From NCBI RefSeq assembly GCF_003044185.1, contig NZ_PYYB01000001.1, forward strand, positions 1-64,000: a stretch of DNA of 64,000 nucleotides, in the 5' to 3' direction. Numbering within the stretch: position 1 is the first letter of the stretch; every line of letters begins with the position of its first letter. The notes below the pieces were generated by a model. That model saw only the letters and a program-made list of their open reading frames with translations, made no database searches and was not told where the DNA came from. Below are positions 1-64,000 of this stretch, piece by piece. This DNA is from Paraconexibacter algicola (lineage in GTDB: Bacteria > Actinomycetota > Thermoleophilia > Solirubrobacterales > Solirubrobacteraceae). Position numbers and translations under genes: made by a program.

Positions 1-151
1 GTTCGAGAAGATCAATCTCCACCAGGACTAGAAGACCTAACCAAACCCTGTCCACCGAAACGGGGGAACTCCAAAATGGCGGGCAGTGCGCAACTGGACC
101 CAAGCGCTCGCCGCGTTCAAGACCTACTTCGAAGACCGCATCCCCGACTGA
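1..151 (+). pseudogene. IS256/Mutator-type transposase C-terminal remnant
   Basis: Frame 2 read from base 2 gives FEKINLHQD, then TAG (29-31), KT, TAA (38-40), and an open stretch ending WRAVRNWTQALAAFKTYF-EDRIPD before TGA at 149-151. The RNW-x-x-AL-x-x-F-x-x-x-F-x-x-R pattern resembles the extreme C-terminus of IS256-family (Mutator-type) transposases; this is recalled from the family, not searched. Two in-frame stops and the cut at the window edge mean this is a decayed or partial copy. It is followed within 25 bp by repeats that could be the element's end. An unrelated C-terminus is possible. Confidence 0.4.
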
Positions 152-174
152 CACCAACCCATGTCACCGCGGCT

Positions 175-233
175 GCACACACTTCAACGGACACCCTCGC
201 TGAGCGGCCGCACACACTTCACCGGACACCCTC
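175..233. repeat. Two 24-bp direct repeats, possible IS terminal repeat
   Basis: Bases 175-198 and 210-233 are 24-bp copies (both begin GCACACACTTCA and end GGACACCCTC) that differ at one base and start 35 bp apart. Read on the other strand they begin GAGGGTGTCC, which looks like the terminal inverted repeat of actinobacterial IS256-type elements. They follow the transposase remnant directly, so two nested or tandem element ends are a reasonable reading. No target-site duplication can be checked here. Confidence 0.5.
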
Positions 234-240
234 CGTGGTC

Positions 241-591
241 TCACGGGGCCGCGCTCGCGCGACCCCGTCCGGCTGCCACTCGCAGCATGAGGCCCACGGC
301 GACGGCGGCTAGCAAAGCGAGGTAGATCTCGAAACCGCCGCCGTGAGCGGCGGAACATACTTGGACAACGCTATCTCCGTCGACCGTGCGCTCGCATTGC
401 TTGGGGAGCCCCCACAGCACCGGTGTCGCCGCAAGCGCAAGCAGCGCGCCAACCGGGCTTGTTGCCGAGAACAACACGGTGAATGCGAGGAGCACGCTGA
501 ACAGCCCGAGCCCCGTCTCGGGCTGTTGCGCCACAAGTGTCCACAACCCTATCCAGCAGGCCGCAGTGATAAGCCTGACCGTGTTCTTCAC
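241..591 (-). CDS. Small membrane protein, coupled to the protease gene
   Basis: This 116-residue hydrophobic protein has about three membrane segments, near residues 3-20, 26-60 and 92-110, and two cysteines (Cys66 and Cys79) in the loop before the last segment. I chose the GTG at 591 because it lies one base after the stop of the metalloprotease gene, which indicates translational coupling; upstream starts would run inside that gene. The C-terminus is short, basic and alanine-rich. I do not recognise the family. Co-translation suggests a role linked to the secreted protease, but that is inference. Confidence 0.5.
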   Translation of the reverse strand: MKNTVRLITAACWIGLWTLVAQQPETGLGLFSVLLAFTVLFSATSPVGALLALAATPVLWGLPKQCERTVDGDSVVQVCSAAHGGGFEIYLALLAAVAVGLMLRVAAGRGRASAAP

Positions 592-592
592 G

Positions 593-3265
593 CTAGCGCC
601 CGTAGATGTGTCGGACACCTTGGACGTCACCGAGGGCGAGAACGCGCTTGCGTCGCGCCGAGAACGCGCAGGTGTCGGCGCGCGGGTACATAACGGACCG
701 ACCGTCGTTGATGTGCTCCAGCCCAAGGGCGTGCCCGAACTCGTGCGTCGATACCTGCCAGATGTCGTACCCGCTCGAGGTGCTGCACGAAGTCAGGGTC
801 GAAGACCAAGTCTTCCGGCGATCGAAGACGATATCGACCTCTTCGATCGGACGTGCGCCGGTGACGCGCTGACCTCGGATCGTAATGGCGCACGCGATCG
901 GCTCAGCCGTTTCTTCCCTCTCCGCACAGTCCTGATCGACGACCTTTCCTGTTGAGAACGCGACGACGTTTTTCCTATCGTCGTGGTTGCCGACAGATGC
1001 GGTACTGGTCGTGCTTTCGACTGTTGCTCTGAACCGATCCGTCTTCCGCTCGCCGCATTCGTCCAGCGTCTGTGTCCAAGTCCGGCCACCGTCGATGAGC
1101 CGGGCGGTCACTCGCTTGCGGGCCTTCTCGCTTGTCCCCGGATGGTTCGCGGGGTTGATCTCGTACTTCATCTCGTCGCTCGGCCATTTGCGGAATGGAT
1201 TGCCCGTGCGGAAGTCGCCAGCAGCGCATCGCGTGCTGCTGCTGTCGGACGAGGCGCGGCTTGAGCGAGCAACGACCGAGGGTTCCTTGCCGAGCAACTT
1301 AGTTGGCGGGAGTGTGGCTGCCAGGAGCCGGCTTTGCGTGGTCGACCAGCCCGCATTCCATACCGAGTCGGATGGGTTTGGGTAGATCCAGGAGCCCTGA
1401 ATGACCCGCCCGTCGTTCAGGGCACGGATCGAGCCCGTGAACAAGCGCAACGGGCCCGAGGGCGTCTCGACCAGGTTTACGACCTGCCCACGGAGGAACC
1501 CGCCCTGGGGATCGCAGCGGAAAACGCTGTACTCGTCGTTCGATGAGAAGACCGTTGTTTCAACCCCGCCCACCCAGGCGCCGGTCAGGACCAGCGCGGC
1601 GTCTTCAGCGTCGTCGTCCTCCACCAGGCACGGTCGAGTGGTTGGCAGGACGCCCTCGGTCGTTAGGCGGGGTGTTGCGATCGCGGCTCGCTGGCTCGTG
1701 CTCGGGCTAGCACCGTTGGTTGTGATGTTGAAGGCCCGACGCGCTACGTTGTTCGCAGCGTCGGTCACGAGAATCTCCGCGCTGTGCGTCCCGACCGCGT
1801 ACTGCCGCGGATCGAAGGTCCAGATTCCTTCTTTGTCGCACGCATCGCCGCATTCCTCACTATCGAGGTAGCGCGTGATCCCGTCGACCCGCAGCTCGAC
1901 ACGAGCTACGCCGGAGTGTTGGTCGCTTGCGTCAAACCAGAGGTCATCCGTATCGTCGGCGCCGAACGGCTGGCCGTTGGAAATGCGTTCCCATGCGGGA
2001 CCATCGAGGGTCACGCTCGGCTGCACCGTGTCACGACGCACCTTCCACGTCGAGCTGAATGCGGCGGTGCCGTACTGGTTGCCTTCGTACTGGTGGGCGC
2101 TGGCGCGTACGGTGTTGATGCCTTCGGGGAGGACGTCGAGCTTGTAGGTGAGGCGGCCGTTGGGGAAGCTGTTGCCGTTGGCGTCCTTGCTCGTGGCGGT
2201 GTCGAAGGTCGCGGGGCAGACGGCGCGGCGGTTGCCGCGGCAGAGGCTGTTGTTGACGAGGCTGAGCCAGTAGCCGTCGAGGACGTTGCCGGTGTTGGGG
2301 TCGCCCTTGTCGGTGCGGGCGACACCGACAGCTTTCAGGCCGAGTCCTTGGTCGGCGGCGATCAGGCGGACTTGGGCTTCGGTCTGGTTGGTCCAGCGGC
2401 CGTCGTAGGTGTGCTCGCTGGCGGAGATGGTCGGGGGGCGGCGGTCACCGAGGTAGAGGGTGACGCCGCTCATGCTGACCAGGCCCGGGCCGGCGTTGCG
2501 GGCGTAGGTGCCGCGCATCTCGATCCCGAAGACGACCGCGTTGCCCTCAGCGTTGCCGGTGTGGGTACGGGCGTACCCGGTGAAGTTGCCGGTGTCGTGG
2601 AACAGCGACTCCCACCGTGCGCCGGGGGTGTTGAAGATGCCGGTGAAGAGGATGTTGCCGGCGTCCATCTGGTCCAAGCCGGTCAGGTCGGCGCGGTAGA
2701 TGTAGGTCGTCGGCGAGGTGGTCCAGGCCCACTGGCCCACGGCGCCGTTGTTGTAGGTGCCGAACTGGAAGGCGCCGACCTGCAGGCCGGTCTTGTTGCA
2801 GCAGTTACGGGCGAAGGAGAAGTTGGTCAGGCCGCCCTGCAGGAACTGCGCGCTGCCCCACCCGTCTCCGGTGTTCCAGTCGCCGCCGCTCCAGGTCTCG
2901 GTCACCTGAGGGTCGATGAGCAACGGGTACTGAAGATCCAGGGAACGATGAGGGAACCGCACGATGATCGTGTCGCCGTCGATCTCGTAGAAGGTCGGCA
3001 CGGCCTCGTCATCAGCGTCGACGGTGACCGGCGGCTCGACGCGCGCGAGGACCTCGTCGCCGTCGACGATCTCGACCGCCTTGGGGGCGGTCGAGTCCTC
3101 GGCGGTGATCGGGCCCGTCGTCGTGGCCAGTCCCTCATCCGCCAGACGCAGACGAGCGCCCCGCGGAAGCCCGACGCGCAGGCGCACGGACTCCGGGCTA
3201 CTAGCGGAGCGTGCCTGCCACAGGTACTGGGCGCCCATCGTCGTGGGCTGGACGATCTGGTCCAA
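593..3265 (-). CDS. Matrixin-type zinc metalloprotease, C-terminal part of an interrupted gene
   Basis: The last ~60 residues carry HEFGHALGLEH followed by a methionine (SVMYP), the HExxHxxGxxH zinc site plus Met-turn of metzincins (matrixin-like). Upstream are a YPLLIDP motif at ~115, typical of extracellular actinobacterial wall/RHS-like proteins, a large beta-rich middle, and an Ig-like block around DTVQPSVTLDG. The fragment has no signal peptide and could only start at weak codons such as TTG 3265. It is in the same frame as the preceding 208-residue secreted fragment and is separated from it by one TAG (3302-3304). Between the TAG and the TTG the frame stays open and protein-like (ADRLFAEGVGTD). 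I read the two as one secreted protease of ~1,110 residues, broken or read through. Confidence 0.7.
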   Translation of the reverse strand: MDQIVQPTTMGAQYLWQARSASSPESVRLRVGLPRGARLRLADEGLATTTGPITAEDSTAPKAVEIVDGDEVLARVEPPVTVDADDEAVPTFYEIDGDTIIVRFPHRSLDLQYPLLIDPQVTETWSGGDWNTGDGWGSAQFLQGGLTNFSFARNCCNKTGLQVGAFQFGTYNNGAVGQWAWTTSPTTYIYRADLTGLDQMDAGNILFTGIFNTPGARWESLFHDTGNFTGYARTHTGNAEGNAVVFGIEMRGTYARNAGPGLVSMSGVTLYLGDRRPPTISASEHTYDGRWTNQTEAQVRLIAADQGLGLKAVGVARTDKGDPNTGNVLDGYWLSLVNNSLCRGNRRAVCPATFDTATSKDANGNSFPNGRLTYKLDVLPEGINTVRASAHQYEGNQYGTAAFSSTWKVRRDTVQPSVTLDGPAWERISNGQPFGADDTDDLWFDASDQHSGVARVELRVDGITRYLDSEECGDACDKEGIWTFDPRQYAVGTHSAEILVTDAANNVARRAFNITTNGASPSTSQRAAIATPRLTTEGVLPTTRPCLVEDDDAEDAALVLTGAWVGGVETTVFSSNDEYSVFRCDPQGGFLRGQVVNLVETPSGPLRLFTGSIRALNDGRVIQGSWIYPNPSDSVWNAGWSTTQSRLLAATLPPTKLLGKEPSVVARSSRASSDSSSTRCAAGDFRTGNPFRKWPSDEMKYEINPANHPGTSEKARKRVTARLIDGGRTWTQTLDECGERKTDRFRATVESTTSTASVGNHDDRKNVVAFSTGKVVDQDCAEREETAEPIACAITIRGQRVTGARPIEEVDIVFDRRKTWSSTLTSCSTSSGYDIWQVSTHEFGHALGLEHINDGRSVMYPRADTCAFSARRKRVLALGDVQGVRHIYGR

Positions 3266-3301
3266 GTCGGTCCCGACACCCTCGGCGAACAGCCGGTCGG
3301 C

Positions 3302-3928
3302 CTAGATCTCACCCTCGACGACGTCGACGAGCGGAGTGAAGGTGATGCCGGTCTGCTGCAGGTACAGCGGCCCGGCCGAGCTCTTGGAGAGCGAGAAGTC
3401 GATCAGCGGGTTGCTCGCGACGACCGCCGTGCCCTGCTCCTGCAAGTCCAGGCTCACCCGGCGCTCAGCCCCGGTCGTGTCGGTGTCGCGCATCGGTACG
3501 AACGTCTTCGCGACGACCGGCTCGGCGCCGTCGCGAAGGATCTCGGCCTGGAAGTCGTTGCGATAGCCGCCAAACCGCTCGCCAGCCTGCAACCGCAGCG
3601 GCGACCACACATCGGCCTTCAAGGGCGTGAAGGAGCGGCGCGCAAGCGCACGCGCCTCACGGCGTGACAGCTGACGGAACCGCGTCCGCGACTGTCTACG
3701 TGCCTCGCGGGCCTCGGCGCCAGACCGGCGTGTCCGGCGCGCTTCGCGTCGCTCTTGCGCTCGCGTTGACGACTGCTCAAACCGCTCTTGATCGCCGCGC
3801 CCGGGCGTCTGCGCTCCGGCGTGCCCGACTGGGAGAAAGACCAGGATGGCGATGGTCGCCGCGACGAGCGCGACGGAGCTGACGTACCGAGCGAGCAATC
3901 CCTGCCCACCGAACACACGACGCAACAT
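3302..3928 (-). CDS. Signal-peptide N-terminal part of the interrupted metalloprotease
   Basis: This piece of 208 residues starts with a clear signal peptide: a basic N-terminus, a hydrophobic stretch at ~15-34 (SSVALVAATIAILVFLPVG) and an AGAQT cleavage region. A very Arg-rich linker follows (~50-100), then a region around SSAGPLYLQQTG that is typical of the N-terminal domain of large secreted actinobacterial proteins. It stops at TAG 3304-3302. The same frame continues directly into the metalloprotease, so this is the export and N-terminal portion of that protein and not an independent gene. ATG 3928 has only a weak GAGG upstream. A sequencing error, a recent nonsense mutation or stop-codon readthrough would all explain the break. 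Confidence 0.65.
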   Translation of the reverse strand: MLRRVFGGQGLLARYVSSVALVAATIAILVFLPVGHAGAQTPGRGDQERFEQSSTRAQERREARRTRRSGAEAREARRQSRTRFRQLSRREARALARRSFTPLKADVWSPLRLQAGERFGGYRNDFQAEILRDGAEPVVAKTFVPMRDTDTTGAERRVSLDLQEQGTAVVASNPLIDFSLSKSSAGPLYLQQTGITFTPLVDVVEGEI

Positions 3929-4122
3929 GAAGCCTCGGAGCTTCTAGAAGATGCGAACCCAAGAGCGCCAACGCGGCCGATGAACCAGAATGGCGACACG
4001 GGCCGACGCTTGGCGCGTTCGCGCTGCACGCACGACCTCGAGAGCGCACTCGTGCGTCCGCACGAGTGCCCGTTCTCAGACGAAATGGCACCAGGATGCA
4101 CGCTCGTTAGCAGTGGCCCGCG

Positions 4123-4938
4123 TCAGCCGCGCTGGCAGGCGGGGCACCAGAACAGCGTGCGCATCGCGAGCTCCTCGCGCGTCACCGGCCCGCCGCAGGC
4201 CAGGCAGGCGCTGCGCCGGTAGACGACCACGCGCTCGCCGCGGCGCAGCCGCGAGCGGGGCTTGCCGGCGGGGGCGAGCTCGGGCGGCGTGGTGACGATG
4301 CGGTTCAGGCGCACGCCCTCGCGCAGCATCGCGACCGTCGTGTCCCACAGCGCCCGGACCGTGTCGGCCGGGACCTCGCGGGCCGGCGTGTACGGGTCGA
4401 CGCGACAGGCGTGCAGCACCTCGGCCCGGTACACGTTGCCGATCCCGGCGACGACCGCCTGGTCCAGGAGCGCGGCGCCGATCGGGATCCGGCGCCGCGC
4501 GAGGTTCGCGGCGAACGCGTCCGGGTCGCCGTCGCGGCGCAGCGGGTCCGGGCCCAGGCGGGCCAGCAGCGCGTCCTCCTGGGCGGGGTCCAGCAGCTCC
4601 GAGGCGGTCGCGCCGCTGAGGTCGACCGCGAGCGCGTCGGGGTCCTCGGCGGGCACGAGCCGCAGCCGCGTCGTCGCGCGCGGCTGCGGGATCGGGGCCT
4701 TGCGGCGCGTCACGAACCGCCCGAACAGCCCGAGGTGCACGTGCACCGCGCCCTCGACCCCGGCGAAGCGGTAGAGCAGGTGCTTGCCGTGGGCGTCGAC
4801 CGCGTCGAGCACGCGCCCGTCGACCGCCTGGGCGGCGGCGGACGCCCGGCCCTGCGGCGAGGTGACGTGCAGCGCCTGGCCGCCCAGCAGCCTGGTGTGG
4901 TCCCGCGCGAGGCGGTGGATCGTGTGGCCCTCCGGCAT
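4123..4938 (-). CDS. nei: Fpg/Nei-family DNA glycosylase/AP lyase (Nei2-like)
   Basis: The 271-residue protein begins MPEGHTIHRLA: Pro2 is the nucleophile and Glu3 the catalytic acid of the Fpg/Nei family, and this exact opening is typical of endonuclease VIII-type (Nei2) enzymes. The C-terminus has the zinc finger C-x2-C-x16-C-x2-C (CLACGG ... FWCPAC). A central helix-two-turn-helix region (GIGNVYRAEVL) matches the family. It would excise oxidised bases and cut the abasic strand. ATG 4938 is fixed by the invariant Pro2-Glu3; longer readings are spurious. It is transcribed away from the PilZ gene, with 51 bp between starts. Confidence 0.93.
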   Translation of the reverse strand: MPEGHTIHRLARDHTRLLGGQALHVTSPQGRASAAAQAVDGRVLDAVDAHGKHLLYRFAGVEGAVHVHLGLFGRFVTRRKAPIPQPRATTRLRLVPAEDPDALAVDLSGATASELLDPAQEDALLARLGPDPLRRDGDPDAFAANLARRRIPIGAALLDQAVVAGIGNVYRAEVLHACRVDPYTPAREVPADTVRALWDTTVAMLREGVRLNRIVTTPPELAPAGKPRSRLRRGERVVVYRRSACLACGGPVTREELAMRTLFWCPACQRG

Positions 4939-4989
4939 CACCAGGGATACGGCGCTCAAGCCGCGCGGACCACGGCCGACCACGGGGAC

Positions 4990-5571
4990 GTGCACCGCTT
5001 CCTCGAGCCCGGTGTCGTCGCCGACGTCGTCCTGGACGGCGGCTGGCGACGGCACGTCCACGTCAGCCACGCCGGCGATCCCGTGCTCGTGCGCTCGATC
5101 GAGGGCGGCACGCTGCTCCCCGGCACGCTGCGGTTCTGCCCCGCCGCGCTGGAGTGGCGCGTCGGCTCCCGCGCCGCCCGGCTGGACGGCGTGCTCACCG
5201 CCCACGGTGACGGCTTCGCGCTGACGCCCGTCGGTGCCGCGCACACGATCCAGCGCCGGCGCTTCGTGCGGGTCGCCGCCGAGCTGCCCGCCGCGCTCGT
5301 GGCCGAGGACCGGCGCGTGCTGGCGCGCACGCGCAACGTCTCGATCGGCGGGATGCTCCTCGCCGGCGTGCCCGACCTGCGGCTCGACGAGCGCCTGCGC
5401 TTCGCGCTCGAGCTCGGCGAGGACGCGACGGTCGCCGGGACCGGGCGCGTCGTGCGCGGCGCGCCGGACGGCACGCGCGGCGTGCAGTTCGAGGACCTCG
5501 ACGGCCGCTCCGAGCGGGCGCTCGCCCGCTTCGTGACCGAGCGCCAGCGCTCGCTGGCCGCCGCGCTCTGA
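4990..5571 (+). CDS. PilZ domain protein, probable c-di-GMP binding
   Basis: The protein of ~193 residues has an N-terminal beta-rich half (VSHAGDPVLVRSIEGG) like the YcgR N-domain and a C-terminal PilZ domain. The PilZ ligand motifs are visible: RRRFVRV (RxxxR) near 93 and NVSIGGM ([D/N]xSxGG) near 119. Cyclic-di-GMP binding through these motifs is known for the family. The start is uncertain: GTG 4990 is the first in-frame start outside the divergent glycosylase gene, but a GTG or ATG start is not marked by a clear ribosome site. No partner is obvious nearby. Confidence 0.8.
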   Translation: MHRFLEPGVVADVVLDGGWRRHVHVSHAGDPVLVRSIEGGTLLPGTLRFCPAALEWRVGSRAARLDGVLTAHGDGFALTPVGAAHTIQRRRFVRVAAELPAALVAEDRRVLARTRNVSIGGMLLAGVPDLRLDERLRFALELGEDATVAGTGRVVRGAPDGTRGVQFEDLDGRSERALARFVTERQRSLAAAL

Positions 5572-5578
5572 CCGTCGC

Positions 5579-6886
5579 TCAGCCGGGCAGGCGCAGCGGG
5601 TCGGTGGCCGGGTCCGCCTTCGGGCACTCCCGGCCGATGCGCCGCATCACGCCCCAGAAGTCCACGAGCTCCGGGTAGACGATCGGCTTGCCGCTGGTCA
5701 CCAGCGCGCACGCGGTCGCGCGCGCCGGGTCCGCCCAGCCGATCGTGTTCGAGTAGCCGAGGTGGCCGAACACCTGCTCGGTGTCGGGCCCGTAGATGCT
5801 CAGCAGCTGCGCGCCGAGCATGAACCCGAGCGAGTAGCGGGTCGGGAAGCCGAGCGTGAAGTCGATCTCGCGGTAGGACTGCTCGGTGACCGCCCGGCGG
5901 ATCGTGCGCGGCTCGAACACCTCGACGCCGTCGAGCGTCCCGCCCGCCCGCAGCAGCTCGAAGAACCGCGACAGCTCGAACGCGCTGGCCACCCCGTTGC
6001 CCGCCGGGATGATCCCGGTGAGGAACCGCGGGTCGTTGGCGAGCGCGGGGATGTCGTCCGGGTGCTTGCCGAGCGCGCGCAGCAGCAGCGTCGACACGGG
6101 CGGCAGGCTCGGGGCGCCCGTCGCGTAGGACCAGCCGACCTCGTCGACGCGGTCGGCGGGCACGCCGTAGTTGGTGAAGTCGAAGCCGAGCGGGTCGAGG
6201 ATCTCGCGCGCGAGGACCGTGCGGATGTCGTCCCCGGTGACGCGGCGCACGATCTCGTCGACGATGAAGCCGCCGGAGATCGCGTGGTAGGCGAGCGCCT
6301 TCCCGGGCCGCGAGAGCGGCCGCGCGTCGCACATCGTCCGCACGACGAGGTCGTGGTCGTCGATGTTCTCGAGGTCGAGCATCTCGGTCGGCACGTTCGG
6401 CACGCCCGCCCGGTGGGAGAGCACGTGCGCGATCGTCACGCCCTCCTTGCCGTGCGCGGCGAACTCGGGGACGTACTCGCAGACGCGGTCGCCGATGTGC
6501 AGCACCCCGCGCTGGTCGAGCAGGTGGGCGACCATCGCGGTGATCGCCTTGGACGCCGAGTAGATGACGAACGGCGTGCGGGTCGTGACGGGCACCCGCT
6601 CGACGTCCGGCCCGTCCGCGGGACCGTTGCCGCGCGCGTGGCCGATCGCCCGGTCCAGGACGACCTGCCCCTCGCGGCGCACCGTCAGCTGGATCGCCGG
6701 GTGCACGCCGGTGCGGTAGAGCACGCGGATCGCCGCCCACATCCGCTCGACGTTGTCGCGCGTCATGCCGACCGCGGCCGGGTCGACCTCCTCCCCGACG
6801 CTCGTGATCGCGTCGAGGTCCTTCGGCACGCGGATCCGCCGCAGCGGGTCGGGGCCGATCGGCAGGCGAGGGATCAGCTGGGGCAT
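5579..6886 (-). CDS. Serine hydrolase, beta-lactamase/class C (EstB-like) family
   Basis: The 435-residue protein shows the SxxK motif of the beta-lactamase/transpeptidase fold (Ser110 to Lys113 in YSASKAIT), with a Tyr motif near YHAISGG and a GHLGYSNT segment at the C-terminus where the third motif lies. Actinobacterial relatives are mostly lipid-ester hydrolases, so an esterase is more likely than antibiotic resistance; no signal peptide is present, which fits a cytoplasmic enzyme. ATG 6886 is 25 bp from the divergent P450 start. The two may act on the same hydrophobic substrate, but that is inferred from position only. Confidence 0.85.
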   Translation of the reverse strand: MPQLIPRLPIGPDPLRRIRVPKDLDAITSVGEEVDPAAVGMTRDNVERMWAAIRVLYRTGVHPAIQLTVRREGQVVLDRAIGHARGNGPADGPDVERVPVTTRTPFVIYSASKAITAMVAHLLDQRGVLHIGDRVCEYVPEFAAHGKEGVTIAHVLSHRAGVPNVPTEMLDLENIDDHDLVVRTMCDARPLSRPGKALAYHAISGGFIVDEIVRRVTGDDIRTVLAREILDPLGFDFTNYGVPADRVDEVGWSYATGAPSLPPVSTLLLRALGKHPDDIPALANDPRFLTGIIPAGNGVASAFELSRFFELLRAGGTLDGVEVFEPRTIRRAVTEQSYREIDFTLGFPTRYSLGFMLGAQLLSIYGPDTEQVFGHLGYSNTIGWADPARATACALVTSGKPIVYPELVDFWGVMRRIGRECPKADPATDPLRLPG

Positions 6887-6911
6887 CGCGGCGGCACCGT
6901 ACCGTGTGGGG

Positions 6912-8237
6912 ATGCCCACGGTCACCGCGCGTCCCGTGCTGCCGCCCGGCCCGACCGTCGCCCCGGTCCGGCAGTCGCTCGCCTGGATCGCGCGGCCGAT
7001 GGCGTTCATGGAGCGCTGCCGCGCCGCGCACGGCGACGTCTTCACCGCGCGGATCTTCGGGGACCAGCCGCTGGTCTTCGTCGCGGACCCGGGGCTCGTG
7101 CGCGACGTGCTCACCGGGGACCCCGACGTGCTGCGCGCCGGGGAGGGCAACGCGATCCTGCGCCCGGTCGTGGGCTCGCGGTCGCTGCTGCTGCTTGACG
7201 GCGCCGACCATCTCGCGCAGCGCCGGATGATGCTCCCCGCGTTCCACGGCGACCGGATCGACGCGTACGTCGGGCTGATGCGCACGGCGACCGCGCGGGA
7301 GGTCGACGGCTGGCACGACGGCCCGGTCGCCGCCTGGCCGCGGATGCAGGCGATCACGCTGGAGATCGTCGTCGCCGCCGTGTTCGGCGTGACCGAGCCG
7401 ACGCGCGCCGCCCGGCTGCGCGACGTGCTCGCGCGGATGCTCGACGACCTCGCCGCGCCGACGAAGCTCGTGCGCCTGGCGCTCGCCACCCGCGGCGCGC
7501 GGCGCGGGGAGAGCGACGCGGCGCTCGAGCCGTTCCGGCGCGCGACCCGCGGCGTCCACGCGCTGCTGCAGGAGGAGCTCGACCGCCGCCGCGGAGCCGA
7601 CGGCGGGCAGGACGTCCTGTCGCTGCTGCTGGCCGCCCGCGACGAGACCGGCCGCGGCCTCACCGACGAGGAGGTGCGCGACCAGCTGATCACGCTGCTG
7701 GTCGCCGGGCACGAGACGACCGCGACGACGCTCGCCTGGGCGCTGGAGCGGCTCGTGCGCCACCCGGCGGCGCTGCACCGCGCGGTGCAGGAGGCCGACG
7801 ACGGCGGGCACGCGTGGCTCGACGCGGTCGTGCGCGAGACGCTGCGGCTGCGGCCCGTGCTGCCGATCGTCGTGCGCCACACGACCGCCCCGGTGCGGCT
7901 CGGCGACCACCTGCTCCCCGCCGGGATCGACGTCGCGCCGTGCATCCACCTGCTGCACCGCCGGCCCGACGCCTGGCCGGACCCGCACGCGTTCCGGCCG
8001 GAGCGGTTCCTCGACGACGGCGGCCGCGACGCGTACACGTGGCTGCCGTTCGGCGGCGGTGTGCGCCGCTGCCTGGGCGCCTCGTTCGCGCTGGTGGAGG
8101 CCCGCGTGGTGCTGGCCGAGCTGCTGCGCCGGGTGACGGTCCACGCCGTGCGCGAGCGGCCCGAGCGGGTCGCGCGGCGGGCGATCACCCTGACGCCGTC
8201 CCGGTCCGCCACGATCGGCGTCACCCGTCGCATCTGA
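6912..8237 (+). CDS. Cytochrome P450
   Basis: The 441-residue soluble P450 has all signature elements: I-helix AGHETT at 265-270, ExxR at 309-312 (ETLR), PERF region near 363, and the heme loop FGGGVRRCLG with Cys387 as thiolate ligand. It is a bacterial monooxygenase needing ferredoxin/reductase partners, none of which is encoded nearby. The substrate is unknown; the overall pattern is closer to CYP102/CYP110-like fatty-acid or terpene hydroxylases than to macrolide P450s, with low certainty. ATG 6912 lies 6 nt after TACCGT (6900-6905), a leaderless arrangement. It is divergent from the serine hydrolase. Confidence 0.95.
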   Translation: MPTVTARPVLPPGPTVAPVRQSLAWIARPMAFMERCRAAHGDVFTARIFGDQPLVFVADPGLVRDVLTGDPDVLRAGEGNAILRPVVGSRSLLLLDGADHLAQRRMMLPAFHGDRIDAYVGLMRTATAREVDGWHDGPVAAWPRMQAITLEIVVAAVFGVTEPTRAARLRDVLARMLDDLAAPTKLVRLALATRGARRGESDAALEPFRRATRGVHALLQEELDRRRGADGGQDVLSLLLAARDETGRGLTDEEVRDQLITLLVAGHETTATTLAWALERLVRHPAALHRAVQEADDGGHAWLDAVVRETLRLRPVLPIVVRHTTAPVRLGDHLLPAGIDVAPCIHLLHRRPDAWPDPHAFRPERFLDDGGRDAYTWLPFGGGVRRCLGASFALVEARVVLAELLRRVTVHAVRERPERVARRAITLTPSRSATIGVTRRI

Positions 8238-8334
8238 TCCGGGCGCGGGAGCGGGCCCGTCGGACCGTGCTCCGGACCGCCGTCGTGCGACTATCCCTGC
8301 AGCGGTCCAGCAGGCAGGCATGGGAGGAACATCG

Positions 8335-11300
8335 GTGGAACTCGTACCCAAGGTCATCAGCCGTCCGGCCGCGCGCATCGGCGCGGCGGCCCAGAACGCC
8401 CTCGAGGTGGCGCGCTTCGGCGGCCTGGAGACCGACGACGAGCACGCCCCGTTCGAGGTCGTCGCCGAGCAGCGCGTCTACCGCCTGCGCCGCTACTTCC
8501 CGCCGCAGGACGAGCGCCGCCTGGGCTCCGCGCCGCAGGACCGCCCGGCGATCGTGCTGGTGCCGCCGATGATGCTGTCGGCCGAGGTCTGGGACGTCTC
8601 CCCGCAGGCGTCGGCCGTGCGCGACCTGCACGCCGCCGGCATCGACCCGTGGGTCGTCGACTTCGGCGCGCCCGAGCACGAGGAGGGCGGCCTGCAGCGC
8701 ACGCTCACCGACCACGTGCTGGCCGTCAGCGAGGCGTGCGACCGTGTCGGCGCCGCGACCGGCCGCGACGTGCACCTCGGCGGCTACAGCCAGGGCGGCA
8801 TGTTCTGCTACCAGGCCGCCGCGTACCGCCGGGCCGAGGGCCTGGCGTCGCTGATCACGTTCGGCAGCCCGGTCGACACGCGCGGCGTCCTGCCGTTCGG
8901 CCTGCCCGAGGAGGTCTTCAACGGGGCGGCGAACGTCGTCGCCGCGCTGCTCGGCCGCGCCGCGCTGCCCGCCTGGGCGAGCCGGACCGGCTTCCGCCTG
9001 CTCGACCCCGCGAAGTCCGTGCGCCAGCGCGTCGAGTTCGTCATGGCGCTGCACGACCGCGAGGCGCTGCTGCCGCGCGAGAGCCAGCGCCGGTTCCTCG
9101 CCGGGGAGGGCTTCGTCGCCTGGTCCGGTCCCGCGATCGCCGAGCTGATGCGCGGCTTCGTCGCGCACAACCGGATGCTGCAGGGCGGCTTCGTCATCGA
9201 CGAGCGGCTCGTGACGCTCGCCGACATCGCCTGCCCGTGCCTGTGCTTCGTCGGCGAGGTCGACGAGATCGCGCCGCCGCCCGCGGTCCGCGCGATCCAG
9301 CGCGCCGCCCCGCGCGCGAAGGTCTACGAGAAGAGCCTGCGCGCCGGGCACTTCGGCCTCGTCGTCGGCAGCACCGCAGGCCGCGAGAGCTGGCCGGCCG
9401 TGGCCGAGTGGCTGCAGTGGTGCGACGGCGGCAAGCAGGGCCCGCCGCCCACCGGCATCGCGCCGATGATCGGCGGCGAGCTGACCGAGACCGGTCGGGG
9501 CGGTGGCGTCGGCTACCAGCTGGAGCTCGCGGCGGACGTCGGCTACGGCCTGGCGAAGTCGGTGCTCGGCGGCGCGAGCCGCACGGTCCGCTCCGTGCGG
9601 GAGGTCGCCCGCGAGGCGGCGACGCAGCTGCCGCGCCTGGCGCGGCTCGAGCAGATCGCGCCGGGCACCCGGATCTCGCTCGGCCTGCTGCTCGACGAGC
9701 AGGCCAAGCGCTCCCCCGGCTCCGTCTGCTTCCTGTTCGAGGACCGCGCGCACTCCCACCGCGACGCGAAGCGCCGCATCGACAACGTCGTGCGCGGCCT
9801 CGTGTCGATCGGCGTGCGGCAGGGCGAGCACGTCGGCGTCCTCATGGAGACGCGGCCGTCGGCGCTCGTCACGGTCGCGGCGTTGTCGCGTCTGGGCGCC
9901 GTCGGCGTGCTGCTGCGCCCGGACGGCAACCCGACCCGGGAGGCGGAGCTCGGCCAGACGACGAAGATCATCGCCGACCCGGACAACATGCACATCGCGC
10001 TGCGCGCCGAGGGCGCGCACGTCTACGTGCTCGGCGGCGGCGGCGAGGACCGCGACCTCGGGCCCGACGTCACCGACATGGAGCGCATCGACCCGGACGC
10101 GGTCGAGCTGCCCGCCTGGTACCGGCCGAACCCCGGGAAGGCGTCGGACCTCGCGTTCGTCCTCTTCACCGGCGAGGGCGACCGCACGCGCGCCGCGCGC
10201 ATCACGAACCGTCGCTGGGCGCTGTCGGCGTTCGGCACCGCGTCCTCCGCCTCGCTGGGCGAGGGCGACACGGTCTACTCGGTCACCCCGATCCACCACC
10301 CCTCCGGCCTGCTGATGTCGATCGGCGGCGCGGTGGCGGGCGGCTCGCGGCTGGCGATGGCCCGCGAGTTCGACCCCGACACGTTCTGGGACGAGGCGCG
10401 GCGCTACGGCGTCACGGTCGCGGGCTACACGTGGACGCTGCTGCGCGCGCTCGTCGAGGCGCCGCCGCATCCCGCCGAGAAGCACCACGGCGTGCGGCTG
10501 TTCATCGGCTCGGGCATGCCGCGCGGCCTGTGGCGGCGGGTGCTCGACCGCTTCGCGCCCGCCCGCGTCATCGAGTTCTACGCCGCGACCGAGGGCGACG
10601 CGATCCTCGTCAACCTGACCGGCGCCAAGCCGGGCGCGCTCGGCCGCCGGCTCCCGGGCTCGGCCGAGGTGCGGGTGGCCGCCTACGACCCGAGCGAGGG
10701 CCGGCTGCTGGAGGGCCCCGACGGGCTGGCGCGGGTGTGCGACGACGACGAGGTCGGGATGCTGCTGTCGCGGCTGGAGCCCGGCGTGCCCACGACCGGG
10801 TCGCCGCTGCGCGGCGTCTTCCAGCGCGGTGACGCGTGGCTCGCGACGGGGGACCTGTTCCGGCGCGACGCCGACGGGGACCACTGGCTCGTCGACCACG
10901 TCCCGGCGCTGATGAAGACCGACCGCGGTCTCGTCGCCGCGACCCCGATCGTCGACGCGCTGTACGACCTGCCCGCCGTCGACCTGGCGATCGCCTACGG
11001 CGTGCGCCCGCGCGAGGGCCAGGAGGAGCTGGCGGTGGCGGCGGTCACGGTCCGGCGGGGCCAGACGCTGACGGTCGCCGAGATCGAGGACGCGCTCGGC
11101 GTGCTGGCGATCGACCAGCGGCCCGCGATCGTGCACGTCGTCGACGAGATCCCGGTGACGACGTGGTACCGCCCGACCGCGGGCCCGCTGCGCGCCGAGG
11201 GCGTCCCGGCGGCGAACGCCGCGGGCCGGCCCAAGACGGTCTGGTACCGCGAGAGCGGCCGCGCGGGCTACAAGCCGCTGACGATCGCCGCGCGGCGCAA

Positions 11301-11337
11301 GCTCGTCGGCGTCGCGCCGACGAAGACGCCGGCCTGA
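8335..11337 (+). CDS. Bifunctional lipase-like hydrolase / acyl-CoA synthetase (Rv1683-like)
   Basis: This is a fusion of ~1,000 residues. Residues ~35-370 form an alpha/beta hydrolase related to PHA synthase with nucleophile loop GYSQGG (Ser152; PhaC would have Cys), Asp in GEVDEIAPP and His in RAGHFGL. Residues ~450-990 form an AMP-binding acyl-CoA synthetase with YAATEGD (A5) and ATGDLF (A7). The usual P-loop TSGTTGxPKG is degenerate here (FTGEGDRTRAA), so adenylation may be altered. Length and order match mycobacterial Rv1683, linked to triacylglycerol turnover. GTG 8335 is preceded by GGGAGGA (8322-8328); an ATG at 8320 would sit on that ribosome site. Expected role: release and activation of fatty acids. 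Confidence 0.9.
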   Translation: MELVPKVISRPAARIGAAAQNALEVARFGGLETDDEHAPFEVVAEQRVYRLRRYFPPQDERRLGSAPQDRPAIVLVPPMMLSAEVWDVSPQASAVRDLHAAGIDPWVVDFGAPEHEEGGLQRTLTDHVLAVSEACDRVGAATGRDVHLGGYSQGGMFCYQAAAYRRAEGLASLITFGSPVDTRGVLPFGLPEEVFNGAANVVAALLGRAALPAWASRTGFRLLDPAKSVRQRVEFVMALHDREALLPRESQRRFLAGEGFVAWSGPAIAELMRGFVAHNRMLQGGFVIDERLVTLADIACPCLCFVGEVDEIAPPPAVRAIQRAAPRAKVYEKSLRAGHFGLVVGSTAGRESWPAVAEWLQWCDGGKQGPPPTGIAPMIGGELTETGRGGGVGYQLELAADVGYGLAKSVLGGASRTVRSVREVAREAATQLPRLARLEQIAPGTRISLGLLLDEQAKRSPGSVCFLFEDRAHSHRDAKRRIDNVVRGLVSIGVRQGEHVGVLMETRPSALVTVAALSRLGAVGVLLRPDGNPTREAELGQTTKIIADPDNMHIALRAEGAHVYVLGGGGEDRDLGPDVTDMERIDPDAVELPAWYRPNPGKASDLAFVLFTGEGDRTRAARITNRRWALSAFGTASSASLGEGDTVYSVTPIHHPSGLLMSIGGAVAGGSRLAMAREFDPDTFWDEARRYGVTVAGYTWTLLRALVEAPPHPAEKHHGVRLFIGSGMPRGLWRRVLDRFAPARVIEFYAATEGDAILVNLTGAKPGALGRRLPGSAEVRVAAYDPSEGRLLEGPDGLARVCDDDEVGMLLSRLEPGVPTTGSPLRGVFQRGDAWLATGDLFRRDADGDHWLVDHVPALMKTDRGLVAATPIVDALYDLPAVDLAIAYGVRPREGQEELAVAAVTVRRGQTLTVAEIEDALGVLAIDQRPAIVHVVDEIPVTTWYRPTAGPLRAEGVPAANAAGRPKTVWYRESGRAGYKPLTIAARRKLVGVAPTKTPA

Positions 11338-11360
11338 GCCGCCCGGCCACCTGCCCGCGC

Positions 11361-11377
11361 CGCCCCGGACCGGGGCG
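11361..11377. terminator. GC hairpin after the lipase-synthetase gene
   Basis: CGCCCCGG, a single A, then CCGGGGCG form a perfect 8-bp stem with a minimal loop 24 bp after the stop codon. There is no T-tract, as is common in high-GC actinobacteria. It may end the transcript before the TetR promoter. Confidence 0.35.
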
Positions 11378-11470
11378 CGCGGGCCGCGTGCGCCTGCCCG
11401 CCTGGCGGGGGCCGCGCGTGCCGCGGCGCACGCTGCGGCGGGGCGGTCGACTGTGCGATCGATCACCCCT

Positions 11471-11496
11471 ACCGACATATAAATTTATAGGTCGGT
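11471..11496. promoter_or_regulatory. Palindromic operator over the TetR/fatty-acid promoter
   Basis: A 26-bp near-perfect palindrome with half sites ACCGAC and GTCGGT flanks an AT-rich core (TATAAATTTATA), the only AT-rich run in the area. It covers the likely -10 and ends four bases before the GTG start of the TetR gene. ACCGAC/GTCGGT arms are typical of TetR operators, so autoregulation and control of the downstream thiolase operon are likely. Confidence 0.7.
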
Positions 11497-11499
11497 AAC

Positions 11500-12114
11500 G
11501 TGCGGCGCGTGAGCACCGCTCGCCCCCCGCGACTGCCCCGCGCCGAGCGCGAGGCCCAGATCCTCGACGTCGCCCACGCGCTGTTCGCCGCGCGCGGCTT
11601 CGGGGCCGTCACGATGGACGAGGTGGCCGCCGAGGTCGGCGTCACCAAGCCGCTGCTCTACACGTACTTCGGCAACAAGGAGCGCCTGTTCCTCGCGTGC
11701 GTCGCGCGCGGCGGCACGAAGCTCCAGGCCGCGGTGACCGAGGCGTTCACGACCGCCCCCGACCCGGGTGAGAGCCTGCGGTCCGGGATGCGCGCGTTCC
11801 TGGAGTTCCTCGACGCCGACCGCGCCGCGTGGCAGGTCCTCTACGACCCCACCGTCCCGGTCGGCGGCGAGATCGAGCTCGAGATGGACCGCCATCGCGA
11901 GCAGCTCGCCGCACTCGCCGCCGCCGCCGTCCAGGGCGTCCTGCCCGGACACTCCGCCGCCGAGGCGGACGCCATGGCGCACGCCCTCCTGGGCGCCGCC
12001 GAGGGCCTCGGCCGCTGGTGGCTGCGCAACACCGAGGCGCTCACCGCCTCGGAGGTCGCCGACCTCCTCATCACCACCGTCGAGCCGGGCATCGCGCGGC
12101 GCGCACGGACCTGA
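11500..12114 (+). CDS. TetR-family transcriptional regulator
   Basis: The 204-residue protein has an N-terminal TetR helix-turn-helix (residues ~15-62: AEREAQILDVAHALFAARG, then the recognition part VGVTKPLLYTYFGNKE). The C-terminal ligand domain is not diagnostic. It lies directly behind a 26-bp palindrome and 38 bp ahead of the thiolase-fabG-maoC-fadE genes, so it most likely represses that beta-oxidation operon in response to an acyl-CoA or lipid. GTG 11500 is the first start after the operator; GTG 11509 is equally possible. Both imply a very short or absent leader. Confidence 0.9.
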   Translation: MRRVSTARPPRLPRAEREAQILDVAHALFAARGFGAVTMDEVAAEVGVTKPLLYTYFGNKERLFLACVARGGTKLQAAVTEAFTTAPDPGESLRSGMRAFLEFLDADRAAWQVLYDPTVPVGGEIELEMDRHREQLAALAAAAVQGVLPGHSAAEADAMAHALLGAAEGLGRWWLRNTEALTASEVADLLITTVEPGIARRART

Positions 12115-12152
12115 CCCGACCCCCCCTCACGAGACCAAGGACCAACACAGAG

Positions 12153-13430
12153 ATGCCCGACAAGCCCCGCCGCGTCGCCATCATCGGCGGCAACCGGATC
12201 CCGTTCGCGCGGTCCAACAGCGCCTACGCGCAGGCCTCCAACCAGGACATGCTCAGCGCTGCGCTCGACGGCCTGGTCACCCGCTTCAACCTCGAGGGCG
12301 AGCGCATCGGCGAGGTCGTCGCCGGTGCCGTGCTGAAGCACAGCCGCGACTTCAACCTCACGCGCGAGACCGTCCTGGGCAGCCGCCTCTCGGCCGAGAC
12401 GCCCGCGATCGACATCCAGCAGGCGTGCGGCACCGGCCTGCAGGCCGTCATCCAGGTCGCGAACAAGATCGCGCTCGGGCAGATCGACTCCGCCATCGCC
12501 GGCGGCGTCGACACGACCTCCGACGCGCCGCTGGCGCTCGGCGACGACCTGCGCCAGATCCTCATCGGCCTGAACAACGCGAAGACCAACGCCCAGCGCC
12601 TGAAGCTGCTCGCCGGCCTGCGTCCCGGCCAGCTGATCCCCGCGATCCCCCGCAACGAGGAGCCGCGCACCGGCCTCTCGATGGGCGAGCACGCGGCCCG
12701 CACCGCGCTGCAGTGGGGCGTCACCCGCGCCGAGCAGGACGAGCTCGCCGCGCGCAGCCACCAGCGCCTCGCCGCCGCCTACGAGCGGGGCTTCCAGGAC
12801 GACCTGCTCACCCCCTACCTCGGTCTGACGCGCGACCAGAACCTGCGCCCGGACTCGAGCGTCGAGAAGCTCGCGAAGCTGAAGCCCGTCTTCGGCGGCC
12901 CGGACGGCACGATGACCGCGGGCAACTCCACGCCGCTGTCCGACGGCGCCTCCGTGGTGCTGCTCGCCAGCGAGGAGTGGGCCAAGGAGCGCGGCCTGCC
13001 GGTCCTCGCGTACTTCGCCGGCGCCGAGACCGCCGCGGTCGACTACGTGCACGGCGACGACGGCCTGCTCACCGCCCCGGTCTACGCGCTGCCGCGGCTG
13101 CTCGAGCGCGACGGCTCGAAGCTCGGCGACTTCGACCTCTACGAGATCCACGAGGCGTTCGCCTCGCAGGTCATCGCCACGCTGAAGGCCTGGAGCGACC
13201 CGGTCTTCGGCAAGGAGCGGCTCGGCCTCGACGGCGCGTTCGGCGAGATCGACCCCGACAAGCTCAACGTCAACGGCTCCTCCCTGGGGGCCGGCCACCC
13301 GTTCGCCGCCACCGGCGGCCGGATCGTGGCCGCGCTCGCGAAGGAGCTCGACCAGCGCGGCGGCGGCCGCGGCGTCATCTCCGTCTGCGCGGCCGGCGGT
13401 CAGGGCGTCGTCGCGATCCTCGAGAAGTAG
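12153..13430 (+). CDS. Acetyl-CoA C-acyltransferase (thiolase, FadA2-like)
   Basis: The 425-residue thiolase has Cys92 in QQACGTGLQA (acyl-enzyme cysteine), EIHEAFA, GAGHPFAATGG (catalytic His) and CAAGGQG (second cysteine). It cleaves 3-ketoacyl-CoA in the last step of beta-oxidation. Gene order thiolase, long FabG, MaoC dehydratase reproduces mycobacterial fadA2-fabG4-htdX (Rv0243-Rv0241c), though here all face one way. ATG 12153 follows AAGGA at a loose distance. The stop is 18 bp before the next gene, consistent with an operon. Confidence 0.95.
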   Translation: MPDKPRRVAIIGGNRIPFARSNSAYAQASNQDMLSAALDGLVTRFNLEGERIGEVVAGAVLKHSRDFNLTRETVLGSRLSAETPAIDIQQACGTGLQAVIQVANKIALGQIDSAIAGGVDTTSDAPLALGDDLRQILIGLNNAKTNAQRLKLLAGLRPGQLIPAIPRNEEPRTGLSMGEHAARTALQWGVTRAEQDELAARSHQRLAAAYERGFQDDLLTPYLGLTRDQNLRPDSSVEKLAKLKPVFGGPDGTMTAGNSTPLSDGASVVLLASEEWAKERGLPVLAYFAGAETAAVDYVHGDDGLLTAPVYALPRLLERDGSKLGDFDLYEIHEAFASQVIATLKAWSDPVFGKERLGLDGAFGEIDPDKLNVNGSSLGAGHPFAATGGRIVAALAKELDQRGGGRGVISVCAAGGQGVVAILEK

Positions 13431-13448
13431 CCAGGAGGCCACAGAGAC

Positions 13449-14855
13449 ATGCCCGACACCTACACCCAGATCGCGACCAACTCGATCGGTCGCAAGGTCA
13501 TCCAGCAGCTGGGGCTCCCCGCCCCGGTCATCCTCGAGCGCCACGAGCCCGGCGACGCCGTCGTGGAGGGCACCGTGCTGCTCGGCGCGGCCCCGGGCGG
13601 CCGGCTCGCCGGCCCGATCGCCCAGGTCCTCGAGCGCGTCGGCGCCGAGGCGGCGACCGAGCTGCGCGACGACCTGCGCACCGCCGCGGCGGACGCGGGC
13701 CTGGACGCCGCCGTCTGGAACCCGCAGGCCCCGGCCGACCAGCGCTTCAAGGCGCTCGTGTTCGACGCGACCGGCATCACCGACTCCACGCAGCTGCAGG
13801 AGCTGCACGCCTTCTTCCAGCCGACGTTCCGCCGCGTGAAGAGCTGCGGCCGCGTCATCGTGCTGGGCACGCCGCCCGAGCATGCCGACTCGCCGCGCGA
13901 GGCCACGGCGCAGCGCGCGCTGGAGGGCTTCACGCGCTCCGCCGGCAAGGAGGCGCGCGCGGGCACCACGGCGCAGCTCGTCTACGTCGCCCCCGGCGCC
14001 GAGGACCAGCTGTTCACCACGCTCGCGTTCCTGCTCTCCCCCCGCTCCGCGTACGTCAGCGGTCAGGTCGTGCGGATCGGCGAGGCGAAGGACCCGTCCA
14101 CCGCGGACCTCGTCGCGCCGCTCGCCGGCAAGGTCGCGCTCGTCACCGGGGCGGCGCGCGGTATCGGCGCCGCGATCGCCCAGACGCTGCACCGCGAGGG
14201 CGCGACGATCGTCGGCCTCGACGTGCCGCAGCTCGGCGCGGACCTGCAGGCCGGGATGGACTCGATCGGCGGCACCGCGATCGAGGCGGACATCACCGCC
14301 GAGAGCGCCCCGAAGGACATCGTCGCCGCGCTGAAGAAGGCCCACAAGGGCGGCATCGACATCGTCGTCCACAACGCGGGCATCACGCGCGACAAGACGA
14401 TCGGCGGCATGAAGCCCGAGGGCTGGGGCCTCGTCGTCGACGTCAACCTCTCGGCGGAGGAGCGGCTCAACGACGCGTTCCTGGCGACCGACACGATCAA
14501 GGACGGCGGCCGGATCGTCTGCGTGTCCTCGATCTCCGGCATCGCGGGCAACAACGGCCAGACGAACTACGCCACCTCGAAGGCCGGCGTCATCGGCATG
14601 GTCCAGTCGCTCGCGCCGGTGCTCGCCGACCGCGACATCACGATCAACGCGGTCGCCCCCGGGTTCATCGAGACCCAGATGACCGCGAAGGTGCCGCTGC
14701 CGATCCGCCAGGCGGGCCGTCTGATGAACAGCATGAGCCAGGGCGGCCTGCCGGTCGACGTCGCCGAGACGATCGCCTGGTACGCCTCACCGGGCTCGTC
14801 GGGCCTGACCGGCAACGTCGTGCGCGTCTGCGGCCAGTCGCTGCTGGGGGCCTGA
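13449..14855 (+). CDS. fabG: 3-oxoacyl reductase, long FabG4-type
   Basis: The 468-residue protein is about twice normal FabG length. Residues ~1-210 form a non-catalytic flavodoxin-like N-domain and ~215-468 a Rossmann SDR domain with GAARGIG (NAD(P) binding), HNAG, catalytic Ser in VSSISG, and YATSK (Tyr-x-x-x-Lys). This two-domain layout is that of mycobacterial FabG4 (Rv0242c), an NADH-dependent enzyme that reduces 3-ketoacyl-CoA/ACP. AGGAGG at 13433-13438 supports ATG 13449. The next start is two bases after this stop codon, so the genes are tightly coupled. Confidence 0.93.
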   Translation: MPDTYTQIATNSIGRKVIQQLGLPAPVILERHEPGDAVVEGTVLLGAAPGGRLAGPIAQVLERVGAEAATELRDDLRTAAADAGLDAAVWNPQAPADQRFKALVFDATGITDSTQLQELHAFFQPTFRRVKSCGRVIVLGTPPEHADSPREATAQRALEGFTRSAGKEARAGTTAQLVYVAPGAEDQLFTTLAFLLSPRSAYVSGQVVRIGEAKDPSTADLVAPLAGKVALVTGAARGIGAAIAQTLHREGATIVGLDVPQLGADLQAGMDSIGGTAIEADITAESAPKDIVAALKKAHKGGIDIVVHNAGITRDKTIGGMKPEGWGLVVDVNLSAEERLNDAFLATDTIKDGGRIVCVSSISGIAGNNGQTNYATSKAGVIGMVQSLAPVLADRDITINAVAPGFIETQMTAKVPLPIRQAGRLMNSMSQGGLPVDVAETIAWYASPGSSGLTGNVVRVCGQSLLGA

Positions 14856-14857
14856 CC

Positions 14858-15997
14858 ATGGCCGCGGCCAAGACGAAGACGCTCGACGCCACCCCCGGCG
14901 TCGGCGCCAACTACCTCAAGGCGTTCGGGGCGATGCTGCCCGGCATCGGCCGGCTGCCGCTGTTCCCCGGCGGCGGCACGGGCCTGCCGGAGCTCGTGCT
15001 GGAGATCCCGTCGGTGGAGACGGACCTCGACCACCTCGCGGCGTACTGCCGCGTCACCGGGTTCACGCTGCGCGACACGCTGCCGCTGACGTACCTGAAC
15101 GTCCGCGCGTTCGCGGTCCACATCGCGCTGATGACCGACCCGGCGATGCCCTTCGGCCCGGTCGGCCTCGTGCACCTGACGAACACGATCACCCAGCACC
15201 GTCCCGTCACCGTCCGCGAGACGCTGTCGCTGAAGGTCTGGGCGACCGGTCTGGACCCGCACCCCAAGGGCCGCACGCTCACGCTCCACACGGAGGCGCG
15301 CGCGGGCCGGGAGCTCGTCTGGTCGGCGCAGTCGACGATGCTGCGCCGCGGGCCCGCGGGCCCGGGCGACGCGCCGAAGGCGGCCGCGACGCCCACCACC
15401 GTCGTCGCGCCCGAGATCGCCCCGTCGGTCACGTGGAAGCTGCCCGAGGACCTCGGGCGCCGCTACGCGGCCGTGTCCGGCGACCGCAACCCGATCCACC
15501 TGAACGCGTGGACCGCCAAGCCGTTCGGCTTCCCGCGCCACATCGCCCACGGGCTGTGGACCAAGGCGCACGCGGTCGCCGCGCTGGAGGGCACGCTGCC
15601 CGACGCGTGCACGGTCCACGTGCAGTTCCGCAAGCCCGTCCTGCTCCCGACCACGGCGCGGTTCGGCAGCGTCGTGCAGGACGGCACGACGTTCTTCGCC
15701 GTCCAGGACCGCAAGGGCTCCGCGCACCTGGAGGGCACCGTCACGGCGGTCACCGCGACGCCGCGCAAGGCCGCGCCCAAGCGCGGCACGCCCGCCCGGC
15801 GCACGCCGGCGGCCGCGGCCGACCAGGCGGCGCCCGCCGCGAAGAAGCCGGCCACCAAGCCTCGCAGCACCGCGGCCGGGAAGCCCGCCGCGAAGCCCCG
15901 CAGCACGGCGGCGAAGACGACCGCCGCGAAGAAGCCGGCGGCGAAGAAGCCGGCCACCACCACGAAGAAGACGACCACCAGGAGGACGACGTCATGA
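14858..15997 (+). CDS. MaoC-like enoyl-CoA hydratase/dehydratase (HtdX-like) with histone-like tail
   Basis: Residues ~30-300 form a double hot-dog MaoC protein. The hydratase-2 motif YAAVSGDRNPIHLN (Asp and His catalytic) is near residue 205, followed by FPRHIAHGLW. This matches HtdX (Rv0241c), which hydrates or dehydrates 3-hydroxyacyl thioesters. From ~residue 300 to 379 the chain becomes a Lys/Ala/Pro/Thr-rich tail with repeated KPA, KKPA and STAA units, like histone H1 or mycobacterial HupB tails; this is not part of the enzyme family. The tail is in frame and ends in an ATGA overlap with the next gene, so it is a genuine extension. ATG 14858 is two bases after the FabG stop. Confidence 0.9.
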   Translation: MAAAKTKTLDATPGVGANYLKAFGAMLPGIGRLPLFPGGGTGLPELVLEIPSVETDLDHLAAYCRVTGFTLRDTLPLTYLNVRAFAVHIALMTDPAMPFGPVGLVHLTNTITQHRPVTVRETLSLKVWATGLDPHPKGRTLTLHTEARAGRELVWSAQSTMLRRGPAGPGDAPKAAATPTTVVAPEIAPSVTWKLPEDLGRRYAAVSGDRNPIHLNAWTAKPFGFPRHIAHGLWTKAHAVAALEGTLPDACTVHVQFRKPVLLPTTARFGSVVQDGTTFFAVQDRKGSAHLEGTVTAVTATPRKAAPKRGTPARRTPAAAADQAAPAAKKPATKPRSTAAGKPAAKPRSTAAKTTAAKKPAAKKPATTTKKTTTRRTTS

Positions 15998-17313
15998 GCG
16001 TCGCTGATCGCAGCATGGGCCTGGGCCTCCAGGCCCTCCGCAAGCTCGCCTCGTTCGAGCTCATCGACCGCGTGGGTCTGCGCGGGCCGACCGAGCAGAT
16101 CGTGTACCAGGCGTCGAAGAACGGCTTCAAGGGCGCGACCGTCGCGGGCCGCACCTTCGCCCGCGTCAGCGGCGCCGGCAAGCCGACCCGCGCCCGCGTG
16201 TCCGGGGGCAGCGACCTGTTCGACCTCACGCCCGACGACGACCAGCAGATGCTGGTCGAGGTCATGCGCGAGGTCGCGGCCGGCGAGCTGCGTCCCGCGG
16301 CGCTGAAGGCCGACGAGGCGTGCGCCGCCCCGCAGGAGGTGCTCGACCAGGGCACCGAGCTCGGCCTCGCGCTGCTCGGCGTGCCGGAGGACCTCGGCGG
16401 GACCGCCGCCGAGCGCTCCGCGGTGACGACGGTGCTCGTGACCGAGCAGCTCGCCCACGGCGACATGGGCCTGACCGTCGCCCTCCTGGGCACGAGCGCG
16501 GTCTCGACCGCGCTGGGCCTGTGGGGCGACGCCGACCAGCAGGCGACGTACATGCCCGCGTTCACCGGCGACGACGTCCCCTGTGCCGCGTTCGCGGTGC
16601 TCGAGCCGCAGCCGCTGTTCGACCCGTTCGCGCTGAAGACGACCGCCCGCCTGGACGGCGAGGGCTACGTGCTCGACGGCGTCAAGTCGATGGTCGCGCG
16701 CGCCGCCGACGCGGAGGTCCTGCTCGTCGCCGCGCACCTCGAGGGCCACGGCCCGGCGCTGTTCCTCGTGAGCAGCGGCGAGACGAGCGGCCTGACGGTG
16801 GAGGCGAACCCGGCGATGGGCCTGCGGGCCGCCGCGACGGAGACGCTGCACCTCGAGGGCGTCAAGGTCGGCCCGGACGCGCTGCTGGCGCAGGGCGACC
16901 CGGCCGTCTACGCGCAGGCGATCCACCGTGCCCGGCTCGGCTGGTGCGCGGCGACCGTCGGCACCGCCCAGGCGGTCCTCGACCTCGTCATCCCGTACGT
17001 CAACGAGCGCGTCGCGTTCGGCGAGCCGGTCAGCCACCGGCAGGCGGTCGCGTTCGCGGTCTCCGACATCGCCATCGAGCTCGAGGGCATGCGCCTGGCG
17101 ACCTACCGGGCGGCGAGCCTGGCCGACCAGGACAAGGACTTCGCGCACGCGACCGCGATCGCGCGGCAGCTCTGCGCGACGAAGGGCATGTACATCGGCT
17201 CGCAGGGCGTTCAGCTGCTGGGCGGCGCGGGCTACATCAAGGAGTACCCGGTCGAGCGCTGGTACCGGGACCTGCGGGCCACGGGCGTGATGGAGGGCGC
17301 CCTGCTCGTCTAG
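15994..17313 (+). CDS. Acyl-CoA dehydrogenase (FadE23-like)
   Basis: The 439-residue protein has an acyl-CoA dehydrogenase core after a ~75-residue N-terminal extension: N-domain helices (~75-190), middle beta domain (FAVLEPQPLFDPF, ~205) and C-terminal helical bundle (IHRARLGWCAATVGTAQAVLD, ~310; GGAGYIKEYPVERWYRD near the end). The usual catalytic Glu position is occupied by the region RDLRATGVMEGA, and the middle domain lacks the standard TEP sequence, so it may be the less active partner of a heteromer. Its start overlaps the MaoC stop (ATGA). With the next gene it resembles the mycobacterial FadE23/FadE24 pair, which I infer from sequence style and adjacency. Confidence 0.9.
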   Translation: MSVADRSMGLGLQALRKLASFELIDRVGLRGPTEQIVYQASKNGFKGATVAGRTFARVSGAGKPTRARVSGGSDLFDLTPDDDQQMLVEVMREVAAGELRPAALKADEACAAPQEVLDQGTELGLALLGVPEDLGGTAAERSAVTTVLVTEQLAHGDMGLTVALLGTSAVSTALGLWGDADQQATYMPAFTGDDVPCAAFAVLEPQPLFDPFALKTTARLDGEGYVLDGVKSMVARAADAEVLLVAAHLEGHGPALFLVSSGETSGLTVEANPAMGLRAAATETLHLEGVKVGPDALLAQGDPAVYAQAIHRARLGWCAATVGTAQAVLDLVIPYVNERVAFGEPVSHRQAVAFAVSDIAIELEGMRLATYRAASLADQDKDFAHATAIARQLCATKGMYIGSQGVQLLGGAGYIKEYPVERWYRDLRATGVMEGALLV

Positions 17314-17340
17314 CCATCGGCGACGAGGAGAACGACCGAC

Positions 17341-18582
17341 ATGATCAATCTCGAGACCCCCAAGAAGTTCCGGCCGCTCGTGGAGCAGGCCCATCAGGTC
17401 GCGGTGCACGTGATGCGCCCGATCAGCCGCAAGTACGACACCGCCGAGCACGAGCGCCCGGTCGAGCTGGACATGCTCGCCAAGCTCATCGACGGGATGA
17501 ACGACGGCGGCGAGACCGGCGGCGCGGGTGCCGCGGGCGTCGGCTCGCGCGACAGCGCCGAGCAGAACGGCAACGGCAACGGCGCCGGCCCGAAGAACAA
17601 GAACGGGTCGAACATGTCGACCGCGCTGTCGATCATGGAGACCTGCTGGGGCGACGTGGGCCTGACGCTCGCGATCCCCGGCCAGGGCCTGGGCAACTCC
17701 GCGATCGCCGCGGTGGCCACCGACGAGCAGCTCAAGCGCTACGGCGGCAAGTGGGCGTCGATGGCGATCACCGAGCCCGAGTCGGGCTCCGACAGCGCCT
17801 CGATCCGCACGACCGCGGTGCTCGACGAGGAGACCGGCGAGTACGTGCTCAACGGCGAGAAGATCTACGTGACCGCGGGTGAGCGCTGCGAGCTCGTCGT
17901 CGTGTGGGCGTCGCTGGACCGCTCGATCGGCCGCGCGGCGATCAAGTCGTTCATCGTCGAGCGGTCGAACCCGGGCATGAAGCTCGACCGGCTCGAGCAC
18001 AAGCTCGGCATCCGGGCGTCGGACACGGCCGCGTTCCGGCTGGAGGACTGCCGCGTGCCGAAGGAGGCGCTGCTCGGCAACCCGGAGATCGACACGAAGA
18101 AGGGCTTCGGCGGCGTCATGCAGACGTTCGACAACACCCGGCCGCTCGTCGCGGCGATGGCGGTGGGTGTCGCGCGGGCGTGCCTGGACCACACGCGCGA
18201 GGTCCTCACCGGCGCGGGCGTGGAGCTCGACGCGGACCGCCCGGCGCTGACGCAGTCCGCGGCGGCCGCGAAGTTCCTGGCGCTGGAGGCCGACTACGAG
18301 GCGGCGCGGCTGCTGACCCTCCAGGCGACCTGGATGGCCGACAACCGCAAGCCCAACTCGCTGCAGGCCTCGCTGGCCAAGGCGAAGGCGGGCCGCACGG
18401 GCGTCGATGTCGCGCTCGGCTGCATCGAGCTGTGCGGCGCGCACGGCTACGACGAGACCGAGCTGCTGGAGAAGTGGTCGCGCGACGCGAAGATCCTCGA
18501 CATCTTCGAGGGCACGCAGCAGATCCAGCTGCTCATCATCGCCCGCCAGCTGCTGAAGAAGACGAGCGCCGAGCTCAAGTAG
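17341..18582 (+). CDS. Acyl-CoA dehydrogenase (FadE24-like)
   Basis: The 413-residue protein has FAD-binding MAITEPESGSDSASI (~140), YVLNGEKIYVTAG (~165), and IFEGTQQIQ near the C-terminus with the candidate catalytic Glu. The opening PISRKYDTAEHERPVELD is typical of FadE24-type enzymes. Residues ~55-90 are a Gly/Asn/Ala-rich low-complexity insert, a disordered loop unusual for the core fold. It lies 27 bp after the first dehydrogenase with a possible GAGGAG ribosome site, so the two are probably co-translated as subunits of one FAD-linked acyl-CoA (possibly steroid side-chain) dehydrogenase. This is the last gene of the operon; a hairpin follows. Confidence 0.93.
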   Translation: MINLETPKKFRPLVEQAHQVAVHVMRPISRKYDTAEHERPVELDMLAKLIDGMNDGGETGGAGAAGVGSRDSAEQNGNGNGAGPKNKNGSNMSTALSIMETCWGDVGLTLAIPGQGLGNSAIAAVATDEQLKRYGGKWASMAITEPESGSDSASIRTTAVLDEETGEYVLNGEKIYVTAGERCELVVVWASLDRSIGRAAIKSFIVERSNPGMKLDRLEHKLGIRASDTAAFRLEDCRVPKEALLGNPEIDTKKGFGGVMQTFDNTRPLVAAMAVGVARACLDHTREVLTGAGVELDADRPALTQSAAAAKFLALEADYEAARLLTLQATWMADNRKPNSLQASLAKAKAGRTGVDVALGCIELCGAHGYDETELLEKWSRDAKILDIFEGTQQIQLLIIARQLLKKTSAELK

Positions 18583-18604
18583 CCGGTCCCGCTGCTGCGC
18601 CGTG

Positions 18605-18623
18605 GCTCACCGGTTCGGTGAGC
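18605..18623. terminator. Hairpin terminator after the fadE pair
   Basis: GCTCACCG, loop GTT, CGGTGAGC make a perfect 8-bp stem 22 bp after the dehydrogenase stop. No T-run follows. It separates the beta-oxidation operon from the toxin-antitoxin genes. Confidence 0.5.
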
Positions 18624-18650
18624 TGCGGCGCACGCGTCTACCATCGGCGG

Positions 18651-18857
18651 ATGGGAACACCGCGGATCACCGACGAGCTCGTCGCGGAGGTCGCGGCGGA
18701 GCTGCGCGACCGTTACGGGTTCGACTCCGATGACCTCCGCGCCCTCGGCGCCGCGCTCGCTGGGCGCGACTCGGATCGCCGCGCGTCGGAGAACCGCGCG
18801 TTCGCCGCGCGGTTCGTGGCCGAGCACCCGGACACCTTCGACCGACTCTCCCGCTGA
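18651..18857 (+). CDS. Putative antitoxin of a Doc-type TA pair
   Basis: The 68-residue acidic protein has an N-terminal part (ITDELVAEVAAELRDRYG) and a C-terminal amphipathic stretch (ENRAFAARFVAEHPDTFDRL). Its stop overlaps the start of the Doc-like gene (TGATG), the usual antitoxin-before-toxin arrangement. ATG 18651 lies 6 nt after TACCAT (18639-18644), a leaderless promoter signature. I recognise no Phd fold in so short a sequence; antitoxin function rests on position and size. It should neutralise the toxin by binding. Confidence 0.6.
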   Translation: MGTPRITDELVAEVAAELRDRYGFDSDDLRALGAALAGRDSDRRASENRAFAARFVAEHPDTFDRLSR

Positions 18858-19249
18858 TGATCCCGCGTTGGCGTCCGACGGTGGAGGACTACCTCGACCT
18901 CGCGGCCGTCGTGCTCGACACGGAGCACGGGACGCTGGCACGGCTTCCGCGCGCCGCGCTGGCCGAGTCCGCGGTCGAGGCGCCGTTCGCCTCCTTCGGC
19001 GGCCAGGAGGCCTACCCGGACCTGGTCGAGCAGGCGGCGGTGCTGGTCGAGCACCTGGTGCAGAATCACCCGCTTCCCGACGGGAACAAGCGTGCGGGCT
19101 TCCTGATGGCGGCGCGGTTCCTCGAGGCCAACGGTCGACCGTGGGGTCCGCAGGACGTGGAGCGGGACGCCGGGCTGATCGAGGAGCTCGCCGCGGGCCG
19201 CGTCTCACGGGCCGCGGTCACGGCCTGGATCACCGAGCGCAGCGGCTGA
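18857..19249 (+). CDS. Doc/Fic-family toxin
   Basis: The 130-residue protein contains HPLPDGNKRAGF near residue 75, the Fic/Doc core motif Hx[F/L]xDGNKR, and is of Doc length. Doc proteins phosphorylate EF-Tu and stop translation. The N-terminal helices (YLDLAAVVLDTEH, EAPFASFGGQEAYPD) match the death-on-curing subfamily. It overlaps the antitoxin stop by one base. The pair sits between core metabolic genes with no mobile element beside it, and GC content is as in its neighbours. Confidence 0.88.
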   Translation: MIPRWRPTVEDYLDLAAVVLDTEHGTLARLPRAALAESAVEAPFASFGGQEAYPDLVEQAAVLVEHLVQNHPLPDGNKRAGFLMAARFLEANGRPWGPQDVERDAGLIEELAAGRVSRAAVTAWITERSG

Positions 19250-19252
19250 GCG

Positions 19253-19699
19253 CTACTGGACGGACGCCGCCGCGTCGTCGAACGCCTCGGCACCGAGCGC
19301 CTCGCGCAGCTGGCCGAAGCGCACGCGGCGGGTGCTGGACCCCCGGGCGGGGATCGCGAGGTTCACGGCGCGGCCGTCGAACTCGCCGGTGATCGTGACG
19401 GGCACGTCGGTGATGACGCCGAGGTCGCGGGTCTCGATGCCGATCGGCTCGAGCACCTCGGGGGCGGCGCGCAGGCCCTCGCAGGCGGCCGCGGCGTCCG
19501 GCCAGGTCCCGCCGTCGGGCTCGCAGCGCAGCGTGAACGCGCGCGTGGAGCGGGGGCCCTGCAGCGTGATCGACAGCGACGACGCCGCCGTGACGTCGCG
19601 GGCGCGGTCGGTGCTGCCATCGCCGTCGTCGCCGCAGGCGGCGAGCCCGAGCAGCAGCGCCGTCGCGGCGGCGCCGAGGAGGACACGGGTCGTGGTCAT
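19253..19699 (-). CDS. Subtilisin-inhibitor-like lipoprotein
   Basis: The 148-residue precursor has a lipoprotein signal (hydrophobic LLGAAATALLLGLAAC, lipobox LAAC with Cys at ~22) followed by a ~115-residue domain. The segment LRCEPDGGTWPDAAAACEGL has the cysteine pair and Gly-Gly-x-x-Pro-Asp spacing of Streptomyces subtilisin inhibitor proteins. It would sit on the outer face of the membrane and could restrain secreted serine proteases. ATG 19699 overlaps the stop of the YunG-like gene (ATGA), so the two are co-translated. Its 3' end converges on the Doc gene, 3 bp away. Confidence 0.75.
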   Translation of the reverse strand: MTTTRVLLGAAATALLLGLAACGDDGDGSTDRARDVTAASSLSITLQGPRSTRAFTLRCEPDGGTWPDAAAACEGLRAAPEVLEPIGIETRDLGVITDVPVTITGEFDGRAVNLAIPARGSSTRRVRFGQLREALGAEAFDDAAASVQ

Positions 19700-20082
19700 G
19701 CGGTCAGCCCCAGTCGCTGGCGGACGCGCGCGGAGAGCAGCGCGCCCCGGTCGATGCCGGTGTCGGTCACGTACGGCTCGTCGGGCGCGGCGGGCCCGAG
19801 GGTCTCCCCCGCGCGGAACTGGTCGAGCGTCAGGTCGATCTCGATGCCGCCGGGCAGCCGGTTCCACGCGTGGCGCTCGCCGTCGATGTGGCTGCCGAAG
19901 ACGTCGGCCATGAGGATCTCCCCGCCGAGCAGCTCGCGCAGGACGATCGAGGTGACCGCGCACTGGCCGCGGGTGGGCACCTCGGGCGTCCACTCGTCGG
20001 GGTCGTCGCTGGTGTCGCGGCCCCACGACTCGCGGATCGCCGCCTCGATCGCGGCCAGGGTGAGCGTGGTGGTCTCGGGCAT
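19696..20082 (-). CDS. YunG-like protein of unknown function
   Basis: The 128-residue cytoplasmic protein has the pattern GQCAVTSIVLRELLGGEIL, then HAWNRLPGGIEIDLTLDQF. Cys and His in these segments resemble the YunG-like family, distantly like a cysteine-protease or transglutaminase fold (GQC...H-x-W-N...D); any catalytic role is speculation. It is the first gene of a two-gene unit with the inhibitor-like lipoprotein. The ATG at 20082 has no strong ribosome site. Confidence 0.7.
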   Translation of the reverse strand: MPETTTLTLAAIEAAIRESWGRDTSDDPDEWTPEVPTRGQCAVTSIVLRELLGGEILMADVFGSHIDGERHAWNRLPGGIEIDLTLDQFRAGETLGPAAPDEPYVTDTGIDRGALLSARVRQRLGLTA

Positions 20083-20111
20083 CCGTCCGCCACGCTAGCG
20101 GGCCGGGCCGC

Positions 20112-21062
20112 TCAGGGGGTCGTCGTCCAGCTGGCGCGCGGGTCGGGCAGCGGCGTGAGGTTCGCGACGATCGCGTCGCGGTGGGGCTCGAGCTGCGGCG
20201 GCAGGATCACGACCTCGCCGAGCCGCTCGAGCGGCACGTCGACGGTGAAGCCCGGCTCGTCGTCGGAGAGCTCGAAGAGCACGCCACTGGGCTCGCGGTA
20301 GTAGATCGCCTTGAAGTAGTGGCGGTCGATGATCGGGCTGGACTGCACGCCGGCCTGCTGCAGCCGCGCGAACCATGCCGGGTGGTCCTCGACCGTCGTG
20401 CCCCAGGCGACGTGGTGCACGGTACCGGCCCCGGGGATCGCCATCGCACCGGCGGGCGCCGGGTCGTAGGTGATCGTGCCGCCGCGACGCTCCCCGCGCA
20501 GCTCCCAGGTGCCGGGGCGCAGCTCGCGGGCGCCCATGAGCCGCTCCAGCAGCGCGCGGGAGCGCTCGGGGTCGTGCGTGTAGGCGCGCACGCCTTCGAA
20601 GCCGAGGAGGGCGTGCTCCGACGGGATCTCCGGATGGTGGGCGGCGAGCGGGGCGTCGGTGGTGTCGGCGACGACGAGGCCGATGCCGAGGCCCTCGGGG
20701 TCGGCGAAGACGAGGCCGTCGCGGCCGGTGACGTCGTCGGCGGCGCGCTCGGCGGTGATCCCCTCGGCGGCGAGCCGCGCGGTCCAGAAGTCGAGTGCGG
20801 CGGAGGAGCCGACGCGCCAGACGACGCGGTGGACCATGCCGGCCGCGGGGCGACCGCGGCGCGCTCCGGGGTACTCGAAGAACGTCATGTCGCTGCCGGG
20901 CCGGCCGTGCTCGGAGGCGTAGAAGAGGTGGTAGACGGACGGGTCGTCCTGGTTGACCGTCTTGGCGACGAGCCGCAGGCCGAGGACGCGCGCGTAGAAG
21001 TCGACGTTCCCGGCGGCGTCACCGGTGATGGCGCTGATGTGGTGGATGCCCTCGAGCTGCAT
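20112..21062 (-). CDS. Ring-cleaving dioxygenase, glyoxalase/VOC superfamily (MhqO-like)
   Basis: The 316-residue protein consists of two VOC repeats. It begins MQLEGIHHISAITGD (first metal His region); the second repeat has GTVHHVAWGT near 215 and FELSDDEPGF near 265 carrying the distal Glu. This arrangement fits extradiol hydroquinone-type dioxygenases such as MhqO/LinE relatives, Fe(II)-dependent and often induced by quinones. ATG 21062 has GGGAGGG upstream, while the next upstream start lacks one. The promoter region shared with the divergent DUF6416-like genes carries operator-like inverted repeats. Confidence 0.88.
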   Translation of the reverse strand: MQLEGIHHISAITGDAAGNVDFYARVLGLRLVAKTVNQDDPSVYHLFYASEHGRPGSDMTFFEYPGARRGRPAAGMVHRVVWRVGSSAALDFWTARLAAEGITAERAADDVTGRDGLVFADPEGLGIGLVVADTTDAPLAAHHPEIPSEHALLGFEGVRAYTHDPERSRALLERLMGARELRPGTWELRGERRGGTITYDPAPAGAMAIPGAGTVHHVAWGTTVEDHPAWFARLQQAGVQSSPIIDRHYFKAIYYREPSGVLFELSDDEPGFTVDVPLERLGEVVILPPQLEPHRDAIVANLTPLPDPRASWTTTP

Positions 21063-21086
21063 GGCGTGCCCTCCCGTCCGATGTGA

Positions 21087-21173
21087 TTGCACACGCAACT
21101 TTATCACGCGGCGCTTGACATTCTCTGCTTACTTGTATTTACTTATTTCACGCAAGTAAACGAATCGAGGAGA
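21087..21173. promoter_or_regulatory. Divergent promoter region with two inverted repeats
   Basis: On the dioxygenase side, TTGC-ACAC-GCAA (21087-21098) is a perfect 12-bp palindrome. On the other side, TTGACA (21115-21120) is a good -35 and the next ~40 bases are strikingly AT-rich for this genome. TTACTTG (21129-21135) and CAAGTAA (21153-21159) form an inverted repeat around the likely -10/start. GAGGAGA at 21167-21173 is the ribosome site of the plus-strand gene. The sites look like MarR-type operators. Confidence 0.6.
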
Positions 21174-21177
21174 TCAG

Positions 21178-21414
21178 ATGGACACGCCATCGACCACCAC
21201 CCCGCAGGACAAGCAGATCACCGTCGACGTCCCCGCCGACCGCGTCCCCGAGTTCTACGCGTTCTACGCGCGCTTCCTCGCGGGCCGGCCGCGTCCCGGA
21301 CGCCGCGGCCGCGGCCACCGCGGCGGCCCGCAGGGCCACCGCTGCGGCCACCCCCACCACGACCGCCACGGCGCCGACGCGCGCGACGCGCGGCCCCGGC
21401 CCGCGCAGGCCTGA
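21178..21414 (+). CDS. Short DUF6416-like N-domain protein with His/Arg-rich tail
   Basis: The 78-residue protein has an N-terminal half QITVDVPADRVPEFYAFYARFLAG that nearly repeats the N-terminus of the next gene. The second half is a Gly/Arg/His-rich tail (RGHRGGPQGHRCGHPHH) that could bind metal or nucleic acid. Ribosome site GAGGAG is strong. The stop overlaps the next start (TGATG), so the two proteins are translated together. I read it as a truncated or specialised paralogue of its neighbour; the function is unknown. Confidence 0.75.
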   Translation: MDTPSTTTPQDKQITVDVPADRVPEFYAFYARFLAGRPRPGRRGRGHRGGPQGHRCGHPHHDRHGADARDARPRPAQA

Positions 21415-21935
21415 TGGCCGACAAGGCCATCACGGTCGACGTCCCGGAGGACCGCGTCCCGGAGTTCTACCTCTGGTTCGCGGCCTTCCTGGCGTCGGAG
21501 CCGGGCGCCCCCGTTCCCGGCGGCCGGCCGGGCCCCGGACGTGGTGGCCCGTTCGGCCCCGGCGGTGGCGAGCCCGGCCATCGCCGGCGCCGGGGCTGGG
21601 TTCCGCCGGTCGAGGACGCCGCCCCGTGGACGGCCGACGACACCGCCGAGGCCGCCTGGCTCTACGGCAAGCTCGCGCCCCCCGCGCGCGCGCTCTTCGA
21701 CGCGCTGCTGGCCGCGCCCGGCACGCGGATCGCGGGCAACGACCTCGCCGCCCGCCTCGGGCTCGAGAAGGGCGCCCACGGCGTCGCGGGCATCCTCGCC
21801 TGGCCGGGCCGGTACTGCCGCAAGCTCGGCCGCGTCATGCCCGTCTCCACCGCCGGCCGCGACGACGGCGGCACCGACTACTACATGGAGCCCGAGGTCG
21901 CCGCCGTGTTCGCGGCCGCGGTCTCCGCCCGCTGA
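21414..21935 (+). CDS. DUF6416-like protein, probable winged-helix C-domain
   Basis: The 173-residue protein starts KAITVDVPEDRVPEFYLWFAAFLAS, followed by a Gly/Pro-rich linker (~35-60) and a C-terminal domain (~70-165) with LYGKLAPPARALFDALLAAPG, IAGNDLAARLGLEKG and VAGILAWPGRYCRKLGR. The helix pattern is like a winged helix used by DUF6416 proteins, which I recall as actinobacterial and uncharacterised. It is coupled to the 78-residue paralogue and divergent from a dioxygenase, so a regulatory or stress-sensing role is possible. Confidence 0.75.
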   Translation: MADKAITVDVPEDRVPEFYLWFAAFLASEPGAPVPGGRPGPGRGGPFGPGGGEPGHRRRRGWVPPVEDAAPWTADDTAEAAWLYGKLAPPARALFDALLAAPGTRIAGNDLAARLGLEKGAHGVAGILAWPGRYCRKLGRVMPVSTAGRDDGGTDYYMEPEVAAVFAAAVSAR

Positions 21936-21973
21936 CCGGCGGCGGCCCCCGGCACGGCCCGTAGCATCGGGTC

Positions 21974-22825
21974 GTGCCCGCCGCCCCCGACCCCCACGCG
22001 GCCGACGCCGACATCGGCCGCAGCGACCGCACGCTCGTCGCCCTCGCGGCCACGCGCGTGCCAACGCGACTGCGCCCGCGGTTCGCGCCGCTGCTGCGCC
22101 GCGGCGACCTCGCCGTCCTGCACGGCCTCGCCGAGGGCCTGCGCTTCCCCGTCGTCGCGGTCCCGCCCGGCCATCCGCACACGCGGCTGCTCCTGCTCGG
22201 CGACCTCGAGGCGCCGGTGCAGGAGGCGCTGCGCCGCTCCGTGCCCCCCGGGTCGGTGGTCTACGACATCGGCGCGAACATCGGCTTCTTCAGCGCGCTC
22301 GCCGGCCGCCTGACCGGGCCGACCGGGCGGGTCGTCGGCTTCGAGCCCGTCCCGCGGATCGCGGACCTCGCGCGCGCCGCGATCGCCCGCAACGGCCTCG
22401 CCGGACACGTCGAGATCCGCACCCAGGCGGTCGCCGCGACCGCCGGCACCGCCGCGCTGCACGTCGTCGGCGAGGCGTCGTGGTCGCACCTGGCCAGCCG
22501 CGGTCGTCACCCGGACACCGTCGCGACGATCGACGTCGAGGTCGTCGCCCTCGACGCGCTGCTGCAGGACGGCACGCCCCCGCCCGACGTCGTGAAGCTC
22601 GACGTGGAGGGCGCGGAGGTCGAGGCGCTGCGCGGCGCCACCGCGCTCCTGCGCGACCACCGACCCGTGCTCGTCGTCGAGCTGCACGACACCAACGACG
22701 AGGTCGCCGACCTGCTCGAGGACGCCGGCTACCGGCTGGAGAACCTCGACGGGCCCGAGCCCGTGCGGCAGGCCGGCGCGGTGCGGCTCCTCGCCCGGCC
22801 GAGCCGCGGCGTGACCACGTCGTGA
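21974..22825 (+). CDS. FkbM-family SAM-dependent methyltransferase
   Basis: The 283-residue protein has SAM motif VVYDIGANIGFFSALAG (~95), VVGFEPVPR (~115), and the family segment PDVVKLDVEGAEVEALRGA (~200). FkbM enzymes O-methylate hydroxyls of sugars, lipids or polyketides. GTG 21974 is 6 nt after TAGCAT (21962-21967), so it is probably leaderless. The gene converges on the mce operon, with four bases between the two stops. Confidence 0.9.
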   Translation: MPAAPDPHAADADIGRSDRTLVALAATRVPTRLRPRFAPLLRRGDLAVLHGLAEGLRFPVVAVPPGHPHTRLLLLGDLEAPVQEALRRSVPPGSVVYDIGANIGFFSALAGRLTGPTGRVVGFEPVPRIADLARAAIARNGLAGHVEIRTQAVAATAGTAALHVVGEASWSHLASRGRHPDTVATIDVEVVALDALLQDGTPPPDVVKLDVEGAEVEALRGATALLRDHRPVLVVELHDTNDEVADLLEDAGYRLENLDGPEPVRQAGAVRLLARPSRGVTTS

Positions 22826-22829
22826 GCGC

Positions 22830-24200
22830 TCAGCAGTCCGCGAGGATGCGCGGGTACTCGTAGCCGGAGTCCTTCAGGGCCTTGGGTCCCGAGATCGCCT
22901 TGCGGTTCACGGCGCTGTCCTTCCCGATCTGCCCGGGTTCCGGGATCGGGTTCCAGGTCAGCGGCGAGGCCTTCCCCAGCAGCCCGGTGCGCAGCAGCGT
23001 GTACGCGGCCTGGGTGACGTCGTCGGGCAGCCCGGCGAGGGAGTTCTCCCCGAGGATCGGCGTCAGGCGGATCAGGTGGCCGACCGCGTCGTAGCTGTTG
23101 GAGGCCGAGCCGAGCCCGATCACCGTGGCGATCGCGTCGTCGGTGTACGGCGCCGTGTAGCGGACCATCGGCGCGACCTGGCAGATGGTCCTGTGCAGCT
23201 GTGGGAGCGCCTTGACCAACGGCGCGGAGAGGGCGTCGACCCGCCGCAGCGTCGTGCGCAGCGGCGAGGCCGCGGCGCCGAGCTCGCGCACGACGTTGCG
23301 CGCCTGCTGCATCGCGGGCCGCAGGTTGGCGACCGGGGTGCGCAGGTCGCCGACGGTCGAGGCGAGCTCGCGGACGACGGGCGTCGCGGTCGTCGCCGTG
23401 CTGCGCAGCAGCGTGGTCGTCTCACGCACCTGGTTCAGCGTGCCGGGCAGCTCGCGGAGCGTCGCGGCCAGCTCGTCGTCCCGTGCGGCGACGGCGTCCA
23501 GGGCGACGAGCCCGCGGTTCGCGGTGGCGCGCACGGCCTCCCCGCGCTCGCCGACGGCGGCGCTCACGCGGCCGAGCCGGTCGACCAGCCGCGCGACCTG
23601 GGCGCGGTCCTCCGAGAGGACGCCGAAGAGGGTGCCGCCGTCGACGACGATCCTGGACGCCTCGCCGAGGGTGGTGTTGAGGTTCTCCCCTTGCCCGTCG
23701 ACGGCGCGGCCGGCGCCCTGGATGAGCGACCGCGCGGCGTCACGCTCCTTGCCGTCGAGCACGGAGAGCAGCTGGTCGACGTCCACGTACTCGTCGGCGC
23801 GCCCGATCGGCAGGATGTCGTCCTCGCCGAGCGCGCTCTCGGCCTTCCCGGGCGTGATCTCGATGTAGTTCTCCCCCACCGGCGTGCGCTGGCGCAGCGT
23901 CACGCGCGAGTCGGTCGGGACGGGGACGACGCGGTCGTCGGTGATGTCCATCTCGACGAGCGTGCCGTTGCCGTGCCGTGACACCTTCGCCACCCGGCCG
24001 ACCTGGGCGCCGGCCATCGCGACCTTCGCGCCCTTGCCGAGGGCCGAGGACGTCGGCACCAGGGCGCGCACGCGCGTCGTGTCCCCCTGACCGAGCGACC
24101 CGCCCAGGACGAGGAACCCGAGCAGGACGGCGATCGCACCACCGATCGCGACGACGACGGTGAGCAGGTGCAGCCGGTAGTTGCGGATCGGGCCGCCCAT
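22830..24200 (-). CDS. MCE family protein, sixth of the mce operon
   Basis: The 456-residue protein has one N-terminal membrane anchor (LLTVVVAIGGAIAVLLGFLVLGG, ~12-34) and an MlaD/MCE domain (~38-125; VPTSSALGKGAKVAMAGAQVG and RTPVGENYIEITPG). A long helical region follows (~150-380) that would build the periplasmic tunnel of the MCE hexamer. The C-terminus ends in Cys. Its start overlaps the preceding gene's stop (ATG 24200). As the last of six MCE subunits it occupies the mceF position. Role: lipid or sterol substrate passage to the YrbE permeases. Confidence 0.93.
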   Translation of the reverse strand: MGGPIRNYRLHLLTVVVAIGGAIAVLLGFLVLGGSLGQGDTTRVRALVPTSSALGKGAKVAMAGAQVGRVAKVSRHGNGTLVEMDITDDRVVPVPTDSRVTLRQRTPVGENYIEITPGKAESALGEDDILPIGRADEYVDVDQLLSVLDGKERDAARSLIQGAGRAVDGQGENLNTTLGEASRIVVDGGTLFGVLSEDRAQVARLVDRLGRVSAAVGERGEAVRATANRGLVALDAVAARDDELAATLRELPGTLNQVRETTTLLRSTATTATPVVRELASTVGDLRTPVANLRPAMQQARNVVRELGAAASPLRTTLRRVDALSAPLVKALPQLHRTICQVAPMVRYTAPYTDDAIATVIGLGSASNSYDAVGHLIRLTPILGENSLAGLPDDVTQAAYTLLRTGLLGKASPLTWNPIPEPGQIGKDSAVNRKAISGPKALKDSGYEYPRILADC

Positions 24201-25513
24201 CAGTGCTTGTCCTTCGCGGTCGGGACGCGGCCGCCGATGACCTTGCCGGGGGTGCACGCCTCGGGGGCGTACTCGTTGGGGTCGTTGAGCACGCTGCTGG
24301 ACTGGGCGCCGACCACGACGTTGCCGCGCGGGACGGGGCCGCGGGAGTCGCCGAACTTCGAGATCGACGCGTTCCACTGGAAGAACCCCTGGACGCCCTT
24401 CTTGCAGGCGGCCAGGTTGCGGGTGACCTTGTCGACCGTGTCGATCTGCGGGCGCAGCGCGCTGATCGCGGCGTCGAGGTCGCCGGCGACCGGGCGCAGG
24501 ACCTTCGCCAGCGGCACGAGGTCGCGGACGGGGCTGCGCAGCGCGGCGACCGCCGGGGCGAGGTCGCCGGCCAGGTCCTCGAGGCCGCGCAGCGCCGACG
24601 GCAGGTCGTCGGCGACCGGGCCGAGTGCCTGGAGCGCGCCGTCGACGTCGTCCAGCACGCCGCGTGTGGCGACGAAGCTCGAGTCGATGCTGGAGAGGGT
24701 CGTCGGCAGGCGGCGCAGGGTCGCGTCGAGATCGGGCGCGCCCTGCTGGAGGGTCGCGAGGGTCGCGCTGCCGGTCGTGAGCAGGCGACGCAGCAGCCGC
24801 TCGCGCTGCCCGAGCTCGCGGGTGAGGACGGCGGTGTTGTGCACGAGCCGGCGGACCTGGGGCCGACGTGCGGCGAGCTGGCGCGACACGCGGCCGGCGG
24901 CGTCCACGAACGGCACGACGGTGACGAAGACGTCGTGCAGCGACCGCCCTCTGTCCTTCATCCCGTTGCCGAGGTCGTCGAGGAGGGTCGAGAGGCGGGC
25001 GCGCTGGCTCGGCCCGAAGAGGTTGAGGACCTCGGAGATGTTCACCGGCAGCTCGGTCTGCGACGGCGCGAGCGGCTCGTCCGGGTCGGCGACGCCCGCG
25101 GCCTCCGTCCCGCGGTCCACGATGTCCAGGAACATGTCCTGCAGCGCCGTGTTGGGGCGCAGCTGTGCGCGTGCGTCCTTGTAGATGCGGCCGAACTCCG
25201 AGCGGACGCGGACCTTCAGGACCGGCTGGTCGCCCCGGACGTCGATCTGCTCGATCGTGCCGACCGGGACGCCCTTGAAGCGCACCTCGTTGATCCCCGG
25301 CTGCACCGCGGTGACATCGTCGACCGCGAAGGCGACCTCGCTCGTGTCGGCCAGGGAGTTCGGGCTGACGCGCGAGAGGATGAACAGCGCCAGGCCGAGG
25401 CCGAGCGCGAGGAACAGCGCGACGGTGACCGCGGGCTTCGCGCCACGGCGGACCTCGAGCGCGACGCGGGCGCGGTTGACGCCGCCGGTGCGGCGGTCGC
25501 GGGGATCGATCAT
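24200..25513 (-). CDS. MCE family protein, fifth of the mce operon
   Basis: The 437-residue protein has a membrane segment at ~28-46 (AVTVALFLALGLGLALFIL), an MCE domain at ~58-140 (VQPGINEVRFKGVPVG; ALQDMFLDIVDRG) and a long coiled-coil-like helical stretch (~165-360). In mycobacteria the fifth subunit (MceE) is a lipoprotein; here no lipobox is visible, so it is membrane-anchored. Start and stop both overlap the neighbours by single bases or ATGA, showing tight co-translation. Confidence 0.93.
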   Translation of the reverse strand: MIDPRDRRTGGVNRARVALEVRRGAKPAVTVALFLALGLGLALFILSRVSPNSLADTSEVAFAVDDVTAVQPGINEVRFKGVPVGTIEQIDVRGDQPVLKVRVRSEFGRIYKDARAQLRPNTALQDMFLDIVDRGTEAAGVADPDEPLAPSQTELPVNISEVLNLFGPSQRARLSTLLDDLGNGMKDRGRSLHDVFVTVVPFVDAAGRVSRQLAARRPQVRRLVHNTAVLTRELGQRERLLRRLLTTGSATLATLQQGAPDLDATLRRLPTTLSSIDSSFVATRGVLDDVDGALQALGPVADDLPSALRGLEDLAGDLAPAVAALRSPVRDLVPLAKVLRPVAGDLDAAISALRPQIDTVDKVTRNLAACKKGVQGFFQWNASISKFGDSRGPVPRGNVVVGAQSSSVLNDPNEYAPEACTPGKVIGGRVPTAKDKH

Positions 25514-26874
25514 CAGCGGCCTCCCTTGCGGCGGGCCGCGGACGCGGGCTCGGTGCCGGGCGTCGGCCCGAGCGGCTGGTACCCGAAGAACGTGCCGAGC
25601 GCCTCCTGCAGCGTCTGGCAGGCGACGAGCTGCTCGGCGTCCGGGTTGTTGAGGTAGACCTGGCAGGGGATCGAGCTGAGGTTCGAGCTGCCGACCGTCG
25701 CCGGGAAGCGGATGAAGTGCCCGTTCGCGTCCATCTGGCCGCCCGCGCCGGCGGCGAGGCCGGCGAAGGTGCCGCCGATCATCACGGCCGTCGACTTGCC
25801 GGTGCCGGAGTCCTTCTCGGCGAGGTACGGGAGGATCACGTCGTCGAGGCGGTCGAGACTCGGCTCGAGCTCCTCCAGGAGCGGCAGCCCGGCCTTCGCG
25901 GCGCCGGCCAGCGACGTGACCGCGGGGCGCAGCGCGCGGACGAGCGGCTTCGCCCGCGTGGCGAGGGCGTCCGCGTCGGCGATGACCGGACGCAGGGCGC
26001 GGAAGGTCGGCGCGACGTCATCCGCCGCCGGCTGCAGCCGCTTCACGAGCGGGTTGGCGAGCGTCAGCGTCCGGTCCAGCCGGGCAGTCGTGAGGTCGAC
26101 CTGGCGGAGCGTCGCGGGCGCCCGGGCCGCGAGGGCGCGGACGTCGTCGCCCCGGTCGGCGATCGTCCCGAGCGTCGTGGCCGCGCCGGAGATGACGGTG
26201 CGCAGCTCGTCGCGGGGGCCGTCGAGCGCCGAGACGGTCTTCGCGGTCTCGGAGACGAGGTCGCGCAGGTCGCGGTCGAGGTCCTGGCCGCGCAAGGCGC
26301 CCACGCCGGTCTCGATGTCGGGCGCGGCGTCGGCGACGCGGTCCAGCAGCCGGGCCGGAGCCTGCTCGTCCTCGAGCGCCGTGGCCAGCTCGCCGGGGAG
26401 GGTCCGCAGGCCGCTCGCCGCGTCGCCGCGGACGACCGAGGCGACGTCGTCGATCTCGACCTGACGGCCGGTGCGCGAGGCGGGGATCGTGCCGCGCAGC
26501 GGACCGCGCGCCGCGCTGCCGCGCTGCAGGTCGACGTAGAACCGCCCGCCCAGCACGGTCTGGAAGCGGGTCACCGCGCCGGCGTCGGCGTACAGGCCGC
26601 CCTTGTCGGTCTCGACCTCCATGGTCACGAGCGTCGTGCGGCCGTCATCGCTGAGCTCGGTCTTCGTGACCTCGCCGGCCTCGAGGCCCTGGATGCGGAC
26701 GCCGTCTTCCGGGCGCAGCTGCTGGCTGTCGGCGAACGCGGCACGGACCGTCCGCGTCTGCGCGTTGTCGAACAGGCGGCTGATCGCGCCGGTCATGCCG
26801 AGGACGAGCACGAGGATCGCCACCGTGAGGGCGACGAGGCCGAGGGCCGCGTCGTTGCCGCGCAGGGCCTTCAT
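25513..26874 (-). CDS. MCE family protein, fourth of the mce operon
   Basis: The 453-residue protein has an N-terminal anchor (LGLVALTVAILVLVLGMTGAI, ~11-31), an MCE domain (~40-130: LRPEDGVRIQGLEAGEV; VLGGRFYVDLQRG) and helical repeats to ~350. Two cysteines (IPCQVYL, VACQT) near the C-terminus could form a disulfide outside the membrane. ATG 26874 overlaps the previous stop (ATGA); longer readings are not supported. One of the six ring subunits of the lipid importer. Confidence 0.93.
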   Translation of the reverse strand: MKALRGNDAALGLVALTVAILVLVLGMTGAISRLFDNAQTRTVRAAFADSQQLRPEDGVRIQGLEAGEVTKTELSDDGRTTLVTMEVETDKGGLYADAGAVTRFQTVLGGRFYVDLQRGSAARGPLRGTIPASRTGRQVEIDDVASVVRGDAASGLRTLPGELATALEDEQAPARLLDRVADAAPDIETGVGALRGQDLDRDLRDLVSETAKTVSALDGPRDELRTVISGAATTLGTIADRGDDVRALAARAPATLRQVDLTTARLDRTLTLANPLVKRLQPAADDVAPTFRALRPVIADADALATRAKPLVRALRPAVTSLAGAAKAGLPLLEELEPSLDRLDDVILPYLAEKDSGTGKSTAVMIGGTFAGLAAGAGGQMDANGHFIRFPATVGSSNLSSIPCQVYLNNPDAEQLVACQTLQEALGTFFGYQPLGPTPGTEPASAARRKGGR

Positions 26875-28193
26875 CCTCCGCCTCCCGGGCGCTCGATGAT
26901 CGGGTACGGCTTGGCGAGGTACGTGCACGGCGCGGGATAGCCCTCGCGGGTGATCAGCCCGGTGCTGTCCGGCAGGCTGAGCGCCTCGGTCGGGACCGGC
27001 GCCGCGATCTGGAGGCGGAACTGCATCGCCGGGCCGTTCGGGCCGCTGGTGTTGCGCGTGCCCAGGCCGGTCATGGAGCGGAAGACGGCGCCGAAGTTCT
27101 CCAGGTCGCAGCCGTAGGGCCCGAGTTTCCGGACGACGGGGACGATGTCGGCCAGGAGGTCCGTCGCAGGCTTCAGCAGCGGGCTCGCGGCGCCGGTGAC
27201 CCGGAGCACCGACGGCACGACGGGCTTCACCTCGTCGAGCAGGTCGGTGGCCCGGTCCAGCGGGCCCGGCGCCTCCTTCAGCAGCGCGCTGGTGGCGCGC
27301 AGGCCGGCGGGGAGCCGGGGCAGCGTGAGGTTCGCCTGCCGCGAGAGCGACCGCGCGGCGGCCAGCAGCGGTCGACCGGCGCGCAGGCCGGCGTCGCCGG
27401 CGTCCAGCGCGGTGGGGGCGGCACCGAGGGCATCGCGGGTCGCGTCGCGCTCGACGACGAACGGCGCCAGCGCCCGGTCGCCGGCGCCGAACAGATCGGT
27501 GATGGCGACCCGCTCGTCGTCCAGCGGCACCATGCCGGAGCGCAGCGACGGCAGGAGGCCGTCGAGGTCGGCGGTGCGCAGGGTGGTGAAGAGCTTCTTG
27601 GTGGGGACGATCTCGCGGCCGCCGACCCGGAGCAGGTCGTTCACGTTGGCCCCCTGACCGGCGAGGCCGGTTCCCAGCTCGCCGAGCAGCGGGCGCAGCG
27701 CGCCGCGGGTCTCGCGGTCGAACGTGTCCAGCGCGTCGGTCGCGCCGAACGTGAGCGCGCGGTCGTCGCCCTTGATCGGGGCGCCGTCGGCGAGCGCCAC
27801 GTCGCTGCGTCCGGGCACGAGCTCGACGAAGCGCGCTCCGAGCAGGCCGTTGGCGCGGATGCGGATGCCGGTGTCGGCGGCGAGCTTCGTCCCCGGCTCG
27901 AGCTGCAGCCGCAGGCGGTTGCCCCCGTCGGGCGCCAGCTCGATCGAGCGGACCTGCCCGACGCGGACACCGCCGAGGCGCACCGGGTCGTGGTCCAGCA
28001 GGCTGCCGATGCGCGGGACCTCGGCGTTGACGAAGCGGTAGTCGCGGCCGGGGACACCGTTGTAGAACGCGGCGGCGAGGTACGCGAGGCCGGCGAGGAG
28101 GCCGACGACCACGAGGCCTCGGACGATGACCCGCCGCGGGGGCTCGCCGTCGTAGCGCCGGGTCCGACGGGTGCGGGACGTGCGCGCGCTCAT
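26871..28193 (-). CDS. MCE family protein, third of the mce operon
   Basis: The 440-residue protein has an Arg-rich cytoplasmic N-terminus (TSRTRRTRRYDGEPPRR), membrane segment ~25-43 (GLVVVGLLAGLAYLAAAFY) and an MCE domain (~52-135: DPVRLGGVRVGQVRSIEL; LLGARFVELVPG). The helical region runs to ~350 and contains a conserved GPYGCDLENFG segment. ATGA overlaps join it to both neighbours. The basic N-terminus may contact the YrbE/ATPase module, which is inference. Confidence 0.93.
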   Translation of the reverse strand: MSARTSRTRRTRRYDGEPPRRVIVRGLVVVGLLAGLAYLAAAFYNGVPGRDYRFVNAEVPRIGSLLDHDPVRLGGVRVGQVRSIELAPDGGNRLRLQLEPGTKLAADTGIRIRANGLLGARFVELVPGRSDVALADGAPIKGDDRALTFGATDALDTFDRETRGALRPLLGELGTGLAGQGANVNDLLRVGGREIVPTKKLFTTLRTADLDGLLPSLRSGMVPLDDERVAITDLFGAGDRALAPFVVERDATRDALGAAPTALDAGDAGLRAGRPLLAAARSLSRQANLTLPRLPAGLRATSALLKEAPGPLDRATDLLDEVKPVVPSVLRVTGAASPLLKPATDLLADIVPVVRKLGPYGCDLENFGAVFRSMTGLGTRNTSGPNGPAMQFRLQIAAPVPTEALSLPDSTGLITREGYPAPCTYLAKPYPIIERPGGGG

Positions 28194-29614
28194 GGGCCGA
28201 GGAGGAAGTCGAGGAGCTGGCCGGTCGAGCCGTCCTTCTCCGAGCTGAGCGTGAGACCGCCGACGACGTCCTGCAGCGCGTCCGTGATCTCGTCGACCGT
28301 CGGGTTCTTCGGCAGGCCCTCGAGGATCTCGTCGAGGCCCGGGACCTTCGGCAGCCGGACCGGCGGCGCGGGCGCCCTGGGAGCCTCGGGCGCCGGAGTC
28401 GTCGCGGGCGCGGGCCTCTTCGTCGCGCCCTTCCTCGGCGGCTTCTTCTTCGCCGGGGTCTTCGTGAGCCGGTCGACCATCGTGAGCACGAGGTCGGGGC
28501 TGATCGACGCCTCGCCGCGGAAGACGTGGCCGAGCTGGTCGCGCAGCTGGATCGCGCGCGACCAGTTCTCGAGGACCGCGATCACGTTGTCGGCGCTGTT
28601 GTCCAGCGCGGTGGTGACCGGCGGCAGCTCCCGTCCGAGGGTGGAGAGGGTGGAGAGGGTCGGACGGGAGCGCCGCAGGACGGGGGTGGCGCCGTTCGCC
28701 AGGCGGCTGAGGCCGGGGGCGGCGCGGACGGCGGACGCGAGCGCCGGTGTCGCGGCCTTGCGGAAGGTCTCGACCTCCCCGAGCGTCGACGCCAGCGCGG
28801 GGGCGGCGGCGCGGATCTCGCGGGCTGCGGGACCGAGATCGGCGGTGGTCGCCTCGAGGTCGCCGAGGAAGCCCCGGAGCGTGTCCAGCGTGCCGGGGGC
28901 CTTCGCCAGCGCGGCGCGCAGGGCCGCGCGCCGCGCGGCGACCGTCTCGGTCGTCCCGCCGACGGTGTCGACGAGCTTCGTGAGCTCCCGCCGCTCCTTC
29001 GCGGCCTGTGCGACGAACCGGTCGCTGCGCTCGACGAGGTCGGTCATCGTCGCGTCGGTGGTGGCGAGCTCCTGGAGCGCGGGGCCCGCCTGCTCCATGC
29101 CGAGCGGCAGTTCCTTGAGCAGGACGCTGACGTCGACCTTGCGACCGACGACGGCCTCGCCGGCGGCGTTCAGCAGGATCTTCGCCCGGGTCCGCGTGTC
29201 AGCGTCGAACACGCCGAGCACCTGGTCGAGGTCCGTGGGCGTCGTCGCCTGGGACTCCTTCAGGACGTAGCCGTCGGGCGCCGGGTCCTTGGCCGCGTTC
29301 CCCGGGTCGAGCTCGACCCGCTTGAGGCCCAGGAAGTTCGCGGCCACGATCGCGACGCTCGCGTCCTTGCCGATCGGTCCGGCGTCGTCGTCGAGCTCGA
29401 GGTCCAGCAGCACGCGGTCGCGGTCGTCGATGCGGACCTTGACCTTGCCGCGGTCGAGCCCGCCGATCTTCACGGCGGAGCCGTCGTCCAGGCCGGAGGC
29501 GTTGGCGAGCGGGACGGAGACCGTGTAGCGGTCCTCCCCCACGCCCGCCTTCAGCGCGACGACGAGCAGGAGCAGCGCGACCAGCGCGCCCCCGGCGAGG
29601 CGGACCGGGTTCAT
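28190..29614 (-). CDS. MCE family protein, second of the mce operon
   Basis: The 474-residue protein has a membrane segment at ~7-23 (GGALVALLLLVVALKAG), an MCE domain (~30-115: LDDGSAVKIGGLDRGKV; NFLGLKRVELDPG) and a helical tunnel region. Residues ~380-425 are a Pro/Ala/Lys-rich tail (TPAKKKPPRKGATKRPAP) before a final ~50-residue amphipathic part. Such C-terminal tails occur in some actinobacterial Mce proteins. ATG 29614 overlaps the preceding stop (ATGA). Confidence 0.92.
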   Translation of the reverse strand: MNPVRLAGGALVALLLLVVALKAGVGEDRYTVSVPLANASGLDDGSAVKIGGLDRGKVKVRIDDRDRVLLDLELDDDAGPIGKDASVAIVAANFLGLKRVELDPGNAAKDPAPDGYVLKESQATTPTDLDQVLGVFDADTRTRAKILLNAAGEAVVGRKVDVSVLLKELPLGMEQAGPALQELATTDATMTDLVERSDRFVAQAAKERRELTKLVDTVGGTTETVAARRAALRAALAKAPGTLDTLRGFLGDLEATTADLGPAAREIRAAAPALASTLGEVETFRKAATPALASAVRAAPGLSRLANGATPVLRRSRPTLSTLSTLGRELPPVTTALDNSADNVIAVLENWSRAIQLRDQLGHVFRGEASISPDLVLTMVDRLTKTPAKKKPPRKGATKRPAPATTPAPEAPRAPAPPVRLPKVPGLDEILEGLPKNPTVDEITDALQDVVGGLTLSSEKDGSTGQLLDFLLGP

Positions 29615-30987
29615 CGTCCGTCCGCCTTCGGCAGCGGGACGATCGGCATCAGCTTGGGCAGCTCGAAGACCTTCGCCGAGTCGCGGATCTCCGGGTCCTT
29701 GTTCGGGTCGATCGCGTCGGAGCCCGCGCCGCACTCGGGCAGGAACCAGGGCTGGCCGGCGACCGTCCCGGGCGGGCGCGGCAGGCCGTACTCGAGACCG
29801 GAGAAGAGCCGCTTGGCCTGGGCGCTGTTGTAGCCGGAGACGTTGCTGAAGGCGGGCGCGAAGTTCTGGACCTGCGCGCGGATCAGCTTGTCCTTGCCGT
29901 CGGTGCCGGAGAAGAAGTCGCCCCAGTTGGAGAAGAAGGCGTTGGCCTCCGGCGTGTACGGGCGGATGCACTCGAGGTTCTCGACCGCCTGCTTGCCGAT
30001 CGACTCGAGCTGCGGGCTGCGGCCGGTGAGCCGCTCCACCAGCGGGTTGAGGCTCGGCGTCGCCTGCCGGGCGGCGACCAGCGTCTTCGTCGCGTCCGGC
30101 CCGATGTCCCGCACCGTCTGCAGCAGTCCGTCGAGCGGCTGCACCGTGCGGCGTACCGCGGTGACGCCCGGCGCCAGGTCCCGTGTGAGCGCGCGGGCCC
30201 GGACGAGCGTCTCGTCGGCGAGGGCGAGCGTGGTGCGGGCACGGCGCAGGCTGCCGGGCGCGGCGGAGAGCGCGGCCTGCACGTTCTGCGACTCGTCGGC
30301 GATCGCGTCGAACGTGCCGCCGGCGCCTTCGAGCAGGCGGCGGACGTCGGGCTGTGCCGCGTCCACCGCTCCGAGCACGCGGTCGGCCGATCGGACCAGC
30401 GTGCGGACGGCGCGCTGGTCGGAGGCGATGTCCTGGACGACGTGGCGCGCCTGCACGAGCGCGGGTGGCGCGACCTGCAGCGTGCGGCGGAGGCCGACAC
30501 GGCTGGTCTTCAGGGCCGGTCCGCCCTCGCGCAGGAACCGGCGGAGGTCCTGTCGCGCGGCGTCCGGGAAGCGCGCCAGCAGCTCGTCGAACTCGACGGG
30601 CACGGTGAAGTCGCGGGCCGGGAAGGTCCCGCCCTCCTCGACGGCCGTGCCGGACTGCCTGCCGGGCGTGAGCGCGATGTAGCGGTTGCCGAAGTTCGCC
30701 GTGCCGCCCCAGCGCAGCGCCATCTTCGACCCCTTGGGCAGCGGCCACGCCTCGTCGTCGATCTCGAGCTCCAGGCGCGCGTCGCGGCCGCCGTTGGCGG
30801 GCTCGATGGAGACGACGTGGCCGACCTCGCTGCCGCGCTGGCGGATCGCCTGGCCCTCGACGACGTTCGTCGCCTCGCCGACGACCACGCTGAAGCGCGC
30901 GCCCGTCTCGGCGTCGCGGCCGACGAGGACGACGACGATCGCGCAGACGGCGAGCAGGGCGAGCAGCGGGGCGACGACCGGGCGCAC
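29611..30987 (-). CDS. MCE family protein, first of the mce operon
   Basis: The 458-residue protein has a membrane segment at ~5-22, an MCE domain (~30-118: VVEGQAIRQRGSEVGHV; ANFGNRYIALTPG) and a helical region with a C-terminal part containing NLECIRPYTPEANAFF, a segment typical of Mce proteins. GTG 30987 follows the YrbE stop by three bases. As the first MCE gene after the two YrbE permeases it sits in the mceA position of the conserved yrbEAB-mceA-F order. Confidence 0.92.
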   Translation of the reverse strand: MRPVVAPLLALLAVCAIVVVLVGRDAETGARFSVVVGEATNVVEGQAIRQRGSEVGHVVSIEPANGGRDARLELEIDDEAWPLPKGSKMALRWGGTANFGNRYIALTPGRQSGTAVEEGGTFPARDFTVPVEFDELLARFPDAARQDLRRFLREGGPALKTSRVGLRRTLQVAPPALVQARHVVQDIASDQRAVRTLVRSADRVLGAVDAAQPDVRRLLEGAGGTFDAIADESQNVQAALSAAPGSLRRARTTLALADETLVRARALTRDLAPGVTAVRRTVQPLDGLLQTVRDIGPDATKTLVAARQATPSLNPLVERLTGRSPQLESIGKQAVENLECIRPYTPEANAFFSNWGDFFSGTDGKDKLIRAQVQNFAPAFSNVSGYNSAQAKRLFSGLEYGLPRPPGTVAGQPWFLPECGAGSDAIDPNKDPEIRDSAKVFELPKLMPIVPLPKADGR

Positions 30988-30990
30988 GTC

Positions 30991-31839
30991 TCAGCCGCCG
31001 ATCGGGAGCTTGGCGTCGAGCCCGAAGATCACGACGGCGCCGAAGGCCGCGATCAGGTGGAGCAGGACGAGGTTGACGACCAGCGACCGCGCGACCGAGG
31101 TGCCGACCGCCGCGGGTCCGCCGACGGTGCGCAGCCCGTAGAAGCAGGAGACGATCGCGGTGGTGACCGCGATGACCGTGCAGGTGACCATCACGAAGAT
31201 CGAGTCGCCGAAGCCCTGGACGCTCCAGTGGACGTCGGTGAGCGTGTTCGTCGTCAGGCCGCCGAGCAGGACGACGACGATCAGGAACGCGCCGACGAGC
31301 GTCGCGATGAGGGAGACGAAGGCCGCGACCGGCGCGAAGATCAGCACGCCGATCAGCCGCGTGCCGATGAGGTAGCGGCGGGGGTCGACGCCGGTGGACT
31401 CCAGCGCGTCGACCTCCTGCTGGATCTTCATCGCGCCGAGCTCGGCGGTGATGCCGCAGCCGATCTTCGCGGTGAAGACGTAGCCGAACATCGTGCACGC
31501 GGTCTGCCGCGGGCCGACGACACCGGTGGTCAGGCCGAAGAAGTCGCCCGCGCCGATGCCGCGCAGCAGGAAGAAGCCGAAGGTGCCGATGACGGCGCCT
31601 TGGAACAGCTGCATCATGAAGATCAGCGGGATCGTCCCGCGGAGCATCATCGACGCCTGGCGCAGGCCCTCGCTGGCGTAGGTCAGTGCGCCCGGGAGCG
31701 CGGCGAGCGACGTGCCGAAGAAGCGCGTGAGCTCGCCCGCCTCGACGAGCAGGCTCTCGACCGGGCCGCGCCGGCGCGGCGGCGTCGTGGGCTTCGGGAC
31801 GGCCGGTGTCGTGCCGGGCGTGTGCGGGACGGAGGCCAC
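30991..31839 (-). CDS. MlaE/YrbE-type permease of the mce system (second)
   Basis: The 282-residue integral membrane protein has five to six hydrophobic segments (TIPLIFMMQLFQGAVIGTFG, LIGVLIFAPVAAFVSLIATL, AIVSCFYGLRTVGG and others). It carries the MlaE core AELGAMKIQQEVDALESTGVDP, the conserved cytoplasmic coupling segment that docks the ATPase. GTG 31839 directly abuts the stop of the first permease (TAA-GTG). The two YrbE proteins together would form the transmembrane path of the importer. Confidence 0.95.
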   Translation of the reverse strand: MASVPHTPGTTPAVPKPTTPPRRRGPVESLLVEAGELTRFFGTSLAALPGALTYASEGLRQASMMLRGTIPLIFMMQLFQGAVIGTFGFFLLRGIGAGDFFGLTTGVVGPRQTACTMFGYVFTAKIGCGITAELGAMKIQQEVDALESTGVDPRRYLIGTRLIGVLIFAPVAAFVSLIATLVGAFLIVVVLLGGLTTNTLTDVHWSVQGFGDSIFVMVTCTVIAVTTAIVSCFYGLRTVGGPAAVGTSVARSLVVNLVLLHLIAAFGAVVIFGLDAKLPIGG

Positions 31840-32694
31840 TTATCCCCGCAGGACCGAGACGTCGGGGAACAGGGTGAAGTACGCGAGGTTGAACACCACG
31901 TCGAACAGCCAGATGGCGAAGAACGTGATGACGACGGTCTGGTTGACGGCACGGCCGACGCCCTCGGCGCCGGGCTCCGAGGCGAGGCCCTTGTAGCAGG
32001 ACACGACCGCGACGAACACGCCGATGATCGCGTTCTTGAGGAACATCGTCAGGAAGAGGTCCGTCGGCTGGATGATGTTCGAGAGGGAGTCGAAGAAGAC
32101 CCCGGTCGAGAAGCCGAAGTACCCCGGCGACACGACGAAGTTGACGAGGTTGACGCCGAGCAGGCTGAGGAACGCGAGGACCGGCATCGCGATGCTCATG
32201 GCGACGACACGGGGGACGACGAGCGTGCGGATCTGGTCGACGCCCAGGACGCTCATCGCGTCGAGCTCCTCGCGGATCTTCCGGGCGCCGAGGTCGGCGG
32301 TGACCGCGCTGCCGACGACGCCGGCGAAGATCATCGCGGTGATCCAGGTGGCGATCTCGCGGCTCCAGATGAGGAAGACCGTGCCGCCGATGCGGTCGGA
32401 GATCCCCAGGTTCGCGAGGATCGCGCCGAAGAGGATGATCCCGAAGCCGATCAGGTAGACCGAGTGCGAGAGCACCAGCGGGATCGCGCAGCGACGGACG
32501 CCGAACGAGATCTGCTCGACGGCCTCGCGGAACCACGGGAACGGGGGCCGCACGGCCTCGCGCAGGACCCGGACGGTCAGCGCACCGATCTCGCCGGCCG
32601 CCTTCAGGCTCGTGCCCGGGCCGGTGCCCAGCACCGAGGCACCGAAGCCGCGCGCGTACGGGTTCCCGTCGCGTCGTCCCGCCTCGGCGCTCAT
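31840..32694 (-). CDS. MlaE/YrbE-type permease of the mce system (first)
   Basis: The 284-residue polytopic protein is homologous to the following permease, with the coupling segment ADLGARKIREELDAMSVLGVDQ at ~135 and conserved VVSCYKGL near 235. GGGAGA precedes ATG 32694. It is the first gene after a 96-bp gap from the ATPase, which holds a possible secondary promoter (TAGGTT on the minus strand) and a small CCCC-GACC-GGGG hairpin (32751-32762). Together with its partner it forms the inner-membrane channel. Confidence 0.95.
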   Translation of the reverse strand: MSAEAGRRDGNPYARGFGASVLGTGPGTSLKAAGEIGALTVRVLREAVRPPFPWFREAVEQISFGVRRCAIPLVLSHSVYLIGFGIILFGAILANLGISDRIGGTVFLIWSREIATWITAMIFAGVVGSAVTADLGARKIREELDAMSVLGVDQIRTLVVPRVVAMSIAMPVLAFLSLLGVNLVNFVVSPGYFGFSTGVFFDSLSNIIQPTDLFLTMFLKNAIIGVFVAVVSCYKGLASEPGAEGVGRAVNQTVVITFFAIWLFDVVFNLAYFTLFPDVSVLRG

Positions 32695-32790
32695 GCGAGG
32701 TCTCCCATCCCGCGCGCGAACCTAGCTCCGGTGCCGGGCCGGGCGATAGTCCCCGACCGGGGAGTCGTGGGCGCAGACGGGTACATCGCG

Positions 32791-33999
32791 TCAGACGTCC
32801 ATCCCGAGCGGACCTGCGGAGTCGCCCGCGAGGAACTGCCGGATGAAGGGCGTCTGCGATGCGAAGACCTCGTCGGCGAAGCCGGACTCCAGGACCTTGC
32901 CGCGCCAGACGACCGACACGTGGTCGGCGATCAGCCGGGCCAGCAGGACGTTGTGGGTGACGATGACCATCGTCCCGCCGTGGCGGGCGTGCTGCTCCAC
33001 GAGCAGGTCGCCGAGCAGGGCGGTGCGCACCGGGTCCAGGCCCGAGTCCGGTTCGTCGCAGAGCACGATCCGCGGGTTCATCGCGAGCGCCCGCGCGAGG
33101 CCCGCGCGCTTGCGCATGCCGCCGGAGAGCTCGCCCGGCATGCGCGTGGCGGCGGACAGCAGGCCGACGCTGTCGAGGTGGCCCTCGACGACCTCCCGGA
33201 CCTCGGCGTCGTCGAGGTCGGTGTGCTGGCGCAGCGGGAAGGCGACGTTGTCGTAGACGTTCATGCCGCTGAACAGCGCGCCGTCCTGGAACATCACGCC
33301 AATCTCGCTGCGCAGCCCGAGGATCTCCGCGCGCGACATCCGGCTCAGCGGGCGGCCGCGGATCAGGACGTCACCCGCGTCAGGCCTGAGGAGGCCGATG
33401 ATGTGCTGCAGGAGCACGCTCTTGCCGGTGCCCGACGGCCCGAGCACGACGGAGATCACGCCTTCCGGGATCGTGACGTCGAGGCCCTGCAGGACCTGGT
33501 TGGCGCCGAACGCGCGGTGCAGGTCGCGCGTCTCGATCGCCAGCAGCTCGGGGTCCAGCGCGTGCGGGACGCCGTCTCGCGCGGGCGCGGCCGACGGACG
33601 CTCGGTGCCGTCGGAGCCGGCGACGTTGCGCACCAGGCGCCGGACGATCGGGTCGACCTCGAGGAGCTTGCGGACGGGACCGTCGGCGGTCACCTGCCCG
33701 CGGTGCAGCGCGGCCGGGAGCGCGAGCATGCCGTCCGCGTAGGCGCGGGTGGCCGCGCGGTCCAGGCGCAGCGTGACCTCGCCCGGCTCGTCGAGGCTGA
33801 CCGCGGGAACGCGCCGGTCCAGGAGGAGCGTGACGGTCCGCGTCTGGCCCTCGAGGTGCAGCTCGACGCTGGTCTGCGCGTGGTGGACCTGGGTGGCCAG
33901 GTCCGGCTCGGAGGCGAACGCGTCCCGCAGACGGGCGGCGAGGGACTCGGGCGTCGGGTCCCGGCGGAGCTCGGTCACGGCGTGGGACTGGACGCTCAT
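32791..33999 (-). CDS. MceG/Mkl-type ABC ATPase with N-terminal SCP2-like domain
   Basis: The 402-residue protein is larger than a plain MceG. Residues ~150-400 are an ABC ATPase: Walker A GPSGTGKSVLLQ (~187), signature LSGGMRKR (~285), Walker B IVLCDEPDSGLDP (~305) and switch His in VTHN. The C-terminal FIRQFLAGDSAGPLG is typical of Mkl/MceG. Residues ~20-115 (VTLRLDRAATRAYADGMLAL, GQVTADGPVRKLLEVDPI) look like an SCP2 sterol-carrier domain, which binds hydrophobic ligands; this fusion is inferred from pattern. The start overlaps the LuxR stop (ATGA). It would energise the importer encoded downstream. Confidence 0.9.
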   Translation of the reverse strand: MSVQSHAVTELRRDPTPESLAARLRDAFASEPDLATQVHHAQTSVELHLEGQTRTVTLLLDRRVPAVSLDEPGEVTLRLDRAATRAYADGMLALPAALHRGQVTADGPVRKLLEVDPIVRRLVRNVAGSDGTERPSAAPARDGVPHALDPELLAIETRDLHRAFGANQVLQGLDVTIPEGVISVVLGPSGTGKSVLLQHIIGLLRPDAGDVLIRGRPLSRMSRAEILGLRSEIGVMFQDGALFSGMNVYDNVAFPLRQHTDLDDAEVREVVEGHLDSVGLLSAATRMPGELSGGMRKRAGLARALAMNPRIVLCDEPDSGLDPVRTALLGDLLVEQHARHGGTMVIVTHNVLLARLIADHVSVVWRGKVLESGFADEVFASQTPFIRQFLAGDSAGPLGMDV

Positions 34000-34793
34000 C
34001 GAGCGGCGCCGCCGGCGCCGGGGTCGGACTGCAGGAAGCGGGCGACGGCCTCCGCGCGGTTCTGCGCGCCGAGCTTGCGCAGGATGCGGGCGACGTGCGC
34101 CTTCACCGTCTCGGGCGAGACGTACATCGTCTGGGCGATGTCGCGGTTGGAGCGCCCGGCGGCCAGGCCGCGGATGACCTCCAGCTCGCGGTCGGACAGG
34201 AGGTCGGCGACCGAGGTGCTGCCGGCGGGCAGCGCGTGCAGGAGGGAGAGCGGCGCCGCGTGTCGCTGCGACGGCAGGACGAGGGGCGCACCGTGCAGCT
34301 CCTCGAGCAGCGCGCCCGTCGAGGCGACGAGCTGCTGCAGCTCGGCCGACACGAGCGCGGTGCGCTCCTGCTGCAGGACGCGCTCCAGCGCGAGGGCGGC
34401 GACGGCCGCAAGGTCCGCCAGGCGTGCGTCGTCCGGCGCGATCGTCGAGGTGACGAGCAGCACCGCCAGCTCGGCCCCGCCGACCTCGATCGGCTGCAGC
34501 GTCACCGTCTCCCCCGCCTCGGGCGCGAGGTCCCGCCGCTCCACCGGCTGCGCCAGGAAGCTGCGGCGGAGCCGGTCGCTCGCGGGGTCGGCCAGCGCAC
34601 CCGTGTCCTGCGCGCTCAGCCGGCCGTGACGGACGGTGAGCACGACGGCGCGGTCTCCGGGGCGGTCGAGCGCGAGCGCCGCGACGCGCGCGAACAGGCC
34701 GTCCACGTCCTGGGCACGCCCGAGGATCGCGCACCAGCGCGTGATCTCGGGAGTGCCGTCGGCGACCGGCGGGTCGACGTCGTCGGGGTCCAT
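33996..34793 (-). CDS. LuxR-type transcriptional regulator in the mce locus
   Basis: The C-terminal ~60 residues hold a LuxR/NarL helix-turn-helix (LSDRELEVIRGLAAGRSNRD, then ETVKAHVARILRKLG). The first ~170 residues look like a GAF-type sensor (DVDGLFARVAALALDRPGD, LADLAAVAALALERVLQQER), with no receiver Asp. It is translationally coupled to the ABC ATPase and starts a few bases after the FAD oxidoreductase, so it is probably a local regulator of the mce operon. I chose ATG 34793; a GTG at 34820 is an equally open alternative. The protein would be 265 or 274 residues. Confidence 0.88.
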   Translation of the reverse strand: MDPDDVDPPVADGTPEITRWCAILGRAQDVDGLFARVAALALDRPGDRAVVLTVRHGRLSAQDTGALADPASDRLRRSFLAQPVERRDLAPEAGETVTLQPIEVGGAELAVLLVTSTIAPDDARLADLAAVAALALERVLQQERTALVSAELQQLVASTGALLEELHGAPLVLPSQRHAAPLSLLHALPAGSTSVADLLSDRELEVIRGLAAGRSNRDIAQTMYVSPETVKAHVARILRKLGAQNRAEAVARFLQSDPGAGGAAR

Positions 34794-34829
34794 CGCGAGG
34801 GCTCTGAGGCGGGCCGGCACGGCGTGGCC

Positions 34830-36476
34830 TCAGCGGCTGGTCACGAGCTGGCGGGCCCGGGCGGGCAGGCCGCCGGCGCACTTCGCGGTGGCGAGGAAGG
34901 CGTCCGCGGCGTTCTTGCCGGGGATGCCGCTGATGCCGCCCGTCGGGTGCGTGCCGGCACCCGTGATCCAGAGGCCCGGGACCGGGACGTCGTAGGAGCC
35001 GAAGCCCTGCGCCGGACGCAGCGGGCCGAAGCGCGCCCCCACCGGTTCGACGTGGTAGACGTTGCCGTCCGGCACGTGGAAGCGCTCCTCGAGGTCCGGC
35101 GCGGAGAAGACGCGGCGGCCCATCTCCAGGGAGTCGAGCCCCTCGTAGACCGTCGCGCACTCCGCCAGGACGCGGTCGCCGATCTGGTCGCGGACCGTCT
35201 CCCAGGGCTCGGCCTCCGGGTTGCGGGGCGTGATGCCGGACCAGAGCCAGAACGTGTCCTGCCCGTCGGGCGCCTGCGTCGGGTCGATCGCCGACGGGAT
35301 GATCCCGATGAAGGGGATGACCTCGGGCCAGCGGCGCTGGACGACGCGGTTCCACGCCTCCTTGTGCTCCTCGTAGGTCTGCCAGCTGACGATCGGCTTG
35401 CGGAGATCTAGGCCGTCGCCGCGATGCTGGTCGCGCCACGCCTGGTGGCGGGGCATCGTGAGCTTGCCGGAGACGGCGACGTCAATCTTGAGCGTCGTCG
35501 TCTCGAGGACGTTGGTCGGGATCGCGTTGGCGCGACGCTCCAGGTGGTCGGGCAGCGTGCCCTCGGGGAGCAGCTGCGCGAGCGTGGCCTTGGGGCTGCA
35601 GGAGGCCATGACGTTCGCGGCGCGGAGCTGCTCGCCGCTGTCCAGCTGCACGCCGACGACCGCGCCGCCGTCGACCAGCAGCTCGGTGACGCGGGCGTTC
35701 GTCCGGACCTCGGCGCCGTGGTCCTTCAGGTAGGCGTGGAGCGCGTCGGTCAGGGCGCCGGTGCCGCCGAGGAAGCGGGCGGAGTTCGTGCGGTGGCACA
35801 TGCCGACGTAGATGAGCGCCCAGCCGGTGCCGTCCTGCGTCATCCAGCAGAAGGGCGGCATCGACGCGAGCGCGCCGCGGACGAGCGGGTGGTCGAACCG
35901 CTCCTCGACGATCTCGGCGTGCGAGCTCGTGAAGAAGCTCAGGAGCGGCCAGAGCTCTTTGCGGCGCCGGGCGCCCTTGGGCAGCATGCTGAGCGCCGTC
36001 CTGAAGTCCGGGCGCGTCGGGTGGCCGAGCATGAACGGGATCGCGAGGTCCATCGCGGCGTCGAGGCTGTCGGCGAACTCGCGGTACTTGACCGCGTCCC
36101 GCGGGGAGAAGTGGCGGATCTCCTGCACGGTCTTCGACGCGTCCTGCCAGAACGCGAGCGACGGCCCCTCGGGGTCGAGGTGGACGTGGAACGGGTCGGC
36201 GATGAGCTGCTTGAAGCCGTACTTCGCGAGGTTCAGGTCCTGCTCGATCGACGACGCGCGGAAGAGCGAGGCCTGGATGCCGCCCTCGTTGATGCGGTGC
36301 CCCGGGGCACCGTCGATCACCGGGTTCGTCGAGATCATCCCGCCGACGGTCGGCGATGCCTCGAGCACCGTGACGTCGAGCCCTGCCCGGCGCAGGTACG
36401 CCGCGGCGACCAGCCCGTTGTGGCCGGCGCCGATGACGATGACGTCCCCGGCATCCTGCTTGCTGTTCATGAACAT
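34830..36476 (-). CDS. FAD-dependent NAD(P)-binding oxidoreductase, phytoene desaturase-like
   Basis: The 548-residue protein starts with a Rossmann FAD site (VIVIGAGHNGLVAAAYLRRAG, ~13-33) and a long middle and C-terminal region with PGLWITGAGTHPTGGISGIPGKNAA, the second dinucleotide motif of the CrtI/PYROXD2 group. Members desaturate or oxidise carotenoids and other lipids; the substrate is unknown. ATG 36476 follows GGAGGAGGAG. It heads the operon that continues through the LuxR gene into the ATPase and mce genes. Its promoter carries the shared TTGAAA-type operator described separately, so it is likely induced with the DUF7065-like and membrane-protein genes. Confidence 0.9.
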   Translation of the reverse strand: MFMNSKQDAGDVIVIGAGHNGLVAAAYLRRAGLDVTVLEASPTVGGMISTNPVIDGAPGHRINEGGIQASLFRASSIEQDLNLAKYGFKQLIADPFHVHLDPEGPSLAFWQDASKTVQEIRHFSPRDAVKYREFADSLDAAMDLAIPFMLGHPTRPDFRTALSMLPKGARRRKELWPLLSFFTSSHAEIVEERFDHPLVRGALASMPPFCWMTQDGTGWALIYVGMCHRTNSARFLGGTGALTDALHAYLKDHGAEVRTNARVTELLVDGGAVVGVQLDSGEQLRAANVMASCSPKATLAQLLPEGTLPDHLERRANAIPTNVLETTTLKIDVAVSGKLTMPRHQAWRDQHRGDGLDLRKPIVSWQTYEEHKEAWNRVVQRRWPEVIPFIGIIPSAIDPTQAPDGQDTFWLWSGITPRNPEAEPWETVRDQIGDRVLAECATVYEGLDSLEMGRRVFSAPDLEERFHVPDGNVYHVEPVGARFGPLRPAQGFGSYDVPVPGLWITGAGTHPTGGISGIPGKNAADAFLATAKCAGGLPARARQLVTSR

Positions 36477-36506
36477 CGACCGCTCCTCCTCCGTTGCGTC
36501 CGGGCC

Positions 36507-36536
36507 AGCCTACACAGATTCTGAAAACAATTTCAA
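36507..36536 (-). promoter_or_regulatory. Promoter/operator of the FAD oxidoreductase operon
   Basis: On the minus strand, -35 TTGAAA (36536-36531), an 18-bp spacer and -10 TAGGCT (36512-36507) are seen. The -35 is the left half of the operator TTGAAA-TTG-TTTTCA (36536-36522), an imperfect palindrome. The same layout recurs upstream of 41840 and 42596. Confidence 0.7.
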
Positions 36537-36586
36537 CTCTGTCTGAACGTTCATTCATGGCACGTGTTTTGGCTACGCTCGTCGCG

Positions 36587-37198
36587 GTGGACATGCCCGC
36601 GACACGCACCGACCGCCGCCGCGCCCGCACCCGTCGTCAGCTCGTCGCGGCGGCGCGCGAGCTCATCACCGAACGCGGTGTCGCGGGGCTGCGGATCGCG
36701 GAGCTGACCGACGCCGCCGACGTCGGGCGGGGGAGCTTCTACAACCACTTCGACTCCAAGGAGGACCTCGTCGCCGCGGTCTTCCGGGAGAGCCTCGAGA
36801 CGCTCGCGCACACGATCCTCACCTCGATCCCGGACGACCTCCCGCCGGCGGAACGGGCCGCCATGGCCGACCGGCGGTTCGTGCGCCTGGCCTACGAGGA
36901 CCCGGACTTCGCCCGGCTGCTCGTCCAGCTCCACAACGGCGACGACCTCTTCGCGACGGCGACCCTCCCCTACGCCCGGATGGCCCTCGAACCGGGCATC
37001 GCCAGCGGTGACTTCGACGTGCCCGACGTCGACGTGATGCTCGTCATGCTCGCGTCCAGCTCGATGGGCCTGATCCGCGCGATCCTCGAGGGCCGCGTCC
37101 CGCCGCACGCCGAGCAGGCCCACGCCGAGTCGATCCTGCGGCTCCTGGGCGTGACCGACGACGAGGCCCGGAGGATCAGCCGGCTCCCGCTGGACTGA
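36587..37198 (+). CDS. TetR-family regulator (paralogue of the one at 41914)
   Basis: The protein of ~203 residues has a TetR DNA-binding domain (RRQLVAAARELITERGVAG; recognition part DVGRGSFYNHFDSKEDLV). It is a close paralogue of the regulator at 41914, which has DVALGSFYNYFDTKEDLV and the same YEDPDFA-x-LL-V segment. Divergent from the FAD oxidoreductase across a shared operator. GTG 36587 lies 7 nt after TACGCT (36574-36579), a leaderless signature; ATG 36557 or ATG 36593 are alternatives. It likely represses the shared TTGAAA operators together with its paralogue. Confidence 0.9.
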   Translation: MDMPATRTDRRRARTRRQLVAAARELITERGVAGLRIAELTDAADVGRGSFYNHFDSKEDLVAAVFRESLETLAHTILTSIPDDLPPAERAAMADRRFVRLAYEDPDFARLLVQLHNGDDLFATATLPYARMALEPGIASGDFDVPDVDVMLVMLASSSMGLIRAILEGRVPPHAEQAHAESILRLLGVTDDEARRISRLPLD

Positions 37199-37547
37199 CG
37201 CGGGGCGCCGCCGAGATTTCGTCGGCGTAGGCGATGGATGCAAGCACGGTCGGCTGCGCTTCTGACTTCAACATTTGCCGCAGCAGATCGACGACGCGAT
37301 CGCAGTGCGGACGATCAAAGATCACCCTGTCGTCCCCCGTCTTGCGCGTACCGAGCTGGGCAAGGATGTCGACGCCAAGCTGACGACGAACCGGCTCGGG
37401 ACTCTCACAGAGCGCGACCGCCGCATCGAACGACGGGTCGGTATCGAGGTAGTGGAGGGCCGTGACCTGAGCCCAACGCTCATCGCTGTCCTCTGGCGCA
37501 GCCAGAGCCGCCGAGATGCGCTCATGGATCTCCTCGTCACGGGTCAT
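37176..37547 (-). pseudogene. Truncated HEAT-repeat protein
   Basis: The first ~100 residues (IHERISAALAAPEDSDERWAQ, LCESPEPVRRQLGVDILAQLG, CDRVVDLLRQMLKSEAQPTV) read like the N-terminal HEAT repeats of a common actinobacterial scaffold family. The reading changes after LASIAYADEIS into an unrelated short tail, and the end lies inside the 3' end of the convergent TetR gene (overlap 37176-37198). The family normally continues with more repeats, so the gene looks truncated. ATG 37547 lies 7 nt after TACGAT on the minus strand. A short functional protein cannot be excluded. Confidence 0.5.
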
Positions 37548-37725
37548 CACAGAAATCGTAGATCCATGCCGTGCGACCGTTCAACGCTCAAGCGACGCCA
37601 GACCGGCTACGAGCACCGAGACTGCTCCTACCGCGTGCCTTGCAGCACGTCTCGATTCCGCGAAACTGCGATCCGCGACCTCTCCTCTCGCGTGGGAGCG
37701 CGAGTGGCGGCCGGGCTCGGCGCCC

Positions 37726-38202
37726 CTAGACCACAGGATGGATTCCGGCTCCGCTCTCGTAGAGGTCGCTGCTGATCAGAGTCGGTGGCAGCAGACGATC
37801 GGCGAGTCGTTGCCCGTTGCCCGGTCTGATGAGCAGTCGCCACATTGCGCGACGGATCTCTTTCGGAAGGTCGGTTCGACTTCCAATGGCCACGAGGTGG
37901 CGGTGTGCCGTCCGTCGCTCTGCTTCGTTTGCGACCGGCAGCACGCGCTCGACGGCCAGTAGAACGAACAACGTGGCGTCGTCGCCGGAAGGCGACTCGT
38001 GCTGACGCACCAGGTGCCTAACTCTTGCCCACCGAGCGGATACCGTGGGCTCGGACCCCCTGGAGTTGCAGAGCAACGCCACCTCGGCACTCGGGGAGAG
38101 GCGGGGCTCGGCGACCGGCGGGACTGCGGCGCCGCGCTTCCTCATCGACCTCAACGCACCCTGACCTACGGTGCTTGGCGTACTCGCTTTCCCGTCGTCC
38201 AC
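37726..38202 (-). CDS. Hypothetical protein in atypical patch
   Basis: An open frame of 158 residues with GTG start; no family recognised. It is rich in Arg, with a stretch RHLVRQHESPSGDDATLFVL and a C-terminal KEIRRAMWRLLIRPG, and could be helical. GC content is lower than in flanking genes. It lies in a gene-poor segment between a truncated HEAT gene and the DUF7065-like operon. No ribosome site is clear, and it may be a remnant. Confidence 0.35.
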   Translation of the reverse strand: MDDGKASTPSTVGQGALRSMRKRGAAVPPVAEPRLSPSAEVALLCNSRGSEPTVSARWARVRHLVRQHESPSGDDATLFVLLAVERVLPVANEAERRTAHRHLVAIGSRTDLPKEIRRAMWRLLIRPGNGQRLADRLLPPTLISSDLYESGAGIHPVV

Positions 38203-38658
38203 GACGTGCTCCCTTCATCCGAATCACAGCACAGTCTCACAGAGCCGCGATGACTCTCAGATGTGATGACCGTCGGGTCGCCCAGATCTAGCTGATGACT
38301 CCGCGTAGGCGTCCGCCCAACGCGAGGGCAGCTTCAGCGGTCACCGGATACAGCGTCCACGGCCAGTTCCGCGCGCGATTGGCAGACGGTGCCACGAACG
38401 CGACCTCACTAGTCCTTGCGCGTGGACGCGAGCGCGGGCCTGCAAGCGCGACGCGCTGCCTCCTTCGCGAGTTCCGTACGAAACAGGGCCTGGAGGCCCT
38501 CCTTCGTACGGCGGTCGCGTTGCCGTCGGCCGCCGATTCCGCGCGGGAGCGGCAGTCCGATGCGTCGATCGAGCTCGAGTCTGACCGGTCGGAACTCGTC
38601 TGACCCGACCGTCCACGCTCCTTGGACGGCGACGTTGCAGCACTGCTGCTGCACCTCG
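38203..38658. other. Gene-free stretch with strong hairpin
   Basis: No convincing gene is visible in this 456-bp stretch; the short frames on either strand have no recognisable product. It carries a hairpin at 38474-38511: stem CCGTACGAA paired with TTCGTACGG, and an inner stem AGGGCCT/AGGCCCT with a two-base loop. Base composition is more mixed than in neighbouring coding DNA. The hairpin is about 150 bp past the stop of the minus-strand operon, so it could act as its terminator. Confidence 0.5.
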
Positions 38659-39636
38659 TCAGCCCGCGACTGCCGCCTCGGCGCCGCTGAGACCCTCGGT
38701 CGTGTTCGCCAGCACCGCCGTCGCGACCGGGCCGCTCCCCGCGCGCGGGTTCGTCGACACCTCGAGGTCGCAGAAGCCGCGCGCGCCGTCGATCTCGATC
38801 TCGCAGATCGCGTCGACGCACGCGACGCCGTGGTGCTCGGAGACGGTCGCGCCGTACGGACGGCAGTCGATCTCGACGAGCTGGCCGTCCGGGAGCCAGA
38901 GCTTCGTGGACCCGGAGCGGTAGCTGACGCCGTCCGCCTCCATGCCGACGACCACGTCGACGTCGGTGGCGTGGACGACCTCGCCCTCGCGGACGGCGTA
39001 GCCGAACTGCTTGAGCGAGCCGTCGACGCCGTTCCAGCTGATGAGGCCGAACGACAGTTGCGGCCCGACGGTGCCGGGGACCCAGCGATGGTTCAGCAGC
39101 GTGTCCCAGCGGCGCAGGCCCCAGCTGCGGTCGCGGTGCCCGAGGCCGTCGAGGACGTACTCCCGGCCCCCGAGCACGATCTTCCCCGTGACCCGACCGG
39201 AGCACTCGAAGTGCGACGACGCGAAGTCGTCGACCAGCGTGCCGGCGGTCGGGGGGAAGAAGTCGGTGCGCGGATAGAAGTCGGCGAACCGCAGGTCCAT
39301 CGAGACGTCCTCGTCGTCGGCCTGGAAGTGCAGGTCGCCGTCGAACACGGCGCGGTAGCGGCCGCCGTAGGCGCCGAACCCGTCGTCCCGCAGGTCGGCC
39401 GACTCCAGCGGCGAGGACGCGTTGCGCCGGTACGCCCGGCCGTCCTTGGTGACGAGCCCGAACCACAGCGCGGACACCCCGCCCGCGTGTCCGGGCTCGT
39501 GCCCGATACGCATGTGCCCGCCGATCCCGGACGTCGGACAGTGGAACGTGACGAATGCGCTGTCCTGCCACGACTCGTCGGCCTCGGGAGCCTGCCGGAG
39601 CTCGCCCTCGGGACCGTGCTGCACCGAGCCGCCCAT
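38659..39636 (-). CDS. DUF7064/7065-like (AttH-like) protein
   Basis: The 325-residue protein has beta-rich, lipocalin-like style: GLVTKDGRAYRRNASS, SSHFECSGRVTGKIVLGG and GHRDRSWGLRRW (~175). The RDRSW motif recurs in the 354-residue protein at 40776-41840, so the two are distant paralogues of the same family found in terpene and steroid-degrading actinobacteria. Function is unproven; relatives in the AttH/carotenoid hydratase fold bind hydrophobic ligands. Its ATG overlaps the kinase stop by one base (TGATG), and it is the last gene of the three-gene minus-strand unit. Confidence 0.8.
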   Translation of the reverse strand: MGGSVQHGPEGELRQAPEADESWQDSAFVTFHCPTSGIGGHMRIGHEPGHAGGVSALWFGLVTKDGRAYRRNASSPLESADLRDDGFGAYGGRYRAVFDGDLHFQADDEDVSMDLRFADFYPRTDFFPPTAGTLVDDFASSHFECSGRVTGKIVLGGREYVLDGLGHRDRSWGLRRWDTLLNHRWVPGTVGPQLSFGLISWNGVDGSLKQFGYAVREGEVVHATDVDVVVGMEADGVSYRSGSTKLWLPDGQLVEIDCRPYGATVSEHHGVACVDAICEIEIDGARGFCDLEVSTNPRAGSGPVATAVLANTTEGLSGAEAAVAG

Positions 39637-40748
39637 CAGCGGTTGCCGATGAAGCTCTGCGACTCTCCGCTCGGCGCCTCGAGTCCGAGTAGCTTCGCGA
39701 GCAGCTGGCTGGCCGGGTTGTTGAGCTTCATCGGGGCGTCCGGCGGCAGCAGCCCCGCGCCCACCATGAGGTTGCCGGCACGGTGCATCAGCGACGCGAG
39801 GCGCACCGCGCAGAAGACCTCGAACCAGTGGAGGTCGGGGAGCGAGAAGCCGGTGAGCTCCTCGTACCGCGCGACCGTCTCCTCGCGGGTCGGGAAGCCC
39901 TCGGGCAGCGGCGCGCCGATGCCCTCGGTGTGATGGCGCAGGAGGAAGAGCCACCAGGCGACGTCCAGGGCGGCGGGCGCGACGGCCACCATCTCCCAGT
40001 CGAGCACCGCGGCGACCGACAGGTCGTCGGCGAACATCATGTTGCCGACGCGGGCGTCCCCCCAGTTCAGGACCGTCGGCCCCATGTCGGCCGGACGGTT
40101 GTCCGCCAGCCAGTCGAACCCGGCTTCGACCGTCGGGTTGGCGTCGCCGGCGGCGGCCCACTCGAACGTCTCCCGCCAGAAGGCGAGCTGCCCGTCGATG
40201 CCCGCCTCGCGGTGCGCGGCCAAGGCACCCAGACCGACCGCATCGAGGTCGACCGAGTGGAGCTTGGCCAGCGTCTGGAGAGCGTTCTCGTTCAGCCGCG
40301 CGCGCTCGTCGGCCGACAGCTCCTCGAGCACCCAGCCCGCGGCGGTGAAGGGCGGGTCGTCGCTCGGCACCCGGCCGTCGACGCGCTCCATGACCATGAA
40401 CGGCGCGCCGAGCAGCGACGCGTCGTCCGACCAGAAGAGCATCACCGGCACGGGGACGTCGGTGCCGATCTGCAGGGCGCGCATGACGTCGAACTCGAGG
40501 CCGAAGTCGTAGCGCGGGAAGACGGCCGGGCCGCTCGGCTGGATGCGCGCGACGAGTCGGCGTGAGACCTCCTCCCCGCCCTGCATCCAGGACGCGCTGA
40601 AGAGCACGGTCTCGTTGGACAGGCCGCTGGCCTTGGGGATGTCGATGTCGGTGACGAGGACCTCCTGTGCGCCCGGGACATTGCGGCCGATCGCGATGGC
40701 GAGGCTCTCCGCGGCCTTCGCGGGATCGGTGGTGTTGGACAGTGCCAT
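39636..40748 (-). CDS. Phosphotransferase-family (APH-fold) kinase
   Basis: The 370-residue protein has an aminoglycoside-phosphotransferase fold: ATP-lobe region ASGLSNETVLFSASW (~40), catalytic loop WGDARVGNMMF (~225, Asp base and Asn) and metal motif VLDWEMVAVAPAALDVAWW (~245). The WGDARxGN variant (Trp for His) is typical of the subfamily found next to acyl-CoA dehydrogenases, whose substrates are small hydroxylated metabolites or hydroxyacyl-CoAs. AGGAGAG precedes ATG 40748. It sits between two DUF7064/7065-like genes in one operon, so it likely phosphorylates the same lipid-like substrate. Confidence 0.88.
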   Translation of the reverse strand: MALSNTTDPAKAAESLAIAIGRNVPGAQEVLVTDIDIPKASGLSNETVLFSASWMQGGEEVSRRLVARIQPSGPAVFPRYDFGLEFDVMRALQIGTDVPVPVMLFWSDDASLLGAPFMVMERVDGRVPSDDPPFTAAGWVLEELSADERARLNENALQTLAKLHSVDLDAVGLGALAAHREAGIDGQLAFWRETFEWAAAGDANPTVEAGFDWLADNRPADMGPTVLNWGDARVGNMMFADDLSVAAVLDWEMVAVAPAALDVAWWLFLLRHHTEGIGAPLPEGFPTREETVARYEELTGFSLPDLHWFEVFCAVRLASLMHRAGNLMVGAGLLPPDAPMKLNNPASQLLAKLLGLEAPSGESQSFIGNR

Positions 40749-40775
40749 GGTCTCTCTCCTGCTCTCTCGTACGGG

Positions 40776-41840
40776 TTAGGCCTGCGGCGCGGCGACGCGA
40801 AACCGGTCCTTCATGGCCCGCTGGTAGTCGTCGAACCAGATCTCCTGATAGGTCGCGTGGGCGACCCGTCCGTCCTGCGACTCCCAGCGGAAGACGCTGT
40901 CGTGGAAGGACGCGTTGGGCCACGCGGGGATCGTCGCGGTGGCGATCGCCTCCCCCGTGAACCGGTAGACGTGACCGGTCTCGTCCTCCGCCTCGATCTC
41001 CTGGCGGATCGCCATGAAGATGTCCGGGTCGTACTCCAGGACGTTGCGGCGCACGCGGGTGATCTCGTGGGTCTCGCCGTCGCGGACGACCCACGCGTAG
41101 TGATGGCTCGGCCGGTCGGCGGGCACCTGGTAGACGCCCTCCCAGGCTGGGCCGGTGTCCTGCGCCTCGAAGCTGATCTGGTTGAAGATCAGGTCGGGCC
41201 CGAAGTACATCGGCGACCAGCCGACCGGCGGCACGGGCACCGCGCCCTGGCGCTCGACCCGGATCTGCTTCCACGACCGGTCGCGCGGCGCATGGCAGTC
41301 CACCACGAAGCGCTCGCCCCGCAGGACGAGCTCACCGGTGACGTGCATGACCTGCTCCGAGCCCCCGGGACGCACGTCGCCCTGGCCGTCGAGGCCGTGG
41401 CGGAGCTCCTCCCCCGGCATGACGTGCCCGCGGGCCAGCAGCGGGGTGACCGCGGTCTGCGTGACGTCCAGGGAGGTCGTGCCGTCGTTCGAGGTGTAGG
41501 TGACGCGGGCGACACGGCCCGGCTCGAGGAACTCGATCTGCAGGCCGTTGGCCGTGCGGATGGTGTTCCCGTCGATCTGCGGCCACGGCATCCCGACCTC
41601 GTAGTCGAGGAACTCCATGTCGGTGACGTGGACGTTGTCGGTGCCGCGGAACAGGCAGACGCCCCCGTGCGACAGCGGCACCGCCGGCATGTAGCGGACG
41701 TAGAGGAAGGCGCCGATCTGCGCCTCGGGGATCGAGAAGCCGAAGTAGTGGGTGTGGATCGTGTGGGGATCCCACTGCTCGCCGTCCGCGGGCAGCGGCA
41801 GCAGCAGGTCCGTCTCGGGCGGGTGGACTCCGTGGGCCAT
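40776..41840 (-). CDS. DUF7065/7064-like protein, first of the operon
   Basis: The 354-residue protein, mostly beta, has DPHTIHTHYFGFSIPEAQIG at ~25 and APRDRSWKQIR at ~190. It is a distant paralogue of the last gene of this operon (shared RDRSW, beta pattern). The family is uncharacterised; no signal peptide is present, suggesting a cytoplasmic hydrophobic-ligand-binding or isomerising enzyme. ATG 41840 lies 7 nt after TAGGCT on the minus strand, and the -35 is inside the shared TTGAAA operator. It is divergent from the TetR at 41914. Confidence 0.8.
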   Translation of the reverse strand: MAHGVHPPETDLLLPLPADGEQWDPHTIHTHYFGFSIPEAQIGAFLYVRYMPAVPLSHGGVCLFRGTDNVHVTDMEFLDYEVGMPWPQIDGNTIRTANGLQIEFLEPGRVARVTYTSNDGTTSLDVTQTAVTPLLARGHVMPGEELRHGLDGQGDVRPGGSEQVMHVTGELVLRGERFVVDCHAPRDRSWKQIRVERQGAVPVPPVGWSPMYFGPDLIFNQISFEAQDTGPAWEGVYQVPADRPSHHYAWVVRDGETHEITRVRRNVLEYDPDIFMAIRQEIEAEDETGHVYRFTGEAIATATIPAWPNASFHDSVFRWESQDGRVAHATYQEIWFDDYQRAMKDRFRVAAPQA

Positions 41841-41847
41841 GCGGAAG

Positions 41848-41877
41848 AGCCTAACCAGTTTCTGAAAACTTTTTCAA
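41848..41877 (-). promoter_or_regulatory. Promoter/operator of the DUF7065-kinase operon
   Basis: On the minus strand, -35 TTGAAA (41877-41872), 18-bp spacer, -10 TAGGCT (41853-41848). The operator TTGAAA-AAG-TTTTCA (41877-41863) has the same form as the sites at 36536-36522 and 42559-42573. It sits between the divergent DUF7065-like and TetR genes, so it can serve both. Confidence 0.7.
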
Positions 41878-41913
41878 CTCTTTGCTGCCGCCGCTTCCTG
41901 AAAAGATGCTCAC

Positions 41914-42540
41914 GTGGCGAAGACACCTTCCCGATCCCGCACCTCGCAGGCCGACCGTCGCGAGCGGACGCGCCGGTCGCTGCTCGACGCGGGCCGCCGG
42001 CTGATCGCCGACAAGGGCGTCGCGGGCCTGCGGATCAGCGAGATCACGACGGAGGCCGACGTCGCGCTCGGCTCCTTCTACAACTACTTCGACACCAAGG
42101 AGGACCTCGTCGACGCCGTGGTCGGCGACACGCTGGCGAACGTCGCCACCGCGCTCTCGACGAAGGAGACCGAGGACCAGGACTCCGCGGAGGTCGTCGC
42201 CACCGCGATCCAGCGATTCGTCGCGATCGCCTACGAGGACCCGGACTTCGCGCAGCTCCTCGTCCACCTCAACCACTCGGAGGAGGTCATGCTCGGCTCG
42301 GTCAGCCCGCCCGCGACGGCGGCGGTCGTCGACGGCCTGGAGTCCGGGCGGTTCAAGCTCGAGCCCGAGGCCGTGGACATCGTCGTGACCACGATCCTCG
42401 GTGGCGCGCTCAGCCTGATGCGCGCGATCGTGATGGGCCGGGTCGGCCCCGGGGCCGAGCTCGTCTACGCCGAGCACGCCCTGCGAATGCTCGGCCTCGC
42501 CCCGGCCCGCGCCAGGCAGGTCGTGCAGCGCATCGCCTGA
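41914..42540 (+). CDS. TetR-family regulator (paralogue of the one at 36587)
   Basis: The 208-residue protein has a TetR HTH with RRSLLDAGRRLIADKGVAG and DVALGSFYNYFDTKEDLV. It shares the YEDPDFAQLLV segment and overall length with the regulator at 36587, so the two arose by duplication. GTG 41914 lies 6 nt after AAAGAT (41902-41907). It is flanked by two copies of the TTGAAA operator, upstream in the divergent region and downstream before the membrane-protein gene, which suggests it controls both. Confidence 0.9.
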   Translation: MAKTPSRSRTSQADRRERTRRSLLDAGRRLIADKGVAGLRISEITTEADVALGSFYNYFDTKEDLVDAVVGDTLANVATALSTKETEDQDSAEVVATAIQRFVAIAYEDPDFAQLLVHLNHSEEVMLGSVSPPATAAVVDGLESGRFKLEPEAVDIVVTTILGGALSLMRAIVMGRVGPGAELVYAEHALRMLGLAPARARQVVQRIA

Positions 42541-42558
42541 ACACTCTTTCAAGACTTA

Positions 42559-42588
42559 TTGAAAGAGCTTTCACTTTCGTGGTAGCGT
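42559..42588 (+). promoter_or_regulatory. Promoter/operator of the membrane-protein gene
   Basis: -35 TTGAAA (42559-42564), 18-bp spacer and -10 TAGCGT (42583-42588), then 7 nt to ATG 42596. The operator TTGAAA-GAG-CTTTCA (42559-42573) matches the other two sites. An upstream TTTCA (42547-42551) makes a second, overlapping palindrome with the TGAAA half. Confidence 0.7.
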
Positions 42589-42595
42589 CGCGGCC

Positions 42596-43504
42596 ATGCT
42601 GCCCGACGCCCTCGCCGCGATCCCCGCGCATCCGACCTCCCAGATGCCGCTGACCCCGGAGATCCTGTTCTCGATCTTCCTGTTCATCCCCGTCGCGATC
42701 TTCCTCGCGTACGGCATCAGCCACCTGGTCAAGGGCAAGCGCCCGATCCTGCTGATGTGCCTGCTCGGCGGCAGCATCGCCTGCGTGTGGGAGCCCATCG
42801 TCGACACGCTCGGCCTCTGCTACATCAAGAACGGCGCCGAGACCGCGACGTTCACGCTGATGGACCGGACGATGCCGCTCTTCATCCCCTTCGTCTACAT
42901 CTGGTACGTCGGCGGCATGGCCTACCTGTCGTACCGGCTGATCGCCGCCGGCATCACCACGAAGGGCCTCTTCGCGCTCTACATCGCGGAGGTCTGCGTG
43001 AACATCTTCCTCGAGAGCCCCGGTGTCCTCCTCGGCGCCTACGAGTACTACGGCAGCCAGCCGTTCGACATCTGGGGCCTGCCGTTGTGGTGGCCGATGA
43101 TGAACCCGGTGATGCCGATCCTCGGCGGCGCCCTGATCTACAAGCTCGAGCCGCACCTGAAGGGTTGGCACATCCTGGGGATCATCCCGATCATCCCGAT
43201 GGTCGACGGCATCGCCAACGCCGCGATCGCCTGGCCGGTGTGGCTCACCCTGAACCAGGGCGACATCTCCCTCTGGTGGACGCACGCAGCGACCCTGGTG
43301 ACGCTGTCCTTGGCGCTGTACTCGATCTGGATGCTCTCGCTGCTCGTCGCGCGGCCGGAGTCGCAGGTGCGCAAGCTGACCAAGCGCGAGCTCCTGCGCG
43401 AGGCGATGTCCGGCGACGCCCCTCCGCTCGCCGGGGGCCCTGCGTCCGTGCCGACGACCGCGGGCCCCGCACCCGAGAAGATCCCCGTCGGCGTGCCGGG
43501 GTGA
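42596..43504 (+). CDS. Polytopic membrane protein of unknown function
   Basis: The 302-residue protein has about seven membrane segments (e.g. ILFSIFLFIPVAIFLAYGI at 24, ILLMCLLGGSIACVWEPIV at 51, LFIPFVYIWYVGGMAYLSY at 97, ATLVTLSLALYSIWMLSLL near 245). Conserved-looking polar positions include EPIVD and ESPGVLLGAYEYYG inside the membrane. The C-terminal ~40 residues are a Pro/Ala-rich tail. No family is recognised; the layout suggests an integral lipid or terpene enzyme or transporter. It is transcribed from the third shared operator promoter, so it belongs to the FAD oxidoreductase/DUF7065 regulon. Confidence 0.8.
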   Translation: MLPDALAAIPAHPTSQMPLTPEILFSIFLFIPVAIFLAYGISHLVKGKRPILLMCLLGGSIACVWEPIVDTLGLCYIKNGAETATFTLMDRTMPLFIPFVYIWYVGGMAYLSYRLIAAGITTKGLFALYIAEVCVNIFLESPGVLLGAYEYYGSQPFDIWGLPLWWPMMNPVMPILGGALIYKLEPHLKGWHILGIIPIIPMVDGIANAAIAWPVWLTLNQGDISLWWTHAATLVTLSLALYSIWMLSLLVARPESQVRKLTKRELLREAMSGDAPPLAGGPASVPTTAGPAPEKIPVGVPG

Positions 43505-43562
43505 CACCGATCCCGGGACGGCCGCGGCGCGGACGAGGCCGCGGTCGCGCGCCGACCTGCGT

Positions 43563-44567
43563 CTAGGCCGCGCAGGCGGCCGCGAGCTCGTCGGCGAACA
43601 CCTCGGCGAGCAGCTCGTAGCTGCGCAGGCGGACCTCGGGGCGGGCGGTGTTCATCGCGACGATGACCTCGTCGGCGTCGGCGTGCGCGGCGAACGCGAG
43701 CACCTCCGCGCGGACCGTCGCCGGTGCGCCCACCGCGCGGTGGTGCAGCATCATCCGCGCCTGCCGGCCGATCGGCGAGGCGAGCAGCTCCGCGTCGGTC
43801 GCGCCCGCCGGACGGCCGGCGAGCTTCGCGAGGCCGCGGGCCATCGTCGCGAGGCTCGCCTCGAACAGCTCCCGGGCGGTCCGGTCGTCGTCGGCGGCGA
43901 AGACGTTGAGCCCGGCGATGACGTAGGGCTCCTCGAGCTGCTCGGAGGGCCGGAACTCCGCGCGGTAGCGGGCGACCGCGGGCACGAGCTCGGCGGGCGC
44001 GAAGTGCGAGGCGAACGCGTAGGGCAGTCCGAGGTGCGCGGCGAGCTGCGCCCCGAACTGCGAGGAGCCGAGGATGTAGAGCGGCACGTGGGTCCCCTCG
44101 CCGGGCACGGCGTGGACGCGCTGGCCGGGCTGCGGGTCGCCCAGCAGCGCCTGCAGCTCCAGGACGTCCTGCGGGAAGACCGACGAGGCCGCCGGGTCAC
44201 GGCGCAGCGCCGCGAACGTGTGCTGGTCGCCGCCCGGGGCGCGCCCGAGCCCGAGGTCGACGCGGCCGGGATGCAGCGACTCGAGCGTGCCGAACTGCTC
44301 GGCGACGACGAGCGGCGAGTGGTTGGGGAGCATCACGCCGCCCGCGCCGACGCGGATCCGGTCGGTGTGCGCGAGCACGTGCGCGGCGAGCACCGCGGGC
44401 GCCGAGGAGACGATCGTCGGCATGTTGTGGTGCTCGGAGAACCAGTAGCGGGTGTAGCCCAGCCGCTCCGCGGCACGGGCGAGCTCGACGCTCGCGGCCA
44501 TCGCCGCACCCGGCGGCACGGCCTCACTGCTCGTCGCGAGGTCCAGGATCGAGAGACACAGCGCCAT
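43563..44567 (-). CDS. LLM-class flavin-dependent oxidoreductase
   Basis: The 334-residue TIM-barrel protein of the luciferase-like family shows LGYTRYWFSEHHNMPTIVSS (~38), IRVGAGGVMLPNHSPLVVAE (~73) and RVDLGLGRAPGG (~105). It would use FMNH2 and O2 to oxidise or desulfurise small organics. A second, related gene lies at 55580-56617. ATG 44567 is 6 nt after TAGCCT on the minus strand, so it is likely leaderless. It is not coupled to its neighbours. Confidence 0.93.
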   Translation of the reverse strand: MALCLSILDLATSSEAVPPGAAMAASVELARAAERLGYTRYWFSEHHNMPTIVSSAPAVLAAHVLAHTDRIRVGAGGVMLPNHSPLVVAEQFGTLESLHPGRVDLGLGRAPGGDQHTFAALRRDPAASSVFPQDVLELQALLGDPQPGQRVHAVPGEGTHVPLYILGSSQFGAQLAAHLGLPYAFASHFAPAELVPAVARYRAEFRPSEQLEEPYVIAGLNVFAADDDRTARELFEASLATMARGLAKLAGRPAGATDAELLASPIGRQARMMLHHRAVGAPATVRAEVLAFAAHADADEVIVAMNTARPEVRLRSYELLAEVFADELAAACAA

Positions 44568-44612
44568 CCATCGAGGCTAGCGCGCCGCGACCCTCCGCCT
44601 GCGACGGCCGTC

Positions 44613-45509
44613 TCAGCTGCGCACCGCGGCCTCGGTCTGGTCCATCGCGGTGTTGCGCGCGCTGGTCGAGCGGCCGAGCGCCGCGACCTCCTGGTCCATC
44701 AGCGGCAGCAGCGTCGGGACCTGCTTGAGCGTCTCGCGCTCGCCGACCGGGGTCGTGGCGAGCCGCTTGATCCAGCCCATGACGCCGACCCAGCCGGGCA
44801 CGTTGACGCGGCGCTTGCGGCCCTCGATGCCGGCGACGAACGCCTCGACGCAGCGGTCGACGGAGGTCGTGCGGCTCAGTGGACCGGGCAGCGAGGCGAC
44901 CATCTTGTCGAAGGCCGTGAGGTCCTTCTTGGCGTCCTGTACGAGCGGGGTGTCGATCCACGACATGTGCGCGGAGCCGACGACGACGCCGCGGTGCGCG
45001 AGCTCCAGCCGCAGCGCGTTGGCGAAGTGCTCGACGCCCGCCTTCGAGGCGTTGTAGGCGGCCAGCCCGGGCGCGGGGGCGTACGCGGCCAGGGACGACA
45101 CGACGAGGACGTAGCCGCGGCGCTCGACGACCGAGGGCAGCGCGGCGCGGACGGTGTGGAAGACGCCGGTGATGTTGATGTCGATGACGCGCTTGAACGT
45201 CGCCGGGTCGACCGCCATGACGGAGCCGTAGCTCGCGATCCCGGCGTTGGCGAGGACGACGTCGATGCCCCCGAACCGCTCGATCCCGGCGGCGACGGCC
45301 GCCTCCATCGAGGGGAGGTCGCAGACGTCGCAGACCGCGGTGACCGCGACCCCGTCGCCGAGCTCCGCCCCGAGCGCGGCCAGCGGCTCGGCGTCGAGGT
45401 CGGTGAGCACGAGCTTCGCGCCCTTGCGGGCGAGCGCCCGCGCGGTCTCCGCGCCGATGCCGCGCGCCGCGCCGGTGATGAGGACGACCTTGCCGTTGAC
45501 GGAGCTCAT
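44613..45509 (-). CDS. Short-chain dehydrogenase/reductase (SDR)
   Basis: The 298-residue protein is a classical SDR with TGAARGIG cofactor loop, LANAG, Ser in VVSSLAAY and YNASK (Tyr/Lys pair), plus a C-terminal extension (~245-298) with VGVMGWIKRLATTPVG that could touch the membrane. SDRs of this form are NAD(P)-dependent alcohol/ketone oxidoreductases. ATG 45509 lies 8 nt after TAGCGT on the minus strand. Position suggests a stand-alone gene next to the flavin oxidoreductase. Confidence 0.92.
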   Translation of the reverse strand: MSSVNGKVVLITGAARGIGAETARALARKGAKLVLTDLDAEPLAALGAELGDGVAVTAVCDVCDLPSMEAAVAAGIERFGGIDVVLANAGIASYGSVMAVDPATFKRVIDINITGVFHTVRAALPSVVERRGYVLVVSSLAAYAPAPGLAAYNASKAGVEHFANALRLELAHRGVVVGSAHMSWIDTPLVQDAKKDLTAFDKMVASLPGPLSRTTSVDRCVEAFVAGIEGRKRRVNVPGWVGVMGWIKRLATTPVGERETLKQVPTLLPLMDQEVAALGRSTSARNTAMDQTEAAVRS

Positions 45510-45617
45510 GGCGCGGCACGCTAGCCGACCGGCGCTCGACCTTGCGCGGGGCGGACGCGGCCGGGTAGCGTCGGGCCCCCGGCGGCCCGCGCACGTGCGT
45601 TGCCCCGGGCGCCGATC

Positions 45618-46121
45618 GTGCCGCCCTCGCCCTCGCCCCGTCCCGCCCAGGTCCCCGCCCCCCCTCCCGCCGACCGGGTCGCGACCGATCCGCCCGGGTC
45701 GGCGCCGCCGCTCGCGCTGCGCGTGCGCGCGGTCGCGCTGGTCGCGGCGATGGCGGTCGGGTCGATCGTCCTGTGGATCGGGATCCCGGTGCTGTGGATC
45801 CTCCTCGGCGGCCTCATCTCGACGCCGGGCACGCCGAGCTTCGCGCCGATCGCGCTCGTGCTCGTCGCGACCCCGGTGAGCATGGCGTTCTTCGCGCCGC
45901 TGCTGGGTCGCCTGGACCACGCGCACCGCGAGCTGCGCGGGGCGCTGCGCGACGGTCCGCGACGGGCGGCCTGGAACACGTCGATGCGCGACTCGCAGGA
46001 CACGACCGCGCAGGACGGGATCCTCGAGCGTGTGATGGTCGTGAGCGTCGCCCTCGCCGTCGCGGTCGCGGGGGGCTACCTGGCGCTGTTCGGCGGCTCG
46101 ATGTCCGTCCCGGGCACCTGA
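45618..46121 (+). CDS. Small membrane protein of unknown function
   Basis: The ~167-residue protein has a Pro-rich N-terminus, two hydrophobic segments close together (VRAVALVAAMAVGSIVLWIG, LLGGLISTPGTPSFAPIALVL) and a third near the C-terminus (VMVVSVALAVAVAGGYLALFG). A charged helical loop (RELRGALRDGPRRAAWNTSMRD) separates them. The start is uncertain between TTG 45600 and GTG 45618. The 3' end overlaps the convergent TetR gene by 46 bp. No family is recognised. Confidence 0.6.
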   Translation: MPPSPSPRPAQVPAPPPADRVATDPPGSAPPLALRVRAVALVAAMAVGSIVLWIGIPVLWILLGGLISTPGTPSFAPIALVLVATPVSMAFFAPLLGRLDHAHRELRGALRDGPRRAAWNTSMRDSQDTTAQDGILERVMVVSVALAVAVAGGYLALFGGSMSVPGT

Positions 46122-46777
46122 GCGCGGCGGCGCGCGATCCGCGCCGCGCCCTCCCCGACGGCGACGAGCAGCTCGGCGCAGTCCTCGACGAGCTCGTCGC
46201 GGGTGACCTCGACCTCGCCGTCGAGCCACGCGATCAGCAGCTCCGCGATGCCGCCGGCCAGCAGCGACGAGGTGACCGCGACGAGCCCCTCGTCCCGCGC
46301 GGTGGTGCCGAACGAGGCGCGACCCTGGTGGGCGATGAGCCCGGCGAGGGTGCGCATCGAGGCGAGCCGCCGTCGCGCGAGCGCCTCGTGGCCGAGCGCC
46401 TCGACGAAGACGACGCGGGCGCGGCGCGGGTCGTCGGTGAGGTCCACGACGAGCGTCCCGATCGCGGCGCGCGCGTGGGCCAGGCGGTCGGCCGGGTCCT
46501 CGGCGACGGCCGTCCGGACGGCGGCGAGCACGCGCGCGGTCGTCGTCGCGCTCACCTCGTCGAAGACGGCGACGACGAGCGCGTCGAGGTCGGGGAAGCT
46601 CTCGTAGAAGAACCGGGGCGTGAGCTTCGCCTCGGCGCAGACGGCGCGCACGGTCGTCCCAGACCAGCCGACGGTGCCGAGCAGCTCGAGCGCCGCGGCC
46701 ATGAGGCGCGCGCGGCGCTCGGCGTGGCGCTGGGCGGCGGGGACGCCGGCGTAGACGCCGGTGGCGGGAGTGCTCAC
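46076..46777 (-). CDS. TetR-family regulator, divergent from MpaB-like oxygenase
   Basis: The 233-residue protein has a TetR HTH (RHAERRARLMAAALELLGTV; LTPRFFYESFPDLDALV). GGAGG precedes GTG 46777. It is divergent from the MpaB-like oxygenase; the 81 bp between them hold a 16+16-bp inverted repeat, the obvious operator, so it most likely represses the oxygenase gene and itself. Its C-terminal Arg-rich tail overlaps the end of the facing membrane-protein gene. Confidence 0.9.
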   Translation of the reverse strand: MSTPATGVYAGVPAAQRHAERRARLMAAALELLGTVGWSGTTVRAVCAEAKLTPRFFYESFPDLDALVVAVFDEVSATTTARVLAAVRTAVAEDPADRLAHARAAIGTLVVDLTDDPRRARVVFVEALGHEALARRRLASMRTLAGLIAHQGRASFGTTARDEGLVAVTSSLLAGGIAELLIAWLDGEVEVTRDELVEDCAELLVAVGEGAARIARRRAQVPGTDIEPPNSAR

Positions 46778-46808
46778 GGCCTCCAGTGAAGCACGTCCGG
46801 CACGGTTC

Positions 46809-46856
46809 GGAAACGGGTGTTGCCAGATCGGGCGCGTTCCGGCAACATCCGTTTCC
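46809..46856. promoter_or_regulatory. Long inverted-repeat operator (TetR/MpaB-like)
   Basis: Left arm GGAAACGG-G-TGTTGCC (46809-46824) and right arm GGCAACA-T-CCGTTTCC (46841-46856) are 16 bp with one mismatch, separated by 16 bp. The right arm ends two bases before ATG 46859. The spacing fits two TetR dimers or one on each side. Confidence 0.75.
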
Positions 46857-46858
46857 TG

Positions 46859-48034
46859 ATGTCCGCACCCGCGCACGATCCCGCGCTGCAACAGCGCCTC
46901 CTCGACGGCCGCACCGTCGGCGACCCGGCCGCCGACGCGGTCGTCGCCGCCTTCCGCGACCTCCCCGGCGGCCGCGGCTGGGCGCTGCTCGACGCCGCGC
47001 TCGCCGGCCGGCCGCTCCCCGGCACCCCGCGCGAGGTGCACGACCTGCTCGCCCCCGTGGTCGAGCCGCCCGCCTGGCTGGACCCCGAGCTCGCCGACGC
47101 CGGGGCGCTCGCCTTCTGGAAGGGCGGGGCGCAGCCGATCAGCCTCGCGCTCGCCGCCGGCTCGCTGGCGTTCGGCTACCAGTCGGCGTTCCTCGTGCGA
47201 CCGCTCGCCGCCACCGGACGGCTGGAGCGGATGGCGTCCCGCCGCATGGGCGAGACCGCGCGCTGGGTCCTGGAGGTCACGACCCCGGGCGGGATGCGAG
47301 TCGACGGCCGGGCCGTCGCCCCGGGCGTCGCGGCGAGCATCCACGTGCGCATGGTCCACGCGCTCGTCCGCGACCACCTGCTGCGCGACCCGACCTGGGA
47401 CCGGGCGTCGTGGGGCGTGCCGATCAGCGCCAGCGACACGCTCGTGACCGCCATCGGCGGCTTCCACGTCGTGCCCCTGCGTGCGATGCGCGATCTCGGC
47501 GTGCGGCACTCGCGGGCCGAGCTCGAGGCGCTCACGCACCTCTGGCGCTGGATCGGGTTCGTCACCGGCGCCCCCGAGGAGCTGCTCCCGCACAGCTACC
47601 GCGAGGCCTGCACGACGATCGGGACCGCCCTGGACCTCGACCCGGGCCCCAACGAGGACTCCGCGAAGCTGCTCCACGCCCTGCTGCACCACGGCGTCTC
47701 GCTGCAGCGCGTCCTCCCCGGTCCGACGCACGTGCCCGCCGAGTTCCTCGCCACCCAGATCCTCGGCATGTACACCCGGCGCTGGATGGGCGACGAGATG
47801 GCCGACCGGCTCGACGTCCCCGCCTCGCCGCTGCGGCACCTGCTGCCCGGGCTGCGCCCGCTGATGCTCGCGCGCGACGCGCTGCGCTGGACCGGGGTGC
47901 TGGGGAGCGAGGAGCGGCTCGTGGCCCGCGAGATCGCCGGGGTCCGCCGCACGCTCGGCCTCGCGGGCGCCGCCCCGGCCGCGCTGGACCCGCGCGACGT
48001 GGCGCAGGAGCCGGCGCTCCCCCGCGCCGCATGA
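46859..48034 (+). CDS. MpaB/DUF2236-type oxygenase
   Basis: The 391-residue protein has SLAFGYQSAFLVRPLAATGRL (~115), the MASRRMGETARW segment, IHVRMVHALVRDHLL (~165) and GFHVVPLRAMRDLG (~208). These helices with several His residues are the heme-binding core of the MpaB/latex-clearing (DUF2236) family, which performs oxidative cleavage of terpenoid or rubber substrates. Motifs are recalled, not searched. ATG 46859 directly follows the operator. The divergent TetR is its likely regulator. Confidence 0.85.
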   Translation: MSAPAHDPALQQRLLDGRTVGDPAADAVVAAFRDLPGGRGWALLDAALAGRPLPGTPREVHDLLAPVVEPPAWLDPELADAGALAFWKGGAQPISLALAAGSLAFGYQSAFLVRPLAATGRLERMASRRMGETARWVLEVTTPGGMRVDGRAVAPGVAASIHVRMVHALVRDHLLRDPTWDRASWGVPISASDTLVTAIGGFHVVPLRAMRDLGVRHSRAELEALTHLWRWIGFVTGAPEELLPHSYREACTTIGTALDLDPGPNEDSAKLLHALLHHGVSLQRVLPGPTHVPAEFLATQILGMYTRRWMGDEMADRLDVPASPLRHLLPGLRPLMLARDALRWTGVLGSEERLVAREIAGVRRTLGLAGAAPAALDPRDVAQEPALPRAA

Positions 48035-48060
48035 GCCGGTGACGGGTACCGTTGCCGCGA

Positions 48061-48699
48061 ATGCCCGCCACCGCGCGCGACAGCGACAGCCCCCCGCCCG
48101 ACCCGTACACGATCGTCGGCGACGGTCCGCGCGAGCGGCTGCTGACCGCGCTGGCCCAGAGCATCCGCGAGCAGGGCTTCCGCGGCACCACCGTCGCCGA
48201 CGTCGTCGCGCGGGCCCGGACCTCCCGCCGGACCTTCTACGAGCACTTCGACGACCGCGGGCAGGCGCTGATCGCGCTGTTCGACGCGGTGAACGACGTC
48301 GCGATCCGGGCGATCGCCGCCGCGGTCGACCCCACCGCCCCGTGGACGACGCAGGTCGACCAGGCGCTCGACGTGCACGTCGGCGTGATCGAGGCCGAGC
48401 CGGAGATCACGGTGAGCTTCGTGCGCGAGCTGCCCGCGCTCGGTGCCGAGGCGATCGCGGTGCAGGCGGCGGTCACCGACCGGTTCGCCGACCTCATCGT
48501 GGGGCTCGTCGACACCCCGGAGTGGCGCGCCGCGGGCGTCCAGCCGCTGCCCCGGCACACGGCGGTGCTGCTGGTCGGCGGGCTGCGCGAGCTCATCGTC
48601 TACGCGGTCGAGCGCGGCGAGGACCTGAGCGCGCTGCACCCGCCCGCGCGCGACGCGGTGAAGGCCGTGCTCGACCCGTCCCGCCGGCGCTGGGTCTGA
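48061..48699 (+). CDS. TetR-family regulator ahead of a P450
   Basis: The 212-residue protein has a TetR HTH (RERLLTALAQSIREQGFRG; ARTSRRTFYEHFDDRGQAL) and a typical helical C-domain. ATG 48061 is 8 nt after TACCGT (48047-48052), leaderless style. It precedes the P450 gene by 99 bp, which contain the perfect inverted repeat 48747-48766, so it likely represses the P450. Confidence 0.9.
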   Translation: MPATARDSDSPPPDPYTIVGDGPRERLLTALAQSIREQGFRGTTVADVVARARTSRRTFYEHFDDRGQALIALFDAVNDVAIRAIAAAVDPTAPWTTQVDQALDVHVGVIEAEPEITVSFVRELPALGAEAIAVQAAVTDRFADLIVGLVDTPEWRAAGVQPLPRHTAVLLVGGLRELIVYAVERGEDLSALHPPARDAVKAVLDPSRRRWV

Positions 48700-48746
48700 G
48701 GTCCGGGACGACGCACTGGTACATCGGCGTACCGTGCGCTACCGTG

Positions 48747-48766
48747 CCGGTACGCTGACGTACCGG
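48747..48766. promoter_or_regulatory. Palindromic operator upstream of the P450
   Basis: CCGGTACG, CTGA, CGTACCGG is a perfect 8-4-8 palindrome. Further GTACCG/CGGTAC fragments (48729-48750) lie just upstream, so there may be two adjacent sites. It overlaps the likely promoter of the P450 at 48799. Confidence 0.6.
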
Positions 48767-48798
48767 TCAGTGTCCGTCCGAGGAACGAGAGGCCCCCG

Positions 48799-50148
48799 AT
48801 GACCGCCACCGCCCACCGCCTGCCGCCCGGCCCGCGCCTCCCCAAGGCCGTCCAGGGCGCCGCCTTCCTGTTCTGGCAGCAGCGCGTCATGCAGACCCTG
48901 CACCGCCGCCACCGCGACGCCTTCACGACCTACCTGCCCGGCTTCGGCCACAGCGTCGTGATCACCCACCCGACGCTCGTCAAGCAGGTCTTCACCGCCG
49001 ACCCGAAGGTCCTCCACGTCGGCGACCGCGGCCCGCTCGGCAAGGTCCTCGGCAAGGGCTCCCTGTTCTCGCTCGACGACGCCGAGCACCTGCGCGAGCG
49101 GCGGCTGCTGCTGCCGCCCTTCCACGGCGAGCGGATGAAGTCCTACGAGGGCATCTTCGAGGAGGAGACCGTCCGCGAGCTCGAGACCTGGCCGCAGGAC
49201 GAGGCGTTCCGCACGCTCGAGCCGTTCATGCGCATCACGCTGAACGCCATCCTGCGCACCGTCTTCGGCGCCGAGGACGAGGAGTTCGACGGGCTGCGCG
49301 AGCTGCTCCCCGGCATGGTCGAGCTCGGCTCCAAGCTCGTGCTCGTCCCCGCCCTCCACAAGGACCTCGGGCCGCGCTCCCCGTGGGGTCGCTTCGTGCG
49401 CCAGCGCGCCGCGTTCGACGCCTACGTCGCCACGCTCATCGCCAAGGCCAAGGCCGACCCCGACCTCGAGCAACGCACCGACGTGCTCGCGCTGCTCGTC
49501 CAGGCCCGCTACGACGACGGCGACGAGCTCTCCCACGCGGCGCTCGCCGACCAGCTCCTCACCCTCCTCGTCGCCGGCCACGAGACCACCGCGGGCAGCC
49601 TCTCCTGGACGGTCGAGCGCCTGCGCCGCCACCCCGAGCTGCTCGCGCGCCTCGTCGCCGAGACCGACGCCGGCGGCCGCGAGCTGCGCGAGGCGACGAT
49701 CCGCGAGACGCAGCGCAGCCGTCCCGTCATCGGTGGCACCGTGCGGTTCGTGCAGGAGGACTTCCGGCTCGGCCAGTGGACCGTCCCCGCCGGCATGGCG
49801 ATCGTCGTCTCCGCCGCGCTCACCCACGCCGACGACCGCTACTACCCCGAGGCCGAGCGCTTCGACCCCGACCGCTTCGTCGGCGTCAAGCCCGACACGT
49901 ACACGTGGACGCCGTTCGGCGGCGGCATCCGGCGCTGCATCGGCGCCGCGTTCGCGCACATGGAGATGGACGTCGTGCTGCGCACCGTCCTGCAGCACGT
50001 CGAGCTCGTGCCCACCGATGAGCCCGGCGAGCAGATGCGCTTCCGCGGCGTCGCCTTCGCGCCCTCCGCCGGCGGCGTGGCGGTCGTGCGGCGGCGCACG
50101 TCCGCGGCGCCCGCGGGCACGACGGACGCGGCGCTCGTCGCCGCCTGA
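48799..50148 (+). CDS. Cytochrome P450
   Basis: The 449-residue P450 has I-helix AGHETT (259-264), ETQR (303-306), ERFDPDRF (~353) and heme loop FGGGIRRCIG with Cys380. GAGAGG precedes ATG 48799. It resembles the first P450 at 6912 in architecture, but the sequences differ clearly. Redox partners are absent here. Substrate is probably a fatty acid or terpene, inferred from the surrounding lipid genes. It is probably under the TetR at 48061. Confidence 0.95.
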   Translation: MTATAHRLPPGPRLPKAVQGAAFLFWQQRVMQTLHRRHRDAFTTYLPGFGHSVVITHPTLVKQVFTADPKVLHVGDRGPLGKVLGKGSLFSLDDAEHLRERRLLLPPFHGERMKSYEGIFEEETVRELETWPQDEAFRTLEPFMRITLNAILRTVFGAEDEEFDGLRELLPGMVELGSKLVLVPALHKDLGPRSPWGRFVRQRAAFDAYVATLIAKAKADPDLEQRTDVLALLVQARYDDGDELSHAALADQLLTLLVAGHETTAGSLSWTVERLRRHPELLARLVAETDAGGRELREATIRETQRSRPVIGGTVRFVQEDFRLGQWTVPAGMAIVVSAALTHADDRYYPEAERFDPDRFVGVKPDTYTWTPFGGGIRRCIGAAFAHMEMDVVLRTVLQHVELVPTDEPGEQMRFRGVAFAPSAGGVAVVRRRTSAAPAGTTDAALVAA

Positions 50149-50169
50149 GCCGCGGCGGCGGGGCGGCGC

Positions 50170-51030
50170 TCAGGCGGCGGCGAAGACGACCTGTCGCAGC
50201 GTCGAGGCGCCGGGCAGCTCGTGCTCGGCGCCCGCCGCGACCGCCGCCTGCACGGCGTCCGCGTCGTGGCGCGCGCCGTCGTACACCACGACGACCGAGT
50301 GGTCGCCGGGCGCGAGGAACGTCGTCTCCCCCAGCGCCGTGTAGCGCGTCGCGCCGATCCCGATCACCACGACCGCCGGGCGCCCCGCCGCGAGCAGCTG
50401 TTGCCCGACGTCCTCCAGCGGCGTGCCGTCCGCGCCCTGCTGGTGGCGCAGGCGGTCCACGACCCAGTCGAGCAGCTGCGTGCCGAAGTACGAGTAGTCC
50501 GCGACGGCGCTGTCCACGCCATAAGGGAGCGCCTCGCCGTCACGCACGAGGAAGCTCGCCAGGCGCAGCGTCGCGGCGGCGCCGTCCGGCTCGATCTCGG
50601 TGACGCGCAGCAGCTGCCGCGCGATCCCCTTCGACGCCTCGCCCCAGTTCTTCTTCTGGCTGATCTTCGTCGCGCCCTCGCGGCGGATCGAGCAGTCGTT
50701 GAACGCGCCGATCGCCCGCGGCTCGATCCGGTCGACGGTCCCGTCGCGCCGGTAGGTCACGACCCCCAGCACCGCGACCTCCGGCTCGATCTGGAGGTTC
50801 AGCGGCGTCTTCGACACGGGCAGCACGATCCGCTCGTGGGACAGCGGGAACAGCCGCAGGAAGCCGTTGTCGCGCGGCACGTACCAGGGGAAGATGCCCT
50901 TCGGCGCCTCCGCGGGAGCGTCGACGGACGTGAAGTCGCCCGCCTCGCCCGCCTGCTCCAGGTGCCCGGCGAAGTTGCCGGCGACGCCGAAGCCGAACGC
51001 GGCGCGGAGGTCCTCGAGGTTGAGCTGCAT
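50170..51030 (-). CDS. DUF5718-family protein
   Basis: The 286-residue protein has GVAGNFAGHLEQAGEAGDF at ~15, KGIFPWYVPRDNGFL at ~45, NLQIEPEVAVLGVVTY at ~80 and NDCSIRREGATKISQKKNWG at ~115. This pattern is that of the DUF5718 family, distantly like the fumarylacetoacetase fold; no catalytic claim can be made. ATG 51030 lies 9 nt after TAGCCT on the minus strand. It converges on the P450 gene with 21 bp between stops. Confidence 0.75.
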   Translation of the reverse strand: MQLNLEDLRAAFGFGVAGNFAGHLEQAGEAGDFTSVDAPAEAPKGIFPWYVPRDNGFLRLFPLSHERIVLPVSKTPLNLQIEPEVAVLGVVTYRRDGTVDRIEPRAIGAFNDCSIRREGATKISQKKNWGEASKGIARQLLRVTEIEPDGAAATLRLASFLVRDGEALPYGVDSAVADYSYFGTQLLDWVVDRLRHQQGADGTPLEDVGQQLLAAGRPAVVVIGIGATRYTALGETTFLAPGDHSVVVVYDGARHDADAVQAAVAAGAEHELPGASTLRQVVFAAA

Positions 51031-51042
51031 CGCCGCGGCAGG

Positions 51043-51585
51043 CTACCGGCCGCGCCCCTCGGCACGGCGGACCGCCAGCTCCAGCGGCTCAGCGCCGATC
51101 AGCGCCTCGAAGCGGCCGACGGCGAGCCACAGCGACCGCAGTGCGAAGCGCGCACGGCGGTCGACCGGCGCGACCCGCGCCTCGCTGACCAGCGTGCTGC
51201 GACCGTCGCCCGCCGGCCGCACGCCGTGCGCGAAGACGACGCGGACCGTGCCCGGGCGGTCCCACCGCGCGAACCGCTCGGCGTCGACCCGCGGGTAGTC
51301 GCGCGCAAGCGTCCAGATGCGGCCGCACAGGCCGGACACCGACCAGTGCTCGCCCTCGGCCAGGACGGTGAACGGCGCCGTCGCGAACAGCTCCTGGAAG
51401 CGGCGGTCCGGCGGCGTGCCCGGGATGCGCCAGCGCACGAGCCCGCCGAGCGTCCCCGTGTCGTCCAGCCGCACCGCGCGGGCAGCCGCCCACAGCTCCC
51501 CCGCCGACGCGGCCGCCGTCCGCTCGTGGCGCGTGCGGACCGCCGGATCGGCGACCCAGCGGTCGAGGTCCGGCAGCGGGCTCAC
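51043..51585 (-). CDS. SRPBCC-like small protein
   Basis: The 180-residue protein has an N-terminal DRWVADPAVRTRHERTAAAS, then WAAARAVRLDDTGTLGGLVRW and GRSTLVSEARVAPVDRRARF. These strand-helix features resemble SRPBCC (START-like) ligand-binding proteins. GTG 51585 overlaps the stop of the tocopherol-cyclase-like gene (GTGA), so it is the second gene of that unit. It may bind the product or substrate of the neighbour, which is inference. Confidence 0.7.
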   Translation of the reverse strand: MSPLPDLDRWVADPAVRTRHERTAAASAGELWAAARAVRLDDTGTLGGLVRWRIPGTPPDRRFQELFATAPFTVLAEGEHWSVSGLCGRIWTLARDYPRVDAERFARWDRPGTVRVVFAHGVRPAGDGRSTLVSEARVAPVDRRARFALRSLWLAVGRFEALIGAEPLELAVRRAEGRGR

Positions 51586-52643
51586 GCCGCCCGGCGCCCG
51601 CGGCCGGCCGGCAGGCACCCAGCCGGCCGGCCCCCCGGTGCGGTGGCAGCGGCAGCCCGGGACACCTCGGCCATCACGTGCGCTCCGCCGTGCTCGAGAC
51701 CCGCCAGCGGCGAGCGTCCCTCGAGCAGCAGCCGACCGCGCTCGCGGACCGTGACGTGCAGCTGCCCGTCGAAGTGCTGGCGTGCCCCCGGGACGCTGCA
51801 GCGGCGCGCCGGCAGCGGGACCGGCAGCAGGTGCGCGCCCGCCGGGTCCGCGCGGCCGTCGAGCTCGACCGTGAGGCGCCGCGAGCGCGCCCACAGCCGC
51901 CAGCGCCCGTCGGTGGCGAAGTCCGTGCGGACGGGCGACCGCACCGGGTCGCCGAGACGCACCACCCGGTCCCCGACCCGCACCACGATCGCCGTCGCGT
52001 GGGTGCGCCACGGACCGAGCGAGATCGCCCCGCCCGCGAACGCGACGCACGCGTCGGGCCGTCCGTCCACGTGCTGCGCCTGCCCCCACCACCAGCGCGA
52101 CGGGAAGCCGCTCGTCCCCCAGTTCTTCTCCGCGTAGACGCGGAAGCCGTCCAGGTCGATCCGCTCCCCGTCGAGCTGCGCCGTCCCGGTCGCGCGGGCG
52201 CCGAGGAGGTACGGGTGCCAGCGCTGGCTGAGGCCGGGGACGACCTGGCCGATCCCGAGCCCGCCGAGCGCGCGTCCGGTCGGCCAGGCGCAGGCCTCGT
52301 GGATGTGCAGGTCGAGCCGTGCGCGCGGTCCGAGGTCGACCCGGACGCCGCGCTCGTCCCCATGGAAGGTCCCGGCCCCCGCGCGCACGCCGAGGTCGTC
52401 GGGGTCCGCGAGACCGCCCGGCACGTCCGCCTGATGCAGCACGCGACCGGGGTGGGCGGCAAGCGCGACGTTGGACCAGCTGCGCCCCTCCCCATCGCGG
52501 TGCACGCCGCACAGCGCGACGACGACCCGCCCCGAACCCGGGTCGGTCAGGCGCCAGAAGTAGCCCTCCAGCGCGGTCCCGTGCGCGCGCAGCGGGTCGC
52601 CGAAGGGCAGGTCGGCGCCGGTGGCTCGGTAGCGGCGGAGCAC
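51582..52643 (-). CDS. Tocopherol-cyclase-like protein
   Basis: The 353-residue beta-rich protein has the hallmark VYAEKNWGTSGFPSRWWWGQA (~175), plus LEGYFWRLTDPGSGRVVVAL near the start and HLLPVPLPARRCSVPG near the end. This matches the tocopherol cyclase family (PF14249), whose bacterial members are not vitamin E enzymes in known cases. GTG 52643 is 6 nt after an ACGAT hexamer. It is co-translated with the SRPBCC-like protein and lies beside a WS/DGAT. A role in hydrophobic-compound cyclisation or hydration is possible. Confidence 0.8.
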   Translation of the reverse strand: MLRRYRATGADLPFGDPLRAHGTALEGYFWRLTDPGSGRVVVALCGVHRDGEGRSWSNVALAAHPGRVLHQADVPGGLADPDDLGVRAGAGTFHGDERGVRVDLGPRARLDLHIHEACAWPTGRALGGLGIGQVVPGLSQRWHPYLLGARATGTAQLDGERIDLDGFRVYAEKNWGTSGFPSRWWWGQAQHVDGRPDACVAFAGGAISLGPWRTHATAIVVRVGDRVVRLGDPVRSPVRTDFATDGRWRLWARSRRLTVELDGRADPAGAHLLPVPLPARRCSVPGARQHFDGQLHVTVRERGRLLLEGRSPLAGLEHGGAHVMAEVSRAAAATAPGGRPAGCLPAGRGRRAA

Positions 52644-52684
52644 CCCTCCATCGTGCCCGGCGCGACGCCGTCCGCAACCCCCGT

Positions 52685-54169
52685 TCAGGCGTGCGCCTCG
52701 GCCTCGCAGAGCGCCAGCAGCGCGTCGAGCTCGCCCTGCATCCCGTCCAGCACACGCTGCACGTCCGGCATCTGTTCGCGGTCGCAGATGATCCCCACGT
52801 CGACCGAGTCGAGGTAGCTCAGCACCGTGATGTTCAGCCCCGCACCGTCGGCGATCACCGACACCGGGTAGTTCGCCTCGAGCTTCGCGCCCGCGAGGTA
52901 CAGCGGGATCGGCGGGCCCGGCACGTTGCTGATGATGAGGTTGAACAGCGGGCGCAGCGCCGGGTTGGCCCCGAGCTGCAGCACCACGCGGGCCGCGCGC
53001 GCGTTGATCGCGGGCGGGATGAAGTTCGTCACGTCCTGCAGCGCCTCGGCGGGCAGCGCGCGGTGGCGCTCCTTCGCGGCGCGCATCGCGTCGTGCGTCG
53101 CCGCCAGGCGGTCCTGCGGCTCGGCGACGTGCGTCGGGATCGGCACGATCATCACGCTGATGCGGTTGCCGTAGGTGCCGATCTGCTCGTCGGTGCGCAC
53201 GCTCACCGGGATCTGGGCGAGCAGCGGCGCCTCGGGCAGCGCGTCGTGCGCGACGAGCCACTCGCGGACCGCGCCCGCGCAGAGCGTGACGACCACGTCG
53301 TTGACGGTGACCCCGAAGTGGTTCTTGACCCGCTTGATGTCGGCGAGCGGCATCGAGCCGAACACGAACCGGCGGTGCGGGCTGATCGTGCCGCTGAACG
53401 GCACGCGCGGCGCGCGCATCTTCGGCCGCTCGACGACCTCCCCGTCGTGCTCGTCGCTGCCCAGCAGCCGGCGGCGCAGCCGCGACGCGGTGCGGCTGAT
53501 CGGCTCGGCGCCCGGCAGGCCGAAGATCGACGGCGCGACGTCGAGGTAGGGCAGCGTCGTCGGCACCGCGCGCAGCGCGCGGACCGGGTAGAGCGGCAGC
53601 GCCGCGACCCCGCGGCCGAGCATCTCCAGCGTCCCCGGGGCCACCTCGGGCGCCTGGTCGGCGGGCGGCGGCTCGATGTCCCGGCCCTCCGGTGCGAGGT
53701 CGAACAGGATGCCCATGATCTCCGCCCCGGACATGCCGTCGATCATCGCGTGGTGCATCTTCGTCTGGACCGCGACGCGCCCCCCGGCCAGACCATGGAT
53801 GACGTACAGCTCCCACAGCGGCCGCGCGCGGTCCAGCCGCCGCGACGCGATCCGCGCGACCTGCTCGGCGAGCTGCTCGTCGTCGCCCGGCGCCGGCAGC
53901 GCCAGCTCGCGGACGTGGAAGTCGAGGTCGAAGTGCGGGTCGTCCTTCCAGTACGGCCGGTCCAGCCCGAACGGCACCGGCACGAGCGTCCAGCGCAGCG
54001 GCGGCAGCAGGTGCAGCCGCTCCTGCAGCATCGCGCGGACCTCGGCGATGCCGAAGCGGCCCCCGGGGGCGGTCGCCGGGTCGAAGATCGCGAGGCCGCC
54101 GACGTGGCCGACGGTGGTGTCGCTCTCGATGGCGAGGAACTGCGTGTCGAGACCCGTGAGCTGCCGCAT
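52685..54169 (-). CDS. WS/DGAT-type O-acyltransferase
   Basis: The 494-residue protein has HHAMIDG (His139, His140, Asp144, Gly145), the HHxxxDG active site of wax ester synthase/diacylglycerol acyltransferase enzymes. The C-terminal half contains NLIISNVPGPPIPLYLAGAK, a family signature. It would esterify acyl-CoA with diacylglycerol or fatty alcohol to make storage lipid. ATG 54169 lies 9 nt after TAGGCT on the minus strand. The hydrolase-FadD fusion in this window would do the reverse step. Confidence 0.95.
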   Translation of the reverse strand: MRQLTGLDTQFLAIESDTTVGHVGGLAIFDPATAPGGRFGIAEVRAMLQERLHLLPPLRWTLVPVPFGLDRPYWKDDPHFDLDFHVRELALPAPGDDEQLAEQVARIASRRLDRARPLWELYVIHGLAGGRVAVQTKMHHAMIDGMSGAEIMGILFDLAPEGRDIEPPPADQAPEVAPGTLEMLGRGVAALPLYPVRALRAVPTTLPYLDVAPSIFGLPGAEPISRTASRLRRRLLGSDEHDGEVVERPKMRAPRVPFSGTISPHRRFVFGSMPLADIKRVKNHFGVTVNDVVVTLCAGAVREWLVAHDALPEAPLLAQIPVSVRTDEQIGTYGNRISVMIVPIPTHVAEPQDRLAATHDAMRAAKERHRALPAEALQDVTNFIPPAINARAARVVLQLGANPALRPLFNLIISNVPGPPIPLYLAGAKLEANYPVSVIADGAGLNITVLSYLDSVDVGIICDREQMPDVQRVLDGMQGELDALLALCEAEAHA

Positions 54170-54258
54170 AGGGCGGCGAGCCTATCCGGGAACGCGACCG
54201 TTCGCCGGGCCTGTCGCACCGGCGGTCGCCAGGGTGAGCGGCGCCGCGCCGAGCCGGG

Positions 54259-54888
54259 TCAGATCGCGGCTTCGCGGCGCGCGCGGGCCCGGGCGCGCGG
54301 GTGCATCCGGTCCTCCTCGGAGGCCAGCAGCCGGGCGGCGAGGATGCCGCCGATCGCACCGAACAGATGGCCCTGCCACGACACGCCGTCCTCCGGGAGG
54401 ATCCCGCCGAGCAGCACGCCGCCGTAGCCCGCGGCGACGACCGCGGCGACCGCCAGGTGGACGAGGTTGCGCTCGAAGACCCCGCGGCTGATCAGGTAGG
54501 TCGCGTAGCCGAACACGAGCCCGCTGGCGCCGAGGTGCACGCTGTTGTCCGAGCCGGTCAGCCACGTGCCGAGGCCGCCGACCACGCCGACGATCGCCGT
54601 GACGATCGCGACCCGCGCGATGCCGCTGAGCGCGATCCCGGCGCCGAGTGCCAGGAACGGGACCGTGTTCCCCGCGAGGTGCCCGAAGCCGACGTGCAGG
54701 AACGGGGCGAAGAGGATGCCCAGCAGGCCGTCCGCCTCGCGCGGCTCGATCCCGTACCGGTCGAGCCGGTGGTCCGCGGCGACGTCGACGACCTCGAGCA
54801 CCCACATCAGCGCCGCCATCCCGACGACGAGCTTCAGTCCCGCGACGCGCGGATCGGTGGGGGTGCCGGTTGCCTGCTCGGTGGCCAT
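54259..54888 (-). CDS. Rhomboid-family intramembrane serine protease
   Basis: The 209-residue protein has HLAGN at 70-74, GASG with catalytic Ser122 and WQGHLFGAIGG with catalytic His174, plus about six membrane segments. The Ser-His dyad and the HxxxN site fit an active rhomboid that cuts membrane proteins. ATG 54888 lies 7 nt after TACCCT on the minus strand; its -10 is side by side with that of the divergent methyltransferase. A longer start reading into the other gene's promoter is not supported. Confidence 0.92.
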   Translation of the reverse strand: MATEQATGTPTDPRVAGLKLVVGMAALMWVLEVVDVAADHRLDRYGIEPREADGLLGILFAPFLHVGFGHLAGNTVPFLALGAGIALSGIARVAIVTAIVGVVGGLGTWLTGSDNSVHLGASGLVFGYATYLISRGVFERNLVHLAVAAVVAAGYGGVLLGGILPEDGVSWQGHLFGAIGGILAARLLASEEDRMHPRARARARREAAI

Positions 54889-54919
54889 GTCACCCAGGGT
54901 ACGGGCTAGGCTCGGCCCC

Positions 54920-55570
54920 ATGGCCAACGCGTGGCGCACCGACCATCCCTGGGCGACCGTCTACGACTTCCTCGTCGAGAGCCGCCGCATCGGGCATCCG
55001 ATCGCCCGGATCGGGGCGGGCACCGACTTCGGCCTGCTGTGGGAGGCCGCCGAGGTCGTCGGCGAGCTGCCCGACGGCGCCGCCGTCCTCGACGTGCCCT
55101 GCGGTGGCGGCGTGGCGCTGCGCGGCATGCGCCCCGGACAGGACATCCGCTACGTCGCCACCGACATCTCCCCGGCGATGCTGCGGCGCACCGAGGAGGC
55201 CGCGCACGAGCGCGGGCTCGCCCGACAGGTCGAGCTCGTCGAGGCGGACGTCGCCGCGATGCCGTTCCCCGACGCGACCTTCGACCTGTGCGTGTCGTTC
55301 ACCGGCCTGCACTGCTTTCCCGACGTCCGCGGCGCGGTCCGCGAGATCGCGCGCGTCGTGCGCCCGGGCGGGCGCCTGTCCGGCTCCGCGGTCCTCTCCG
55401 ACGCCGGCCTGCGCTTCCTGCCGATGCGCGTCACCGGCCGGATCGCCGGGCTGCTCGGCCCGATGTGCTCGTCGACCGAGCTGCGCGAGTGGCTCGCGCA
55501 GGACGGCTTCGTCGACGTGGCGCTGCGCCCGTCGGGCGGGATCACGTACTTCACCGCGACCCGCGCCTGA
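54920..55570 (+). CDS. Class I SAM-dependent methyltransferase
   Basis: The 216-residue protein has AVLDVPCGGGVALRGM (motif I, ~55), YVATDISPAMLRRTEE (~80), and FDLCVSFTGLHCFPD (~125), the UbiE/Methyltransf_11 pattern. It would methylate a small lipid-type molecule. ATG 54920 lies 7 nt after TAGGCT (54907-54912). It is divergent from the rhomboid gene with a 31-bp gap. Convergent with the flavin oxidoreductase. Confidence 0.9.
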   Translation: MANAWRTDHPWATVYDFLVESRRIGHPIARIGAGTDFGLLWEAAEVVGELPDGAAVLDVPCGGGVALRGMRPGQDIRYVATDISPAMLRRTEEAAHERGLARQVELVEADVAAMPFPDATFDLCVSFTGLHCFPDVRGAVREIARVVRPGGRLSGSAVLSDAGLRFLPMRVTGRIAGLLGPMCSSTELREWLAQDGFVDVALRPSGGITYFTATRA

Positions 55571-55579
55571 CGGCGTCGC

Positions 55580-56617
55580 TCAGGCGGCGACCGCGGTCGC
55601 GGCGGGCTCGCGCGCGTCGAGTCCGAAGGCGTCGGCGAGCAGCCGGTAGGACCGCACGCGCGCCGCGTGGTCGTGCGTGATGGTCACGAGCATCAGCTCG
55701 TCGGCGCGGTAGCGCTGGACGCGCTCCTCGAGCGCGGCGCGGACCTGCTCCGGCGTCCCGCAGACCATCCGGCGCGGCGGCGCGGTGTCCCCCTCGCTCT
55801 CCAGGAACCGCTGCGCGACGTCGGTCGGCGGCACGAGCATCGGGCGGCCGCGGCGCAGCATCTTGAACATCATCCGGCCGCTGGAGACGAGCGCCAGCGC
55901 CTCCGCGGCGTCCGGAGCGGCGAGCGCCCACGAGGCGAGCAGCAACTGCGGCGCGCGGAGGTGCTCGCCGGGCACGAAGCGGTCCCGGTACAGCTGCGCG
56001 ACGTCGTGCCCGTCGGGGGAGATGAAGTCCGCGTACGCGTAGGGCAGGCCGAGCTGCCCGGCCCAGATCGCGCTCTGCGGCGAGGAGCCCAGCAGCCACG
56101 GGACCGGCCCGGTGCCCGCGGTCGGGGGCGTCACGTGCTCGCCGCGGACCTGCAGGTGGCGGAACGGGTGCTCCGGCGGGTAGGGGCGCCGGCCGAGGTG
56201 GGCGAGCAGCTCGGCGAGGTGCTCGGGGAAGTCGTCGGGCGCGGCCTGCCGGCGGTCGCGCTGCAGCGCGAAGCTGCGCATGCCGTCGGTGCCGGGCGCC
56301 CGGCCGATCCCGAGGTCGATGCGGCCGGGGGCCAGGCCGTCCAGCAGCGAGAACGTCTCCGCGACCTTCAGCGGGCTGTAGTGCGGCAGCATCACGCCGC
56401 CGCTGCCCACCCGGATGCCGGTCGTCTGCACGGCGATCGGGCCGATCAGCGCCTCCGGGCTCGCGCCCGCCATCGCGCCGCCGTGGTGCTCGGCGACCCA
56501 GTACCGGTGGTAGCCGAGGCGGTCCGCGGTCCGGGCGAGGTCCAGGGTGTTCGCGAGCGCCTGCGCGTTCGTCGAGCCCTGGGAGATCGGGGACTGGTCC
56601 AGCACGCTCACACGCAT
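55580..56617 (-). CDS. LLM-class flavin-dependent oxidoreductase
   Basis: The 345-residue luciferase-like protein has LGYHRYWVAEHHGGAMAGAS (~35), IRVGSGGVMLPHYSPLKVAE (~65) and RIDLGIGRAPGTDG (~100). It is a paralogue of the protein at 43563-44567 but with distinct C-terminus, both lacking a linked flavin reductase. ATG 56617 lies 6 nt after TACCGT on the minus strand. Substrate is unknown. Confidence 0.93.
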   Translation of the reverse strand: MRVSVLDQSPISQGSTNAQALANTLDLARTADRLGYHRYWVAEHHGGAMAGASPEALIGPIAVQTTGIRVGSGGVMLPHYSPLKVAETFSLLDGLAPGRIDLGIGRAPGTDGMRSFALQRDRRQAAPDDFPEHLAELLAHLGRRPYPPEHPFRHLQVRGEHVTPPTAGTGPVPWLLGSSPQSAIWAGQLGLPYAYADFISPDGHDVAQLYRDRFVPGEHLRAPQLLLASWALAAPDAAEALALVSSGRMMFKMLRRGRPMLVPPTDVAQRFLESEGDTAPPRRMVCGTPEQVRAALEERVQRYRADELMLVTITHDHAARVRSYRLLADAFGLDAREPAATAVAA

Positions 56618-56665
56618 CCCCCGACGGTAGCGGGACCGCCGTGCGGGCTCGTCTACCCTGGGTGC

Positions 56666-57325
56666 GTGACCGACAATCCGCGGGTGCTGATCGCCGACGA
56701 CGAGGTGCTCCTGCGGGCCGGGATCGCGCGGCTGCTGCAGGACGCGGGCATGACGGTCGTCGCCGAGACCGGGGACGCCGAGGAGGCGGTGGAGCTCACC
56801 GCCGCGCACACCCCGGACGTCGCGATCCTCGACGTGCAGATGCCGCCCTCGCTCACCGACGACGGGCTGCGCGCCGCGATCCGCATCCGTCGCGAGCACC
56901 CGGACACCACCGTGCTCGTGCTCTCCCAGTTCCTCGAGGAGCAGTACCCGCTCGATCTCATCGGCGACGACGCCGAGGGCGTCGGCTACCTGCTGAAGAC
57001 GCGGGTCGCCGACGTGCCCTCGTTCGTCGAGTCGGTCCGCCGCGTGGCCTCCGGCGGGTCCGCCCTGGACCCGGACGTCGTCGCGCTGATGGTCGGGCGG
57101 CGGCGACGCGACAACCCGCTCGACGCGCTGACCCCGCGCGAGCGCGACGTGCTCTCGCTGATGGCCGAGGGCAAGTCCAACCACGGGATCGCCCGCTCGC
57201 TGGAGGTCACCCCCGCCGCGGTGGAGAAGCACATCACCGGCCTGTTCGGGAAGCTCGGCCTCGGCGACGAGCCGCTGCAGCACCGGCGGGTCATGGCCGT
57301 GCTCGCGCTGCTGCGCTCGCGCTGA
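56666..57325 (+). CDS. NarL/LuxR-family response regulator
   Basis: The 219-residue protein has a receiver domain (acidic Asp11-Asp12; phospho-acceptor Asp56 in ILDVQMPP; Lys in LLKTRVADVPSF) and a C-terminal LuxR HTH (LTPRERDVLSLMAEGKSNHG; AAVEKHITGLFGKLG). GTG 56666 is 6 nt after TACCCT (56654-56659). A NarL-type histidine kinase with PAS domain lies 3.7 kb away on the other strand (60995-62068); they may pair, but are not adjacent. Confidence 0.93.
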   Translation: MTDNPRVLIADDEVLLRAGIARLLQDAGMTVVAETGDAEEAVELTAAHTPDVAILDVQMPPSLTDDGLRAAIRIRREHPDTTVLVLSQFLEEQYPLDLIGDDAEGVGYLLKTRVADVPSFVESVRRVASGGSALDPDVVALMVGRRRRDNPLDALTPRERDVLSLMAEGKSNHGIARSLEVTPAAVEKHITGLFGKLGLGDEPLQHRRVMAVLALLRSR

Positions 57326-57488
57326 CGGCCGCGACCACGACGACCTAGACGTGACCGCAACGGTGACCGGGCGGTCGCGTCCGCTCCGCCGCCCCGGGTG
57401 GAGCACGACCCGAGGCAGCCACGGGCCCGAGCACCTGCACGCGCTCGCCGCGCCCTGAGCCGGGTTGCGGAAGGCTGCGTAGTGGTGG

Positions 57489-57716
57489 GTGATGCTCCCG
57501 AGCGCCGCCGACGACCCGCGCAGCGACACGACCGCCCTGGTGGTCGCCGTCAGCGGCGTCGTGGGCCCGGTCCCCTACGTCATGGCCGTCGCCGCGATCC
57601 GGATGGCGGGCAGCCCGCGTCGATCCCGCAAGGCCGCCGTGGCGATCGGCGTCGGTGCCGTCACGTGCGTGCTGCACACGGCGTTCCTGGTGTGGCTGGC
57701 GCTGCGGGTGCTGTAG
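57489..57716 (+). CDS. Small two-helix membrane protein
   Basis: About 75 residues with two hydrophobic segments (ALVVAVSGVVGPVPYVMAVAA and VAIGVGAVTCVLHTAFLVWL) separated by a basic loop (GSPRRSRKA). GTG 57489 or ATG 57492 starts it; no ribosome site is seen. No family is recognised. Its length and compact membrane pattern make it plausible as a gene, though the start is unsure. Confidence 0.45.
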   Translation: MMLPSAADDPRSDTTALVVAVSGVVGPVPYVMAVAAIRMAGSPRRSRKAAVAIGVGAVTCVLHTAFLVWLALRVL

Positions 57717-57833
57717 CCGGGCCGGCGTCGGCCGCCTGTCCCCCGGACACCGCGCCGGTGACCGTGACCGCCGTCGCGGTCGCCGCCTCCGGCGCGGCGA
57801 TGCCCGGCATGTAGCACCGCTACAGTGACGGAT

Positions 57834-58547
57834 GTGCCGACCCCTGGGGCCACCGACGTCGTCAACACGCGGGATCGCCTGCTCGCCGCGGCTGCCGCGC
57901 TGCTGGAGGAGGCCGACGGGGGCGACGTGCCGACCCGGGCCATCTGCGACCGGGCCGGGGTCCGGTCGCCGACGCTCTACCACCACTTCGGCAGCAAGGA
58001 GCAGCTGCTCGACGCCGTCGTCAGCCACGGGCTGCGCGAGTTCCTGGCGTCCGTGGGCGACGACTCGTCGACGGACGACCCGGTCGCGCACGTGCGCGAG
58101 GCGTGGGACCGGCACGTCGCGTTCGGCCTGGAGAATCCGAGCTTCTACGTGCTGGTCTACGGGCGGACGCGGCCCGGGCGGCCGTGCGCCGTGGTCGCCG
58201 ACCTCCGCGCGCTGATGCTGCAGGCTCTCGAGCCGGTGGCGCGCCACGGTCGGCTGCGCGTCACGCCGGAGGAGGCCGCGTCCCAGATCGTCGCCGCCGG
58301 CAGCGGCGTCGCCCTGACGCTCATCGCCCAGCCTCCGGAGGACCGCGACCTCTCGCTGTCGGCGCACGTGCGCGACGCGATCCTCGCGGCCTTGACGACC
58401 GACCCGCCCGAGGGCGACCGCGAGCCGACGACGGCGACCGCGGCCGTCGGCCTCGCCGCGACGTTGACGAAGACGCCGGAGGGCTTCAGCGAGGCGGAGA
58501 CCGCGCTGCTGCGCGACTGGCTCGGCCGCCTCGCCGGCAGCGGCTGA
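57834..58547 (+). CDS. TetR-family regulator of the duplicated SDR operon
   Basis: The 237-residue protein has a TetR HTH (TRDRLLAAAAALLEEADGGD; VRSPTLYHHFGSKEQLL). TACAGT (57821-57826) lies 7 nt before GTG 57834, so I chose that start over the in-frame GTG at 57825 inside the hexamer region. It precedes two SDR genes and an NTF2-like gene; the perfect palindrome at 58567-58583 lies between it and the first SDR and is its probable operator. Confidence 0.9.
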   Translation: MPTPGATDVVNTRDRLLAAAAALLEEADGGDVPTRAICDRAGVRSPTLYHHFGSKEQLLDAVVSHGLREFLASVGDDSSTDDPVAHVREAWDRHVAFGLENPSFYVLVYGRTRPGRPCAVVADLRALMLQALEPVARHGRLRVTPEEAASQIVAAGSGVALTLIAQPPEDRDLSLSAHVRDAILAALTTDPPEGDREPTTATAAVGLAATLTKTPEGFSEAETALLRDWLGRLAGSG

Positions 58548-58566
58548 CCTCGGGCGGGACCGGCCG

Positions 58567-58583
58567 CTATATCGTTGATATAG
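58567..58583. promoter_or_regulatory. Palindromic operator before the SDR pair
   Basis: CTATATC, GTT, GATATAG is a perfect 7-3-7 palindrome in an AT-rich patch. A -10 TATGCT (58591-58596) follows, then 8 nt to ATG 58605. Probable TetR binding site controlling the SDR operon. Confidence 0.7.
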
Positions 58584-58604
58584 ATCGTGCTATGCTGACG
58601 CTAT

Positions 58605-59381
58605 ATGAGCGTTCAGCACGACGTCGACGGTCTTCGAGTCCTCGTGACCGGCGGCACCAAGGGCACCGGCGCGGCCACCGCCGCACGTCTGCGGGCCGGC
58701 GGCGCGACGGTCGTCACCACCGCGAGGTCGCTGCCCGCCGACCATCCCGACCCCGAGAACTTCATCGCCGCCGACACGTCGACCGCGGCAGGGACGCGGA
58801 CGCTCGTCGACCGGTTGGAAGGCGTGACGGCGGTCGACGCGATCGTCCACACGGTCGGCGGGTCGAGCGCTCCGGCCGGGGGCTTCTCCGCGCTGACCGA
58901 CGACGACTGGGAGGCGGAGCTCCAGCTCAACCTCCTCGGGGCCGTCCGGCTCGACCGCGGCCTGATTCCGGAGATGATTCGTCGGGGACGCGGGGCGATC
59001 GTCCACGTGTCGTCCTCCCAGCGGCGCATGCCGCTGCCGGCCCGGCCCGCCTACGCCGCCGCCAAGGCCGCGCTGAGCACGTACAGCAAGGGCCTCGCCA
59101 CGGAGCTCGCACCACAGGGCATCCGCGTCAACAGCATCGCGCCGGGCGGGATCCAGACCGAGGGCATGGCAGCGCTGACCGAGCAGATCGCCGCCGCGCA
59201 GGGCATCGGGACCGACGCCGCGCTCACCGGGCTCATGGACGCCGTCGGCGGGGTGCCCCTGGGGCGCTTCAGTCGTCCCGACGAGGTCGCCGAGCTCGTG
59301 GCGTTCCTCATCTCCGACCGGGCCTCGGGCGTCGTCGGCGCGGAGTACGCCATCGACGGGGGCACCGTCCCGACCCTCTGA
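58605..59381 (+). CDS. SDR oxidoreductase, first of duplicated pair
   Basis: The 258-residue SDR has [12 protein letters not shown] (Gly-rich cofactor loop), HTVGGSS, catalytic Ser-region VSSSQRRMP and YAAAK (Tyr/Lys). It ends IDGGTVPTL, as does the next gene (IDGGTVPTI). The pair shares ~65-70% visible identity over the core, so it is a tandem duplication. NAD(P)-dependent reductases of this type act on ketones and aldehydes. Confidence 0.93.
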
Positions 59382-59438
59382 GTCGGCGCCCGCAACACCT
59401 GCACATCACGACGGGGCCCGCGGCCCCATGGAGGACAC

Positions 59439-60224
59439 ATGACGGAGACCGATCGCGACCGGCTGGACGGCCGACGCGCACTGGTGACGGGCGGATCCAA
59501 GGGCACGGGCAAGGCGGTCGTCGAGCGACTCCGTGAGCTGGGCGCCGACGTCTACGCGACCGCCAGGACCATGCCCGCCGGGTACGCGTTCCCCGACCGC
59601 TTCATCGGGGCCGACACGACGACCGCCGACGGGTCACGCATTCTCGCGGAGCGCCTGGCCGACACCGGCGGTGTGGACGTGCTCGTCCACGTCGTCGGCG
59701 GATCGTCGACACCGCCCGGCGGCTTCGCCGTGCTCACCGACGAGCAGTGGATGGCCGAGCTGCAGCTCAACCTCCTCGGAGCCGTGCGGCTGGATCGCGC
59801 GCTGCTGCCGTCGATGATCGAGAAGGGCTCGGGGGTGGTGCTCCACGTCACCTCGATCCAGAGCCGGATGCCGCTGCACGACGCCACGCTGGCCTACGCC
59901 GCCGCGAAGTCCGCGCTGCGGACCTACAGCAAGGGGCTGTCGAACGAGCTGGCGCCGCGCGGCGTGCGCGTCAACGCCGTCAGCCCCGGCGGGATCCACA
60001 CGGAGGGGACCGAGGCGTTCATCGGCCGGCTCGCCGAGGGCAACGGCCTCAGCCGGGACGCCGCCGAGCAGCTCGTCCACGACTCGCTCGGCGGCGTTCC
60101 CCTCGGGCGGTTCGCCACTCCGGAGGAGGTCGCCGACCTCGTGGGGTTCCTGGCGACCGACCGAGCCGCGTCGATCGTCGGCGCGGAGTACGTGATCGAC
60201 GGCGGCACCGTCCCGACCATCTGA
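59439..60224 (+). CDS. SDR oxidoreductase, second of duplicated pair
   Basis: The 261-residue SDR has [37 protein letters not shown] with catalytic Ser, and [14 protein letters not shown]. Large parts match the first copy almost word for word ([28 protein letters not shown]). The upstream gap is 57 bp with ACACATGACGG start region. The duplicates may differ in substrate or serve a two-step conversion. Confidence 0.93.
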
Positions 60225-60257
60225 CCCCTGACCAATCCCCCGAGAAGGAGCACCCGC

Positions 60258-60581
60258 ATGACCGAGATCGACCTGCCCCGCCCCATCGCGGCGTTCATCG
60301 TGACCAACAACGCCCACGACGGCGACGCACTCCTCGCGCTCTTCGCGCCCGGCGCGACGGTCGCCGACGACGGCAGGACGCACGGGACCGAGGACGAGAT
60401 CCGCGCATGGATCAAGAGCCACCTCACCGACCCGAACATCGTCATCACCCCGAAGTCCTACGACGGCCACCGTCTCGTGGCGTCTGGCGACGGGGACTTC
60501 CCAGGCGGTCCCCTCGACTTCGCGTTCGACTTCGAGACGCAGGACGACGCCATCGTCAGCCTGTCCATCGAGCCCGTCTGA
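60258..60581 (+). CDS. NTF2/SnoaL-like protein
   Basis: The 107-residue protein has AAFIVTNNAHDGDALLALFA, then DDGRTHGTEDEIRAWIKSH and FDFETQDDAIVSLSIEP, the cone-shaped NTF2/SnoaL fold. Members act as small isomerases, cyclases or binding proteins. GAGAAGGAG precedes ATG 60258. It is the last gene of the TetR-SDR-SDR unit and may act on the same substrate as the SDRs. Confidence 0.85.
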   Translation: MTEIDLPRPIAAFIVTNNAHDGDALLALFAPGATVADDGRTHGTEDEIRAWIKSHLTDPNIVITPKSYDGHRLVASGDGDFPGGPLDFAFDFETQDDAIVSLSIEPV

Positions 60582-60994
60582 GCCGGACCTTCGCGGCCGG
60601 CGCCACCACCGCCCCGTGGTCCGGTCGGCAGCGTCGTGGGCCCCGCCTCATCGGTGGCGGGCGCCCCGCGCCGCTCCCGTCGGACCGCGGACACCGTCGG
60701 TTCGTCACGTGCTTGCTGCACGCGGGGCGCACCGGTGTGGCTCGCACGGCACCCGCCCGGAAACCTCGAGGTCACCGCTCCGGCCCCGGATCCGGTGGAC
60801 CTCAGGTCGCTCCCGAAGCGAGCTGAGGTCCACCGTGCGGGATGCCGTCTCGGGCTCGCGAGCGCGCCGATGTGCGAAAGGCAGGCGCGCTCGGTGCACC
60901 CGTTGCCGGGAGGGCCGAGCGGCCGCGACGATGGCGTCGAGCCGACGACCTTGCCGCGGGCCGGTCGTTCCGGCTCGTGCGGCCTCAGCCGGCG
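60582..60994. other. Gene-free convergent spacer
   Basis: This 413-bp stretch lies between convergent genes and shows no credible gene on either strand. It contains the 19-bp hairpin described separately. The remaining sequence has neighbour-like GC content and no repeats I could see. Confidence 0.6.
60793..60835. terminator. Bidirectional hairpin terminator
   Basis: Arms 60793-60811 (CGGTGGACCTCAGGTCGCT) and 60817-60835 form a 19-bp stem with one mismatch around loop CCCGA. Located between the convergent SDR operon and the histidine-kinase gene, it can end transcription from both sides. No T-run follows. Confidence 0.75.
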
Positions 60995-62068
60995 TCAGGG
61001 CACCGGGATCGCGACGCGCAGGCGGGTGCCCTGGCCCGGCTCGCTGACGATCTCCAGCGTGCCGTCGAAGGCCGCCGCACGGTCGGCGAGGCCGCGCAGG
61101 CCGCTGCCGCCCTCGGCCCTGGCGCCGCCGCGGCCGTCGTCCTTGACCTCGATGCACAGGCCGTCGCCGCGCTCGTCGATGCGCACGTGGACCTCCTCGG
61201 CGCCCGCGTGCTTGACGACGTTCGTCAGCGCCTCCGCGACGACGAAGTAGGCGGCCGCCTCGAGGCTCGGAGCGAACCGCCGGTCGGTCACCGACACGGT
61301 CGTGATCAGCGGCAGCCGCGCCGCCAGCGAGTCGATCGCCGCCGCCAGGCCGCGCGTGGTGAGGATCGCCGGGTGCACCCCCGTCACGAGGTCGCGCAGC
61401 TCGGCGATCGCCTCCTCCGCCTCGCGGATCGCCTCCCGCAGGTGGCCGCCCGCGACCGGGTCGCCGCAGCTGCCCTCCGCCTGCTTGAGCGCGAGCAGCA
61501 CCCGCACGAGCCGCTGCTGCGCGCCGTCGTGCAGGTCGCGCCCGAGCCGGCGGCGCTCGGTGTCCGCCGCCGCGAGGATCCGGGCGCGCGAGTCGTGGAT
61601 CTCCTGCGCCCGCGCGCGCTCGACCGCCTCCCGGCGGGCCGCCTCCTCCGCCTCGATCCGCGCGGTCACGTCCCGGAACACGACCACCGCGCCGCGGCCC
61701 GTGGACATCGGCAGCGGCGCGCTCGAGTACGCCACGCGGAACGGCGTGCCGTCCTTGCGCCAGAAGCAGTCGCCGTCCACGCGGACCGTCTCGCCCGTCT
61801 GCCGCGGGCGCAGCATCGGGCACTCCTCCTGCGGGAACGGCGTGCCGTCCCAGCGGTGGTGGTGGATCGTCGGATGACTGATCCGGCCCAGCAGCTCCTC
61901 CTCCTCGTAGCCGAGCAGCTCGAGCGCCGCCGGGTTGGCGAACTCCACCCGCCCGTCCGGGTCGACGACGTACACCGCGTCCGGGACGCTCGACAGGAGC
62001 GCCTCGAGGACGTCGCGCGGCGCGAGCCCCAGGCGCTCGCCGACCCGCTGCACCGAGCTCGTCGTCAT
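60995..62068 (-). CDS. PAS-domain sensor histidine kinase (NarL-type, HisKA_3)
   Basis: The 357-residue protein has a PAS domain (~20-140; AVYVVDPDGRVEFANPAALE, then CFWRKDGTPFRV), a HisKA_3 dimerisation box with phospho-His180 (LGRDLHDGAQQR) and an ATPase domain with VVAEALTNVVKHA (N-box), DDGRGG and GSGLRGLADR. It has no membrane segment, so it senses a cytoplasmic signal, perhaps through PAS with bound ligand. It could phosphorylate the response regulator at 56666. ATG 62068 is used; a GTG 18 nt upstream (62086) is also in frame. Confidence 0.93.
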   Translation of the reverse strand: MTTSSVQRVGERLGLAPRDVLEALLSSVPDAVYVVDPDGRVEFANPAALELLGYEEEELLGRISHPTIHHHRWDGTPFPQEECPMLRPRQTGETVRVDGDCFWRKDGTPFRVAYSSAPLPMSTGRGAVVVFRDVTARIEAEEAARREAVERARAQEIHDSRARILAAADTERRRLGRDLHDGAQQRLVRVLLALKQAEGSCGDPVAGGHLREAIREAEEAIAELRDLVTGVHPAILTTRGLAAAIDSLAARLPLITTVSVTDRRFAPSLEAAAYFVVAEALTNVVKHAGAEEVHVRIDERGDGLCIEVKDDGRGGARAEGGSGLRGLADRAAAFDGTLEIVSEPGQGTRLRVAIPVP

Positions 62069-62293
62069 GCGCCCATCGTCGCGCACCGCGCCCGGCCGCG
62101 AGCTGGACCGGCGGTCGAGAGCTCCGGGCGCCGCGCCCGACCGCGCGGCGCCGACGTGGGGTCTGCCGGAGCCCCACCGTCGGGTCACGCCGCGCACGGG
62201 CGTCGGGAAACGACGGTCGGTCCCCGTCACCGCGGGCCCCGGCAGGACCGTGCGTCCCTGGCGGTCGGCCCGGCCCGCCCCCAGGATCCAGGG

Positions 62294-63145
62294 GTGTCCC
62301 GCTTTGCCGACGCGCTCGCCGCCCGGACCCTCCTCAGCGCCGAGCTGACGCCGCCGCTGGGCGCCGACCCGACCGCCGCGCTGGACGTCGCGCGCACCTG
62401 GGCGGGCTGCGACCTCGACGCCGCGCAGGTCAACGACCACCTCTGCGCACGGGTCCGCATGAGCGGCGTGGCGCTCGCCGCGCTGCTGCGCGGCACCCGC
62501 CTGGAGACCGTCCTGCACGTCGGGGTCCGCCACCGCAACCGGATCGCCGTCCAGGCCGACCTGCTCGGCGCGCACGCGATCGGCGTCCGCGACCTCGTCG
62601 TCGTCCCCGGACACGACGTGCGGCTCGGCCCCGACCCGCACGCACGGGAGGCGCGCGACCTGAAGACCTCCGCGGCCATCGCCCTCGTGCGGCGGCTCGC
62701 CGACGAGGGACGCCTCTCCAGCGGCTACCGGCTCGCCGGGCCGCTGCGCTTCCGCGTCGGGGCCGTCGAGGCCGTCGGCCGCGGCTCCACCGACGAGCTG
62801 CGCCGACGGATCGACGCGAAGGCCCAGGCCGGCGCGCACTTCCTGCAGCTCCAGGGGCTGACCGACGCCGATCGCGCGACCGCCGTCCTCGACGCCCTGT
62901 GGGCCGACGGCGTGCCCGAGCGGGTGGCGCTCGTCGCGTCGATCGTGCCCGTGCGCGACGCCGCGCACCGCGCGCAGCTCGCCCGCATCCCGGGCGTCGC
63001 CGGCGTCGACGCCGAAGGCTCGACCGCGGCCGCCGAGCTGGGCCGCCTGCTCCTGACGCACCGGGCGACCAGCGGGCTGCACCTGCGTCCCCTGCTGTGG
63101 GAGGACGCGGTGCCGCCGCTGGTCGCCGCCGTGCGCGCCCGCTGA
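62294..63145 (+). CDS. Methylenetetrahydrofolate reductase-like protein
   Basis: The 283-residue protein has a TIM-barrel pattern like MetF: SAELTPPLGADP (~14), VLHVGVRHRNRIAVQADLLGAHAIGV (~75), VVVPGHD (GHD where MetF has GDx) and SGYRLAGPLRFRVGAV. The conserved MetF Gly-Asp is altered, so the activity may differ. GTG 62294 is in frame; CAGGAT lies just upstream. It converges with the transporter gene without a gap. Confidence 0.75.
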   Translation: MSRFADALAARTLLSAELTPPLGADPTAALDVARTWAGCDLDAAQVNDHLCARVRMSGVALAALLRGTRLETVLHVGVRHRNRIAVQADLLGAHAIGVRDLVVVPGHDVRLGPDPHAREARDLKTSAAIALVRRLADEGRLSSGYRLAGPLRFRVGAVEAVGRGSTDELRRRIDAKAQAGAHFLQLQGLTDADRATAVLDALWADGVPERVALVASIVPVRDAAHRAQLARIPGVAGVDAEGSTAAAELGRLLLTHRATSGLHLRPLLWEDAVPPLVAAVRAR

Positions 63146-63820
63146 TCAGCGGAAGGGCAGCAGCTCCTTGCCCGCCGTGTCGTTGATGACCAGCGCGGCC
63201 GAGATGTACAGCGCCATCAGCGCGTCGACGAGGCCGAGCCAGCCGCCGAGCTGCGTGAGCCCGGTGCCGCCAGGAGCGGACATGTTCGCGAGGCCCAGCA
63301 CGAGGAACACGACCGTCAGCAGCAGCTGCTGCGCGAACACGATGCGGTTGACGTAGAACGTCGCGACCGCGAGGAACCCGGACACGATCGCCCAGATCAC
63401 GAGGTACGTGCCGATCGCGTCACCGAGTGCCGCGGGTCCCGCCGCCTCGCCGACACCCGCCGCGAAGAACTGGACCAGCAGGCCGAACGACAGCCAGAAG
63501 GTCCCGTACAACGCGCCGATCACCCCGGCGATCAGCAGCCCGGCACGGAAGTTGATGATCCCCCCGGCGAAGATGCCGATCGCCCCGACGCTGAACGCGA
63601 CCGGCAGCACGACACCGGTCGCCGCCGGGCTGAACAGCTCGGCGTTCGCGGCGGACAGCAGGCCGAGCACGATGCCCAGCGCCCCGAGCTGCAGCGCGAT
63701 GCCCAGCGGGACGTTGGGGAACAGCAGCCCGGCCCCGCCGGTGGGGCTGTCGAGGACCTTCGCCGCGAGGGCGCGGGTCGGGATGACGGATGCGGGTTCT
63801 GATGCAACCTGGGTGGCCAC
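63146..63820 (-). CDS. Acetate uptake transporter (GPR1/FUN34/SatP family)
   Basis: The ~224-residue protein has six membrane segments and the family opening LLFPNVPLGIALQLGALGIV (an NPxG-like motif, NVPLG). It continues with FSVGAIGIFAGGIINFRAG and FGLLVQFFAAGVGEA. SatP-type proteins import acetate or other short monocarboxylates by proton symport. GTG 63820 is chosen because AAGGAGAGG lies 6 nt upstream; a GTG at 63856 is an alternative. Acetate fits the acyl-CoA metabolism seen elsewhere. Confidence 0.9.
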   Translation of the reverse strand: MATQVASEPASVIPTRALAAKVLDSPTGGAGLLFPNVPLGIALQLGALGIVLGLLSAANAELFSPAATGVVLPVAFSVGAIGIFAGGIINFRAGLLIAGVIGALYGTFWLSFGLLVQFFAAGVGEAAGPAALGDAIGTYLVIWAIVSGFLAVATFYVNRIVFAQQLLLTVVFLVLGLANMSAPGGTGLTQLGGWLGLVDALMALYISAALVINDTAGKELLPFR

Positions 63821-64000
63821 GAGAGCCTCTCCTTCTTGCGGATGAGTGATGGGCACGCGGTCCGGGCGCAGGCCGTCGGAGCAGCGAAGGAGCGGATGAG
63901 CGACACGCGCCGGCGTGCCGTGGGGCGGCGGGGATCCCGGATCCGGGCCCCCGCGGCCTCACCCGTCGACCCGCAACCTACGGGCCGCTCCCGGGCCGCG

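Follow-up and report, generated by a model that had tools for sequence, protein, structure and literature searches.

A short palindromic operator is shared by three promoters of Paraconexibacter algicola and, as its recurrence beside the same genes suggests, probably marks a conserved TetR regulon that joins an mce importer, an FAD oxidoreductase, a kinase, DUF7064/DUF7065 proteins, and a membrane protein. The operator itself is almost certainly real, judging from comparison within the window (the whole 64,000-nucleotide stretch of DNA analyzed here), the complete genome, and related loci from two actinobacterial classes.

An earlier note on this DNA had placed three promoters with 18-bp spacers in the window and had read TTGAAA as both the -35 element and one half of an operator, TTGAAA-N3-YTTTCA. 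All three promoters were found on the strands and at the positions given there, and the sharing of one site by -35 element and operator holds; the symmetric unit, however, is the 14-bp palindrome TGAAA-N4-TTTCA, with TGAA-N6-TTCA as its core. The first TGAAA of the palindrome supplies five bases of the -35 element, which the leading T merely completes. Two extra core sites (36544-36557 and 42538-42551) each lie 22 bp, center to center, from their neighbor, which gives tandem sites in two of the three control regions. The window contains five core sites, each of them upstream of regulon genes:

36522..36535, unstranded: operator 1a, TGAAAACAATTTCA, overlapping the -35 element of the FAD oxidoreductase-mce promoter
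36544..36557, unstranded: operator 1b, TGAACGTTCATTCA, on the TetR1 side, 22 bp from 1a
41863..41876, unstranded: operator 2, TGAAAACTTTTTCA, exact TGAAA-N4-TTTCA
42538..42551, unstranded: operator 3a, TGAACACTCTTTCA, 22 bp from 3b and overlapping the end of TetR2
42560..42573, unstranded: operator 3b, TGAAAGAGCTTTCA, exact TGAAA-N4-TTTCA
36507..36536, minus strand: promoter of the FAD oxidoreductase-mce operon, TTGAAA-18-TAGGCT
41848..41877, minus strand: promoter of the DUF7064-kinase-DUF7065 operon, TTGAAA-18-TAGGCT, ATG at 41840
42559..42588, plus strand: membrane-protein promoter, TTGAAA-18-TAGCGT, ATG at 42596

The last two promoters stop 7 bases short of the ATG (at 41848 and 42588), and their transcripts are thus probably leaderless. 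An intrinsic-terminator-like match at 42544-42567 is made up of the inner halves of operators 3a and 3b; terminator-like matches were no more frequent than in shuffled sequence.

The genes behind these promoters, and the two regulators beside them, are as follows:

34830..36476, minus strand: FAD oxidoreductase of the phytoene-desaturase/CrtO-like superfamily, below the CrtO cut-off
33996..34820, minus strand: LuxR-type (GerE) regulator within the operon
32791..33999, minus strand: MlaF-type ABC ATPase, extended at the N terminus by about 150 residues
30991..32694, minus strand: two MlaE/YrbE permeases
22830..30987, minus strand: six MlaD/Mce proteins (mceA-F)
40776..41840, minus strand: DUF7064 protein, predicted fold of the 25-phosphosteroid lyase/AttH superfamily
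39636..40748, minus strand: APH-family kinase, homologue of Rv3168 (3ATS) and 9FSG
38659..39624, minus strand: DUF7065+DUF7064 protein, the second lyase-like protein
42596..43504, plus strand: polytopic membrane protein of about seven helices, in no Pfam or NCBIfam family
36587..37198, plus strand: TetR1 (PF00440 + TetR_C_40), start codon uncertain (36557, 36587, or 36593)
41914..42540, plus strand: TetR2 (PF00440 + TetR_C_40), 47% identical to TetR1

The mce importer is complete, with two permeases, six Mce proteins, and an ATPase, and the genes downstream of 36507 overlap or nearly touch, save for one 96-base gap. A complete mce operon and an enzyme operon stand behind a common operator, which bears out the link between lipid importer and enzymes drawn in the earlier note. 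A fold search with the membrane protein gave nothing above the helical-bundle background, and its assignment as AveC-like was rejected at a profile comparison probability of only 0.3%. AveC-like genes (PF17198) adjoin the membrane-protein gene in several loci.

The operator is far more frequent at these promoters than composition predicts. A pattern scan of the 64-kb window allowing up to two mismatches gave 8 strand-matches, where shuffled sequence predicts 0.09. The 4.74-Mb genome contains three copies of the exact palindrome, one at each of the three promoters, against 0.03-0.06 expected per genome from base composition, and the reversed control of TGAAA-N4-TTTCA has zero occurrences in the whole genome. 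Many unrelated genome matches had been named in advance as grounds for abandoning the regulon; the exact site has none. The relaxed core TGAA-N6-TTCA has 11 genome sites against about 3 expected, 5 in the window and 6 outside it. The latter were rejected as regulon members, one lying between an unrelated TetR gene and a luciferase-like gene and the others having no clear target.

The same arrangement is found in other Solirubrobacterales. The exact palindrome also precedes the TetR2 orthologue in each of two relatives (60% and 55% identity). One of the two, the 4.4-Mb single-contig genome of another genus (G014), contains the exact palindrome three times, always within 2.8 kb of the TetR2 orthologue, and two of the three sites are separated by 22 bp, the spacing also seen in the window. 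In a genome found via the membrane protein (G216), the same promoter precedes the membrane-protein gene. Across the window genome, the two relatives with TetR2 orthologues, and G216, TTGAAA-18-TAnnnT is present at 7 of 7 enzyme-side or membrane-side promoters. Sites in two further genomes (G048 and G018) have no window genes nearby and were taken as chance.

Searching with the DUF7064 protein yielded 25 loci from Mycobacterium, Mycobacteroides, Nocardioides, Pseudonocardia, Actinomycetospora, and others, in which genes for TetR, the membrane protein, DUF7064, the kinase, and the FAD oxidoreductase, often with yrbE/mce, cluster in varied order. A count of core sites in 595 kb of DNA from 27 loci, spanning two actinobacterial classes, gave 62 in all, and 57 of these fall inside the 300 bp preceding a TetR, membrane-protein, or DUF7064 start. 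Such regions make up 3.3% of the DNA, and 26 of the 27 loci carry a site there. Put through the same test, none of the other 255 palindromic tetramers reaches more than 7 loci, and since the 27 loci are interrelated, this contrast is a better measure than a binomial p-value. The recurrence of the operator in Solirubrobacterales, Pseudonocardia, Nocardioides, and Mycobacterium agrees with the single regulon that had been claimed. That the sites instead reflect chance -35 similarity together with duplication of paralogous promoters, with no regulatory meaning, is extremely improbable. TetR1 and TetR2 are paralogous, and their upstream regions may therefore share ancestry; however, the operator is kept across two classes in differing gene orders, the reversed-control genome scan and the scan of related genomes count against this explanation, and the 27-locus count contradicts it.

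In Pseudonocardia spinosispora, one operator is followed by the membrane-protein, DUF7064, FAD oxidoreductase, APH kinase, yrbE, and mce genes in a single run. Two mycobacterial loci (L074 and L076) have an operator ahead of yrbEA. In most Mycobacterium loci, the FAD oxidoreductase gene is not immediately downstream of an operator, and mycobacterial tandem sites are spaced at 18 bp. The upstream site is absent from two loci, a small number, that have a DUF7064 gene and no detected TetR (L066 and L077). In gene orientation, 22 of the 26 palindromes that follow a T, and so provide a TTGAA -35 element, are accompanied by TAnnnT at a spacing of 17-18 bp, against 3 of the 64 others at 16-18 bp.

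TetR1 and TetR2 both contain TetR_N and TetR_C_40 domains above the curated cut-off, with one TetR_N in each (208 and about 204 residues). Both fall inside the operator-associated TetR clade, in which the recognition helix is almost invariant as ALGSFYNYF, with GRGSFYNHF in TetR1. Given this membership and the nearly fixed helix, binding by the adjacent TetR is the natural reading, and the clade very probably represents the cognate regulator of the predicted operators. The suggestion that the adjacent TetRs are the likely regulators is thus strengthened, as both belong to the clade that co-occurs with the site. A second TetR clade (8 rows), found beside a different FAD oxidoreductase, was set aside, the operator not being its consistent companion. 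With TetR starts as annotated here, the palindrome lies 6-61 bases away, which makes autoregulation likely.

Recognition of the sites by another regulator, either the LuxR-type protein of the mce operon or a sigma factor with its own promoter type, is very unlikely. The -35 element does form part of the site, and the LuxR gene is kept in four Solirubrobacterales loci. However, the Mycobacterium, Nocardioides, and Pseudonocardia loci gave no LuxR homologue although they retain the palindrome next to TetR; the length of the palindrome is of the usual TetR-dimer type; and several palindromes have no -10 element at all. The conserved LuxR gene could provide a second layer of control.

TetR-family control of mce lipid importers is known from the KstR/Mce4 and Mce3R regulons. 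Mce3R combines two TetR domains in about 400 residues, unlike the single-domain window TetRs of about 205, and TetR2 scores 34 bits against a cut-off of 280 with the KstR model. The nearest solved TetR structure to TetR2 is RolR of Corynebacterium glutamicum (3AQS/3AQT, E 3e-26), which controls resorcinol catabolism (PMC3086911); its helix motif is similar to that of TetR2. The closest tested precedent is Rv3167c of M. tuberculosis: in EMSA/ITC it binds a palindrome in the stretch separating its own gene from Rv3168-Rv3169, and both of these genes are strongly upregulated in the Rv3167c deletion mutant (PMC5340868). The likeness is one of layout, a TetR gene facing away from genes for an APH kinase and an Rv3169-type protein with a palindrome in between, and extends to homology between the Rv3168 kinase and the window kinase (E 1e-50). 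Two differences remain: no mce operon is described for the Rv3167c unit (PMC5340868), whereas the window has one, and the window DUF7064/7065 proteins, unlike Rv3169, fall far under the Rv3169 family cut-off (NF053593; 30 bits for both DUF7064 proteins, cut-off 150). The earlier note took the system for the best candidate for an undescribed one. For its parts that word is too strong, as palindrome-based TetR control of genes for an APH kinase and an Rv3169-type protein is published (PMC5340868) and the enzymes have recognizable relatives.

Repression relieved by a ligand is the likely mode of control. Repressors of the TetR1/TetR2 type, with TetR_C_40 ligand domains, would bind the TGAA-N6-TTCA palindromes that hold the -35 elements of the three promoters, and the bound dimer would block RNA polymerase. 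A ligand, probably the imported lipid or its metabolite, would free the repressor. This would jointly induce the FAD oxidoreductase and mce importer, the DUF7064-kinase-DUF7065 operon, the membrane protein, and probably the TetR genes.

The enzymes offer a view of what may follow import. The DUF7064 structure was predicted from a 23-sequence alignment (pLDDT 85), and the predicted fold matches the dual-lipocalin structure 9FZN of 25-phosphosteroid lyase (25-PSL), a fold common to AttH and others. Foldseek ranks 25-PSL best (E 9e-12), with kievitone hydratase as the next family (2.7e-8), while in the VIA comparison AttH (2ICH; Z 24.7) ties with 25-PSL (Z 24.1). Hydratases and Diels-Alderases also share the fold. 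Given the tie and this diversity, lyase activity is not fixed by the fold: the fold class of the DUF7064 model is clear, its activity is not. The DUF7064 profile has no sequence match to 25-PSL, and the DUF7065 profile, compared with all PDB sequences, reaches 25-PSL at a marginal E of 0.56 with RDRSWG aligned. PDB sequence matches of the DUF7065 protein (E 0.3 and above) were at chance level and were disregarded. The kinase matches 9FSG (E 7e-52), which may be 25-hydroxysteroid kinase (25-HSK), Rv3168 (3ATS/3ATT), and, at E 5e-17, ACAD11 and its relatives.

A kinase and a lyase of Sterolibacterium denitrificans dehydrate a tertiary alcohol at the expense of ATP (PMC8449060, PMC11061730). The window proteins resemble this 25-HSK/25-PSL pair in the proposed logic of phosphotransferase plus lyase, in the DUF7064 predicted fold being nearest 9FZN, and in the RDRSWG stretch of the marginal DUF7065 alignment; lyase sequence identity to 25-PSL is very low. 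S. denitrificans is an anaerobic betaproteobacterium, whereas the window host is an actinobacterium. Its kinase gene has no candidate lyase gene nearby (PMC8449060), and the passages covered describe no mce or TetR link, unlike the situation in the window.

Since the best fold match of DUF7064 is 25-PSL and the kinase is homologous to Rv3168, dehydration of an isoprenoid-type alcohol is proposed. The APH kinase would phosphorylate an imported isoprenoid-like alcohol, and the DUF7064/7065 proteins would eliminate phosphate to give an alkene, so that the alcohol is dehydrated at the cost of ATP in the manner of the 25-HSK/25-PSL pair. The FAD enzyme would then oxidize the product. This kinase-lyase chemistry, drawn from a predicted fold and by analogy, is plausible at slightly under an even chance. 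It is somewhat less probable that the same TetR regulon serves other chemistry, with the kinase acting on an acyl-CoA or other hydroxyl as in ACAD11 and the DUF7064 proteins, as members of the AttH/kievitone-hydratase fold, serving as hydratases, cyclases, or binding proteins. The fold common to 2ICH and kievitone hydratase, and the ACAD11 matches, are in keeping with this reading; on the other hand, Foldseek puts 25-PSL well ahead, the kinase is much closer to 9FSG and Rv3168 than to ACAD11, and the kinase and DUF7064 genes adjoin in most loci.

Sterols as the cargo, handled as in Mce4/KstR regulons, are unlikely. The mce operon gives weak Mce4_CUP1 matches, and the side chain of steroids is where 25-PSL and 25-HSK act (PMC8449060). 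However, the KstD and KstR models find nothing above cut-off in four locus-carrying genomes (G000, G014, G216, and G006), which makes catabolism of sterol as a full carbon source unlikely in these organisms, and the low KstR score of TetR2 points the same way.

Taken as a whole, the dehydration proposal tentatively outlines a previously undescribed, TetR-controlled actinobacterial pathway, extending from Solirubrobacterales to Mycobacterium, in which an mce-imported isoprenoid alcohol may be dehydrated by a kinase and DUF7064/DUF7065 phospho-lyases. No paper naming DUF7064 or DUF7065 was found among the open-licence literature, and phosphate elimination would be the first functional hypothesis for both, their mycobacterial relatives included. 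To our knowledge, the cargo of most mce importers is not known. A conserved operator that, in two classes, couples a particular mce type with a defined set of enzymes may provide a route to the cargo of the importer, by way of the ligand that frees the TetR and the substrate of the kinase.

At the end of the regulator gene TetR2, the two tandem operators form a 9-bp inverted repeat with their inner halves (42544-42567), which could have an additional role as a weak terminator. In the mce operon, the ATPase (32791-33999, minus strand) carries approximately 150 additional N-terminal residues, which have no Pfam match.

Neighbouring genes in the window and the compared loci include:

46817-48034, plus strand, mpaB/rubber-oxygenase catalytic-domain protein (PF09995)
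L091 12130-13155, AveC-like membrane protein (PF17198)
L081 5887-6894, AveC-like membrane protein (PF17198)
L025 13170-14765, minus strand, PEP-utiliser-domain protein, putatively driven by one operator in G014, a genome of another genus

The mpaB gene is adjoined by a P450 gene (48799-50148) and additional TetR genes, and no operator copy is present there. At many mycobacterial and Actinomycetospora loci, AveC-like proteins adjoin the FAD oxidoreductase or membrane protein. Further homologues of the operator-linked PEP-utiliser-domain protein occur within L025 itself, and others lie close to several mycobacterial loci.

Elsewhere in the source genome, the palindrome TGAACGATCGTTCA (L103; G000:C1:1597036) is flanked by an unrelated TetR gene and a luciferase-like gene, and is adjoined by a weak DUF7065 protein. 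L103 is perhaps a second, separate regulon built to the same design as that of the window.
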